Of a stretch of 64,000 nucleotides of DNA, positions 1 through 64,000 are shown piece by piece (the stretch's first letter is position 1; the number at the start of each line of letters is the position of its first letter). The stretch spans positions 422,090-486,089 of the forward strand of contig WFMF01000100.1 in the NCBI GenBank assembly GCA_011033025.1, written 5' to 3'. The notes below the pieces were generated by a model. That model did not search any database. It was not told the origin of the DNA and saw only the letters and a list, made by a program, of their open reading frames with translations. This DNA is from Beroe forskalii. Taxonomy: Eukaryota; Ctenophora; Nuda; Beroida; Beroidae. Position numbers and translations under genes: made by a program.

Positions 1-1785
1 GTGCAAGAAGCATACGGTTTCAGAACTTTTAAAAAGTAGATACCATATCTAATATCTAATATCTATACAGTACAGATATGCTGTTAGGATTAGAGACATA
101 ACAAAATTCTTTTTCTTTTGTTGTGAGACAATACAGATCAACTAGAATCAAGAATGATACCCAGCCGTCTCCTCCAACTTTTTATCAGCGATCGCGAAAC
201 CTAGCGTTCCTATTCATGCAATGTCGTAAGACTGACTTAACGAACACGGACAGCTTTGTATCGCGACGAATTTCCAATTTTCAAGCAGCAAACATATTCA
301 TTCTGAATCTCATTGTCATTTGCAGTTTTTGTTTTGAAATCCACTTTTATGAATGAAATGTGTGGGCGACTTTACGACTCCAGCACATGATATCACAGCA
401 AAACTTAGTTATACATTTTAAATATGCGACGTTTTTTAAAGAATAAAATCTAGGATGTTGCAATCTCCACGATGGTCACTTAAAACATTAAAAAGACTCA
501 GCTTTTCTTTAATAAAATATTCCTTGTTGTTATTTCACCTTAAATCAACTTTTATTATTTTAATCTATCGCCAAGCTATCGTAGCAGTTTTAAAACTTTT
601 CCATCTATACTACATGATGTAACGTGTTGGAAATTCACTAACATGCGAATGGTAAATACAGCTCAGCAGTCGTCGTTGTTATTGTGTGTGTTCTATATAT
701 TATAATGAAAATCGTACTACACTACCACTGAATTATTCTCCTGAACCGTTGATGTGTGCTTGCTTGAATTTACATTATATGATTCTATACAACGTATAGT
801 TTAATGTACGATCGGTTGTGTGAGCGTATAAACTATATAGTATATACTTGTAGTGGTTCGGCAAGCGAGATTTGTTTTATATTCCGATCGGTGGTTGTTC
901 GTTTATCTTGATTGGAGAGAGAAGATTGGAGTGCATATAATTATTAATTATTTCTTTCTTTGTATTATGTTTTCTTGCTGAGCAGTTAGTTCTCGTGATT
1001 TTGAGGTTAACGCCTACAATTTTAAACTTATTCAATGCAGCTATTATAAACTCGTTGATTGTCATTATTATTTAAATATTTAGGTTACGTATTGCATGAA
1101 TGAAGTTAGGACAATGGCCAATATGTAGACTCATTTTATTTCGGTGACAATGGAAATCAAAATAGGTTTTGCATAGTAAACAATTACGAAAGGCCATTCA
1201 GAAAAAAGCGAGGTTCAAAGGCTTCTTTGAATCTTTGCTTGCAACAATCCTGCAAAGCCATTTAACCTAATGCGTTATGATATCAAAAGTCATGTCACTA
1301 ACCCAAACATCGTGCAGCAACCATAAAAACAAACAACGATAGTAAAATCAGACGATAATCGAGTAAAATAAAAGAAGACAATCAATAATCAATAACCATC
1401 TGACATGATTGGGACGTCTCGATATTTCAATGAAATTTTGTGTGAGCATCAATTGTCAAACGCAAGGAAACATTTCCATTAGACAGAGGGTATAAATGCA
1501 ACTTATGACGAAGTACTTATGGTGACTAAGTGCCTAATCATGTTGAACTCAGAGTAGATCCTTGCTGTACGGCATGTTAAACAAGGAATCAAAACTGAGG
1601 GGCTCCATACAGGTCATTGCTATTGCGACGTATGTGATTATACAGCCAAGATTTAGATTCCTATTACCTTGTAATCCTACCACATTCCAGGAATTCAATG
1701 GGAGCCCACTATCTCCTAATCTCAAATTTGAGGAAGGTAACTAAATGGGAAGGTCACACCGGGAATGAGTATAATCTCCCTGCAG
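1..1785. other. AT-rich stretch, no gene seen
   Basis: I see no convincing coding exon, RNA gene or clear repeat here. Open frames are short and lack splice context or recognisable protein composition. The stretch could hold the promoter or first exon of the zinc-ribbon gene that follows. Confidence 0.5.
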
Positions 1786-3774
1786 TACAGTCAGTACCAC
1801 AAACCCAGCCAAGTCAACCTCCTGGGGGACACGCACCTCTACAAACTCAAATCCAGACAACACAAACCCTCCGACAATGGACACAGGTTTATATATTGAG
1901 ACACAAGAAAACGCAACAATCTCACCATATGTGCGAGCTGTTATTCGATAGTTTATAATGCAGAGTGGGTTTAAATTAAATTGGGTTTTAATTAAGATTT
2001 ATAGTCGTTGTGGATGCTTATTCTTAAGTTTAATTTGCGTATTGTTCTTATACAGTCTGATACTTTAAATTCAACTTTTTATTCGGTTTTGTAGGATTTA
2101 AAACCTAATTAATCCCTCAACATGTTAACCTATGATGAAATAGCTCATTGAGAAACGCCATAATGTCTTGATGAACGCATCAATGGCGCTAAATTAAAAT
2201 TGACGTTTTATAGAAATTGTATCATGGACTATTTTCCCAAATTCATGCATGACTAACAGTAAACACGGTGTAATCTTGAGCGTATTTATTAACGAGAACA
2301 ATACGATATTATGCGCTCCAGTGAATCCATATAGTCACATTTAACGTTGGCTTAAGTTATTAAACGCCCGATCTATTCATCGAGTTAGATTAAACAACTC
2401 ATAATTTCGGAAATCTTGATAAGTATCTTCCTAGTTTTCTGATCTTTTCAAGAGCATACGTTTCACGAGTAAGTCAATTTAATTAGTCTTATTTTTATTT
2501 CCACTGTAGTTGCTTGCAAGTCCAACGCTAAATAAATACCCGCTGTTTATGCATTTTAGTAACTTTTCATAGTAGTTTCATGCGTAAAAAGTATTTTTGA
2601 GACTATAAACGAACAAAACAAACCCTAAACCCAGGTTCGTTCCGACACACGAGATTTGGGGTAAGGACAGCTCAGTAACGAACACTCAGATAAAGTATGA
2701 CACCACCCAACTAACGGATTCATTGGTGTGTTTCAGTATGTCAACTGAAATCAGACGAACCCTGGAGACACTTACACAGGTTGAATACAAACGTAGAAAT
2801 TTGTGTGCTGATTGCCATATTTACTGAAGTTTATTGCACCTTTTCAGCTCATGAAACGCACTTGAATGGACACATAATATTTATGCAATTTCTCTGTTCC
2901 AGGACGAGTCAGAGAGGCAGCAGCCACCACAACCTCCCTCCAGACCCCCGATCAGACTCACAGGTACAACAACCCTCTTCGGTAAATCTCTCTTCAACCT
3001 CGGGAGCGACCGGAAGTTAATGTCGGAACCGAAGTACGGGGCGAACAAGAAACGGAAGAATGGTCGTAGTCAGATCCCCTCGCGGAACAGTGATCCCCTG
3101 GAGCTGGATCTGAGACTGCTCCCCGTGACTGGTGGAGCATCCCGGAGAACGGAGGTCGAACAGGAGGTGAGGGGTTGGGAGGAGGGAAATAAGAAAGAAT
3201 TGTGCTTTGTTGAATAGAAAGAATCGGAGGTTTTATGGGAGTGCTTGTGTCACTGCCCAAAGGGTGTGTGATAATTGAGATGCTTTGAATGGTCAAATAG
3301 ACATTCCAAAAACTGAGATGAATACTTTTATTTAAGATTTTCTTGTTATTTCAGTGTCTAACGCCGAGTAAGAAACAACCCGAGTTCAGACTCCCGTATA
3401 GAGAATGTCTGACTAAGAGCAAATCACCGGAGATACAGATTCTAGAGGTGGAATGTTTAGCTTGCGGACAATTCGGGTCTATATATCGACACAGGTGAAT
3501 TATCGCGAGAGTGACGCTTCCTTAAAACTTCCCAGAACTTATTTCGTCCAACTATAAAGTATAGGGATAAAAAGAATAAATTTTTCTCGAATCATGTAGC
3601 AACATAACATCTTTCAGGGCCGACAAATCTAATTGTCCACGCTGTGGAAACAACTTCATGATAAAACTGGAGAATAAAGTTCAGCACAAGTTCAGAGTAA
3701 CGAAAGAATTCTCTGGCCAAGAGGTCAGAGACAGACTAAGACAACACAGCACCAAGATAGGCCGGAAATTCTGA
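1786..3774 (+). CDS. Zinc-ribbon protein of unknown function (4 exons)
   Basis: Proposed exons are 1786-1886 (tentative), 2903-3166, 3355-3494 and 3618-3774, ending at TGA 3772-3774. All junctions are GT-AG and the phases agree (0, 0, 2). The first exons are rich in Gln, Pro and Thr and look disordered. The middle is basic, with KKRKNGR as a possible nuclear signal. The C-terminal exons carry two knuckles, CLACG and CPRCG, about 17 residues apart and split by an intron, which is the layout of a four-cysteine zinc ribbon or treble clef. A polyadenylation signal follows 212 bases after the stop. The start codon was not found; it probably lies in an upstream exon. I do not recognise the family. 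A nucleic-acid-binding or protein-binding role would be inference from the zinc ribbon alone. Confidence 0.6.
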
Positions 3775-3985
3775 TGAAGACGAGAAACATTCTTGATTAT
3801 AATCGAAGTATTGCATTCAATTAAGAATATTTGATGAGTGGCAAGTGATAAAATTCATAGACGATTTGTTGCAAGGTATTAAACGAGACACTCTTACATT
3901 ATTCCAGTTCAATTAGAATATTTATTTATTTATAGAACTTTTCACAAGTTTTCTCATTTATTTGAACTTTTATTCATAAGAATTC

Positions 3986-3991
3986 AATAAA
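3986..3991 (+). other. Polyadenylation signal AATAAA
   Basis: A canonical AATAAA lies 212 bases after the stop of the zinc-ribbon gene. It suggests that 3618-3774 is the last exon and that the 3' UTR ends near 4010. Confidence 0.5.
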
Positions 3992-3994
3992 GAA

Positions 3995-6900
3995 TCATTC
4001 GATATCTACGAAGAATTTCTTTTCTATTGTCATGACAAGCAGGGGAGAGATTAATCCAAAGCAGAGCCTGAAACCCTCAGACCAATTGAAGGGGGGGGGG
4101 GTGAGGGGGAGAAGCATCAATAAATGAGGGAGGCAAAGCGAATTTAATATCTTGCGTAAGTAACACGCCAGGACAAGGGTATGTGTATCAGTTTCCTCCT
4201 TACTCCTGAGTCAAAGCAACAGGACTGGAAAGGACTGGTGAATTTGACAGTTATGAGTATGATTCGACTGTAGGAGACATGTTGGTAGGTGTTGTTCCAA
4301 TTATAGACACGATAGTGCGAGTGCCTTATTTGTACTTCAAAGAAAACCCTGAAACTGGGTGCTCGTTCGGGAAGAAACACGCCATGAATCTCTGTCTTTA
4401 ACTAAAGTTCACCGTCAGCCGCTAATATGACTTACTTTGACAGGTTTTCATGAATCCATTCTATTGAAATGCGCCAATGTTTTGGTGCGGTAACCGTGAG
4501 AGTTTAGCCTCTGCAAAGCGAAAATGCGCGCAATTCAAATATGCGTGCGCGCGAAAAATTGTGTGCTACTAATAAAGAATGTCTTTGCGCCTCACGCAAA
4601 ATACCGCTAATTCGATCAATTTGAGAGGTCCGTCCAAGAATTTGATTGGCCGATTGAATCCAAACCAGTACGGTTTAAATGAAATGTGATACCACAAATC
4701 AGCAACAACCAATTTCAACATTTGATGCCGCGGGAAACCAACTGCCGAATAAAATGTTTGCTTCAAGATTTGTTTTGTGGTCACCAATGCGTTGGATTAT
4801 CACCCATTTTGCCATTAATTGGCTATTCGTGAATTTCACATTTTCCGAAGATGGTGGACATTAAGTCCGACGCATTATTAATTAAAACCGATTCCCACAC
4901 TAAATTCCACATGTAATCTCGATGTTGATTACACGTACGAACATAGCGCTTGAGATCTCGATTTTGCTTGTTTTAAACATGCAAACGTGCACAAAAGTTT
5001 TCCTGAAAAGTTGGAGCTCTGAAGATTGTCCTCATGCATCACGTAAAGCAAAAAAGCTTGTAAACAAATATAAAACAGAATAGATAATCCTTGTAGTGGC
5101 ACTGATTCATCTATCAGTAAATAATCGATCAGTTCTTACTTTCTTGAGTCAGTCCAAATCAACTGTGCTCAACTATTCAAGGATAAGAATGTGTGAATCG
5201 GGTGAATATTAAGTTTACCACAACACATTCCTTTCGTCAAAAATTAAACCGCATTGCAATGCTCATTGTACAATAATGGGGCATTTCCAAAACAGGAAAC
5301 ATCACCAATCTGACTAAACTAACCTGTAACTGACGCCAGGTCGGTAAGCAGTAGGTCAGCATTACCATTCTCGCCGGCCCCAATCATTACTGTAATGATA
5401 GGTCGTCCTCTATTGTTTCGTAACACACACTCAACCTGGCAGAAATGAAAAAGGTTGCAGAAACGGGCCGGGGGACTTTTGAGACACCCCCTAAGGTCTG
5501 CGTTAAAGACTTAAAGAAGTACAATGCTAATCAAGCAATTGTAGTCACAAAAAGATTTGTGGATGCTAAAGAAGGTCCGGACTCCGGATAAATCCATTTT
5601 TGGGCCTCATGGATCTAAAATTGTTTGAAACATTTAACTGCCTAAACGTACACTCAGTTTCTTTATAAGAGACTTTAAATTGAAATCCTAAGCTACAAAT
5701 TTCTCATTTTTTTACGATTTTTAGCCTTTCACAGTGCTATCACAGCTTTTTGTTGAAATTTGCTTTCCTTGTTTCTAATTATGCTATTAAATTCAGAGAA
5801 TAGGTGCTTTCTAGCTGATTGCCCTGTTGAATCATTATGGACATGGCCACATTGATTCTCATGAATGATTTCTTATGAGCACACATTTTCTTTGAACTTG
5901 AAATATATTAGTTATCGCAAAAACGACAAATTATACCCTATTTGTCAAAGAAAACTAATGAATCGAGATGTTATTATTATCTGACGATTGCATTGGAACA
6001 TTGAAAGATGACTTTGTGTTGTTAACTTTCAATCAAAATGATACATTGGTAAATACGTTGCTTTCATGTTTCGAAGTTTTAGTAGTACTTCTTTAACTTC
6101 ATCTAGGCTGCTATTTCAGCATATTTTAGCGCATTTTTTCCTGTTCCCAATCGCGTTTTTGTTTTACAAAAAGGCATTGAGAATAGGTTAGCAGAGATCG
6201 TGTATTTTGGGGTTGTGTGTATACTACCTTTACGCGTACTGTTAAATCTGAAATAGGTGGTGTGCTGCGCGCGACAAAAGTTGTTCGTCGTCGTCGTATG
6301 CTCCATTTTCATGCATCCAACTGCTCCTTTATAATATCAATCGCGTCAGAGTAGCTTGGTGTAGTGGCATCCTTTGCATTGTGGGCTACAGCTAGCTAAC
6401 TGGGCTGCTTAGTAGGTATTTGAGTTCAATGCTGGGTAAATTCTTTTTTCAAAAATTCTACAATTATTTAATCATCAAATAAAAACAATATCAATTTTCA
6501 CGGAATCAATCAAATAATTGATTTGACTTAAATCACACAGTCATTTGGCTATGTTTAAGTAGCGGGCAATTCGGCCAATTTATAATGGGCAGTATTTGTG
6601 CAATCAGTAACGAATGATCTAAAGAATTGACTTGAGAAAAGTAAAACATGCTCGAGTTTGTCTCGGTTCGTGATTGATAATAATGATATATCTGAATCTT
6701 TTATCTTGGTCAGTAATCATACTGTGTATCTCAATCTTGAAATTATCAAGGCGGGGCACAATAATAGCGAACATTGCAATGGTTTGATATCTGCAACACC
6801 ACACAAAAGAAATGTAACGCGTAACGAAAATGTTGATCAAAGTTATGAAACTCTCAACAGCGCGCAACTAAACAAATCTTGAAAGAGTTCTATGAAATGG

Positions 6901-7870
6901 CGGGAACGCGCGCAAACATTTGGCACGTGAAACGAAATCGCCCACGTGATATTCAGATCTGCGCGCGTTAATTCAAATTTGTAGAAGGAAATGTATTATA
7001 TAGCGCCCGTGCATAACAAGGAATATTTATGAAACTTATTCAATGATGTTAGTATTGTGATGTGAGTTGTGACTATCATGTGACACTTGAAGTTGATAGA
7101 AGAAGCGTTTTATCACGGAAAATTATTTAAGATAAATCTTATTTCTATTAAAGAAAACCTCTTTCTCTCAATTCTCGTCGGTGTACAAACGCGATTGTAC
7201 CTTGATTTTGGAGGTCATTTTTATGCTTTATAAGTTTATAGTCAACTCACCATGTCAGTAAATAAGACGGACAATGGTCGTAGATCAAATGACGGCGTGT
7301 TTGTGTATCAAGCCCCAGGGAACAGGAAATTAAGCGCCTGCATAAGGGAAAAACGGGCTCAAGAAATACGCCGGCAGGCGCAATTCTTGTTGCTATAAAA
7401 TCTAGAGCCATTTCAGGTCACCCGAATATATGAAAAACAGCCAAAATGGCCCTTGAATGTTTGAGTAGCGTTGCCTCAATCCCCATGAACCTCCTTTAAA
7501 AGCATATTCTGCTCATAAATTACTTTTGCCCATGAGCATGAACTTATGGCTATGTCCATGGAAAAGTTTGCACTGGATTGAACAATGTTTTAAACAAAGA
7601 TAAAAGGATCTAAAACTTACAAAAATAGCTTATGTATCAGGGTATTAAAAGGAGCCAATATTCCAGCGAGACACTCTGAATTGGGGTAGGACTGGGGTAC
7701 TTCATACCATCAATGAATGAACAAAGCATTATCCCAGTATTTATTCTCGTTTTATCCATGGTAAGTCGTGAACGCAACCCATTGATCAAATTTAGACCTA
7801 AATCATGATATTTTGCATCAAGTTTAGCCAAATAATGTCACAAGCTATAGTTTGAAAATATCATAAACAA
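3995..7870. other. Gene-poor intergenic stretch
   Basis: No supported exon was seen. The stretch has a run of G at about 4090-4100, CCAAT/ATTGG motifs and CpG-rich spots around 4500-4660, and a GGCGGGAA E2F-like site followed by two CACGTG E-boxes near 6897-6950. A tRNA-like SINE candidate at 6345-6435 is listed separately. These motifs resemble promoter pieces, but no gene was found beside them. Confidence 0.4.
6345..6435 (+). repeat. tRNA-like / SINE head candidate
   Basis: The stretch contains an A-box-like TTGGTGTAGTGGCA and, about 55 bases on, a B-box-like GAGTTCAATGC, the spacing of an internal RNA polymerase III promoter. A clean cloverleaf is not evident and a T-rich run follows, so a decayed tRNA-derived SINE or tRNA pseudogene is more likely than a working tRNA. 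Confidence 0.35.
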
Positions 7871-8381
7871 ATTGAAAACTACCAACAGTATCATACGATG
7901 GAATCACAAATTTCCCTGCCTCCACCTCAGAAAGACACACAACAAGACGGGAATGCGAGCATCAACTTCCTGGAATTGCAAAGCCCCCTGGACTGCGAGC
8001 CACTGCCGGGTACAGGAGAAGCAGGGTGCGTGTTTAGCATTCTCGGAAGCGGAGGTATACGACTACAACAGGAGGAAGGTGTGGAATTATTTTTCTTTTT
8101 CCTCTTTTCTTTTCTTTTTTTTATGAAAAAATTAAAAAAGGTGTGTTACTCTAAAGAGAGTGTACTCACCAGTAAACGACCGAGTTTATGTTCTTAACTG
8201 AGTACTCGGTCGTTTCCTGGTACTCACATTGAAACGAGTATCGATATATAGGTATAAAGCAGGTTATAAAAGTATAAAGAACACCACACAAACTGATATT
8301 AGTACGGTAATACAATGAATAGACATTACCTGAGATATTATATATCAATTAGTACCTAGATAACACATTATATTAATACAG

Positions 8382-9497
8382 GTGGTCTATGGGATGGAGA
8401 CATGGGGTGATTCAGGGAGCAACGAAACTGTGAATCTAGACGTTGCACTGAGTTACAATAGACACAAGTTCGCCGTGAAACGTAAAGACGTCCTTTTCGT
8501 GAGAGTAATGGTTTATGTTTATAAAAAAGAGCCGGACCTCGACAGAAACACTTTGATTGAAAAAAGAAACATGGTTGATATCGTACTACCTTTCAATGAG
8601 ATCAATGGCAATGACGGCTGGAAGGTCAGAACGTTTTCCTACGGAGTTTCCACCCTAAAACTCGGGATGAGACTTAACTGCAGCGCCCACTTCGAGGGTT
8701 TGGGGTGCGCGTCGTGCACGGAACACTACCACACGGAGAGGTGTGACGTGTACTGCGCGCCGCGCACCGGACTCTACACGTGCAGTTCGGCAGGGGAGAT
8801 GGTGTGCGCGCAGAACAACACTGGAGATGGGTGTGAGAGTTGTATTGCAGATCACTACCCGGTGGGAGGCCCGTGTAACGTCTCCTGCATCCCAAGGAAG
8901 GAAAGGTATTATTGTATTGGCGTTAATCTGGGTTTTCATTGGGTGTCAACCCCCACAACATGGGTCTCAAACCACGCGTTTCACTTGTATATTTGATTCT
9001 GTCGTCACAGCTGCCACCCACCCGACTGTACCCTAAAACTTCCCTTTCCTCCACTCACTCACACATACTTCACTTCCAGCTGACGACAATAATCAAAAGA
9101 GTATCGAAAGCTTCTGATAACAAATCTCTTTTATCTCTTGTTCAGTCCGAGCATCTATTGTGTCAAATGTTGGTATACAAAGTGTGTTTCTCAACACAAC
9201 CCCAGATTATATCGTTTAAACTCCACTCCCTTCAGGTACTCCTGTGCCGAACAAGGGGCCAGGATCTGCACTACTAACTGGGGAGGTGAGCAATGTGACA
9301 CCTGTGCGGAGGGGTACTATGGGAAGAATTGTACTGTCCACTGTGTGCCAACTGACAAATATACCTGTACTTTCCAAGGACATAGAATTAGTCTGAGCAA
9401 TGTCAGGGTTATCAGTAACAGCTACTGCTCGTATGGATATCTCTATATTTCAGTGCTTCTTTTAAACCTTATCGTTGCCACTCTAGTAACTTCTTAG
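8382..9497 (+). CDS. DSL-domain Delta-like ligand, short, hydrophobic C-terminus (3' exons)
   Basis: Exons 8382-8905 and 9236-9497 join by a GT-AG intron with matching phase 2; the stop is TAG 9495-9497. The first about 90 residues look like the beta-sandwich (MNNL/C2) region of Delta/Jagged ligands, ending in W-x-T and then the DSL lead-in LGMRLNC. Cysteine-rich DSL-type modules follow, with spacings such as C-x2-C...YYGKNC...C...YTC. A second module reads TNWGGEQC then EGYYGKNC. No EGF repeats are evident. The last about 20 residues are hydrophobic (YLYISVLLLNLIVATLVTS) and end at the stop, leaving no cytoplasmic tail. This resembles a GPI-attachment signal or a very short membrane anchor. 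An upstream exon must supply the start and signal peptide. A candidate is about 7966-8078, where the frame with cysteines (WNCKAPW...) ends in a phase-0 donor that fits. Expected role: cell-surface or secreted ligand of Notch-type signalling. Confidence 0.6.
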
Positions 9498-9820
9498 AGC
9501 TACTTTAATAGTTTAATGTAACCATTATATTTGTAACCAGAATTGTTTCGACAAAAATGTTGCTATTTCTGATTATCAAATTAGGTAAATTGATTCTTAA
9601 TTTTTTTGAACGATAGGCTGGTTGCACAATTTGCTGGAAGTTTCTTAGTCCTTACAGTAATAAGTTAATTTCAAATCAGTTAATTTTCTTATTTTTTTGC
9701 GAAATTTTAGTTTCTTAAACTTTTGAGAATCTTAGGCTAATTTTCTAAAAGACGGTTTTTAAATTTATTAAAAATCATGTTTGTATCCAACCAACAATAA
9801 TGAACATCATGTTTCCACCT
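9498..9820. other. Short intergenic stretch, nothing seen
   Basis: AT-rich spacer between the convergent DSL and VWA genes. No coding signal or repeat was recognised. Confidence 0.4.
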
Positions 9821-9827
9821 AACTCAC

Positions 9828-11448
9828 CACAAGGGCAGGTCTCTGGTCAGGCAATCCGTCAGTCACTAAATACACAGTGTCCACTGTACAGTCAGCGAAG
9901 GCTTGCAACAAGGCGTCCAACGTGTTGGTGCTGGTTTCAGTTTCTAGGTTCCTGTGATCGATGAAAGAGTGACGTAATAATCATGTAAAATGAAGAATTT
10001 TAGTTCTTTTCAAACTTCCTAAGGACAGAATGAGAAGAGTCTTACAGATTTATGGGAATTTAAGTGGAGAGCATTCCGATGAATCTTTTCAAAACAAATG
10101 ACAACACTTCACAGTTTTACGTATGATCTACACTTTTATATATTGTGAAGTGCGCAAAGTGCATCATAATATCCTGAAACAGTGACATGTGCATAATATG
10201 AATTGTCATGTTACTCAGCTTGCAATGATTGAAAGCTTAAAACATGCTTAAAATCCAGCTGTATCTCCATACTTAGCATATAATTTTTCTGCTAAATAGT
10301 CCATTCATCCCAGCCTTGATATTCCTTGCTACATTAAACATTTAAATCACATCTCAAAATGATCAATAAGTTTTCAATCAAAAGAACAAAAGTTCAATTC
10401 GTTACGCATCAAAGCAGTGCAGGGTACTTTGTAAGTTTCACTGTGATGAGGAATGCCGACCTTTTGGAAATATGCTAATTCTATGCTGACATCATACTTT
10501 CTTAAAAGATAGTGAATTTACGAGAATTTGAACAATAAATTGTAACACTTACAGCATTGTTATTCAAATCTCAAATTAGGTCGTGGTCGTAATGCAATAT
10601 CAAACTGAGTGTGTGATGCAATGATAAGCATTGATATCATGCTCAGCCTTGTACTGCTGAGAGGGCAAATTTACCAGAAGAAAAAGGATGAAGATGTTGG
10701 ACACCAAAACTTGACAAAATAAACCTTATGACACCCACATTTGACATAATAAACCTTTTGACACCACATCTTGACGAAATAAGCCTTTTGACACCACCAC
10801 TTGACACCACATGAGTCATGACACCAGCTCTCACCTGAGCCAGGAGTAAGCCTTCTGCAGATTCTCCTCTGTCAGTGTCACCGGTTCCTCACTCCACTTC
10901 CTACCCAACGTAGAGAACGCTATGATGTTGAACTGAGTGACCAGCTTAGTCACCTGGTCTTGTACTAGTCGCTCCTTTAACACCTGAACAAACGAATGAT
11001 CTGAATGCCCACTTTAGCGGGGTCATTTAACACCTGTATAAAGATTGGTTATATCAGATGGACTTCATTCACAATTCACGTCGGTTTCTCTTACACTTGT
11101 ACGCAATTTAAACATGTTAAGGAGATATTAAGAAACAATATGGGCATGTCACCGCAAAACTAACTGTGGGAAAAATCAATTTGGCAACCTTATCAAACCA
11201 CAATATGTTGAACATAAAGTAAGTCGAAATTTCAACCAATTACAGTCAAATTCAATAGCTCCATCTTCAAAATTATTATCACAAAACATTTCCCGAATCC
11301 CCACACACTTTTACCTCGTGTAGTTGGTGTATGATGATGGGAAGGTGCTCATACATGCTCCCAGAACAGTCCACACAGAACACTATGTTCCTGCCCTGGA
11401 GCACACCAAACACGTCCTTATACTGCTTGCCTGACATCGTCTCTTTCA
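9828..11448 (-). CDS. VWA3A/VWA3B-like von Willebrand A domain protein (partial, 3 exons)
   Basis: Exons on the minus strand are 11448-11315, 10983-10835 and 9951-9828. All have GT-AG borders and agreeing phases (0, then 2). Together they encode a von Willebrand factor A domain. The first exon has the metal-binding DxSxS motif (FCVDCSGSM), the second the beta-strand FNIIAFSTLGRKW, and the third TSTNTLDALLQAF followed by VYLVTDGLPDQRP. The last two phrases are typical of the VWA3A/VWA3B family, whose members are linked to cilia and sperm. If the last exon is not spliced, it ends a few codons on at TAG. Further exons upstream are expected because the first exon needs one base from a preceding exon. 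An open stretch at 11977-11687 could belong, but its donor phase does not fit. Confidence 0.6.
10690..10815. repeat. Short tandem repeat, ~34-bp unit
   Basis: Three to four diverged copies of a unit around 'TTGACA-AATAAACCTTTTGACACC' lie within the intron between the second and third VWA exons. No function is suggested. Confidence 0.5.
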
Positions 11449-11977
11449 CTGAGATTTGGATGTTTTATAGTTTGAGAAGCAGGAAGTTTTGATGTGTAAT
11501 TTTACCAAGTTCATTAGTTCCGGTTCAATCGGGAGAAAGCTACATGATTTCAGTCTTGAATTAACAGAACATTGCTATAGCGAGCATAGCTATTTGTGGG
11601 GTAGCAATAGAAATACCTTTTAGCCTGTTCATGCTGCATAACAATTTTTTGGAACAGAGATATGGAGGAGTGACTGTGGGGGCAAGTTACTTGTGTGATG
11701 GCAGGTGAGCAGGTGACGGTGTCTGATTTAGTGTGAGATCTATGTAGTGTGAGACAAACTCTGAAGCCTCATGAATCATGATTGATCTGATTAAGCTGGA
11801 TCGAGGCGTGTGATGTGTGAAACCCAACTTGTCGTTTTGACTTGTTGAGAGTCTACCTGCTTTCTCCTTAGAAAGGTTCTGCCACGATTTGTCCGGTGGG
11901 ATCTCAGATCGGAATGCTTGTTCTGGCTGAGCTCCAACTGATACAAAGGGGCTAGCCTCACCCACAGTCATCCTCAA

Positions 11978-12908
11978 CAGAATTAAACTGATATTAACAG
12001 AGTTGTTTAGAGGGAAATTGTGAGGAGTAGTTGAAATGCTATTGCACTCATCTGCAGATGGAATATGTTATATGGACACATAAATCTGCTTCGCTGACCA
12101 ATGAAATTTGGAAATATCAATACATCAATATGAAGCTTTCATTGATGAGACGATTCGCATCAAAGAGAGTAAAACGAATTTGATTCCAATATAATCAGTA
12201 CATAAATAATTTTACGATACAAATATTATTTTGGTATTTGAATCATGAAGCATTTCAATTGATTAAAACGTCGTGCTTCAAAACAAGAAAACGAATTCCA
12301 ATGAATAATCAGTACCATTCTATAATTTTATTTCTGATTAAATATTATTTTCAATTCTGCAATTGATTTAAGAAATTCTGAATAAATGAAACCATTATAT
12401 CATGAAAATCTCCATTTCACGTTACTGAAGATAATTAATATTGAATTAATATTGATAAAATCTTCATACCAACTTTCATAGCTAGGCATATTATCCAAGA
12501 TACTTTATTGATAACGTCAATAATTTCATATTTACAAAGAGCTATTCTCAATACGATATATACAATACAAAATAAATGATAAAAAAACCGACTTGATATT
12601 TATAGTTTATAAATTCGTGTTAAACAGGCTTCGGATAGTATCAGTCATATTATTTAAGTCAGTAAGAGTACACGATTTGAAAATGGTAAGAATATATAAA
12701 CCCCTGTACACAGTACAAATATGTCAAATAACTGAGAAATATTTTCTGATATAACTGCTGACACTACATAGATCTAAAATCAACTAAACTACTACCTATA
12801 CTATTTTCGTCATATTCAAGCAGCTATTTTCATAAGAATGGCGTGTACAGAACCCTCACTTTATCATAACATATCTCACTTTCAGCATTCCAAGGTTCCG
12901 GATTCAAC
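11978..12908. other. AT-rich spacer, no gene seen
   Basis: This lies between the VWA3-like exons and the 3' end of the CCDC34-like gene. It is strongly AT-rich and I see no exon in it. Confidence 0.4.
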
Positions 12909-13808
12909 TTAACCTCTACGGGACTGTAAAGTTCCTGACAAAGTCTTAGTCTTGCTCAAAGTCTTACAAGGTGACATGACTTTCTCACCCTTGTGATCTT
13001 CAAGCCACTTCTCATACTTCACCCTGGCCTTTTCTCTTCGTTCCTTCTCCAGTTGGCATTTCTTCTTCTCCTCAGCCACCTTCTTAGCTTTCAGCTCTTT
13101 CAACTTCTCGTCCTTCTGTCTCTTCCACACATCCACTGCTATCGTTGACTTTTCCAGTATTTCGTTTCGCTCGGCTTCCTCTTTCAGCCGTATTTCCTCG
13201 AGCTTTGCCTTCTCTGCTGCCTTTTTCTTCTTATACAGCTCCAGTTTCTTGTGTTTCCAATCCTCAATAACGATTTCTTGTTGCATCAACTTTTCTTGTT
13301 TTGCTCTCTTTTCCTCCTTCTTTTTCTGTTTTTCTTTCTTCTTTATCTCATTCTTCTGCTCCTGGGTAAAGGACAATTCTTTTGCTTTCTTTAAAATCCA
13401 TTTCTCCCACTCGGTCTCTGGTTCCTTTAGCTGCTCCTGAAAAAGAAAGGGGGTTCTTGTATTGTCTAATAAATAGAAATCGGAAAAATAGAAAGTTATG
13501 AAAAATATGTCCGGATTGTCAAGATTTTTGAAATGAAATTTTCAGAAGCTCTAGAGATATACGTTTCTTCGTCTGTCACATTAAACCATCCCCACTTGAA
13601 TATGACAAAGGTCAGGCATGTTCTTGCTCAGTACCTCACTATCACACTTGTGGAAGGTAGAGTTGTCAGCATCCAGTATGGAAGCTGTTTTCCTGGTCCT
13701 GACACTGGTTTGAGGGGAGAGAGTGGGGTTTGGGGACTTCTTAGGGGTGGATGAAACCAGACTCCTTTCAAAGTCAGAACCATAGTGAGCGGATTGGTCG
13801 GCCTCCAT
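12909..13808 (-). CDS. CCDC34: CCDC34-like coiled-coil protein (2 exons, 233 aa)
   Basis: Exon 1 is 13808-13635 (ATG at 13808, 58 codons) and exon 2 is 13436-12909 (stop TAA). The intron is GT-AG, phase 0. The first exon is Ser/Thr-rich and disordered (MEADQSAHYGSDFERSL). From about residue 59 the protein is a long, highly charged Lys/Glu coiled coil punctuated by regularly spaced tryptophans: WEKWILKKAKE, IEDWKHKK, VDVWKRQK and YEKWLEDHKG. That repeated W-x-x-W/EW rhythm ending in 'YEKWLE' is the hallmark of the CCDC34 family (human protein 373 aa; linked to sperm flagellum and intraflagellar transport). The copy here is shorter, with almost nothing after the last W motif. Generic MAP7/MAP9-like coiled coils are the main alternative. 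Confidence 0.65.
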
Positions 13809-14822
13809 TGCTGGGGTGTGGAATAGAGATTGAAAAGATAACGTAGTGGTACAATGAGAGAATGAGGAAGGGAACTGAGAAATTGGAATTATGAGAAGGT
13901 ATAAATATGTCAGTCTCAGCTGATAATCCTTACGCTGGGAATTGGGATGGGTTATTGGCAGCATCCTTAGGAGTAATTAGAACATAATCAGGATTCAAAT
14001 AACACACTAAGGAGTATTAATGCTCTAACTGGGAAATAGAACACGAATAACGGAAACGAATAACACAAGCAACATTAGACAGGGTTGTGGTTGAAAATAG
14101 AGAAGAGAAAGGGTTGGCTCCCTAAAGCCTCCCCTGGCCCTTCATTTGGATTTTGGTACGCACCTTGCTGAGATTGGGAGTAAGAAGCTGTGTGTGAGCT
14201 CGACATCTTAGCACATTCACTACTCACCTATATGCCTACATGTGAAGAAAAACGATGAATAGGTAGGTAGTTATTGTAATAAAAATGTTATATTTCTAAA
14301 GAGCAATCTTGATTTAAAACTTCAAGTAAACTTAGCAATTTTAAACGTCCAGAGGGCTAAAAGAGTTAAAAGGGACGACATAATATGTGCAAGTTCATGG
14401 AGCATCAGTTTTTATCGTTAAAAATGGTCAGATAAAAAGCGATTCACAATTCACATTCAAAATTCACATTACATCCTGGAAGATCATATTAATAACACAT
14501 TTTGATAGCTGTAGCTCTTCTCATCTCAAACTTATCTTGAATTAATGACAACCACTTTTTCACCAGGCTGCGAGCCTACATGATACTTTTAATTACAACC
14601 TACGACATTAAGCGCATCTATAGTCTAGGTATACATGTTTCATTCCAGAGATACAAAACCCTCAAATAAACTTATAATATAAATCCAATACATGCCCGCT
14701 AAGGCAAAAGGCACAATAGTTTTATCACTTTAAAGTTTCGATGAATGTAGGACTTAGTTCTAGTATACATTAGTTCTAGCATACATTAAAAAGTAATATC
14801 ACGATACAAAATTTGAATGCTT
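13809..14822. other. Intergenic, no gene seen
   Basis: Upstream region of the CCDC34-like gene and downstream of the NDUFC2-like gene. No further exon was recognised. A short stretch near 14166-14206 could encode a few residues of a non-coding 5' exon, but nothing supports it. Confidence 0.35.
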
Positions 14823-15431
14823 CTAAGCATGTGCTGTTTCATAACGCTGCTGCCAGTATGGCTTTCTGGCCATTTCCTCTGGCATTTCTTCGGCAATTTT
14901 GTTGAGGAGGTCAACCTTATCAATCCTAGTCTTGAGTTTCCTCTGAATCCACAGTGGGGCATCTTCTGGCACCTTAGAATTGGTGACGGATTAAATACAG
15001 GTACTGATTGAACAAACTACGACTTCATAAATATGGTGTAGGAAGCAAGCAGATTGAAATAGATTTCTAGCAATGGTTTAATGATCAGTAGAAAAAAATA
15101 CAAACCTGGTAAACATGGTTGATCCATTTGTAGAATCTATCTTCTGTACTTGAACAGTAGGTGCCAATTCCAGCTGAAATAGGAGTGTAAATAAACTCAA
15201 TACAGTCTTGGCTACTATTTTCTTATTCAAAGCACTTCATCTGAAGGTGGGTAAAAGTCCGTGAAAGAAGGACATATTATTTCTTTACTATCGATGCTTT
15301 ATTCCAGCTGCTGCACCAGTAGTAAGAATGTGAAGCTGCGGTTTGTACAGCAAAGGGAGCCTCATTAACCATCTTGAGAACACTGCACTAAACAGACCTC
15401 CCGCAGACCACCACAGAACAGTACGAAACAT
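14823..15431 (-). CDS. NDUFC2: NDUFC2-like complex I subunit (3 exons, 110 aa)
   Basis: Exons 15431-15317, 15173-15106 and 14972-14823 carry ATG and TAG stop codons. The introns are GT-AG with phases 1 and 0, and every phase fits. The product is a small protein of 110 residues. It has a hydrophobic N-terminal half with arginines (MFRTVLWWSAGG..., then LMRLPLLYKPQLHIL) and a charged C-terminal half (EDRFYKWINHVYQVPEDAP, then KPYWQQRYE). Size, the 'PQLHIL' segment before a second hydrophobic stretch, and the 'ED..Y......PEDAP' order match NDUFC2 (B14.5b), an accessory subunit of the mitochondrial inner-membrane NADH dehydrogenase. The identification is by pattern only; a different small mitochondrial membrane protein is possible. 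Confidence 0.55.
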
Positions 15432-16481
15432 TGTACCTATCACAGATTAATGATATCAGTCCTAATTAGGGATCAAATTAGGATCTTGTAGCACATTTCG
15501 CTGTTATTTTTGGTTAATAAAAAATAGGGAATATTTACTAATTAGGTGCGCCTGCTCTCCTTTTTGGATTTTGAAAAGTTCAAAACTTCATGAATTTCTT
15601 CGAATTTTTTTATTTCTTTATTTGAATGCCGCAGCCTCAATATCAAACAGGGGGTATAAATATTACATATACTCATATAGAGATCGAGAGATGGTTGATC
15701 ATTATATAATAGTCTCACGCACATTTAACATAGCTCCTCTGCGAATTACATCCCTTGATATCTAGCGTCTCTCACATACACTTTATAAGGATGCTAAATG
15801 AAAAACCCATCTATTACATGAGCTCTATTTGATAAACTGACACCGCATCAATGTTATATCTTCTCTACATCAACATCATATAAAATAGATCTTTGCTAAT
15901 TCACATGCCAAGATATCATGCGTCTTCTTTGTATCCTCATGTAATTTATAGCCCCAAGATGAATATTATTCACAGTCATTCCCAAACACAGCTACATATA
16001 ACCTACGTGTTACAAATATACGAAACACGTTTCGACTATTATATTATTTTTAGCGAAAGCCATTCATGTACATTGGTAATGTGTAAAGTGGAGTGCCGAA
16101 GGCACGACACGACGTTACACGACCAATAACGCTCTTATTTTCGCTATGGAGATAAGAGGGATCGATTGCCGTCAAAAAAAGTTGACCTAAATGCATGCAT
16201 TCATGCATTTTCATTCACGTGACTTAGTGCACCAATAGCAGTCCACTACGGACCTCCCCGACCGTGTCTCGTGGCATTTGTGTTTACTAGTGACTTCGTT
16301 GCTGCTACATTACTGGCTGATATGTTCGACACGTGTCAGTTCCACGTGCTAAGTCAGGTTGAATGGAGAGAAAATATGAGATTTATGGAACGGTAAAACT
16401 CAGGAGTATCAGCCGCGGTATTGATAGGAAGTAAATGCAGTCACTTTTTACGCTTGCTCTTCATTTGCTGTTGATTACTGA

Positions 16482-16605
16482 GAAGCAAAATTGCAAACCG
16501 CGATATTATAAATACCGAGCGCGAAGCGAGGGCATAATAACACATTAAGACCGAGGCCGAAGGCCGAGGTTTTAATGGAAGGTTTGCAGTTTTGCAGTTA
16601 CAAAC
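16482..16605. mobile_element. Small inverted-repeat (MITE-like) element
   Basis: The left end GCAAAATTGCAAACC is mirrored by TGCAAAACTGCAAACC read on the minus strand from the right end. Between them lie GC-rich palindromes (CGCGAAGCGAGG, CCGAGGCCGAAGGCC). No target duplication could be fixed, so the exact borders are uncertain. Confidence 0.4.
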
Positions 16606-17447
16606 CAATTATGCAACGACAATACATGAAGGTATATATTTGTAATTATGTATAATTCAAGCAAGAATATGAGAATGTAAAGTTATTTTATTTGAGCTAT
16701 TGTAAAAAGTGCAGCTGTATCCTTCGTGTGAAATCTGCGGTCTGTCACCTCAGTGTTCCTGTCACTCCCTCCTTTAGTAAGGTCACGTTTGTGAGTACAA
16801 TGCCAAAATGGTTTTATTATCAACTGTAGTTCCACTTTTTGGCACTGTAGTTGCACTTTTAAAACTGTTTAGCGTGCATAATGGGCGCGGTTGCATAATT
16901 ATGTTTTAATAATTTTCGACACCAACGTTCACAGATAGTATCAATCATGCAACATACTTACATAAATCGATAGAACAAAACATGTTATTTGTCTCATGTC
17001 TATTGTATTTTCGGTCATCTACACCATTCGCAACGCCTATGATCGTATCCATGAATGAAGTTCCAATTATGACGTCAAAGGATTAGGAATTAGGGTGTTT
17101 TTAAAAAGCAACTCTACGTGATCACTAAGTCTTAATTTCGATACGTTTTCATAACCCGCCGACGAAAAATTCTAAGTATAGCGTTTCGGATTCTCCTATG
17201 ACGCAATTATCCTCTCTCGTGGGGCATCCAGAATATTCATATTGGCCCTCATCCAAGTTTTTTACTCCATAATAGATATCATCATGATTCGTACATGGGT
17301 GCAGTATCTTTTTCTTTGAAACGAGCTCATGATCAGGTATCAAAGTAGCAAGTTGATAACATACGACCGCCTATTTTCCGTGCGTGGATATTTGTGGTAA
17401 CTATAGTAAGTTTGGAATCGGATTATTCTGCTGGGGCAGGTCAAGTT

Positions 17448-17540
17448 TAGTCACGTGACACGGTCAGGTGACTCGTTCACGGTAACAGCCAAGGCTCGTC
17501 ACGTGGTCACCATGACCTTTAGGTGGCTACCACGTGGCAC
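17448..17540. promoter_or_regulatory. Cluster of CACGTG E-boxes
   Basis: Three CACGTG cores (GTCACGTGAC, TCACGTGGTCAC, CCACGTGGCA) occur within 93 bases, about 500 bases before the PAN/CCP gene. bHLH-zip factors of the MITF/TFE, USF or MYC type bind this core. Whether it drives the next gene is inference. Confidence 0.4.
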
Positions 17541-18025
17541 AAACGGGCGAAAAATATATATCTAAATTTATCAGTTGTGTCGCGTGATAAATTGAATATA
17601 AATATTTGTAGCAAGCTACTCAATATTTTCCCTATTCATTCGTATGAAAATAGATATTATTCTGAAAAGCTGCATATAACAGCACCTCTATAAGTCTATA
17701 CTGTAGTATGCAGATAAAATACCACATAGTCTTGACTTCTTGTCAAATATGTGTTACCTTATATTCATATTATAGTTGCGATATTCATCTAGAATATTTT
17801 ATGCTACTTTGACGCTAAGAACATTGGCCTGTAGCAAGTTTATAACATGGTTATATTGTTTCCTTCTATTTTGAGAAACACCTTAACAATAAAACTTGCA
17901 GTGACTGACGCATTAACAGTGCGAGTATTTTCTATATATTCTGGTGAAAATAGATATAACAGAAAAGAAACTTTTCAGTTTTCGTACTTGATGCTTTGGT
18001 CAGCTCAGAAAAGTTCATGTGAGAT

Positions 18026-19288
18026 GTGGATAAGTTAATACTTCTATACTTGTTGGCTGCCTATACTGATTCTTCAGAGGAGGCTCCAGGAAACCCACGA
18101 CAGCAGGGGACCAGCAGCAATGAACAGATACCAGAGCGGCCAGAACTGATTAAAGAAACATTCCTGACACCTGAACTCCATTCTACAACTTCACTCCCAC
18201 TGTTCAAGGAAAATATGGGTTACGTACGTGAAATACCTGAAGCAAGTAAGATCATGGAGCTAGGTATGATTGATGATATAGAGGATTGCAGACTGTACTG
18301 TGAGCTTGTTGAAGGGTGTGCCACGTTTTCCCATCATGTCAGAAACTGTTCACTCTACAGAGCAAGGCATTTACTAAACGATGGTATATGTTGGCGCACA
18401 ACCAAGAGAACAAGGAGCACTGTTGGAGATCTGCAGTGTTTGCAATGTCCACGCAGACTGGGAAGTATCATGATGGAAGGGATATATGGAAAACAGATTG
18501 TTAATGTAAACACAAATTTGTGCCTGAGTCCACTAGGACTCCAAACGAGTGTAATGGAATTAAGGTGGATAAATTGCTTTGAGGCTCAGTCATGGGATAT
18601 ATTACAAAATTGGGCAAAGTATAAATGGATACCCGAAAGTTCAGAGACGAAAGTTGCTCTTATTTCATCACGTCAAGATAATCGCTCGAAGTGGATAATG
18701 GATCTCAGGTTAAGCACAGGCTTAGTAAAGGTTCCACTTGTAGGTGCTGTAAAACAAGGGCTATGGAGACATACACATAAGCGAACTGGGACTACCATAA
18801 TCAGGGAATTGGTTGGCAGTGAGTGTGAATATGCCATTATGTATGTCAAAGTAAAAAATGGGCCACTTTTACACCTGTCAACCGATGGAAGTGTTGCCTC
18901 AGATCTGTCAAGGGTTAAACTCTCAATGCCAATTCTCAATGCAATACAATGTCCTTTGGATCAGTTCTCTATTCAAAACGGTGAAATCTTGAATCCTGGC
19001 AATTTTCCATTTTTCATTCATGGACAGGTTGTGACAATCACCTGCTTCTTGGGATTCAGGATAAAATCACGGGAGTTAGATATCATCCAGTACTTGAAGT
19101 GTACCAAGGACACATTTCCAGAACCTTGCATCGAATTCAATGTGACCAAAGATCAAGAGTACCTAGGGAAAACGAAAGAAAACCTACTTAAATCTTGTTC
19201 ACTCCCATTAAAAACCAATTCAGAATGCCAGGTTTTCCTTCAGATCTCATTTTGTGCATGGATTGGCTTTATACTTTTATTTATGTAA
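18026..19288 (+). CDS. Secreted or GPI-linked PAN / trefoil-like / CCP protein
   Basis: One long exon of about 420 codons. It opens with a hydrophobic stretch (LILLYLLAAYT) that fits a signal peptide, but there is no in-frame ATG: TGA precedes at 18020-18022. The start therefore lies in an upstream exon or is non-AUG. A PAN/apple-like cysteine motif follows (EDCRLYCELVEGCATF, near residues 86-101). Next is a region with CLSP and ELRWINCFEAQSWDI that recalls a ricin-type beta-trefoil lectin. Then comes a sushi/CCP-like module (CPLDQFSIQNGEI...VTITCFLGF...LKCTKD, about 315-375). The last 18 residues are hydrophobic and end at the stop, as in a GPI-anchor signal. AATAAA lies 79 bases after the stop. 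Function is unknown; extracellular recognition or adhesion is the reasonable inference. Confidence 0.6.
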   Translation: MDKLILLYLLAAYTDSSEEAPGNPRQQGTSSNEQIPERPELIKETFLTPELHSTTSLPLFKENMGYVREIPEASKIMELGMIDDIEDCRLYCELVEGCATFSHHVRNCSLYRARHLLNDGICWRTTKRTRSTVGDLQCLQCPRRLGSIMMEGIYGKQIVNVNTNLCLSPLGLQTSVMELRWINCFEAQSWDILQNWAKYKWIPESSETKVALISSRQDNRSKWIMDLRLSTGLVKVPLVGAVKQGLWRHTHKRTGTTIIRELVGSECEYAIMYVKVKNGPLLHLSTDGSVASDLSRVKLSMPILNAIQCPLDQFSIQNGEILNPGNFPFFIHGQVVTITCFLGFRIKSRELDIIQYLKCTKDTFPEPCIEFNVTKDQEYLGKTKENLLKSCSLPLKTNSECQVFLQISFCAWIGFILLFM

Positions 19289-19366
19289 TAGAAATTTAGA
19301 TTTCATTGTGGAGAGATGGTTACAATTGTTATGGAATGCTAGTTAAACAATACATGGTTAGCATAG

Positions 19367-19372
19367 AATAAA
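19367..19372 (+). other. Polyadenylation signal AATAAA
   Basis: Canonical AATAAA 79 bases downstream of the stop of the PAN/CCP gene, which supports that ORF as a real transcript end. Confidence 0.5.
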
Positions 19373-20252
19373 ATATACAGTAAGTTACTAATTCACATAG
19401 TATCTATCAAACCAACAGATTACTGAATAAGATATGGCCAATTAAATACTGTAGCTGATATGATTTGTGAATGTGGTTTTATTTTCAATAGTTGCATAGC
19501 GGTAGCCAAAAGTCATAATTTCGCAACTGCAGAACAGATTAAATCAACAAATCAACAGTTAGCACCACAGTGCTAAATCATAGCCCTCTTTATACAATTA
19601 TTTTTAAATCTCTTGGTGAAATTCAAATAAATTTTAAAAAAGGCAAGTGACAATTTGGTCTGATATTGACCAAATTGCCCAAGCCTCCAAAAGAAGTAAT
19701 ATATAATAACAAGTAGTTATCTTCATATCATATTAAATAACGAATTCAATAACATTTTGCTTAAAATTGATAAATAGGTAAACACTATTGTTATATAGCT
19801 ATATTGGTTAAAATAAACATGCTAAAATAATGGGGCAGGGTAGTGTAAGCTTGTTAGTGTCTGTTTGCCATGTCCGTTTTCACCTTTTTTAAATTTCTGG
19901 ACTGTTTTTTTGACTTTTTGAAAAGCTGAAAAAATGGACAAATCGGAAAAATGGCTAGTCCATTTCGTCTACTTTTGAAATGTGAAAAACGGGGCAATTG
20001 GCCTGTTGTGTCCGTTTTTATTTTTTTTAATTTCCAGACAGAACAGAGACACCCCTCAACCCCTCCCCATCAATATTACAAGTACAAAGTTATAACTTAA
20101 TAGATTTATATAACTCTAGTTCATATTTTATAAAACCATGCAACATTTAAAAGCTATCATATTATCATATTAAGATGAAAAATTATACTAAAAGACCACA
20201 GCAAAGGTAGCATATATTATGAAAATATAAAATATTAAATAACAGAAGAGAA
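19373..20252. other. Convergent intergenic stretch
   Basis: Spacer between the 3' ends of the PAN/CCP gene and the ABCC gene. It holds a diverged repeat at about 19840-20050 in which 'TTGCC-TGTCCGTTTTCA' type words appear twice and 'CTGAAAAAATGGACAAATC' lies inverted. No gene. Confidence 0.4.
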
Positions 20253-23200
20253 CTATAGATTATTGCTAGCAAATTTATTAACCTCGATTCCACCTGATTG
20301 CACAAGATTGCAAAATAGAGATTTTGTATCAAGCATGAGTGTACGAGGGCAGCCCATTTCAACTATTTTCCCATGGGACATTACAAATACCCTGTCATAG
20401 TCCATTATGTACTCTAGTTTGTGAGCAATTGTAAGAATGGTAGAAGTGCTATATTCATCTTGGATTACTCTCTTTATTATTTTCATTGTCTCAGAATCTA
20501 CATTTGAAGTGGCTTCATCCAAACACAAAATCTTGGATTTTTTCAACAATACCCTAGCAAGGGAGATAAGCTGGCATTGTCCACTTGACAAAGTACTTGA
20601 GGACACAATACTTTCCATTGAAAAATCGGAAAGTTGACACTTTTTCAAGCATTCAGTAATTTCTTCATCTTCATGATTATTGAATGGGTCCAGATTTTCT
20701 CTAACAGTGCCAGCAAAAACAAGGGGCGTCTGAGGAATAATAGCTACATGCTGACGCAAAAATGTTGAAGATATCTTTTCCAGATCAATATCATCTATGA
20801 TGATATTCCCAGCTTTTATTTCAAGAAGTCGAAATAATGCCAAAAAGAGAGTACTTTTTCCTGCTCCAGTACGACCAACAATTGCAATTTTCTCCCCAGG
20901 TTTGATAGAAAAACTGATATCATTCAATGCTAAACTTTCACAGTCTTGATATTGGACTGATACATTGGAAAACGTGATGGATCCTGATGACGGCCAATTA
21001 ATCTCGACTACTGGAATGTCCTCCTTTTCTACTTCAATTGGTAGTCCTTGAATATACTGAAGAATGCGCTCAGCACCAATGAATTCTTTTTCAACTTCAG
21101 TGATTGATATGATAAGAGTTTTCAGGCAATCATTAATTGAAAGGGCATATGTGAAAGCAAGACCAAGAATAGTAGCATCAGCAACATTATAGTGCATTTC
21201 AACCAATATCACAGCAGATACTAATGTAATAATAGAACCAGCAAGAAACTGAAGTCGAAGACTAAGCCAAGCACTTGCTGCACTCAAACAGAAACTTGTT
21301 CTTTGAAAAGCTTCCAAATATTTGACTCCCAATGTGAAAGCTGAATTGTTTGTTCGAAATGAATTGATGTACACAATACCACTGGCAGTTTCATCTAAGT
21401 GATTGAATAGAGGGGATTGAGCCACTGAATATAAACGTTTTATTTCTCTAACAGCGGTTATGTAATATTTTTGTATGAATTTATACAAAATGAGGAGGGG
21501 AATCAAGATGATCAGTACATAGGGCACTCCATATGAGGTCATCACAAGAGTTCCAATCAGAAGAAAAAGCTTTGCTAACAAAATGTTTAATATGAATGGC
21601 AAACTGCTATCAACAGAATAGATGTCATTGGAAAATCTGTTGATAATAATACCAATAGGAGTCTTATCAAAGAAATGGAGTGCTGTCTTCATAACAGTTT
21701 TTAGCATATCCTGGTGCATTTTGGTTGTTGCACAAATGCCAAATGTGGCAAAGCTAAATGCCCGAATTAAAGTGAATAAAGTATTTGCAGCAGTCAAACA
21801 ACCATAAACTTCCAAATAGAATAGATTGCCAGAAGAATTTTTAAATTCTTGATTGTTATCAAAAAGAATAGTTCCAGTTATTCCTGGAAACCACACTGGC
21901 ATACTTCCCAAAAATATTTGTGAAGTATTTTGTTCATGAAGATCATAATCTGGAGAGGTTGAAGTCGATTTTATCCAGAATGAAAGCCACCAGTTAGAAA
22001 GTGTAGAAGTACCTTGCATTCCAGTCAGTGAAATCAAAACTATGATGGAGAGAAAAACTCCAGCAGCAGCTGAATAGTGTTTATAAACAGCAATATTAAT
22101 AGGGCCAAATTGTCTGGGCTCTGTATGCTGAGCAATTTCATTCTCTGTCTCCTGGATGAAATCAGCATCATCTGTTTCAGCATTGCACATGAAATTATTT
22201 ATTTGTTGTGAACCATACATCAGAGGTAAACCAATGTATTTTATCTGTTTATTTTCCAAAACCATGAGTGTATCAGCTGAATATGCTATTCGCATATTAT
22301 GGGTACATATAATTCTAGTCTTGTTTGACAACAAACCATTTATGCACTTATTCATGATATGCAGAACAACATGACTATCAAGACTTGAAAATATATCATC
22401 TATGAAATATACATTTTTGTCTTTGTAAACTGCTCTAGCTAATGACAATCTTAATTGCTGTCCCCCACTTAGTGCAGACCCACTAACACCAACAAAAGTA
22501 CTGTCACCATTTGGAAAATGAGATATATCTCTTTCAAGGGCGCATGCATCCAAAACTTTTTCATACCAACATGGATCATAAATACCACCATCAAGGATTG
22601 CCTCCCTGATGGTACCTGATTTAATCCAACAGTCTTGAAGTACAATTCCAACACCTTCTTTCCAATCATTCATTCTCATTTCCCCTGAGCCACACAATAA
22701 TTCCTGAGACAATGCAAGCAGTAGACTCGTTTTGCCTGCCCCAGTCTGCCCAGTGACAATCATAAGTTCCCCTTTGTTGACTTGAAACTGTAGTCCAATT
22801 AAACAACAATCCTCAGGATCATTCCAGGAAAAAGAACAGTTATCAACTTCAATAGCATTCTGATCTTCAAATGGAATTGGCAGTGGGACTTTGATAGGAG
22901 CATCATCTTCAAGACTGAAAAACTCTTCCACTCTTTTAAGGGATATGAATGCTTTGATGAAACCCATGATAACCCAGGGTAATGCATTCAAGGGTAAAAT
23001 GACTTGGTTAACAAGTGCAAGAGTTGTAAAAATAGTACTTGCACTGATATCATTTCCCACATATGCAAAAGTTAAGACAATGAAAAATGTAACTAAGCAT
23101 GGAGCTGATGCCCAAAAATAAACACATATTGCATCAAAGTAGGCAATCTTTCTAAGTTGAGAAATTTCTTGGTTTCTGAGCTCTTCAATCTTTTGTATGA

Positions 23201-24783
23201 ATTGCTCTTCCCAGGCAAAAAATTTAATGGTCTTTATATTCCCCATAATTTCATGAACCAATTTCAGACGTGAATCACGGTATTTCATCAATTGATCATT
23301 ATATGTATGAAGTTTTTTTGCAATTAATTGATTTAGTGGTATGAGAAGTACACATACTGCAATTCCAGATAGGAAAGAGATACCAATGTACTTATAAAGT
23401 AGAAAAAATATAAGTACTAACTTCAGTGGTAAATACCATATCTCAAAAAAGCAAACTAAATGAGATGAGATATTGTCACTATCTTGTGCTGCAAAGTTAG
23501 TAATTTTACCAATAGAGCATGAGCTTAATCCAGCCAAATTAATACTGAGGACTTTGGATAAAAGTTCTGTTATGATAGAACCTCTCATACGAATCTTGAG
23601 TTTATCAAGCTCAAATGTCAGATGAGAGTCAATGAATCCATTCACAATGAGAATCAGTAAAAGCAGGCCAAGATAAATGGCTACTGAATAAATGCTGCCA
23701 TAATTGCTTTCAAGTTCTTTTAAAAACAAATTAAGTAGAACAGGTGTTGAAATTTCAAGGATGGCTGAAATAAGTTTTACAATATTCAGTGGCCAAAATG
23801 ACCAGCCAAATGCTTTATTAAGAGATTTAAATAGGAAATATTTATCAATATGAACCTTTTTCTGGTCTTTGTCCTTAATGAGGGGCTCAACTAGGTCATC
23901 AAATAAAAGAGATTTAAACCTCTGAGTAAAGTGAATGATTGCCAACTTGAGATTACTATGATTAGAAAGAGGGTGCATATTTTGAGGCAATACAAATGAC
24001 AAGTCATCCACTGAAGGAAACTGGTTCATTTTTGCATCACTAAAAAGTTTTGAGACCCAACAAAAGAATATTCTTGATGAGTGAGAAAATGAATCTTCAG
24101 ACAACATGGGATGTGGTATTTGTACAAATTCATGAGAGGAACTGGCATCTTGCTCATCATTGCGAATGCCTGCATCAGCTGAATCATCATTATAATCATT
24201 AGATTTGGGAATCTGGAGCAGCAAAATAGCTGAGTATAAAACCCAACGGATATAGATATTGATTGACTCATGGAATGGAATGTTAATTTCATTTAATGGA
24301 GATGGAAATCCAGATGTATATAGTATGGCACTATAAAGTTCAAAAGAGCATGACACCAGCACAATACCCCATGATATTTTCAATAAATTGAAGTCTCTGC
24401 CATGTGTCAAACTATGCCTTCCATTCTGACACATAAATACTGATAATAAACTTGAGGTCCATGCTAAGAGAATGAGGGAATTTACTGCTAATGCAAGGAC
24501 CGAAGATTCTTTTGCAGCCACAATCTGTTCTGATATAATATATACCTGGCAACACATTATGAATATATGGGTACCAAATCTGAGATGAAATACCCATGAG
24601 TGATTGATACTTTGAGAAGACTGATTGTCAATAGCTTTGAAGCAATAGTACAATCCAACAATGAACAATAGCAAATAGGGAGGTGAGACAATAAAAACTT
24701 GTTGAAAGCAAAGCCCAAAGTCTAAATTCTCCCAAATAGTCAAATTTTCTTCATATCTACAAATCTCTTTGATAACAGACATC
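20253..24783 (-). CDS. ABCC (MRP-type) full ABC transporter, intronless, 1509 aa
   Basis: A single uninterrupted frame from ATG 24783 to TAG 20253. Order: N-terminal membrane segments (TMD0-like, residues 1-210), TMD1, NBD1, TMD2, NBD2, the layout of long ABCC/MRP exporters of organic anions and conjugates. NBD1 has Walker A GQTGAGKTS (about 676), signature LSGGQQLRLSLARA (about 770) and Walker B VYFIDDIFSSLD, with Asp in place of the catalytic Glu, as is normal for ABCC NBD1. NBD2 has Walker A GRTGAGKST (about 1304), a degenerate signature LSSGQCQL, Walker B ILCLDEATSNVDSE with the catalytic Glu, and switch His in IAHKL. The absence of introns in a gene this long, while neighbours have introns, suggests an old retrocopy or intron loss. 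The protein is full length, so it is probably functional. I cannot name the exact subfamily member. Confidence 0.9.
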
Positions 24784-24981
24784 AATCAACCTCCACCTAA
24801 AAGGAGTGTTATTAGTGAACAATTTATCAATAAATAGTATCTATCAAGATGAAAAGCTTCGTCCCATCTAAGAAAAGGGAATGGTTTTTATATATTAATT
24901 ACTAGTATGATATCAAAAATTCTAATTGCTTGTCAAATGCTGGTCTGTACTGTTGTTATTATTAAATCTGACAATAGTATA

Positions 24982-25107
24982 CCAGGGAGGTACGGGCCTC
25001 TCATCCCATCTGGGCACCCGGGAACACCAAAGCGCTTGCCCTGGCCAGGAGCTTCTTGTCCTGGGCGCCACCTGGGCCCTAGCAGGCCCATCCCCCTTTT
25101 AGTAGTA
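24982..25107. mobile_element. 126-bp GC-rich insertion with 12-bp target duplication
   Basis: The 12-mer GACAATAGTATA occurs at 24970-24981 and again at 25108-25119. It brackets a 126-base GC-rich block in AT-rich surroundings that ends in CCCCCTTTTAG. A perfect 12-bp direct duplication around a short insert is the mark of LINE-assisted (SINE) or similar insertion. No tRNA boxes were recognised. Confidence 0.6.
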
Positions 25108-26172
25108 GACAATAGTATAAAAGTTTATACTATCAAGCCTCCTCACGTAGATTTGAGTAAATTCTGTTTTTGCCACTTGAATTACTAATTTTAAATTTCA
25201 GAACTGAAGATGATGTCAATCATTGAAAATATTTTTGATTAATAACTCCTTGTTTCACTAAACGAGTTCGCAATATATAAGAGGTTAACAGAATATACTC
25301 AAATCTATTGAAACAATGCAAATCTTGAGTATAACCCCACTGAAGCAACCTCTTCAGGTAGGCATAACATCCACTTGTATTCAGTACTGTTGTAAAATAT
25401 TGAAATGTTGTTTTATTGAAATGTTGTTTTATTGAATGGATATTTTGGGTCAGCAATGGTAGATGGGGTTGCCCCAATTTCAAGAATTGTGGGGGATTTC
25501 AGCAGAAGGGGGAGTTGAAAAATCAAGTCAGGATTGGGATTTGGCAGAAGAGTTTAGAAGTTTAGAAGAGTTTTACTCAGGATGATTAACACTCACATGG
25601 GGATCCTGAAGATAGAATTTTAAATTCCGAAACTGTAAGTTGATTTGCGTGGTTAAGTGTGAAATTGTTCAATTCATTCCTTTCATTATCATCATTGAGT
25701 TTCATTCATCTCATTCACTTGATATCATGAAGGATCACATTAAAGAGTTTAGAAGAAGGTCAAATTTTTATATAAAAAATACTATTTCCACAAGAAATAT
25801 TTTCTGGTCCTTTAGCTTTTAGGGGTTGTGGCTGCAGTGTGCACACCAACACTCTATATCATAAAATCTAAGAAAACATTTGAAGTCATGATCCTTGAAT
25901 GCCTTACATATATCTAGGGACTTCAGCTTACCAAACTCCTTGCTATCAACACAACAGTGTGCCACAGTGTTGGCTTTCATTACACCATATTATCAATTTT
26001 AGAGTCTCACGCTTTATTTCAATTATAAGATTTTACAGATTTTTGGATGTGCCTAGTTCTCCCTATTGAAGAATACAGTTGGAGCAGTTGGAGAGTTCTG
26101 TGGCTTGAACACAAATATGCCTACATTTGTTCTCCAATGAAGATTGAAGAATATCCAACACAATGCAAATCA

Positions 26173-26365
26173 TGTTAAACAACTTAGAATGTGGTGGTTT
26201 CATCGTTCCGCATCGATCGAATGGACTGATCAAATGAAAAACGCGCACAATACACTTTTAAGATGACGCCCGCGCAAGGCAGCAAGCGCGAGCAATTGTG
26301 TGCGTTTTTCATTTGATCAATTCATTCGATCGACGCGGAACGATGCAGGTGCCTGTTGTTTAACA
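26173..26365. mobile_element. Palindromic MITE (~193 bp, ~60-bp inverted arms)
   Basis: The left arm from 26173 (TGTTAAACAAC..., CATCGTTCCGCATCGATCG...) is matched by the reverse complement of the right arm ending at 26365, with over 85% identity across the inner 50 bases. The loop of about 40 bases is GC-rich. No obvious target duplication. This is a typical non-autonomous foldback/MITE structure. Confidence 0.6.
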
Positions 26366-26599
26366 CTATGTGGAGATCATGAAGAACTGAAGAAGAAATA
26401 TTTAATTTCGGAACTTTCAGTTTAAAAGTAGTATAAATTGTGTGTGTGGGTTTGGTATCATTGCATTGGGGCTTCATTCCAAGAATCTTTTCACGGTACT
26501 AAAAGTATGGGTTTTCAAAGTGGAATTTTTCAGATAACGCATGAGTATTTGTCAATTGACTATCTACAATCGATAATTCTAATTGATTATCAGTTGAGT

Positions 26600-26725
26600 G
26601 CTACACCTGCACTGTCGCCCTTCCGTAGGAAATCGGACATTCGGTTCCCCTTACCAAGGCGTTTTAGCGCTTGCCGCGCACTCCGTGCGCGTAACCAGGG
26701 CCCAGGGTGATCCTGGTTAGGGCAA
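26600..26725. repeat. GC-rich short element, 'TAACCAGGGC' family
   Basis: Contains TTCCCCTTACCAAGGCG, CGCTTGCCGCGCACTCCGTG and TAACCAGGGCCCAGGG. The same words in the opposite orientation occur at 62908-62985, and a diverged form at 63355-63405. It is a dispersed repeat of under 100 bp with CCCTAACCA-like ends. Confidence 0.45.
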
Positions 26726-27538
26726 GATATTCGGATCGCGCGGCGCGTTCATACACACACACACACACCGCACCGCGCGCTTCCCTGCAGGATCGGGAAA
26801 TTTAAGTGCGCTGCGCAACACAAATATATAGATTTGTAAATGGATTTGTGTTAAGCTTGCTTCGGCGGACGTGCACGCACGGTCGAGATCTCGATCGCAC
26901 GGCACCCGCCCGCACCTCGAAGGGATCAGACAACGTTTGACAATATTTGACCGTTTGCGTTGCGCGGCACGCTTCCGTAGGGAAGCGCGCGGCGCGTATA
27001 CACAAATATGCGGGCTTATGAAGTATTTAGCATGTAGCAAGTCGGCTTAAGAAGATAAAATTAAATGAACAGGTACGGCACGGAGTCGGGAGCGGCGTGG
27101 TACAGTCGAGGTGGTGCACTGATGCACCTTAAGTGCTTCCTCAAGCCATGATTATAAAATTTCTTTTCCTTAAAGAATTTTTCATTGCTGAGTTTCATTA
27201 CCAATCAATAATTCATTCATGATCTTTTTCCACTATATTCTTTTAAGCAGTTTTTTTACTGTTGTAAAATCTTGAACTTTCATTTTGTTTAGGTTGGCTT
27301 TCGTGTCCATTTTGAACTTTCAACTTTAACATAGATTTTCATTCAAATCAAGATCTTTGTCATCATGATGCTTATCAATGTTGCATTGCATGCCATCTTA
27401 ATCATCATTAAATGACTCACATTGATGGATCTGAATGGATTTTGGTTGATCTAATGAATTATTTCAGCAAGAATTTCCCATATCTATTTTACCTTGGGCT
27501 CACAATTATTAGGAGTGTCTGCAAGTGTGCTTACAATC

Positions 27539-28701
27539 CAGAGGCGTGCCGTGGGGGTGTTGGGGTGTCCATGTACACCCCGCTAAAATTAAGAAAATCA
27601 AATTTTATTTTTATCATTTTCGTGATCGTGCGCGCGATCATTGCTCTTGCGTCAGCGCTGAATGCCCCGTCTAGCCAACGTCGCGCCGCGCATTTTGTCA
27701 TTTATCTTACTGATTTCTCCTCCGCAAAACTAGCGCGCGCAATTGTTGCGCGCGCTGCGCGGCGTAAAACTCTCATACACCCCGTACTACTGTAAAATTG
27801 CAATCTCCCTAGGCGTGCCGTGAAATCGGGGTGCCTACTGTATTTTAATTGCGCGGGGGTGCCCGTGACACCCCCGATTTTCTGTTTCGCGCATTCAGTT
27901 TGCACTTGCAGTGCACACGTACCATTTCCAACATTGTCTTTTAGATTTCGCGGTCACTTTTTACTCGTCTCGAATGTTTTGCGACTGATTTTTTCTTTCT
28001 AATGACGGATTTCTAAGATTCAAGACGGAACAAATATAATGACAAATAAGTTTTAATTAACATATTAATTGTTGATTTTTCCCGTTTTCCCGATCTAATG
28101 ATCCGACATTCCGGCATACCTGTGTTCTGATGTTCCAGTGTTCTTGATGTAATGATCCGATGTACCTGTGACCCAAGATGTAGTGCTCTAATGTTTCCAG
28201 TGTTCTCGATCTAATGATCCGGATGTACCTGTGTCCCAAGGATCTAGTGTTGCGATGTTCCCAGTGTTCTCGATGTAATGATCTGATGCCTGTGTCCCAT
28301 AATCTTGTGTTGTGACGGTCCAGTGTTCTCGATCCAGTGATCCGATGTAAATTTGTGTTGATGTGTTCAATGATCTCGTGTAGAAGTGTTATACCTACGT
28401 CCCTGTATTCACGACCTTATGATTTAACGTTTACGCTTTGAATAATGAATTTCATACATCAACATGATATTATGAGCATCTAAAATTTTGCAAAAAATAC
28501 AACTTTTGAAACATAGTATAATTTGTAAAAAGAGACTTGTTTTAGGCACTTTTTGAGTGCTTCTTTTCAACTATTTCCAGAGGTTCTGCCTGGTGCGGCC
28601 GTAGCTCTCCGGCGGTTGGGGGCCCGCCCCCAAACCCCCCTGAGTCAGTCGGTACCATACACCCCAAAAATGCCGACTACACCCTCCACGGCACGCCTCT
28701 G
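27539..28701. mobile_element. hAT-type non-autonomous DNA transposon with 8-bp target duplication
   Basis: The left terminus CAGAGGCGTGCCGTGGGGG and the reverse complement of the right terminus (CAGAGGCGTGCCGTGGAGG) match. Both are flanked by the same 8-mer TTACAATC (27531-27538 and 28702-28709). CAG-starting termini with 8-bp target duplications are the signature of the hAT superfamily. The 1163-bp body has no transposase-like frame. Inside are an additional AGGCGTGCCGTG at about 27812, CpG-rich stretches, and a roughly 65-bp minisatellite. Confidence 0.8.
28085..28375. repeat. Minisatellite inside the hAT element, ~65-bp unit
   Basis: About four to five diverged copies of a unit built from 'CCAGTGTTCTCGATGTAATGA', 'TCCGATGTACCTGTG' and 'CCCAAGATCTAGTG'. 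Frames through it look protein-like only because the units repeat. Confidence 0.65.
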
Positions 28702-28709
28702 TTACAATC

Positions 28710-29640
28710 AGGGCCTGTATCATTCAATTCAATTTAATTGCATTTTCAGTTTCAGATCATGAATTTTATTGAGTGATGTTTTCCCTGAATAAAGGGTTTC
28801 TACATGATGGTGTTCTGCATTATGGTTTTCTGAAATCTGAATGATGGTTTCCTGAGCAGTCCGTTTAAATAGAATTGATATGAAATTAAGTTATACAGCA
28901 CAATTGCAGTATGTATTTTTTCAGTTGATAAAATCCCCACCCATTTGCTCCCAAATGAATATTATTAAATATATTATTTTTTGCCTTTAGTTGGTGGTCT
29001 TATTGACAGTCCTAGTGATTGATTGACTGAGTGCTTTCCTTCAGCTCAGTCAAGAATCTTCTTATGAAATATTGAAAATATATTGTAAATGTGCTACAAA
29101 TCTTATATACAAAAGTACAAATTCAAATTCATGTGTGAATTGGTAACACAACTCACTATGTCTAATTCTCTGCTACCTAATAGCTTGAATTTGAATTTGA
29201 ATATCATTGCAGTTGAAATCGGCCAAAAATTGATTACGTAATATGTGAACAATCCCTATTGTGGGTTTGCCTGTCATTGCAGTGCTCACTTCAGTACAGG
29301 AAATTAACTTTTAGATGTGTCTTTAACAGTGTTTTAGGAAAACTGTTGAAACCTGTTAGTTATTCTAGGACATAAAACAAAATTTCTCATCTTAGCTATT
29401 TTTGATGTTGACCCTGGGAGCTCCTTTGGGAGTAAAGGAATTCCTTAGACCCAATGAAGGTTATCTTAGGAGCATGGCTCCCAAAAACAAGCATTATAAA
29501 TGTACTAAAGACTAATTAGGTAGTCTTCTTTGTAGAACAAATAGGTTAATTAGGTAGGGTGAGGAATTTCATTAAGTTTGACACTTGAGTGTGACACTCG
29601 AGTTTGACACTTGAGTGTGGTCCTTGTGACACCTTGACAT
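28710..29640. other. Intergenic, no gene seen
   Basis: AT-rich sequence with short direct repeats at 29578-29622 (GACACTTGAGTGTG type). No coding signal. Confidence 0.4.
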
Positions 29641-29647
29641 AATTGTG

Positions 29648-29833
29648 CTATTTTATTTTATTTATTTTTTTGTATACCTTGCATTCTTTTATTGCACAAC
29701 TATCATTCACTTTGATCTTTACAGAAAACTGTGCATTATCAAACACCAGAATTCTGGTTTTATCTACATTTAAAGAAAGCTTATTGACACTCAACCATTT
29801 AATTATTGTAAGCATTTCTATCCTAATGCTCAA
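29648..29833 (-). pseudogene. Older LINE reverse-transcriptase fragment (downstream half)
   Basis: Minus-strand frame with the reverse-transcriptase thumb-side motif 'WLSVNKLSLNVDKTRILVF', typical of LINE RT after the catalytic YADD box. It continues the frame that ends at 34853, on the other side of the younger LINE. The two halves were one element before the insertion. Confidence 0.6.
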
Positions 29834-29970
29834 GTAAGTCTTACGACAGTTTTAAACTTACAACACAACACATATTAAATTAACTAACTGAGGACCCTGA
29901 AATCCAAAGCCTGAGTAACCACTACCCCTGTGCTAAGCTGTCATAACCCCGTGGTATTCCGGGGAGCATT

Positions 29971-31724
29971 ATGTCACAGGGTGAACGTTCAAAGGAAAAG
30001 GGACCAGGGCCTCGGTTAGTCAATTGTTACAGGTCAATGACAAAAGTTATGGCATTGATGACATTGATGGTGATTGTAATAAAGTAGTGACAAAGTTGAA
30101 CTCAACTCCTGTCATACCAATTGACCCAAACAAAGATGATGATGATTTAACTCTTACAACAGAGTTGGAGATAAGTACAAATTTAGCTCCATGTTTCAAG
30201 TTTGCTAAATCTGCAACCACAGATGATATTGTTAATGTTGATGCAGATATTGTTGATTTTGACTCATTCAAATTGCTGACCAAAGAATCTCTCATAAAGG
30301 CTCTTTTATATTTTGTTAAAAATATTGATGATATTAACAGAGATCTTCACTCAGTTGAACTACTTCCCAAGACCAGTTTTGGCTGTCAGTGTGATATGAG
30401 CGAGGAAATGGCAACTGACCTTTCTGCTGTCTCCATTGCCTCCAGCTGCTCAACAGAAGTTGCTAGTCAAGAGAGTTTGTTGTCAGCCCCTGCCAATATT
30501 ACTGAAGAGCAGGTTAATTTGCCCACCCCTAATTTATGCAGCTCTACTGATAATTTATCTGTTGACTTGGTTGAAAATGAGAAAATTGAAACCATTGATA
30601 AACGTGTGGATGATCTATCCAAATCTATGCTGGAAATCAAATTGATGCTCAGCAAAATCATGCCAGCAGATGCTCCTTCTTTTTCCAATAATGAGCCACC
30701 CCCAGGTATTATTAATGATCCACATGTATCTACTGCTCCAAGTCATGCACCTAGTTATGCTGAAGTTGCTAGACCCATAGCACAGGCTTCAACTCAACTG
30801 AGCATTGGCAGTTCAGAAGCAAGAGTGAGTAATATTTCAGAAACTCCACCTTCATCCAAGACTAAAAATAACGAAATTCTTCTAATTGTTCCAAGTGATA
30901 ATGAAAATAAAAGTGCCCAAAGAATGTCTGATGTTAAGAAATATGTAGAGAATAAGCTTAAAGATACCCAAGTTGAGTTTATAAGGACAAACCCTAGAAG
31001 CATGAAAATTGTAATTGGATTCAAAAATAAAGCTTTGAGAGATGAAGGTAAAGATAAAATAGATATGTCTAATGTATTGGAATCCTATCATTATCACACT
31101 AAATCTGGAAGTAAGATGCTCCCCAAAATATACCTCTATAATGTTTTGGAAAATGTATTTGAAGACATTGACAGATCTGCTGACACTAACAGTGTCAGGG
31201 TGAATGAAAAGAAAACTGTCATAGATAAGATACTTGCTAAAAACCCATGTGTTGCAGAGCTTTATAACACAGGTCATACTCTAGAAGTCATATACATCAA
31301 TCAGAACACTTCGAATAACCATTATTCAGTTGGTATCAAAGTTTCCCCATCTATCAGGCTTGCAATACTCAGTAATCAGGATGGAAATCTCTACTTGGGT
31401 AATAGTAGGTATCACATCAAAGATAGATATCATGTAAAGCATTGCTATCATTGTCAGATGATTGGTCATGTATCTTCAGAATGCCCTAATAAAAACAGTA
31501 CACCTACATGCTTGTATTGCATGGGAAAGCACCGATCATCTGCATGCCAGTTCAAAAATACTGCATCAAAGCATTGCTGTGCTAGATGTCTCGCTTCTGC
31601 CCAATCTAATGATGCTGAAGGTTATAAAACTCATAATGCCAGTGATAATAACTGCCCTGTTATGGTAAGAGAAGTGTTACGCTTGAAAGAAAACACAGAG
31701 CTCCTCTCAAAAAACGTGATGTGA
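29971..31724 (+). pseudogene. LINE copy 1 ORF1, nucleic-acid-binding protein with zinc knuckles
   Basis: The main frame is open from 30024 to TGA 31722-31724 (566 codons). The natural start is ATG 29971, but one G is missing from a run near 30000 relative to copy 2, which shifts the first about 18 codons out of frame. The N-terminal half is acidic and Ser/Thr-rich. The C-terminus has gag-like knuckles (CYHCQMIGHVSSEC, CLYCMGKHRSSAC), as in ORF1 proteins of CR1/jockey elements, which coat the element RNA. Confidence 0.75.
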
Positions 31725-34674
31725 AACATAGAGCAGAATCAAATGGCATGTTATCAGTTGGGTGCTTCAATGCACAATCAATGTGCAATAAGGTCAGGGG
31801 TGTTATTGAGCTGTTAATTGATCGTAAAATTGATGTTTGTTGTGTCACAGAAACCTGGTTCACATCAAAAGAGGATGCAAGATTTGCTGAACTTCATGAA
31901 TGTGGTTTTGATGTCTTGAATTTTCCTCGAAAAGGCAGAGGAGGTGGTGTTGCATTTGTTTACGATTTTAGAAAAGTTAAACCAGTTGGGAATAAAGTTG
32001 TTGGCTTTAAGTCATTTGAAGTGGCTGAATGTGTTATCAAGAAGGAAAGTGGCATCATTCGTCTCTGCACTATATATCGCACAACTCAGACAAAATCTAA
32101 AGAGAAATACAATGAAACAAAAGTCAATAATTTTTTTACAGGAGTTTGAAACTTACCTTGATGACCTGGTGACAAAAACTGGCTATCCTATCATATGTGG
32201 AGATTTTAACTTTCACATCGAAAAACCTGATGACTTGTATGCCAAAAAGTTTATCTCATTGTATGAAAGCAAAGGTTTTGTTCAGCATGTCAATGATTCC
32301 ACACATATCTCTGGTGGTACACTGGATTTGGTTCTTTCATTGCCTCTTGCTATTGATGGAATTCCTATCAATGACATTATTGTTGATAATAAAACTGGCA
32401 CAACATCAGACCATTATCTTTTAAGTTTCAACCTGCCAACTGAATTGTCAGCAGAAGAGCCTAAGAGCAAAATTAAGAATGTTCGTGAATTCAGCAAGAT
32501 TGATGTTACTCGCTTCAGAGAAGACTTGTTTTGTTCTCCAATTAACTTCTCTGATTTTGAATCAGTAGACCACGCTTTGAAACTATTTGTTTCGACCGTT
32601 GAAGATATTCTTGACAAGCATGCCCCTGTAGTAACAAGAAAGTTCAACACCAAACGTTCAGCATGGTGGAACTCAGATTGTCAGCTGGCCAGAGCTGATA
32701 CAAAGAGAGCACAAAGGAAGTTAAAAAAAGAACCCTGAGAGTACTGAGCTCCAAGAAGTGTACAAAGAGAAGTGTATTGATAAGGCCATTATCATTGACA
32801 AAGCTAGAAACAGATTTTTTGACAAAAAGTTTTCATCTGTTAAAGGAGATGCAAGGAGTACATACCGTTTGGTGAACCAGCTCTTGGATAAAGAGTTCGG
32901 GGCTAACAAGCTTCCAAATGATAAGGATGATTTAGCTATTGCTGACAAGTTTTGCACTTTTTTCAGTAGCAAGGTGAAGACAATTTACAGAAATATTGAA
33001 GAGGACCTTGGAAGTGAATCGTCCAATTTAGATCAGACATCCTCTGCTCCTATTAATCACAAACCTGTATCTTTTTCTGTTTTCCAAGAAGTATCAGAAG
33101 ATAAGCTCTTTGACCTAGCCAAGAATCTTCCTGATAAGTCATGTGTTTTAGATGCAATGCCTGTCTGGCTTTTTTAAGCAATGCTTACCTGAGTTAATTC
33201 GAGTTTTGCATTACATCATCAATGAGTCCCTCAAAACTGGCAAGTTCCCTTCAGCTTTCAAAACTGCAGTAGTGAGACCAAGCATCAAGAAGCAAAACTT
33301 AGACTCAGATGTTTTGCAAACTATAGACCAATAAGTAACCTTCCATATATATCCAAACTGCTGGAAAGGATAGTTCATGACCAACTTATAAGTCACATTG
33401 AAGAGAATGAGCTTTTTTCAGGCTTTCAGTCAGCATACAGAAAGTATCACAGCTGTGAAACAGCAGTTCTGAAAATCCAGAATGACTTAATGATGATGCT
33501 TGATAAGAAGACAAATGTGGTTCTACTTCTTCTCGACTTAAGTGCTGCCTTTGACACTATAAATCATTCATTACTGCTGAAAAGCTCAGAAACAAGTATG
33601 GTGTAAAAGGTGCTGTGCTTAATTGGATTTCATCATACTTATCAGATAGGAAGTTTAAAGTTATAGTCAATGACAGTTCATCTCAAGAAGCAATTCTTGA
33701 TATTGGGGTCCCACAGGGATCTATATTGGGTCCACTACTGTTCATTCTATATACAAAGGATTTGGAAGATATAATATCCAAGTATGGACTCTCTGTGCAC
33801 TTATATGCTGATGACACACAGGTTTATTTCTCATTTGATGTCCATTCACCTAATCCTGACCTTTCCATCATTAAAGATTGCTTCACAGAGATTAAGTCAT
33901 GGATGATGTGCAACTTTCTTAAACTGAATGAGGACAAGACAGAATTCATTGACATTGGCTATTACATCAGTCCCATTGAAAAGTTGAGCCTCAGTGATTC
34001 TGTGGATGAAATAACTGTCAGCCCAGTCCTAGCAACTAAAAACCTAGGTTTTTATTTTGACCACCGACTTAGCATGGATGATCAGATTAAGCACATCTCT
34101 CAAATATGTTACCTAAACCTGAGAAATCTCAGGCGTATTGGCTCACGACAACACAGCCTTAAAGTACAGCTAGTTCATGCAAACATACTATCAATGATAG
34201 ATTACTGTAATGCATCATATGCTATAGTTACTGAAAAGAATCTCCAGAAACTTCAAAAGCTTCAAAATGATGCAGTTAGATTCATCTTCAAGTTGAATGG
34301 TAAAATGAAATGGTCACCAATCAGTCCTTACCTCAAGGAGTTACACTTTCTTCCAGTTGTCTACAGAATACAATTCAAAACTGCTCTTCTGGTCTTTAAA
34401 TGCATCAACAACATGGCACCCAAATATCTGAAAGAACTTCTTTGCCTAAGAGAAACTAAAAGAATGAGCCTTCGTCTGGATGACTTTTTTCATGTTAAAG
34501 ACACCAAGTCCACCGAATTTTTCTAGGACTCTTAATGCTTTTTATTATAATGGACCAAGAGTATGGAATATGTTACCTTATGAACTAAGATGTTTGTCGA
34601 ATATTGATATATTTAAGCGAGGTTTAAAGACACATTATTTTGAACTAGCATTCAGTGGAATCCCTTGAGATAAT
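31721..34674 (+). pseudogene. LINE copy 1 ORF2, APE endonuclease and reverse transcriptase (frameshifted)
   Basis: Begins overlapping the ORF1 stop. The apurinic-type endonuclease shows CFNAQSMCNK, CVTETW, ICGDFNFH and the TSDHYLL tail. The reverse transcriptase shows LLLDLSAAFDTINH, GVPQGSILGPLLF and the catalytic YADDTQVYFSF box. The C-terminus has YNGPRVWNMLPYELR. Frame is lost near 32140, 32730, 33170, 33310, 33580 and 34490, mostly by one base in homopolymer runs. Copy 2 is intact at several of these points. Confidence 0.8.
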
Positions 34675-34853
34675 TTGATAACTTAGTTAGTGGAGCTAAA
34701 ACTTGATTTCTGTGATATTTGTTTTCAAAGTAGTGGATTTTTTCTTCAGGTCACGCTTGAATGGCTAGAATATTTCCCTCACAGATATTTATTCAACAAT
34801 GTCTAAGCGTGTTATAAATGTATTAATTTATTTATTTTATTTATTAGATGTTT

Positions 34854-35038
34854 TCAAATAACAAAGCACCATCATCTGCAAATAGGTATGGGCTAGAAAG
34901 GTTACATGCATTTACTAAGTCGTTTAATAAAGATACTAAATAAAAGTGGCCCAAGAAGAAATAAGGGTTTAAACTCTCAAGTTGGAGACCATTACCAACT
35001 TTCTTACTTCCTTCGATTTTGACAACATAAAACAGCAT
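34854..35038 (-). pseudogene. Older LINE reverse-transcriptase fragment (upstream half)
   Basis: Minus-strand frame containing LLNDLVNACN and the catalytic-box variant LFADDGALLF, a reverse-transcriptase core. It breaks off exactly where LINE copy 1 ends and resumes at 29833 on the far side, so copy 1 is nested in it. Confidence 0.6.
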
Positions 35039-36639
35039 TAATTTGCCTATTTTGGGCCATAAGATGGCAATTTTGGGTCATAATATGGCCATAATGGCCA
35101 CAACTTAAAAGAAATCGGATTTATAATATTTACATATACATATGATTCTTTCTGCATCAGTAAGAAGAGTGAATTCCTTTTATTTATGCCCCAGAAGCCT
35201 ATTTGGCAAAAATGGGCTCAAAATGAGGTATCTTCAATCTTTCATGCTTAAGTCTGGTTAAAGTTGACTTAAGGATCATAAAACAGCAAAGTCTTAATCA
35301 AAGTTTGAGAATTTAAAATTAGCACAAATAAATAAATGAATAAATAAATGAATCTAAATAGCATAAAGCCTGCCTCTTTTTGTAGGCAAAAAGTCCAAAA
35401 CCCTGATATCATCATGCTACTAAAAACTTATCTAAAAGGTCAACCAGCTATACATGATTTAAATCATGCCCGGTTGGAATAACCTGCAATCCTGGCAATC
35501 CTAGCTGGGCAACATTATTTGTTAAAGCAACCATGAAATTTCAGAATTTAACGACTTAAAATTAGGTGTGCAGCTACAATTTTACTGTTACATCAGTCAG
35601 TTTTCAAAATGGAGAGTGAAACGTGCAATCATAGTTTGCTACTCACTGTATCACCATCAGTATGCAATGCATAAAATTCCCATTTTATTCTTAGCACTAG
35701 TCAGGATTAGAAACACTGAATAACGTACATACTACGTTGGTATCATTCATATTATGATATCACACCTTCTCGCTTTAATAATTACTGCAGAAGGGATATG
35801 CGTAGTCTATCTACTTCCTCATAATATCCAGCATATATCCAGAATTCCATGGACCATGCTAGCGCAACCAGAGCAACCCAACTTGTTACTTTTTTTCGGA
35901 GGATTGTAAGCGGAGCTTACAATCCTGGAGGCTCTAGCAATCCTGGTTGCGATCCTGGTTGCAGCTGATTAGATTATTGTGAGGGTGAGCTGTAGTAAAA
36001 ACACTGCTGCTGAGAGCAGCAACTTGCAAGCTCTCTAAAGCGGTGGTTGCACTTCCAGTCGGCATGATCTGATCGAAGTTTTAACTTTTTAGAGTGGACT
36101 TAATTTTAACAAAACAAAGATCCAATTAGAAATAAAAACCAGGAGTATATCTAATATTCGTATTCAAGATACAGCGACACATAGACAATATTAAATCATG
36201 ATCAATATTCAGCCTAAAATTTGTTTTTTTCGAACTCCTGTGTATGAGTAAAGGTGACGTTTTGACTCGCTTATCAAACAAAAAATCTGTGCTTCCATTT
36301 TTTTAGGATAGTAATATATCAAACGACAGCCTTTTAGCTGATTATATTTGTTAGTTATTAAGTTATAAGCCTGACACACAATTGATCTTTGAAACATGAA
36401 CATTTACTTTTACAATTCATCAATTGGTTGAGTAAAAGAATAGTGAGCAGTGAGTAAGTGATTCAAATTTTGTCTGTCAGGTGGAAATAATTATGAATTA
36501 CATAATGTGTAGCCTACTCGGGGCTTCTGAATCAAAAAATTAGAGATTTTTGAATGAAACACGCTGTTTAAATCTCGGATATTTTCTTGCTCAAATGAAG
36601 GAAAACCCTGCAAAATTATACATTTTTAGCAAAAATTTT

Positions 36640-36780
36640 CCGGGGGGCTTCGCCCCCCTGGACCCCGCTGGGGGCTGCGCCCCCAGACCCCTGCTACCTT
36701 TCGGCGCCGCTTGTGGCACCTCGCTCGCTACCAAAAGCTACCGTGCTCGCTTCGCTCGCACAGGATTGGCAACCAGCCTA
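36640..36780. repeat. GC-rich hairpin repeat
   Basis: CGGGGGGCTTCGCCCCCC and GGGGGCTGCGCCCCC form perfect short hairpins next to each other, followed by CTCGCTTCGCTCGCACAGG. It is a dispersed GC-rich repeat fragment and the frames through it are not genes. Confidence 0.45.
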
Positions 36781-37194
36781 ACCTTTATTCCAACCGGGAA
36801 ATCATGTTTAAAAGAATTAAAGATTAATAAGATTAATTAAGATTTGTCAATACTATTTGTAAAATATTTATTTATTTAAGGCGTCAGCTTCATTTATCTT
36901 CTTATATGTTCAAAATTTTGAGGGGAGAAAGTCCTTCCAACTTTCTCTATAAGTTTAGTTATATCTCAGGAGGTAGTAGAGACGGAGCAAGCTGTAATTT
37001 GTAAAAAACTTTTACTATCTGTCCCTCAGCACAACCGAGATGCTCCTTTGTATAAATTATTGAAAAAATATATATTGTAATTGTGCTGTAAAATGATATT
37101 CAAATTCAAATTCAAAGTGTGCTAAAGTGTGGAACTCAGTGCCATCTGAGCTAAGAAATATCAATGATCCTAAGGTATTCTCTAAATTATATAA

Positions 37195-37510
37195 GGGGGG
37201 GGGTGTCACTGTCCCAATTGTCCCAAACTCAAGAAAAAGTGGATTGGGACAGGGACAATTGGGACAAATGGGACATTTGGGACAAATGGGACAATTGGGA
37301 CAAATGGGACAGAGAAAATGGAACAATTGGGACTCAAAAAAGTGAATTCGGACTGGGACAATTGGGACATTTGGGACAAATGGGACAATTGGGACAAATG
37401 GGACAGAGAAAATGGAACAAATGGGACTCAAAAAGATGAATTCGGACTGGGACAAATGGGACATTTGGGACAAATGGGACATTTGGGACAATTGGGACAA
37501 AAGTGACAGA
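37195..37510. repeat. GGGACAATTG minisatellite, 10-bp unit
   Basis: About 25 copies of GGGACAAATG/GGGACAATTG, interrupted by a roughly 60-bp higher-order spacer (AGAGAAAATGGAACAA..., GACTCAAAAAAGTGAATTC). Begins with the inverted words GTCCCAATTGTCCCAAAC. Confidence 0.8.
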
Positions 37511-37679
37511 GACAACTGGGGCTCAAATGATTGTGTTTTTGAGTGGGAGTTTAGTGTTTTTGTCTTACAGCTTGTTACATAGCAGCACACAACCAAAACT
37601 TGTACTTATTAGCATAGTAGTATGATAGAAAAACATTGATCAATGTAAAAATGATAGATGACTGATTTGTCCAACTTTT

Positions 37680-37800
37680 TGTTTGTCCCAATTGTCCCAA
37701 ATGTCCCAGTTGTCCCAATTGTCCCAAAAACCAGTCCCAAACTCAAAAAAAAGTAAATTGGGACAGGGACAATTGGGACAATTGGGACAGTGAAACTCCC
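37680..37800. repeat. Second GTCCCAATT minisatellite block, inverted
   Basis: A shorter block with the same 10-bp unit, mostly as TGTCCCAATTG, followed by the same ACTCAAAAAAAAGTAAATTGGGACAGGG junction in pieces. Together with the first block it bounds a 170-bp spacer as an inverted pair. Confidence 0.7.
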
Positions 37801-38289
37801 CCCTATAAGAACAAATTATTAGATTCTGCAATTGGTGACTCAAACTACACAACAAATAATGCATTTGACTTTGTTTATAAAGTAAATTGATAGTCTCTTA
37901 CTCAATAATCTTCAATCCACAATTTTGTTTTAAGATTAACTCAACCCCCTGGCTGTTGCAGTGGTTTTTTAATTTTAATATTCCAATGTAACTTATTGAA
38001 ATGACTTTTTATAGTATCGATTTTATTTACTTATTTGACTTCGGGCAAGTTACTATGCAGCCTGACCTCGGCAAGTCAGAAAAATGCAGCCTTATGTTTT
38101 CAATATTAATATAACTTATCATTTACAACTATTTTAATTTATTCATTTTCATATAAGCACAGTATATACCAGTTTCTGAGGGTATAATTTGTTATATAAT
38201 TTTATTTTTACTGTTTAAAAGTAATGCACTCTGACATTATGTTTTTATATACCCATATTTTTTCCCAAAACCAAAAAGGATTTGGTTGT

Positions 38290-38475
38290 GATGGTCCACC
38301 AAGGATCGACCGAGGCCTCGGCTCGGCCTCGGTTTTTACCGAGGATTGGGGTTTCACCGAGGCCTCGGCCTCGGCCTCGGTCAGAATTGCCAATCCTCGG
38401 AATGCCTCGGCCTCGGTCATTTTAAATCCCAACTTTCCTCGGCCTCGGCCGAGTTTTTATAAATTTGCCGAGGAT
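38290..38475. repeat. CCTCGG microsatellite region
   Basis: Repeated GCCTCGGCCTCGG and ACCGAGGATT words in both directions. Low-complexity; the frames through it are not genes. Confidence 0.7.
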
Positions 38476-39370
38476 TTTACCGAGGATTTTGAAGGAAAAT
38501 ATCCATATTAGATAACAGGAAAAACCTGAATTTTAATTGAAAAAGGCCCAAAAATAACTAGTATGATTTATTAGGAAGATCTTGAAACATTAATTGATGA
38601 ACTGTGGCCATCATATTAGTAAAAAAAACTGACGTCCTTTTATTTGACTAGTCTCGTCTAAAATAGGAAAAAATGGGTAGGAAGAAATTTAGTCTATAAT
38701 CTGATAATTTAATTTAGTCTTATCCAAAGGTCTGGCTTATAGGGGCTGCTGCCCATTACCCATGCTTAAGAGCTTAAGCAGTTATTCAGATTTTTAAAAA
38801 CTGCCTTGATTTTAATAGTGCGGCCATTGTCATCTGGAAAGTACTTAAATATGCAAAAAAAGAAATCCTATTGGGAATTCAATTTCACTTACTCCGAACG
38901 TTTGGCTGCCGCCCCTAGACCGCCTCATAAGTGACCGAAAATCAACTTTTTTGAGTAAATCAACTTGGGGGTATTTGATTATCCCCCATTTGCCATAAAA
39001 TGAGGTGTAGTAACTTAATTTTTGATCATAATCGAAATTTCCACGTTTGCTGTGTTACGCCCTTTTAAGCTGGAAAAAGCATTAGAATATAGGCTATGAA
39101 CTAAACGCTAAAATTTGGAAGCCTAAAACATGATTTGAAGTGCTGATATGCTCTGCATCGTCCTCCCCATCCCAGAAAACGGTGTGGAAGAAGAAATTAG
39201 ATGAAAATTGTGTTACGAAGCCAAGTTATAATGGTTCAAAGCTGCACAAAACTCATCCCATGTAATTCATGATAATAACTTTGCAGCGAAAAAATCTTGA
39301 AATGGTGTCAAATCCGTATATACATGCCATTTTTCGTTTTACCATCCTCATAGCCCAAATAACATTGAAA

Positions 39371-41725
39371 ATGTTGCTAGGCAACTCACCACATCGTTGC
39401 TAAGTTGCTTAACAAGAGGTTATTCTAAGGTTGCTAGGCAACTCACCACGTTGTTGCTAAGTTGCTCAACACTAGGTTGCTCTAAGGTTGCTAGGCAAGT
39501 TACTACGTTATTGCTTAGTTGCATAGCACAAGGTCACTCTGAGGTTGCTAGGCAACTGACCACGTTGTTGCTAAATTGTTTAACAATTGGTTACTCTTAG
39601 GTTGCTAGGAAACTCACCACGTTATTGCTAAGTTGCTCAACACTAGGTTGCTCTAAGGTTGCTAGGCAACTCACCACGTTGTTGCTAAGTTGTTCAACAA
39701 TTGGTTACTCTAAGGTTGCTATATAACTCACCACGTTATTGCTAAGTTGCTCAACAATAGGTTAATCTAAGGTTGCTAGGCAACTCACCACGTTGTTGCT
39801 AAGGTGCTCAACACTAGGTTGCTCTAAGGTTGCTAGGCAACTCACCACATTGTTGCTAAGTTGCTTAATAATAGGTAACTCTAAGATTGCTAGGCAACTC
39901 ACTACGTTGTTGCTAAGTTGTTCAACACTAGGTTACTGTAAGGTTGCTAGGCAACTCACCACGTTGTTGCTAAGTTGTTCAACACTAGGTTGTTCTAAGG
40001 TTGCTAGGCAACTCACCACGTTGTTGCTAAGTTGCTTAACAATAGGTTACTCTAAGGTTGCTAGGCAAATCACCACGTTGTGGCTAAGTTGCTCAACAAT
40101 TGGCTCCTCTGACGTTGCTAAGCAACTCACCACATCGTTGCTAAGTTGCTCAACACTAGGTTACTCTAAGGTTGCTTGGCAACCCACCACGTTCTTGCTA
40201 AGTTGCTCGACAATAGGTTACTCTAAGGTTGCTAGGCAACTCACCACGCTATTTCTAAGTTTCTCAACAATTGGCTACTCTGAGGTTGCTAAGCAACCCA
40301 CCACGTTGTTGCTAAGTTGCTCGAAACTAGGTTACTCTAAGGTTGCTAGGCAACCCACCATTTTGTTGCTAAGTTGTTCAACAATTGGTTACTCTAAGAT
40401 TGCTAAGCAACTCACCACATTGTTGCTAAGTTGCTCAACACTAGGTTACTCTAAGGTTGCTTGGCAACCCACCACGTTCTTGCTAAGTTGCTCGACAATA
40501 GGTTACTCTAAGGTTGCTAGGCAACTCACCACGCTATTGCTAAGTTTCTCAATAATTGGCTACTCTGAGGTTGCTAAGGAACCCACCACGTTGTTGCTAA
40601 GTCGCTCGACACTATGTTACTCTAAGGTTGCTAGGCAACCCACCATGTTGTTGCTAATTTGCTCAACAATAGTTTACTCTAAGGTTGCTAAGCAGCTCGC
40701 CACGTTGTTGTTAAGTTGCTTGACAATAGGTTACTCTAAGGTTGCTAAACAACTCACCACGTTGTTGCGAAGTCATTCAACACTAGTAGGTTACTCTAAG
40801 GTTGCTATGCAACTCACCACGTTATTGCTAAACTGCTTAACAATAGGTTACTCTAAGGTTGCTAGGCAACTCACTACGTTGTTGCTAAGTTGCTCAACAC
40901 TAGGTTGCTCTAAGGTTGCTAGGCAACTCACCACGTTGTTGCTAAGTTGCTTAACAATAGGTTACTCTAAGGTTGCTAGGCAACTCACCACATTGTTGCT
41001 GAGTTGCTGAACACTAGGTTACTCTAAGGTTTCTAGGCAACTCACCACGTTGTTGCTAAGTTGCTCAACAATAGGTTACTCTAAGGTTGCTAGGCAACTC
41101 ACCACGTTATTGCTAAGTTGCTCAACACTAGGTTGCTCTAAGGTTGCTAGGCAACTCACCACATTGTTGCTAAGTTGCTTAACAATAGGTTACTCTAAGG
41201 TTGCTAGGCAACTCACTACGTTGTTGCTAAGTTGTTCAACACTAGGTTACTCTAAGGTTGCTAAGCAACTCACCACGTTGTTGCTAAGTTTCTCAACACT
41301 AGCTTACTCTAAGGTTGCTTGGCAACCCACCACGTTGTTGCTAGGTTGCTCGACACTAGGTTACTCTAAGGTTGCTAGACAACCCACCACGTTGTTGCTA
41401 ATTTGCTCAACAATAGTTTACTCTAAGGTTGCTAAGCACCTCACCACGTTGTTGCTAAGTTGCTCAAAAATAGGTAATTAAAGGTTGCTAGACAACTCAC
41501 CACGTTGTTGCTTAGTTGCTTAACACTAGGTTACTGTAAGGTTGCAAGTCAACTCACCACGTTGTTGCTAAGTTGCTCAAAACTAGTCCAAAGTCTTATC
41601 TATAATGGTGTATGGGTATATGACAAACATACCCAAAATACTGCAATAGGTTACTCTAAGGTCGCTAGGTTGTTGCTAGGTTGCTCAATAAGGTTGCTAG
41701 GCAACTCACCACGTTGTTGCTAAGG
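39371..41725. repeat. 57-bp satellite with an X-box core in each unit
   Basis: About 41 head-to-tail units of roughly 57 bp. Each has GTTGCTAGGCAAC, CTCACCACGTTG, TTGCTAAGTTGCTCAAC, then ACTAGGTTACTCTAAG. GTTGCTAGGCAAC is an inverted repeat that fits the RFX X-box (GTTGCY-n-RGCAAC). Units diverge by a few percent to about 15%, and two recurring variants (GTTACT/GTTGCT) alternate in places, hinting at higher-order units. Because 57 is 19 codons, long open frames run through it by construction. Confidence 0.9.
41587..41645 (-). mobile_element. Penelope-like element end fragment inside the satellite
   Basis: These about 58 bases (GTCTTATCTATAATGGTG, GTATGGGTATATGACAAAC) match the reverse complement of the last about 55 bases of the Penelope-like element that ends at 50664. 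The fragment interrupts the satellite and is the only non-satellite piece in it. Confidence 0.55.
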
Positions 41726-41942
41726 ATGAGGGTTTGGAGTTGAGGAAAGGGTTGTTGCAGGGGCATTGGAGCGGTCTGATACGTTGTGTCGGCTGTGGAC
41801 TGCCTCTCACTAATCTGGGGCAACTAGAGGCGTGATTGTTAGCATCGTATGGCAGCAAGTGGCGTGAAGTAAAGCTTGAAAGTAGAACGAAAAATGAAAT
41901 ACAAGCTTAACTTTGCAGAAAAGCAAAAAATAATAGTTTTAC

Positions 41943-44900
41943 CAGGTAAGACTCCACATTCAGTTTGTTTTTCTTGATTGCATCTGGGCTCTCCGACTTG
42001 TTAACGTCTCTTTCGACCATCCCACTTTTGATGCTAGCTCCTGAGGCTATGCCACCGGGAACAACCCTGGAATGATCATGATATGTAGCGAAATCAGCAG
42101 TTAAATTTAAAATTATAGACTTAATCACAAAAGATAAGATAATATATAGACTCGAAGGACTCGACTCATAGAGGTTAACACATCAAATTAGTTAATTAGC
42201 TCACCCCTCGAATCTGTTTCCTGGAGTGTCCACTGAATCTGAAGTGTCCTGGAGCATTGGAGTCTCTCTGGAGTCCGGCTTGTCGTCCCTAATGTCCTGT
42301 TTCTCATCAATACTGCTGATGTCGGAGACTGGGGAGTCGTCAGGCGAAGACTTGGGCGTCTCATCCTGAAGTAGGAATGTCAAATAGTTAGATTGATATC
42401 TGAAGTAGTTACATACATAATACATATCTGTAGTAGAAGAGACATGCTCGAGATTTTGAAAATTCGTGACCATTTCGAACATATTTTCTACCATCTTCTG
42501 GTGAAGAGACAGCTTCTTTCTTAGTTTTCTCCAAAGGCTTGAGCTTGCTCTTCGTCAATCCAAACTCAGAGGTGGAGATCTCTTCTTTAACTCGCTGCGA
42601 ATGAGGATACTTTTACAAATACTTCCATCACAAGTTTCCACTGCTCTCTGAACTAGATGTCACAGAATAAAGGAGAGTAAAGTGACACAGGGTAAACTCT
42701 CACGCCTCTTGCCATTTTCTACTCACCAAGTCGTGAGGAGTTGACCTCTGCGACTTGGTCTTGTTGGAGTTTGACTTGGCAGACTTTGCTCCCGTCTTGA
42801 AATCCTCCACATGAGCAATGGCAGAGCCGAGGACTCGCAGATGGGGAATGTAGTAGATGTGGTTCTTTGACAGGTTCAGGTACTTTAGTCTGCGAGGATA
42901 GGTTTAGATACATCAATCTGAGAGGTAATAATAATAATAATAAATTAATACATTTATAACACGCTTAGACATTGTTGAATAAATATCTGTGAGGGAAATA
43001 TTCTAGCCATTCAAGCGTGACCTGAAGAAAATCCACACTACTTTGAAAACAAATATCACAGAAATCAAGTTTTAGCTCCACTAACTAAGTTATCAAATTA
43101 TCTCAAGGGATTCCACTGAATGCTAGTTCAAAATAATGTGTCTTTAAACCTCGCTTAAATATATCAATATTCGACAAACATCTTAATTCATAAGGTAACA
43201 TATTCCATACTCTTGGTCCATTATAATGAAAAGCATTAAGAGTCCTAGAGAAATTCAAGTGGACTTGGTGTCTTTAACATGAAAAAGTCATCATCCAGAC
43301 GAAGGCTCATTCTTTTAGTTTCTCTTAGGCAAAGAAGTTCTTTCAAATATTTGGGTGCCATGTTGTTGATGCATTTAAAGACAAGAAGAGCAGTTTTGAA
43401 TTGTATTCTGTAGACAACTGGAAGAAAGTGTAACTCCTTGAGGTAAGGACTGATTGGTGACCATTTCATTTTACCATTCAACTTGAAGATGAATCTAACT
43501 GCATCATTTGAAGCTTTTGAAGTTTCTGGAGATTCTTTTCAGTAACTATAGCATATGATGCATTACAGTAATCTATCATTGATAGTATATTTGCATGAAC
43601 TAGCTGTACTTTAAGGCTGTGTGTTAATCGTGAGCCAATGCGCCTGAGATTTCTCAGGTTTAGGTAACATATTTGAGAGATGTGCTTAATCTGATCATCC
43701 ATGCTAAGTCGGTGGTCAAATAAAAACCCAGGTTTTTAGTTGCTAGGACTGGGCTGACAGTTATTTCATCCACAGAATCACTGAGGCTCAACTTTTCAAT
43801 GGGACTGATGTAATAGCCAATGTCAATGAATTCTGTCTTGTCCTCATTCAGTTTAAGAAAGTTGCACATCATCCATGACTTAATCTCTGTGAAGCAATCT
43901 TTAATGACGGAAAGGTCAGGATTAGGTGAATGGACATCAAATGAGAAATAAACCTGTGTATCATCAGCATATAAGTGCACAGAGAGTCCATACTTGGATA
44001 TTATATCTTCCAAATCCTTTGTATATAGAATGAACAGTAGTGGACCCAATATAGATCCCTGTGGGACCCCAATATCAAGAATTGCTTCTTGAGATGAACT
44101 GTCATTGACTATAACTTTAAACTTCCTATCTGATAAGTATGATGAAATCCAATTAAGCACAGCACCTTTTACACCATACTTGTTTCTGAGCATTTTCAGC
44201 AGTAATGAATGATTTATAGTGTCAAAGGCAGCACTCAAGTCGAGAAGAAGTAGAACCACATTTGTCTTCTTATCAAGCATCATCATTAAGTCATTCTGGA
44301 TTTTTCAGAACTGCTGTTTCACAGCTGTGATACTTTCTGTATGCTGACTGAAAGCCTGAAAAAAGCTCATTCCCTTCAATGTGACTTATAAGTTGGTCAT
44401 GAACTATCCTTTCCAGCAGTTTGGATATATATGGAAGGTTACTTATTGGTCTATAGTTTGCAAAAACATCTGAGTCTAAGTTTTGCTTCTTGATGCTTGG
44501 TCTCACTACTGCAGTTTTGAAAGCTGAAGGGAACTTGCCAGTTTTGAGGGACTCATTGATGATGTAATGCAAAACTCGAATTAACTCAGGTAAGCATTGC
44601 TTAAAAAGCCAGACAGGCATTGCATCTAAAACACATGACTTATCAGGAAGATTCTTGGCTAGGTCAAAGAGCTTATCTTCTGATACTTCTTGGAAAACAG
44701 AAAAAGATACAGGTTTGTGATTAATAGGAGCAGAGGATGTCTGATCTAAATTGGACGATTCACTTCCAAGGTCCTCTTCAATATTTCTGTAAATTGTCTT
44801 CACCTTGCTACTGAAAAAAGTGCAAACTTGTCAGCAATAGCTAAATCATCCTTATCATTTGGAAGCTTGTTAGCCCCTGAACTCTTTATCCAAGAGCTGG

Positions 44901-47900
44901 TTCACCAAACGGTATGTACTCCTTGCATCTCCTTTAACAGATGAAAACTTTTGTCAAAAAAATCTGTTTCTAGCTTTGTCAATGATAATGGCCTTATCAA
45001 TACACTTCTCTTTGTACACTTCTTGGAGCTCAGTACTCTCAGGGTTCTTTTTTAACTTCCTTTGTGCTCTCTTTGTATCAGCTCTGGCCAGTTGACAATC
45101 TGAGTTCCACCATGCTGAACGTTTGGTGTTGAACTTTCTTGTTACTACAGGGCATGCTTGCCATAAGAATATCTTCAACGGTTGAAACAAATAGTTTCAA
45201 AGCATGGTCTACTGATTCAAAATCAGAGAAGTTAATTGGAGAACAAACAAGTCTTCTCTGAGGCGAGTAACATCAATCTTGCTGAATTCACGAACATTCT
45301 TAATTTTTGCTCTTAGGCTCTTCTGCTGACAATTCAGTTGGCAGGTTGAAACTTAAAGATAATGGTCTGATGTTGTGCCAGTTTTATTATCAACAATAAT
45401 ATCATTGATAGGAATTCCAATAGCAAGAGGCAATGAAAGAACCAAATCCAGTGTACCACCAGAGATATGTGTGGAATCATTGACATGCTGAACAAAACCT
45501 TTGCTTTCATACAATGAGATAAACTTTTGGCATACAAGTCATCAGGTTTTTCGATGTGAAAGTTAAAATCTCCACATATGATAGGATAGCCAGTTTTTGT
45601 CACCAGGTCATCAAGGTAAGTTTCAAACTCCTGTAAAAAATTATTGACTTTTGTTTCATTGTATTTCTCTTTAGATTTTGTCTGAGTTGTGCGATATATA
45701 GTGCAGAGACGAATGATGCCACTTTCCTTCTTGATAACACATTCAGCCACTTCAAATGACTTAAAGCCAACAACTTTATTCCCAACTGGTTTAACTTTTC
45801 TAAAATCGTAAACAAATGCAACACCACCTCCTCTGCCTTTTCGAGGAAAATTCAAGACATCAAAACCACATTCATGAAGTTCAGCAAATCTTGCATCCTC
45901 TTTTGATGTGAACCAGGTTTCTGTGACACAACAAACATCAATTTTACGATCAATTAACAGCTCAACACCCCTGACCTTATTGCACATTGATTGTGCATTG
46001 AAGCACTTAACTGATAACATTCCATTTGATTCTGCTCTATGTTTCCACATCACGTTTTTGAGAGGAGCTCTGTGTTTTCTTTCAAGCGTAACACTTCTCT
46101 TACCATAACAGGGCAGTTATTATCACTGGCATTATGAGTTTTATAACCTTCAGCATCATTCGATTGGGCAGAAGCGAGACATCTAGCACAGCAGTGCTTT
46201 GATGCAGTATTTTGAACTGGCATGCAGATGATCTGTGCTTTCCCACAGCAATACAAGCATGTAGGTGTACTGTTTTTATTAGGGCATTCTGAAGATACAT
46301 GACCAATCATCTGACAATGATAGCAATGCTTTACATGATATCTATCTTTGATATGATACCTACTATTACCCAAGTAGAGATTTCCATCCTGATTAGTGAG
46401 TATTGCAAGCCTGATAGATGGGGAAACTTTGATACCAACTGAATAATGGTTATTCGAAGTGTTCTGATTGATGTATATGACTTCTAGAGTATGACCTGTG
46501 TTATAAAGCTCTGCAACACATGGGTTTTTAGCAGTATCTTATCTATGACAGTTTTCTTTTCATTCACCCTGACACTGTTAGTGTCAGCAGATCAATGTCT
46601 TCAAATACATTTTCCAAAACATTATAGAGGTATATTTTGGGGAGCATCTTACTTCCAGATTTAGTGTGATAATGATAGGATTCCAATACATAAGACATAT
46701 CTATTTTATCTTTACCTTCATCTCTCAAAGCTTTATTTTTGAATCCAATTACAATTTTCATGCTTCTAGGGTTTGTCCTTATAAACTCAACTTGGGTATC
46801 TTTAAGCTTATTCTCTACATATTTCTTAACATCAGACATTCTTTGGGCACTTTTATTTTCATTATCACTTGGAACAATTAGAAGAATTTCGTTATTTTTA
46901 GTCTTGGATGAAGGTGGAGTTTCTGAAATATTACTCACTCTTGCTTCTGAACTGCCAATGCTCAGTTGAGTTGAAGCCTGTGCTATGGGTCTAGCAACTT
47001 CGGCATAACTAGGTGCATGACTTGGAGCAGTAGATACATGTGGATCATTAATAATACCTGGGGGTGGCTCATTATTGGAAAAAGAAGGAGCATCTGCTGG
47101 CATGATTTTGCTGAGCATCAATTTGATTTCCAGCATAGATTTGGATAGATCATCCACACGTTTATCAATGGTTTCAATTTTCTCATTTTCAACCAAGTCA
47201 ACAGATAAATTATCAGTAGAGCTGCATAAATTAGGGGTGGGCAAATTAACCTGCTCTTCAGTAATATTGGCAGGGGCTGACAACAAGCTCTCTTGACTAG
47301 CAACTTCTGTTGAGCAGCTGGAGGCAATGGAGACAGCAGAAAGGTCAGTTGCCATTTCCTCGCTCATATCACACTGACAGCCAAAACTGGTCTTGGGAAG
47401 TAGTTCAACTGAGTGAAGATCTCTGTTAATCATCAACATTTTTAATGAAATATAAAAGAGCCTTTTATGAGATTCTTTGGTCAGCAGTTTGAATGAGTCA
47501 AAATCAACAATATCTGCATCAACATTAACAATATCATCTGTGGTTGCAGATTTAGCAAACTTGGAAACATGGAGCTAAATTTGTACTTATCTCCAACTCT
47601 GTTGTAAGAGTTAAATCATCATCATCTTTGTTTGGGTCAATTGGTATGACAGGAGTTGAGTTCAACTTTGTCACTACTTTATTACAATCACCATCAATGT
47701 CATCAATGCCATAACTTTTGTCATTGACCTGTAACAATTGACTAACCGAGGCCCTGGTCCCCTTTTCCTTTGAACGTTCACCCTGTGACATAATGCTCCC
47801 CGGAATACCACGGGGTTATGACAGCTTAGCACAGGGGTAGTGGTTACTCAGGCTTTGGATTTCAGGTTCCTCAGTTAGTTAATTTAATATGTGTTGTGTT

Positions 47901-50900
47901 GTAAGTTAATACTGAAGAGCTGAAGCGAAGGGCAATCAGGTATCTCATTAGAGGCAGCTCTATTGTAGACTAGCACTAAATGTTTCACAGTGAATCAGCA
48001 TTTCATTCAAGGAAATCTCCACCTACTTCTTGAGGGCTCCCAGGGTTGCAAAGGTTGAGAGGTCACAGAGGTGGTTATCATCCAGATACAGCTCCTCAAG
48101 GTTAGCAAACCTCTTGAAGACAACGTTATCACTGTCAACTGAAATGGGGGTTATCACTGTCAACTGAAATGGGGGTTGACTGACGTAATTCAAATGTTTC
48201 AAAGATGTGATTATGAGTGAAATCCTGGAATGATTTGATGTTAGGTTTGGTAAGAACATCTTTTTTTGTTGTAGAGCAACTACCATGAACATGGTCTTGC
48301 GATCTGCACCTTACAAAAGGGTCTTATAAAAGTGTCTTGTAAAAGCGTCTTGTAAAAGTGTCTTGTTGAAGTGTCTTGTAAAAGCGTCATCTAAAAGTGT
48401 CTTGTAAAAGTGTCTTGTATAAGTATCTTGTGAAAGTGTCTTGTAAAAGTGTCTTGTAAAAGTGTCTCGTAAAAGTGTCCGATATAAGTGTCTTGTAAAA
48501 GTGTCTCGTAAAAGTGTCTTGTAAAAGTGTCTTGTAAAAGTGTCTCGTAAAAGTGTCAGAGATCAAAGCTAGTATTGACGATGATTTGACAAGCTTTATC
48601 AAGAGCAAAAGTAAGAAGTACCACTTGAAGAACGCTGCTTTTGATTCTTGGTATAGCAGAGTGTCGGATATCGTTGATAATAGACTTGGATTCTATAAAG
48701 ACAACCATCCACATGTCTTTGAACAAACTGAAGACAATGTCCTTGAGAGAGGGTGTCAAGGAAGAACTGAAACGTCTTCAGAAGCTTTATATCATTTGTA
48801 CTATCGATAAAGCATCTAACAACTTCGCTTTTATCTGTAAGAAGTTCTATGTTATAACTCTTCTCAAAGAACTTGGTTTTGACACTGATACATTAGAATG
48901 TACGGGTAACAAAACCTACTCTCCTCTCCCAAACGACCCTGACTTCTACGTCGAACAAATCGCTTCGACACTACGAGACAAGTACTCCATCACCATCGAC
49001 GACCAAAACATGTGTCTACCACGGCTGTTCTGGAATCCCTAAACTCCACAAGAACCCATACAAAGCACGCTTCATAGCTGAGGCGAGAAGCTGTGCTACT
49101 AAACAGCTGAACATCCTTGTTAATTGTAGTCTTAAACTCCTACGAGAATACTTCAAGAAGTATTGTCAGACAATATACAATAACAGTGGTGTCAATGTGT
49201 TCTGGAGCATAGATTCTTCTGCACAGTTTTTGAGTCACTGCAGAGCAGTGAAGCATTTAATCTCCAAATTTACGACTTTACCACTTTATATACCAATTTA
49301 GACCTTAAAGAAGTTGATGATATGATTGAGAAGTTATAGATCTGATCTTCTCTGAAAGAAACAAGTACATAAATATTTGTAAATATGATACATATAAGTG
49401 TTTCTTCGCGAAGAAGGTCTATGATGGCTACCATATTTTTGATAGAGATCAGCTCAAAGAAGCAGTTCATTTTATCATCTATCACACCTATATAGTTTTC
49501 GCAGGTAAAGTTTTTTATCCAAGTCTTAGGAATCCCCCATGGGTGGAAATTCCAGTTCCCCATCGCGGATCTCACTCTCGCTAAACGAGAGTTTAACTTC
49601 ATGCTAAATCTTTTAAAGTCCAAAAAGTTTTCCCTAGCTAAGATTCTTTCTAAAACACGACGCTACGTCGATGATCTTATCACCACTAATTATCTCAACT
49701 TTGAAGCTCTAATCAAACAAATCTATCATCCTTCTCTTGAAATGGAGAGGTCAGGTAATGACAACAAGAACGTGAACTACCTGGACCTCAATATTTCTAT
49801 CCAACCAAGCAAGGTTATTGTGTCTGTATATAACAAGACCGATGACTTTAATTTCTCTGTAGTTTCCTTTAACATTTCCACAGAGTAATATCCCTCTAGA
49901 AGTAGGCCATAATGTATTCTATAGTCAAATCCTTAGGTACGCTAACATTTGTACTGAATTAGAAACTTTCCTCTTCAATCTTAAAAAAGTTTTCAAAAAC
50001 TGATTGAAAGAGGATATAGTAACTCCAATCTTGTAGACATTATTAAACGTTGCCTTAATAAGAATAGCTTAGTCTTTCAGAAATATGCAATTTTAGATAA
50101 CAGTACAATTTTAGATCAATTTGTTTAGGTATTGGCACGCGAGGTTCTTCACATTCTGTACTGGATAGTTGTGCAGCTTGTTGCTGACCTTGAGCAACTT
50201 ACTGTATGATTAGCCTGGGACTGAATGTGGGGCTGGACAGGCAGATGCCTGTAACCTCCCATTCATTTTAACTTCCACTTTCAGGTTTTAAATAGCGTAA
50301 CATTAAGATGTTTCACCCGAATTTAATAACACTCATTGATCTTTGCCTCTACTGAACTCTTCCCCTTTTCCTCCCCTTCCCTCTAAACTGTGTTGCTCAG
50401 GAATCTGGAGTCCTGGTGGCCCAGCCCTGCAGTTGTAAGCTGTGAGGGGTACGTGGGCCGAAACCCTCCGTTTCCCTTTGTCACCTGCTGATGGGACACC
50501 TACATCGCAGATGGCAGGGAGACCTTACAACTGTAGGGTAACCGCTGATGATTCACAGTTTAGTCTCTTCCGCCTCTTATGTCAATCCTTGAATTAGAAA
50601 ATCGATGTACAGTATTTTGTTATGTTTGTAGTATACCCATACACCTTTATAGATAAGACATTGGATTGTAAAAGTGTCTTGTAAAAGTGTCTCGTAAAAG
50701 TGTCTTGTAAAAGTGTCTTGTATAAGTGTCTAGTAAAAGTGTCTTGTATAAGTGTCTAGTAAAAGTGTACCTGCCGGATATGCCATGTTGGAAGGGAGTG
50801 TCTTTATCTCGTTTGCTGTCAGAACCAGAACCCTCAACTTCTCAAGCAGCCCAATGTTAAGGATTGCACTGTGAGATACCTGGAATGGTTTGAAATGTAG

Positions 50901-52303
50901 AACTGGGTAAGCAAGCGACCATCGATCTCAATTTCAAGTCGAGCTTGTTTTACTTCTGTTATGAGTTGTATTCAGGCAAAACATGTTGTCATGGTTACCT
51001 GGTTGTAGGACAGGTCCAGGGTATCGAGGTGTGGGAATAGGCCCGGGGCTAGCTTCACTTTGCTCAGTCCGTTGAACTGGAACTGGATTTCCCTGACCAT
51101 GGGGAAGGAGGACAGAACCTGGAAAAGTGGGAATTATCAGCCCCTCGCTGGGAAAAGTGGGAATTGGGAGCTGATGGGAAAGGAGACCAGTGGGAGCTGA
51201 GAGCTGATGGGAATGCGTCACTTGTTTTGTTTCTTCACTTGTTACTACTCCACTGGAATATCAAGACAACAACCCACAGGGGTGCTATCAGATCTGCCAT
51301 TTGATATGAGCAATAGTAGTAAAAATCACAGGATCTCTTACCTCTAGTTTAAGGTTGTTTTCAGCAGCGTTGATATGGAACAAGTTCGTGAAGAGATCAA
51401 AGTCATCCTCTTTAGCAGCAGTCAGACCTGAGCAGGGGTTGGTTAGGGTGGCATCATGATGTTTTTATGAATATAAGGAGTGTTAAGTGGAACCTAAGAA
51501 CAGATGCTTCTAGAGATATAAGTTGTCCTACTGTCGTAGGTGCAACCCATGAACGAAGCAGGAAATCTCAGTACCTTGATTGGAGATGTCGATGCTGCAG
51601 ATGTCCTGGGGCTCGTCTAACTTAGCACAGTTCAGGAGATAATAGCCGTCCAGGACCTTCTCTCCGATCTGCTGTCTTTCATCCTCCTGGGAGGGGGTTG
51701 TTACCATGACAACATGTGACAACATGTTATCATAATACAACAATCAATGTATGACGTTACCTTGGGAACACATGACAACAGCAGTGCCTGTTGCTCATTA
51801 CCTGTTGTCTGTATTTACTAGTTTACCTGTTGTCTGTGTTGTATGAAGTCCTGGTCGTACAGCAGGAAACTGTGGTATCTGCGATGCTGTGCCTCCTGAT
51901 GCTCCACCAGCCATGCCCCTCCTGAGGGGGAACATTCGATAGTTGGGACTGGTAAGTGGGGAAACAGTCCAAAGAGTACTGTGGGCAGTCCGAAAACCAT
52001 TTATTCTGCACAAGGCGCGGAAGCCATTGATAAGAGGAAAGTTCATCAACAATGGCCAGCTTGGACAACTGCACTCCATTCTAAGAATTAAATGATAGCA
52101 CATAGTCAAATAAGCAAATATGGCAGAATCTAGTTGCCAAGGTAATTATTGCTGCTATGGTTACCTTTAGTTAGGAATTGCTTATTGCTGCTATGGTTAC
52201 CTTTAGTTAGGACTTGCTTCTTCCTAGTGAGGGAGTGGGCAGGGAATGCGGGAATCAAACCATCAAATGCCGGGAGGAAATCTGCGGCCTGCAGCTGACT
52301 CAT
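41943..52303 (-). CDS. XRRA1: XRRA1-like leucine-rich repeat gene, copy A (11 exons, 3' end not found)
   Basis: Exons: 52303-52201, 51921-51827, 51686-51575, 51427-51342, 51118-50999, 50879-50771, 48138-48027, 42889-42727, 42594-42496, 42365-42205, 42066-41943. Sizes of the first nine equal those of copy B. Start is ATG 52303 (MSQLQAADFLPAF). After an N-terminal region come leucine-rich repeats: DICSIDISNQGLTAAKEDDF, NLFHINAAENNLKLE, LDTLDLSYNQ, LRVLVLTANEIKTLPS, LEELYLDDNHL, LKYLNLSKNHIYYIP. A Lys/Ser-rich tail follows. The 'DISNQGL...EDDF...INAAEN' order is characteristic of XRRA1 (X-ray radiation resistance associated 1), a poorly understood LRR protein. A LINE (42929-47908) sits in the intron after exon 7 and a Penelope-like element in the intron after exon 6. 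The exon-9 donor is GA where copy B has GT. After 41943 a donor follows, but the next exon was not seen. Confidence 0.75.
43245..46053 (-). pseudogene. LINE copy 2 ORF2 (endonuclease and reverse transcriptase, frameshifted)
   Basis: Starts MMWKHRAESNG. The endonuclease (ICGDFNFH) and reverse transcriptase (YADDTQVYFSF) are readable. It keeps the frame at two homopolymers where copy 1 is broken (near 45650 and 44610) but has its own shifts near 45530, 45130, 44850, 44300, 43730 and 43500. Confidence 0.75.
46050..47791 (-). pseudogene. LINE copy 2 ORF1
   Basis: Starts MSQGERSKEKGTRASVSQLL, which shows the true N-terminus that copy 1 has lost. Knuckles CYHCQMIGHVSSEC are present, but the second (CLYC...) and the 47430-47580 and 46530-46580 stretches carry frameshifts, so the frame is broken. 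Otherwise it is equal to copy 1. Confidence 0.7.
48300..48556. repeat. GTGTCTTGTAAAA minisatellite in XRRA1-A intron, left part
   Basis: About 20 copies of the 13-14-bp unit GTGTCTTGTAAAA/GTGTCTCGTAAAA. It is cut by the Penelope-like element; the rest lies at 50665-50770. The matching array in copy B (53840-54250) is uninterrupted. Confidence 0.85.
48557..50664 (+). mobile_element. Penelope-like retroelement, degenerate
   Basis: Broken frames encode a reverse transcriptase: YIICTIDKASNNFAFICKK, LFWNPKLHKNPYKARFIAEA, a DFTTLYTNLDLKEVDDMI stretch, GIPMGG (49535), the catalytic RYVDDLITTNY box, then NKTDDFNFSVVSFN and NIPLEVGHNVFYSQILRYA. This motif order, including the 'KLHKNP' and 'DFTTLYTNL' boxes, is that of Penelope-like elements and their relatives. 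At least four frameshifts or stops occur. No GIY-YIG endonuclease was recognised in the 3' part. It lies inside a minisatellite in an XRRA1 intron. Confidence 0.7.
50665..50770. repeat. GTGTCTTGTAAAA minisatellite in XRRA1-A intron, right part
   Basis: Continuation of the array at 48300-48556 after the Penelope-like insertion. It ends directly at the exon-6 splice donor of XRRA1-A. Confidence 0.85.
51700..51713. promoter_or_regulatory. X-box-like motif GTTACCATGACAAC
   Basis: Fits the RFX X-box pattern (two half-sites around AT). It lies in an XRRA1-A intron just before exon 3. Similar words sit at about 50986 and 54466 (GTTGTCATGGTTACC) at the exon-5 donor in both copies. Confidence 0.4.
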
Positions 52304-52698
52304 TGCTCATGTCATGTCATGAAACATGGTGCTGGAGGAATAGGGATTAATAGACTGAGTGGTATATGTCATGATACAGGGTGCTAGGGGAACAGGGATT
52401 ATCAAATATCAGTTTAATTCTATATATGGCACTCTTGGTACATATACCTTTCTCGTTCAACGAATCATGGTGAATTACAAAGATTATTATATAGATTGAT
52501 TGGTATATGTAAGTTTATAGGAATCAATACACTGCATTATAACATCAATTAATGCAAGCAAAAGAACAATGAATCATTGATTTGCTTACAATGGTTTTGA
52601 GTATGGTATAATGGCTATCACACAACCTTCTTTTACTTTTAAAGTGATATGACTCCTGACATTACTTCTACTTTTCCACCTTGACTTAGTGTAACGTG

Positions 52699-52712
52699 GT
52701 TGCTATGGTAAC
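52699..52712 (+). promoter_or_regulatory. X-box GTTGCTATGGTAAC at duplicated promoter (A side)
   Basis: Near-consensus RFX X-box. It overlaps the ATG (52705) of the plus-strand signal-peptide exon and lies about 400 bases upstream of the XRRA1-A start on the other strand, so it could serve both directions. Confidence 0.5.
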
Positions 52713-52849
52713 AGTAGGTTGGCATGTGTTGGTTGTTGTGTTGGTTGCTATGCTGGGTGAAGGTGTTCAGTTTAACTGTACTACTTTGGATGTAATGAGT
52801 TCTAGTAGGAGTGTGGTAGTGGAGGGGGAGGAGGTATTCGTCACGCAAT
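52705..52849 (+). pseudogene. Duplicate first exon (signal peptide) of the fusogen-like gene
   Basis: ATG 52705, 48 codons plus one base, then a GT donor: signal peptide (VGWHVLVVVLVAMLGEG) and the start of a mature chain (VQFNCTTLDV). It is nearly identical to 56303-56447 and was copied with XRRA1. No partner exons follow in its own duplicate. It could be a dead copy or an alternative first exon spliced to the same distant exon at 58805. Confidence 0.6.
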
Positions 52850-53001
52850 GTAAGTATTAGCGTTACATTAATATACTAGATTATTATCCTAACACTCATG
52901 TTATCTTACATTATGTTACACTAACTGTAGTAATTAGACGTTAGTTTGATAAACGCTAAAAAGTTCAAAGATTTGTGACTATTTCAACTATTTCTACCAA
53001 C

Positions 53002-55717
53002 TTCCGGTGAAGAGACTGCTTCTTTCTTAGTTTTCTCCAAAGGCTTGAGCTTGCTCTTCGTCAATCCAAACTCAGAGGTGGATATCTCTTCTTTTACTCG
53101 CTGCGAATAAGGATACTGTTAGAAAAACTTTCAACACAAGTTTCCACTGGTTTTTGAATTAGATGTCTCAGAATAAAGCAGGGTAAAGTAACAAAGGGTA
53201 AACTCTCACGCCTCTTGCCATTCCTTACTCACCAAGTCGTGAGGAGTTGATCTCTGAGACTTGGTCTTGTTGGAGTTTGACTTGGCGGACTTTGCTCCCG
53301 TCTTGAAATCCTCCACATGAGCAATGGCAGAGCCAAGGACTCGCAGATGGGGAATGTAGTAGATGTGGTTCTTAGACAGGTTCAGGTACTTTAGTCTGGG
53401 GAATAGGGTTTAAAGATGCAAGAGTCTAAGAAGGAATACTGAAGGGCAGTCAGATAACTTATTAATGACAGCTGAAGTCTACACTAGCTCTAAAGCTTTC
53501 ACAGTGAATATGTTAATGAACTCAATAATTCAAGCAAATCTGCACCTACTTCTTGAGGGCTCCCAGTGTAGCGAAGGTGGAAAGGTCACAGAGATGGTTG
53601 TCATCCAGATACAGCTCCTCGAGGTTAGCAAACCTCTTGAAGACAACGTTATCACTGTCAACTGAAATGGGGGGTATCACTGTTAACTGAAATGGGGGTT
53701 GACTGACGTAATTCAAATGTTTCAAAGATGTGATTATGAGTGAAATCCTGGAATGATTTGATGTTAGGTTTGGTAAGAACATCTTTTTTTGTTGTAGAGC
53801 AACTACCATGAACATGGTCTTGCGATTTGCACCTTACAAAAGGGTCTTATAAAAGTGTCTTGTTAAAGTGTCTTGTAAAAGCGTCATGTAAAAGTGTCTT
53901 GTAAAAGTGTCTTGTTGAAGTGTCTTGTAAAAGCGTCATGTAAAAGTGTCTTGTAAAAGTGTCTTGTATAAGTATCTTGTGAAAGTGTCTTGTAAAAGTG
54001 TCTTGTAAAAGTGTCTTGTAAAAGTGTCTCGTAAAAGTGTCCGATATAAGTGTCTTGTAAGTGTCTCGTAAAAGTGTCTTGTAAAAGTGTCTTGTAAAAG
54101 TGTCTCGTAAAAGTGTCTCGTAAAAGTGTCTTGTAAAAGTGTCTCTTGTAAAAGTGTCTTGTAAAAGTGTCTCGTAAAAGTGTCTTGTAAAAGTGTCTTG
54201 TATAAGTGTCTAGTAAAAGTGTCTTGTATAAGTGTCTAGTAAAAGTGTACCTGCCGGATATGCCATGTTAGAAGGCAGTGTCTTTATCTCGTTTGCTGTC
54301 AGAACCAGCACCCTCAACTTCTCAAGCAGCCCAATGTTCAGGATGGCACTGTGAGATACCTGGAATGGTATGAAATGTAGAACTGGGTAAGCAAGCGACT
54401 CATCGACTTCAATTTCAAGTCGAGCTTGTTTTACTTCTGTTATGAGTTGTATTCAGGCAAAACATGTTGTCATGGTTACCTGATTGTAGGAGAGGTCCAA
54501 GGTGTCGAGGTGTGGGAACAGGCCAGGAGCTAACTTCACTTTGCTCAGTCCGTTGAACTGGAACTGGATTTCCCTGACCATGGGGAAGGAAGATAGAACC
54601 TGGAAAAGTGGAGAAGTGTTAGTCCTTCGCTGGGGAAAATGGAAATGATCAGCCCCTCGCTGGGAAAAGTGGGAGTTGAAAGCCGCTGGGAATGCGTCAC
54701 TTGTTTTGTTTCTTCACTTGTTACTACTCCACTGGAATATCAAGACAACAATCCACAGGGGTGCTATCAGATCTGCCATTTGATATGAGCAATAGTAGTA
54801 AAAATCACAGGATCTCTTACCTCTAGTTTAAGGTTGTTTTCAGCAGCGTTGATATGGAATAAGTTGGTGAAGAGATCAAAGTCATCTTCTTTAGCAGCAG
54901 TCAGACCTGAGCAGGGGTTGGTTAGGGTGGCATCATGATTCTATGTTTCTAGAGATGTTAGGTGCCCATGAACAAAGTAGGAACTCTCAAGTCTCAGTAC
55001 CTTGATTGGAGATGTCGATGCTGCAGATGTCCTGGGGCTCGTCTAACTTAGCACAGTTCAGGAGATAGTACCCGTCCAGAACCTTCTCTCCAATCTGCTG
55101 CCTTTCATCCTCCTGGGAGGGGGGTGTTTAGGTAAACATGACAACACATGTTATCATGACAACACATGACAACACATAAACATGGCAACATGTAACCATG
55201 ACAATAATCAACATGTTGTTACCCTGGTTGATTATATGTGTTGATTATATTTCAAATTTTCAAAAGCCTTATGGATACCCCAACGCGGGTTTCAACAAAA
55301 AAGTCTGTATTTATTACCTGTTGTCTGTGTTGTATGAAGTCCTGGTCATACAGCAGGAAACTGTGGTATCTGCGGTGCTGTGCCTCCTGATGCTCCACCA
55401 GCCATGCCCCTCCTGATGGAGGAGAACACTTGATAAGTGGGCACTAGGGGTCTATACATTCCACCAGTCTACCATGGCGGGGAAACATTTGATAAGTGGA
55501 CAGTTGATAAGTGGGCTGCTTGGGCAACTGTACTCCACACTATGTGCACACAGTCAGATCAGCTCAGATAAACCAGCATCTGGTTACCAAGGTATTTATT
55601 GTTGCTATAGTTACCTTTAGTTAGGACCTGCTTCTTCCTAGTGAGTGAGTGGGCAGGGAAGGCGGGAATCAAACCATCAAATGCCGGGAGGAAATCTGCG
55701 GCCTGCAGCTGACTCAT
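53002..55717 (-). CDS. XRRA1: XRRA1-like gene, copy B (9 exons, lacks 3' exons)
   Basis: Exons: 55717-55615, 55412-55318, 55112-55001, 54906-54821, 54599-54480, 54359-54251, 53661-53550, 53395-53233, 53100-53002. All borders are GT-AG and all phases agree (1,0,1,0,0,1,2,0,0). The protein, from MSQLQAADFLPAF, is almost the same as copy A: LRR motifs LDTLDLSYNQ, LRVLVLTANEIKTLPS, LEELYLDDNHL, LKYLNLSKNHIYYIP, then a basic Ser/Thr/Lys stretch ending in KKEAVSSPE. Downstream exons 10 and 11 are missing; the duplication stops just after the exon-9 donor. It is either a truncated copy, or its transcript reads on and uses exons 10-11 of copy A. Introns lack the two retroelements present in copy A. 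Confidence 0.75.
53840..54250. repeat. GTGTCTTGTAAAA minisatellite in XRRA1-B intron
   Basis: About 30 uninterrupted copies of the 13-14-bp unit, ending at the exon-6 donor. Same array as in copy A without the Penelope-like insertion. Confidence 0.85.
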
Positions 55718-55734
55718 TGCTCATGTCATGTCAT

Positions 55735-56095
55735 GAAACATGGTGCTAGGGAAATAGGGATTAATAGATTGAGTGGTATGTGACATGAAACATGGTGCTG
55801 CAGGAATAGGGAGTAATAGATTGAGTGGTATATGTCATGATACATGGTGCTAGGGGGAATAGGGATTAATAGACTGATGGGTATATGTCATGTGACATGG
55901 TGCTAGGGGAATAGGGATTAATAGACTGATGGGTATATGTCATGTGACATGGTGCTAGGGGAATAGGGAGTAATAGATTGAGTGGTATATGTCATGTGAC
56001 ATGGTGCTAGGGGAATAGGGGGTAATAGATTGATTGGTATATGTCATGTGACATGGTACTGGGGAAGAGCCATGAGGATTATCATATAGATTGAG
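55735..56095. repeat. ~57-bp tandem repeat in the XRRA1-B promoter
   Basis: Six or so copies of 'CATGGTGCTAGGGGAATAGG' and 'GATTAATAGACTGAGTGGTATATGTCATG' lie directly upstream of the XRRA1-B start. Copy A has only about two units at the same place (52310-52400). Confidence 0.75.
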
Positions 56096-56296
56096 TGGTA
56101 TAATATGTTAGTAAATAGGAATCAATACACTGAATTATTACATCAATTAATGCAAGCAAAAGAACAATGAATCATTGATTTGATTACAATGGTTTTGAGT
56201 ATGGTATAATGGCTATCACACAGCCTTCTTTTACTTTTGAAGTGACTTAACTCCTGACATTACTTCTACTTTTCCACCTTGACTAAGTGTAACGTG

Positions 56297-56310
56297 GTTG
56301 CTATGGTAAC
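56297..56310 (+). promoter_or_regulatory. X-box GTTGCTATGGTAAC at fusogen-like start
   Basis: Same RFX X-box as at 52699. It overlaps the start codon (56303) of the fusogen-like gene and lies about 580 bases from the divergent XRRA1-B start. Confidence 0.5.
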
Positions 56311-59300
56311 AGTGGGTTGGCATGTGTTGGTTGTTGTGTTGGTTGCTATGAAGAGTGAAGGTGTCCAGTTTAACTGTACTACATTGGATGTAATGAGTTC
56401 TAGTAGGAGTGTGGTTGTGGAGGGGGAGGAGGTATTCGTCACGCAATGTAAGTATTAGCGTAACATTGATATACTATTATTATCCTTACACTAGCCTTAT
56501 CTTTACATTATGTTACACTAAGTAACGCAATGTGAGTATTATCGTTACACTATAACGATAGCGTAAGATTAAAAGTACGTTAAAGTTACATTATCATTGC
56601 ACATATCATCATAACATTATCTTTCTACTGTTCCTACGAGATCATCTGCCATCTTAGTTGTCTAAGTCTTGTATCTTATAGTCTGGATGGTTAGTGGGCA
56701 TACCATGAAATTAGAAGGAATACTTCTGATAATACTACAGTAGTTGATATGTGTGTTTATTACTTTATTAGCTAAATTAACATCTCACATTTAATATTGA
56801 TAAAGAAATGACTTGTCACGGGTCTAAGATAACGCAGTATTCAGTCAAGAAGATGCTATCTTACTAACAGAAATGTAAAGCAAATATCTGATAAAACGCT
56901 ACTGTAGAAAAGCAACGTTCTGATCTGTGTATGAAAGCAGGAACACGAATAACTATTTCTCAAATCGTAGCTTTATTCTTTCATTTTACGTTAGCTTCAA
57001 ACTAGATCGTCAAGCACTTAACTCATTATCAAATCACTGAGTCACGTGAGTGTCACGTGATTACGTGAGGGAATAGTCAAATATCACTTGAGGAACATCA
57101 AGCAGTTGATGTAGTGATTGATTACCTGGATAGAAGACAGAAGTGGTAGAATCAATAATTCCTAGAATCTGAGATACTTAACAATAGGGGCAGGAGCTTG
57201 TAGATTAATCAATGAATACAACAGCCCATAACTTATAGGATAGATAAAAGATTTATTATTAGCATACAAACTTTTCAAATTAACAGCATGAATCTTTGTA
57301 ATGCAATCAAATCGGAAATAATAGAAAAGTAAAATCGTAGATTAGTTTTAAACATTGTCGAACTCATGCATTTCAAGATTTGAGTTTCCATCATTGACAT
57401 GCTCTATTTGCCAATAAATTAGCTAAAATTCTCTTTATCGGCAATGCAACTGCATTTTTAAATTCGTCACCGACTTGGATGATATTTTCTGGTGTTTTAC
57501 CAAGTTGTTTTACAGAAAGTCCCCCTGAACCTACCAAGTAAAGTTACTGCACATGTCTCACTATTTGATAGTTGCTATGACAACCCTTACTATTTGATTG
57601 TTGCTATGACAACCAATGTTCCTTGTTACCATGCCACCCTCTAAGTCCCTATATCCACCTCCCCTTGAAGTTGTAGATGAAGGAGTGCCTCCCCCCAGGA
57701 TTGGGTTTGTAGGCTGCTGGGCCAGGAGACACATGTTTGTAAGGCTCCAGTGCAGTGCCTCTAGGCAGAGTAGAGAGGAAGTTAGCACTGGCTACTCCAC
57801 TCTTCTTAGGGCCTGCGTAGTCCACAATGTCATAAGCCCCCGGGCCCGGGATGGGTTTAGCTTTAGGCAGGGGCATGGCGGGGGCGGATATAGCCAGGTA
57901 GTGGAGGCGGTAGAAGGGGGTGGCTTCCGAATCAGCAGGGATGTACGGGTCGTAGGACCCGGGTCCAGGGACTTGGGAAGCCTGCTCCAACTCCTTAATC
58001 TCCCTCTTTACTTTGGAGTTGAAGACGGACCCGATGGGGTTGACAGTGGTCTTTATCACTGTGTCGTTAACTTCATAACTCCCAGGGGCAGGGCAGTCCA
58101 GCTTTCCAGTGCTGAGAGGCGGGTTTCTGCTGGTCTTTGACTTGAAGCTAGCTACTGCAGAGGGAACCCCCCTCACCAGAGGAGAGGGGTTGTATTGGTT
58201 GGGGGGCGGCCCCACAATGTCCCCCTTCTTCATGCTGCATATGGGCTTGTGGAAGGAGCTGGTCACGGCCCTGTTAAAGTCGGAGCTGGGGCGGCCGTGG
58301 TTGTAGGACCCAGGGCCCACCACTGAGCCCCTGTGTCGGGGTTTGAAGCGTTTGGTGGAGGAGGCAAAGGATCCCAGCCCCTTCTTGGACCAGGAGGGTT
58401 TTCCCTCAGCAGTGCTGAGCATGGAGAGCTTGTTAGTGTAGGAGCCAGGCCCAGGGTTCTCAGTGATGTAATCGTAGTCACTGAATCGGCACTGTCTCGA
58501 GTTGAACCCTTTCTTCTCGTTGTTCACTATCACGTAAGTCTGGTACTTGGAGGGGATGGAGGGGGGCTCCCTCAGGGGCCGGGACCCTGTCAGGATCCGA
58601 CCTGTGGGGGCCCGGGCAGCCGTCATGGACTCTGCCATTTCCTGTGTGATAGGGGGCATTGAGATCATGGGGGAAAGCATGGAGTGGGGAAAGAATTTTT
58701 ATCTTGTAAAGATGTAACTTAACAAATTATAGAAAACCATTTGATCGGAGAAGATTTAATATGGGCATATCACAAAGCGATTATTAAATATCAATAACTC
58801 CCAGTTCGGTTGGAGACTGACAGATCCCTGTGCTACTTGAAAAGCATTGACGAGGGAATAACGTTACGATACATCATTAAACTGGAGAGCATTGAGCAGC
58901 ATTACAGGTACGGGGTTATTGACAGAAATAAAGTTAAAATTCAAATACCTCATTATTTACAGCAAATTTTTACAAAAATACAAAGCATTTAATTCATATC
59001 AGATTTTTGATTTTGAAATAACCATATTCTGTTCAATAAAATCAGCAAATTGAGTAAAAAATAAACGAACTTTAATTTGAGAATGTGAAGCAGGGTTATT
59101 GTTTAGCTTTATTTACTCCACTGTGTGTGAACCAATCTATCCTCCTCAATTTAATTGGGATTAATCACTCAATCGTCAGGACTGAAGACAGGTATGAGTT
59201 CGGCACACCAGTTCTGAGCCCGGTTTGTGCGTGTCGCTGCCCAATATTTTTCGATGCCTCCTGTACCAAAGATGACTGGTGTAAGGACATGAAGTCCTGC

Positions 59301-60832
59301 ATCGAGTGGTCCGACCTGTCTGGCAATGTTCAGGTGAACATGCAACAATTCAAACGATAGTATTGTGACTCATGATTGATTGATTGAAAACCCTCGTGAG
59401 GGCACCGCAATGGGTTTCTAAATAAAGTCCATAAATAGGGAGTAGGGGGCTTTCATGACATCTTTACAAAATAATTTTCCGCATAATGCCTATTAGAACA
59501 ACCATTAAACTAAATGCTGATAACATAGACCCACTGTTGCAGGGTTGTCTTTATGACACATTGAACGCCGAACAGGCCGCACCTTACTCCAGAATCTGCT
59601 GTAAGATAACAGTAACAGCTGAGTCCAGTGAAAGGTACGTTGGTTACAGAGTCTCTGAGTCCCTCCCTCAGACAGTAGCCCACATCTCAGCTACAGTGTT
59701 CCACCATGAGACAAATGAGGAACTTGCAGGGTACAAGTCACTGGCAGTGTTCAGCGCTGGTAACCAGGGCATTGCCCACTTTTCCAGACTGGAGATGTCT
59801 ATGGAAGTTGGTAATATCAATGTGAAGGAGCATGCCATGCAGGGCAGTTACTATTACAGCATCTTAGGAAACACTAGAGAGAGTAATGTTCTGGTGAGTG
59901 AAACTAGTGTCAACACTGGAAATTCACATGACACTGCCAAGCTGGGATGGCTCAAGTTAAACAGGGACAGCATTGTCCTGGATGTAGACACGAGGGTGGC
60001 ACTGCATGAGGGATTTAGTGCCCAAACATCCAGGTGCTCTAGCTCCAACCTCAACACCACATTTGTAGGAAATATTGGTAGGCCTAGTAAACAAACCTTG
60101 AAATCAAAGTTTACCAATTCCATTGACAGCGCAACACTGACCAACAGTGAAATGGTAAAAGTTAGACCACAGAAAGCTTCCATTGATCTTCAGATCACAC
60201 AAAAGAAATACAGCGAGCTAATTGTTTTCTCAGACGTGGTATCCAAAATATACAATTTCTCCGCTACACTTATGACTGACAAAAACAGCAATCGGTATCT
60301 AGATCTTGCTTTCAATGGTACTCAGGGGCTTCTCATTGGACATCTTAGCACACAGAATAAGTCGGAGAGTTTCCGTTTGTTTGTAAGCAGAAAAATGTCT
60401 CACCTTAACCACCCTGTTGTTACTAAATGTGAGGTCAATAAAACCTCATTGTGCTTTGAAACAGTGTGGAGAGTAGACAACAGTACCTCAGCAGTCTGTA
60501 ATGAAGTTGATTGTTGGACAGCTGAACTGGACAACCCACTAGATATAAATGACAATATAAACTATACCAAAGGAGAAAAGGACAGTCTATCCGATCCTAA
60601 AACATGGCTGAAGTATGCAAATCCTCTTGAGTGGATGAGCAATGGAGTAGGAAGTGTGACAGAGGGGATCATAATGGTGATAGCCATAATTGGTATTTTC
60701 ATCTTAATCTCAGTTATTGTCTGTATCGTGAGGTGTGTATGTTGCTTTTATAAATGCTGCTCATGCTGTAAGAATGCATCAAGAAGAAAATATAAAATAA
60801 GAGACTATCCCAGTCATGATTATTTTGACTGA
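56303..60832 (+). CDS. EFF-1/AFF-1-like cell-cell fusogen candidate (4 exons, 563 aa)
   Basis: Exons 56303-56447, 58805-58907, 59180-59333 and 59543-60832. All are GT-AG with phases 1, 2 and 0 in full agreement. The protein has a signal peptide (VGWHVLVVVLVAM), a long ectodomain, one transmembrane segment (GIIMVIAIIGIFILISVIV, near 510-530) and a 33-residue cysteine-rich, basic tail. The ectodomain has exactly 16 cysteines, including VCACRC, a CC pair (SRICCKI), C-x3-C type pairs and NEVDCW, plus about eight N-glycosylation sequons. A Trp-containing stem (NPLEWM) precedes the membrane. The nematode fusogens EFF-1 and AFF-1 are class II-like type I proteins of similar length with 16 conserved ectodomain cysteines, which is the basis for the call. 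HAP2/GCS1 is longer and less fitting. STPG1 lies inside intron 1 on the other strand. The gene starts head-to-head with XRRA1-B. Without a structural comparison this remains a candidate. Confidence 0.55.
56448..57560. other. First intron of the fusogen-like gene, AT-rich part
   Basis: No exon seen. Two CACGTGA words (TCACGTGAGTGTCACGTGA) stand at about 57040-57060. An AT-rich spacer runs to the 3' end of STPG1. Confidence 0.4.
57571..57613. promoter_or_regulatory. Two X-box-like motifs downstream of STPG1
   Basis: GTTGCTATGACAAC occurs at 57571-57584 and again at 57600-57613, followed by TTGTTACCATGCCACC. They lie in intron 1 of the fusogen-like gene, just 3' of STPG1. Confidence 0.45.
57649..58680 (-). 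CDS. STPG1: STPG1 sperm-tail PG-rich repeat protein (343 aa, single exon)
   Basis: ATG 58680 to TAG near 57649, one exon. The protein has the sperm-tail PG-rich (STPG/SHIPPO) repeats: ENPGPGSY, VVGPGSYN, CPAPGSYEV, VPGPGSYDP, IPGPGAYDI, SPGPAAYKP, spaced 30-50 residues apart. N-terminal 'NEKKGFNS' and C-terminal 'PGPGAYDIVDYAGPKK' and 'SFIYNFKGRWI' match the order and length of STPG1 (334 aa in human), a ciliary/flagellar microtubule-associated protein. The gene is more GC-rich than its surroundings. It lies entirely inside intron 1 of the plus-strand fusogen-like gene. A second in-frame ATG at about 58662 could serve as start. Confidence 0.85.
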   Translation of the reverse strand: MLSPMISMPPITQEMAESMTAARAPTGRILTGSRPLREPPSIPSKYQTYVIVNNEKKGFNSRQCRFSDYDYITENPGPGSYTNKLSMLSTAEGKPSWSKKGLGSFASSTKRFKPRHRGSVVGPGSYNHGRPSSDFNRAVTSSFHKPICSMKKGDIVGPPPNQYNPSPLVRGVPSAVASFKSKTSRNPPLSTGKLDCPAPGSYEVNDTVIKTTVNPIGSVFNSKVKREIKELEQASQVPGPGSYDPYIPADSEATPFYRLHYLAISAPAMPLPKAKPIPGPGAYDIVDYAGPKKSGVASANFLSTLPRGTALEPYKHVSPGPAAYKPNPGGRHSFIYNFKGRWI

Positions 60833-60938
60833 AAATGAACCTGTGTGTTGAGATTCTTGTGTATAAATTGTCATTTCTACAAACCATAAGGGCATTTAAT
60901 TCACATTTTGATATACAGTCTATCTTTGATAGTTGTTT

Positions 60939-62082
60939 TCACATATAGGGGAACAGCCTTGTTTCCAAAGGCCAGATAAGTTCTTGGTCTAGCACAACAT
61001 CTAATGGATGAGTATATTTTGCCAAATAGTTAGGAACTCCAAGCAATTCCTTATCACTGATGACATGTTCTAATATCTCCTCAACTGAAAGTAAATCAAA
61101 TTGTTAACTAGAAATAAAATTATATGCCTTTACAGATCATGAGATATAAGTAAGTATACTATAATAATAAGTGTACTCAGCTATGAATGCAATGTTATGC
61201 AATATACTAACATTAGTAATACTATCAAACCATTATTGATTTGTATAGAATATGTAGGTAATATTATTGGTTATTATTGACTAATTACAGGACTATTGAT
61301 ATAGATCTAATATCTTACCAACAATAAGCTGAGTTTGGGATGTTACAACTGATTCACACCGTGCTTTGTAGTTCACTTTTGGAACATTCTGATTCACATA
61401 TTCTGACAATGACACAATCTGCTTGATGACATTGACAATAACCTAGGGGTAATCTCAACATAAAAGCATTACAAGTTTTGATATCAATTATTCTTACGAT
61501 TATAAGCATTTGTCACATTGATTAGTGGTGGAAGAACAACACCAGTACATTGGTTTTATTATCAAATGTGATAATATGAGAAAACAATAAATAGGTTTTA
61601 AAAATATTAGGCTGTGTTTTCACCTGTGCAATAGAATCACTTGTCTCATGTTTCTGCTCCAGAGGACGAATGGGTAAGCAAATATCAGCCCATCCATGTT
61701 GGAACAATCGAGATGGCACATTTTCAGAAAATGATAGGATTTTGGTTTCAGTAAAGGAACTAAAAGTATTTCCATTGATCATTTCTGACAGAAGTAACAT
61801 TATAATTTCCTGAGAAGTTTCAAGACATATCAATGCATGTAGATTATACATCATCAAAACTCCTGTTGGGGCCTCTTGAGACAACTGAGTTTGTCCATTC
61901 TTCAAGAATTTGTCAAAGGCTGTTCCAACAGCTTTCTTATCTTTCTTTTCCAGACCAGATGCCATCTTTGCCACAATGAAAATCCTGTGAATCATTCCCT
62001 TCTTATTTCCAGCCCTGAGCTTTTCCATTGCTACATCAAGCAAAGAAAGGCGAGTAGATTCATAGGCATCAATTTGCGACAT
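60939..62082 (-). CDS. TEX47: TEX47-like protein (3 exons, 242 aa)
   Basis: Exons 62082-61624 (ATG, MSQIDAYEST), 61442-61319 and 61084-60939 (stop TGA). Introns are GT-AG with phases 0 and 1, all consistent. Motifs: IHRIFIVAKMASG, then APTGVLMMYNLHALICLETS, KILSFSENVPSRLF and LPIRPLEQ. A C-terminal LGVPNYLAKYTHPLDVVLD ends in WPLETRLFP. The order 'PTG-L-Y----ICLE-S...NIPSRLF' and the size match TEX47 (testis-expressed 47), whose fold resembles BLUF-type domains. Its function is unknown. An upstream start in the same frame at 62127 uses a non-ATG codon, so 62082 is preferred. The 3' ends of this gene and the fusogen-like gene converge 107 bases apart. Confidence 0.6.
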
Positions 62083-62780
62083 TGTCTTGAATATGCTATA
62101 AGTAAGGAGGTTTTTATTTGAATTCAAGTTGGATCCCTACTTAGCTAATGGTATACGGGTTACAAAAATCAATAAAATACAAATTATCTACCTATATGTT
62201 TTCCTCTTAAGGTATAAAACTTACAAAGATCAATTACAAATAAGCCTATTTTGACACCATTATCCTAAATGTTTTGCACTACTTATCACAACCACAATAT
62301 GAAATCTGGCGATCAAGTTTGTAGTGATCTTCAATAATGATTTGAGTTACAGCACCAATGATTAAATATATTTACAGATGTGATTTTCAATTATGTGTGA
62401 TAATTTCAAAAATAAAATAGAAATAAAATAAAAATAAAATAGGTAATTATTTCGATGAAATACATAAACACTCTTGTCCACAAAATGTCAATGTTTCATT
62501 AAACAGTATGCTGGATCTTCCAGCCCATGTCATCTAAACATTATCACTGAAAAATAAATAACAAATTCAATGCATTACAATTTCAATGCATATTTGTAAA
62601 ATTGTTGTATTTTTCATTGCAAGTGATGTGAAAATTGTTCATATTTTACTTATAATTGAAAGTGATGATAAAAATAAAGTTTTCTTTTTTAATTTTTTAA
62701 TTGACTATGGTAATGGTGTAGCAAATTTTTATGCTCTACATATTTTCAGATTTTTATTTGTCGTAAATGTCGTATGATGT
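62083..62780. other. AT-rich upstream region of TEX47-like gene
   Basis: No exon, repeat or RNA gene recognised; an AAATAAAATAGAAATAAAATA low-complexity run is at about 62410-62440. Confidence 0.4.
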
Positions 62781-62904
62781 ATGACTCGCTGGCGTCAGCG
62801 GCTGGAATCAGCGCCGCGCGCGGCGCTGATTCTCGAAAGTGTGAGGGTCCGTCAACACCAGACAAATTTTTATTTATTTATTTTTTTTCAATAGAGAATG
62901 CATA

Positions 62905-62990
62905 ATTGCCCTAACCAGTGCCCTGGTTACGCACATAGAGTGCGCGGCAAGCCCTTATAAACACCCCTGGCTTGGTTAGGGGAAATATTT
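62905..62990. repeat. GC-rich short element, 'TAACCAGGGC' family (inverted relative to 26600)
   Basis: CCTAACCAGTGCCCTGGTTACGC, then GAGTGCGCGGCAAGCCC and CTTGGTTAGGGG. Both ends carry CCTAACCA, inverted to each other, around a roughly 75-base core. Confidence 0.5.
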
Positions 62991-63354
62991 AACCTTGATG
63001 ACAAATGAGAATTATGATAAACAGTTGTCTCAGTTTTGCCTAAAAACTCGCGAAGGCTTTCGTGTTTATCCAACCAGCTTTGTTAACATGTGTACTCATG
63101 CAACTGTGTGCATGGTTGTCTTACGTTGTATTCACCTATTCAGGTGCTTATACGCGCGGCGCGGCCTACGGTTGTCAGGCGTTGCCTGACCCCCTCGCGC
63201 GCGCGAAGCGCGCGCGCCACGACTCGCAGAGTCGTAAATAAATTTAAAATTTTAAATAATGGGTCTGACGACGTCAGACAAGCCTACGGCTAATTTGAAA
63301 AGGGACGACGCGGACGACGCGCCGCGCGCGCAGCTCAGGCCGCTGCAGCTGCAC

Positions 63355-63410
63355 GCTGGTTAAAGCAGGCAAGCGCACAGAGTGCGCAGCGCAAAGCCCC
63401 TGGTTTGTGG
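63355..63410. repeat. Diverged member of the same GC-rich family
   Basis: GCTGGTTAAAGCAGGCAAGCGC, AGAGTGCGCAGCGCAAAGCC and CCTGGTTTGTGGTTA follow the order of the 26600 element with substitutions. Confidence 0.35.
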
Positions 63411-63453
63411 TTAATTATGGTAAGGTGTTGTCTGACGTTGGCAGACTGGTATG

Positions 63454-63690
63454 TGTCCCATATAACTCTGGCTGAGTGACGTCACAGACCTAAGAACAAT
63501 TTTTCTGTATCCTAAACCTAACCATGACCCTAACCAAAACCCTAACCTTAATCCTAACCCTAACCCTAACAAATCCTGACCCTAATCGTGACCCTTACCC
63601 TAGTCCTTAAAGCGCTAGGTGCGCTTAACTATATTTTTCTGACTGACGTCATTATCATAGATAATGAAGAGCCAGGAGTTATATGGGACA
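63454..63690. mobile_element. Hairpin element enclosing telomere-like repeats
   Basis: The left end TGTCCCATATAACTCTGGCT is the reverse complement of the right end AGCCAGGAGTTATATGGGAC, with one change. Inner flanks also mirror (GTGACGTCA / TGACGTCA). Further out, GTTGTCTGACGTTGGCAGAC (63427) mirrors 63691-63730 loosely. Between the arms, at 63515-63605, are diverged CCCTAA repeats. Confidence 0.55.
63515..63605. repeat. Interstitial telomere-like (CCCTAA)n
   Basis: About 14 units of CCCTAA/CCTAAC with changes (ACCATG, CTTAATC). The animal telomere unit TTAGGG is recognisable on the minus strand. It lies inside a hairpin element, so it is probably not a chromosome end. Confidence 0.65.
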
Positions 63691-63734
63691 CTAGCCGGCA
63701 GACTCTCTCGAGAATCATTGTCAGACGTTGTCTG

Positions 63735-64000
63735 TCCCCTGTTAGTGATAGGGTCCTCTGTTAACTTGATAGTGTCCTCTGTTAGTGATAGTTTCCTCTG
63801 TTAACTCGATAGTGTCCCCTGTTAGTGATAGGGTCCTCTGTTAACTTGTTAGTGTCCCCTGTTAGTGATAGGGTCCTCTGTTAACTTGATAGTGTCCCTG
63901 TTAGTGATAGGGTCCTCTGTTAACTTGATAGTGTCCCCTGTTAGTGATAGGGTCCTCTGTTAACTTGAGAGTGTCCCCTGTTAGTGATAGTGTCTCTGTT
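63735..64000. repeat. 40-bp tandem repeat running off the window
   Basis: Seven or so units of 'GTGTCCCCTGTTAGTGATAG' plus 'GGTCCTCTGTTAACTTGATA', nearly identical. It reaches the last base, so its full length is unknown. Confidence 0.9.

What the first reader, a model, noticed from the sequence alone, without database searches (positions are those of the whole stretch)
56303..60832. Candidate EFF-1/AFF-1-family cell-cell fusogen
Four exons with consistent splice phases give a 563-residue type I membrane protein with a signal peptide, exactly 16 ectodomain cysteines (including VCACRC and a CC pair), many glycosylation sites, a Trp-bearing stem and a short cysteine-rich tail. Length, topology and cysteine count match the family of nematode cell fusogens, which is patchy across animals. 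If real, this adds an invertebrate fusogen whose cell-fusion role (gametes, syncytia, epithelia) is unknown.
Basis: partly seen in the sequence, partly recalled or inferred. Interest (0 to 1): 0.85.

Follow-up and report, generated by a model that had tools for sequence, protein, structure and literature searches.

The report
Comb-jelly cell-fusion protein of EFF-1 family
This comb-jelly gene encodes a relative of the worm proteins EFF-1 and AFF-1, which merge cells, and it is one of at least five such genes in that genome, so it is a natural candidate for how comb jellies build their fused muscle and nerve cells.

Summary
The four-exon model (56303-56447, 58805-58907, 59180-59333, 59543-60832, +) gives 563 residues. 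The spliced protein matches Pfam EFF-AFF (E 7.3e-33, 114 bits, cut-off 25) over nearly the whole profile and worm EFF-1A directly in the PDB (E 9.1e-14, residues 67-550). A splice-aware alignment whose profile left this gene out recovered all three introns to the base (137.5 bits; best of 50 shuffles 31.9). Exon 1 rests mainly on its splice site and on a coding-like duplicate at 52705-52849. The genome is a ctenophore, almost certainly Beroe forskalii: its mitochondrial contig is 13,339 bp, the exact length published for one individual. Four further, very divergent EFF-AFF loci lie on other contigs. The family, and one ctenophore member, are already in print: a new member of a known kind. Its interest is that ctenophores form muscle by myoblast fusion and have a syncytial nerve net; the papers I saw name no fusogen for either. 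Fusion activity is inferred, not shown; the fold was not predicted (job interrupted, tool then off).

The parts
56303..56447 (+). exon 1 (145 nt): start codon, likely signal peptide (residues 1 to about 20, by eye), first ectodomain cysteine C25
   Evidence: Open frame and strong donor GTAAGT at 56448; near-identical coding-like copy at 52705-52849; homology support only 1.5 bits
56448..58804 (+). intron 1, 2.36 kb, holding a SHIPPO-repeat gene on the other strand
   Evidence: Recovered to the base by leave-one-out splice-aware alignment; antisense gene
58805..58907 (+). exon 2 (103 nt), with C58 (LCY)
59180..59333 (+). exon 3 (154 nt), with the YxF and CxCxC signature
   Evidence: worm EFF-1 has CICEC at the same place
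59226..59240 (+). CACRC, residues 99-103; CxCxC is shared by the 5 Beroe proteins and EFF-1 (6 of 6 rows)
59543..60832 (+). exon 4 (1290 nt with stop): most of the ectodomain, stem, membrane segment, tail
   Evidence: Frame around exon 4 alone (59462-60832): Pfam EFF-AFF E 2.6e-23, 82.8 bits; only one place in the genome at DNA level
60620..60634 (+). juxtamembrane NPLEW, residues 494-498; N, P and W are shared with EFF-1 (NPAHW) and the four paralogues (6 of 6 rows)
60665..60733 (+). membrane-spanning segment, about residues 509-531
   Evidence: Kyte-Doolittle mean up to 3.41 over 19 residues; residues read
60734..60829 (+). short cytoplasmic tail, 7 cysteines between 532 and 543
52705..52849 (+). 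duplicate of exon 1 inside a tandem segmental duplication (about 50.7-52.9 kb and 54.1-56.5 kb); possible second first exon

Best explanation
The locus is a nuclear gene of a ctenophore (Beroe forskalii or a very close relative) for a type I membrane protein of the EFF-1/AFF-1 (FF) family, one of at least five in that genome. It most likely merges cells the way worm EFF-1 does: the protein sits on both partner cells, ectodomains meet in trans, rearrange into trimeric hairpins of class II shape, and the stem and membrane anchors pull the two bilayers together. Family membership is shown here by sequence (about 0.97). The class II fold follows by homology to the solved EFF-1A and was not tested. 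Fusion activity is inferred (about 0.75). The place of use is inferred and uncertain: multinucleate muscle first, then the syncytial nerve net or epithelia.
For: Pfam EFF-AFF 114 bits, profile 27-466/467; adding exons 1-3 raises the score from 82.8 to 114.3. EFF-1A in the PDB, E 9.1e-14, residues 67-550. The five-protein profile finds EFF-1A at E 2.8e-53 (4CYL, chain 63-585) and 2.4e-50 (4OJC, chain 43-540). Exon structure recovered without using the gene itself. Of the 14 ectodomain cysteines that can be compared with the EFF-1 fragment, 11 fall on EFF-1 cysteines and a twelfth is one place off (six-row alignment); 13 of the 14 are invariant in the five Beroe proteins. N-P-x-x-W before the membrane is kept in 6 of 6. 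Ctenophores do fuse cells: myoblast fusion into multinucleate muscle in Pleurobrachia (PMC3502136, passages).
Against: Identity to EFF-1 is only 18% over 464 aligned columns, and this is the lowest-scoring of the five genes against the family profile (114 bits vs 151-210), so activity may have drifted. No expression data, no fold prediction, no fusion test. Exon 1 rests mostly on its splice signal and its duplicate. The tree does not resolve where this gene sits.
Confidence: 0.8

Rival explanations
1. A family member by descent that no longer fuses cells: a surface adhesion or signalling protein, or one that works in membrane scission within a cell, as worm AFF-1 also does.
For: Strong divergence (18% to EFF-1; terminal branch 2.85 changes per column as drawn). 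AFF-1 is needed for membrane trafficking and tube growth in worms (PMC5931541, title and abstract start in the listing).
Against: The ectodomain length, most of the cysteine set, the membrane-proximal NPxxW and the anchor are kept, which suggests the machine is intact.
Confidence: 0.2
2. A gamete fusogen: the protein serves sperm-egg fusion rather than somatic fusion.
For: No HAP2 match in the genome. The antisense gene in intron 1 and the downstream neighbour belong to families named sperm-tail (SHIPPO) and testis-expressed (TEX47).
Against: The HAP2 search also rang in none of its 14 control genomes, so it does not show absence. Neighbours' names are not evidence of co-expression. FF proteins are described as somatic fusogens (PMC8784728, passages).
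Confidence: 0.1
3. A viral class II envelope protein recently captured by the host.
For: Class II viral proteins share the fold with EFF-1 (PMC8784728, passages), and two LINE-like elements lie elsewhere in the window.
Against: Pfam at E up to 1 finds EFF-AFF and no viral class II family; one chance-level viral hit (E 0.47) is to HCMV_UL139. In viral contigs 0 of 68 pattern matches were confirmed as relatives (narrow patterns, weak evidence). The gene has introns and four divergent paralogues.
Confidence: 0.02
4. A chance model or pseudogene assembled from unrelated open frames.
For: Exon 1 adds only 1.5 bits; 4813 stop-free splice combinations exist between the sites I allowed, so an open model alone proves nothing.
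Against: Leave-one-out alignment picks exactly this combination at 137.5 bits vs 31.9 for the best of 50 shuffles; the chosen exons hold no stop.
Confidence: 0.02

Closest known systems
EFF-1A of Caenorhabditis elegans (PDB 4CYL, 4OJC, 4OJD, 4OJE)
   Same: Alignment over nearly the whole protein, CxCxC and CC cysteines, LGW, D..SN, membrane-proximal NPxxW, anchor near the C end
   Different: 18% identity; EFF-1 C525 and C528 have no counterpart, and this protein's C430 and C458 have none in EFF-1 (six-row alignment; the three-row alignment pairs some cysteines differently but also gives 11 of 14)
AFF-1 of C. elegans
   Same: Same Pfam family by name (EFF-AFF)
   Different: No AFF-1 sequence was compared directly here
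Four other EFF-AFF loci of the same genome (contigs C66, C291, C453, C465)
   Same: All over the Pfam cut-off; 13 shared ectodomain cysteines
   Different: 20-24% identical to this one; C66 has most of its protein in one 613-codon frame, C291/C453/C465 have 8-13 introns in my models; C453 reads on into a tail of several hundred residues
HAP2/GCS1 (another fusexin)
   Same: Would share the class II fold through EFF-1 (PMC8784728, passages)
   Different: No detectable sequence match: the profile lists no HAP2 chain in the PDB at E up to 10

Membership tests
EFF-1/AFF-1 (FF) family | Score above the curated Pfam EFF-AFF (PF14884) threshold | tested here: met
   114.3 bits vs 25, E 7.3e-33
EFF-1/AFF-1 (FF) family | Alignment to EFF-1 across the ectodomain and anchor | tested here: met
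   Residues 67-550 vs EFF-1A 99-605, E 9.1e-14; residues 1-66 are not covered
EFF-1/AFF-1 (FF) family | Conserved ectodomain cysteine pattern | tested here: met
   16 ectodomain Cys; 11 of the 14 that could be compared fall on EFF-1 Cys, one more is a place off, two have no partner. Met in large part, not residue for residue
EFF-1/AFF-1 (FF) family | Type I topology: signal peptide, single membrane span near the C end | tested here: inconclusive
   Span clear; signal peptide judged by eye and exon 1 weakly supported by homology
EFF-1/AFF-1 (FF) family | Three-domain class II fold, trimeric after fusion | not testable with these tools
EFF-1/AFF-1 (FF) family | Sufficient to fuse cells when on both partners | not testable with these tools
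   Needs an experiment
HAP2/GCS1 | Sequence match to HAP2-GCS1 | tested here: not met
   Not among Pfam matches at E up to 1 nor PDB matches at E up to 10
Viral class II envelope proteins | Closer match to viral proteins than to EFF-1 | tested here: not met
   No viral class II family among Pfam matches nor viral class II chain among PDB matches; 0 of 68 pattern matches in viral contigs confirmed

The most novel reading that the evidence does not exclude
[quoted passage not shown] Class II-driven somatic fusion would then date to the animal ancestor rather than being a nematode speciality, and the open question whether the ctenophore net arises by fusion or by incomplete division gets a molecular handle.
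Probability: 0.3. Interest if true: 0.85.

Novelty: new member of a known kind. Interest (0 to 1): 0.6.

Why it matters
The papers I saw name no fusogen for ctenophore multinucleate muscle or for the syncytial nerve net. The authors of the nerve-net study ask whether neurons divide and stay joined or whether neurites reach out and fuse (PMC7617566, passages); in those passages EFF-1 appears only in a cited worm paper. A defined set of at least five genes turns this into a test by expression and knock-down. A bench comparison of members that diverged this far would also show which parts of the EFF-1 machine are essential.

Tried and rejected
Chance model: rejected for exons 2-4 by the leave-one-out alignment. 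A first run with stiff costs and a two-sequence profile recovered only intron 2. In the second this gene was still in the profile when the paralogue models were built, so I repeated it without. The cost settings were loosened.

HAP2 in the same genome: no match, but the 14 control genomes were silent too, so nothing follows. Prokaryote and virus relatives: none confirmed of 61 and 68 pattern matches; those patterns are narrow, so this is weak evidence. Tree of six sequences: only C453+C465 is supported (98/96); the place of this gene and of EFF-1 is unresolved and long branches meet, so I draw nothing from it. The ribosomal RNA search for species identity never ran. The exact start of the published URF2 was not reproduced from an ATG. 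The mitochondrial contig was compared with the paper by length, G+C and layout only, not by sequence. A hydrozoan giant-axon review (PMC8987731, passages) proposes fusogens but names no such gene in the passages seen. Two ctenophore reviews (PMC10730927, PMC9816575, passages) cite fusogen papers and name no ctenophore gene there.

In-print check: searches (capped lists; for example 25 of 2,437 shown and 20 of 740) led to one statement that a ctenophore FF member is known (PMC4723337, passage) and to no account of an FF gene family in Beroe. The library holds open-licence papers only, so this is not proof of absence. The original report of that ctenophore member was not seen.
Full report
What is there. 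Exon lengths of 145, 103, 154 and 1290 nt give phases 1, 2 and 0 and a protein of 563 residues. Sixteen cysteines precede the membrane segment; the CACRC and CC motifs, the two stem tryptophans and the cysteine-rich tail are as described. Because 4813 stop-free splice combinations exist between the candidate sites I allowed, an open model by itself is no evidence.

Is it real. I wrote a splice-aware profile alignment. For the final run the profile held the C66 paralogue, worm EFF-1 (residues 99-605, copied) and three paralogue models built without the window gene. Controls from the same call: 50 shuffles in blocks of three, mean 26.5, sd 2.5, maximum 31.9; reverse strand 28.1; 12 searches over six other tiles of the window, both strands, maximum 30.4. 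Dropping exon 1 leaves 136.0. A first run with stiffer costs and only C66 plus EFF-1 found intron 2 alone, 39.4 bits; I then loosened the costs. By a hand-set splice table from the recalled consensus, the donor of exon 1 ranks in the top 0.51% of 3725 GT sites, the other donors in the top 0.83% and 2.1%; the acceptors are ordinary (7.8%, 8.9% and 13% of 3913 AG sites score as well).

Exon 1 and its twin. A protein search of the genome found a second exon 1 upstream. It lies at 52705-52849 in a tandem duplication that pairs 50666-51733 with 54146-55157 and 52314-52924 with 55937-56521. The copies differ at 7 of 145 exon bases, 17 of 226 columns of 5' flank and 10 of 76 columns of intron; four changed codons are synonymous, two are not; frame and donor are kept. 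The numbers are small, but they suit a coding exon, and they allow two alternative first exons.

What family. Pfam gives EFF-AFF at E 7.3e-33 over profile 27-466 of 467; the next two matches are chance level (E 0.066 and 0.47). phmmer against the PDB gives EFF-1A in four entries, best E 9.1e-14, then noise at 0.95. The five Beroe proteins as a profile give EFF-1A at 2.8e-53, and the next unrelated chain at 0.11. In a six-row alignment 11 of the 14 comparable ectodomain cysteines fall on EFF-1 cysteines, C111 is one place off, C430 and C458 have no partner, and EFF-1 C525 and C528 have none here. The three-row alignment also gives 11 of 14 but pairs some of them differently.

How many. Pfam EFF-AFF over the whole genome gave 8 matches on five contigs: C66, C3 (this gene), C291, C453 and C465 (the tool calls such counts lower bounds). 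One C465 match carries stops, presumably because the search reads through introns. A search with this gene's protein gave C3, C66, C453 and C465, not C291, and the exon-1 twin. Spliced models of the other loci score 209.9 (C291), 173.7 (C465), 157.4 (C453, in two stretches) and 151.1 bits (C66, one frame) against Pfam. The three models are, trimmed at the C end, approximate, incomplete at the N end, and built with family profiles, so their scores lean upwards; single exons of these loci pass the cut-off on their own. Pairwise identities among the five Beroe proteins and EFF-1 are 18-35%. Exon 4 of this gene has one place in the genome at DNA level.

Which animal. COX1 sits at the start of contig C1134, length 13,339. 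The contig has 17.5% GC and no tRNA found by ARAGORN, and COX1 is open with TGA as Trp. Nine of its other open frames were scanned: six match Pfam (COX3, cytochrome b, NADHdh, COX2 and two Proton_antipo_M) and three match nothing. Published Beroe forskalii mitochondrial genomes are 13,357, 13,339 and 13,338 bp at 17.3% GC (PMC6991124, section read), with no tRNAs identified by tRNAscan-SE and none conserved by ARWEN, no ATP6 or ATP8, and two orphan frames after ND5 (section read) around 7,800 and 9,300 bp (passage). Here two frames without a Pfam match lie at 7546-8649 and 8929-9867, after the second Proton_antipo_M frame. I compared length, G+C and layout, not letters; the length match to the base makes Beroe forskalii near certain. 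Beroe ovata is excluded by size (91.6 Mb assembly, PMC11184263, passage; here 216 Mb).

Surroundings. Intron 1 holds a SHIPPO-repeat gene on the other strand (57649-58698) and a TEX47-like gene follows downstream on the minus strand. Nested intronic genes are frequent in another ctenophore: 2357 in Hormiphora (PMC8527503, passage). I saw no viral element tied to this gene.

How it likely works. EFF-1 and AFF-1 must be on both membranes and EFF-1 ends as a trimer of class II shape (PMC8784728, passages); EFF-1 stands as a monomer before fusion (PMC4050280, passages). Kept cysteines, ectodomain length, membrane-proximal NPxxW and anchor make the same mechanism the best inference. In ctenophores, tentacle myoblasts align and fuse into multinucleate cells in Pleurobrachia (PMC3502136, passages). 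Ctenophore muscle cells are multinucleate and can be centimetres long (PMC5095125, passages). The Mnemiopsis nerve net is a syncytium of unsettled origin (PMC7617566, passages). I rank muscle first, nerve net second; no expression data bear on it here.

What is known and what is new. FF proteins outside nematodes, including one ctenophore, were already reported (PMC4723337, passage). A set of at least five deeply diverged members in Beroe was not found in the papers searched (capped listings, open-licence library). This is a new member of a known family in an interesting animal, not a new kind of system.

Noticed in passing
window 50666-52924 and 54146-56521: Tandem segmental duplication carrying exon 1 of the fusogen gene and, on the other strand, part of a gene that looks leucine-rich-repeat-like by eye (an 80-residue frame at 54213-54452 matched no Pfam family). 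The two copies of exon 1 could be alternative first exons.
   Followed up: partly
window 57649-58698 (-): SHIPPO (sperm-tail PG-rich repeat) gene with one long frame nested antisense in intron 1.
   Followed up: partly
L012 1357-3363 (-), contig C453: The C453 paralogue continues in frame after its membrane segment into a tail of several hundred residues, rich in Asn/Ser and proline runs, unlike the short tail of the window gene.
   Followed up: no
window 29985-34526 (+) and 43660-47574 (-): Two very similar copies, by eye, of a LINE-like non-LTR retrotransposon in opposite orientation (zinc-knuckle-like and endonuclease-like frames by eye); one frame matches RVT_1.
   Followed up: no
window 20253-24785 (-): A 1510-codon single open frame for an ABC transporter with two membrane and two ATPase stretches.
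   Followed up: no
window 39766-41481 (+) and 53838-54248: Repeat stretches that stay open in frame (SKVARQLTTLLLSC...; a GTGTCTTGTAAAA-type repeat).
   Followed up: no
L015 7546-8649 and 8929-9867 (mitochondrial contig C1134): Two mitochondrial frames with no Pfam match, at the places of URF1 and URF2 of Beroe forskalii.
   Followed up: partly
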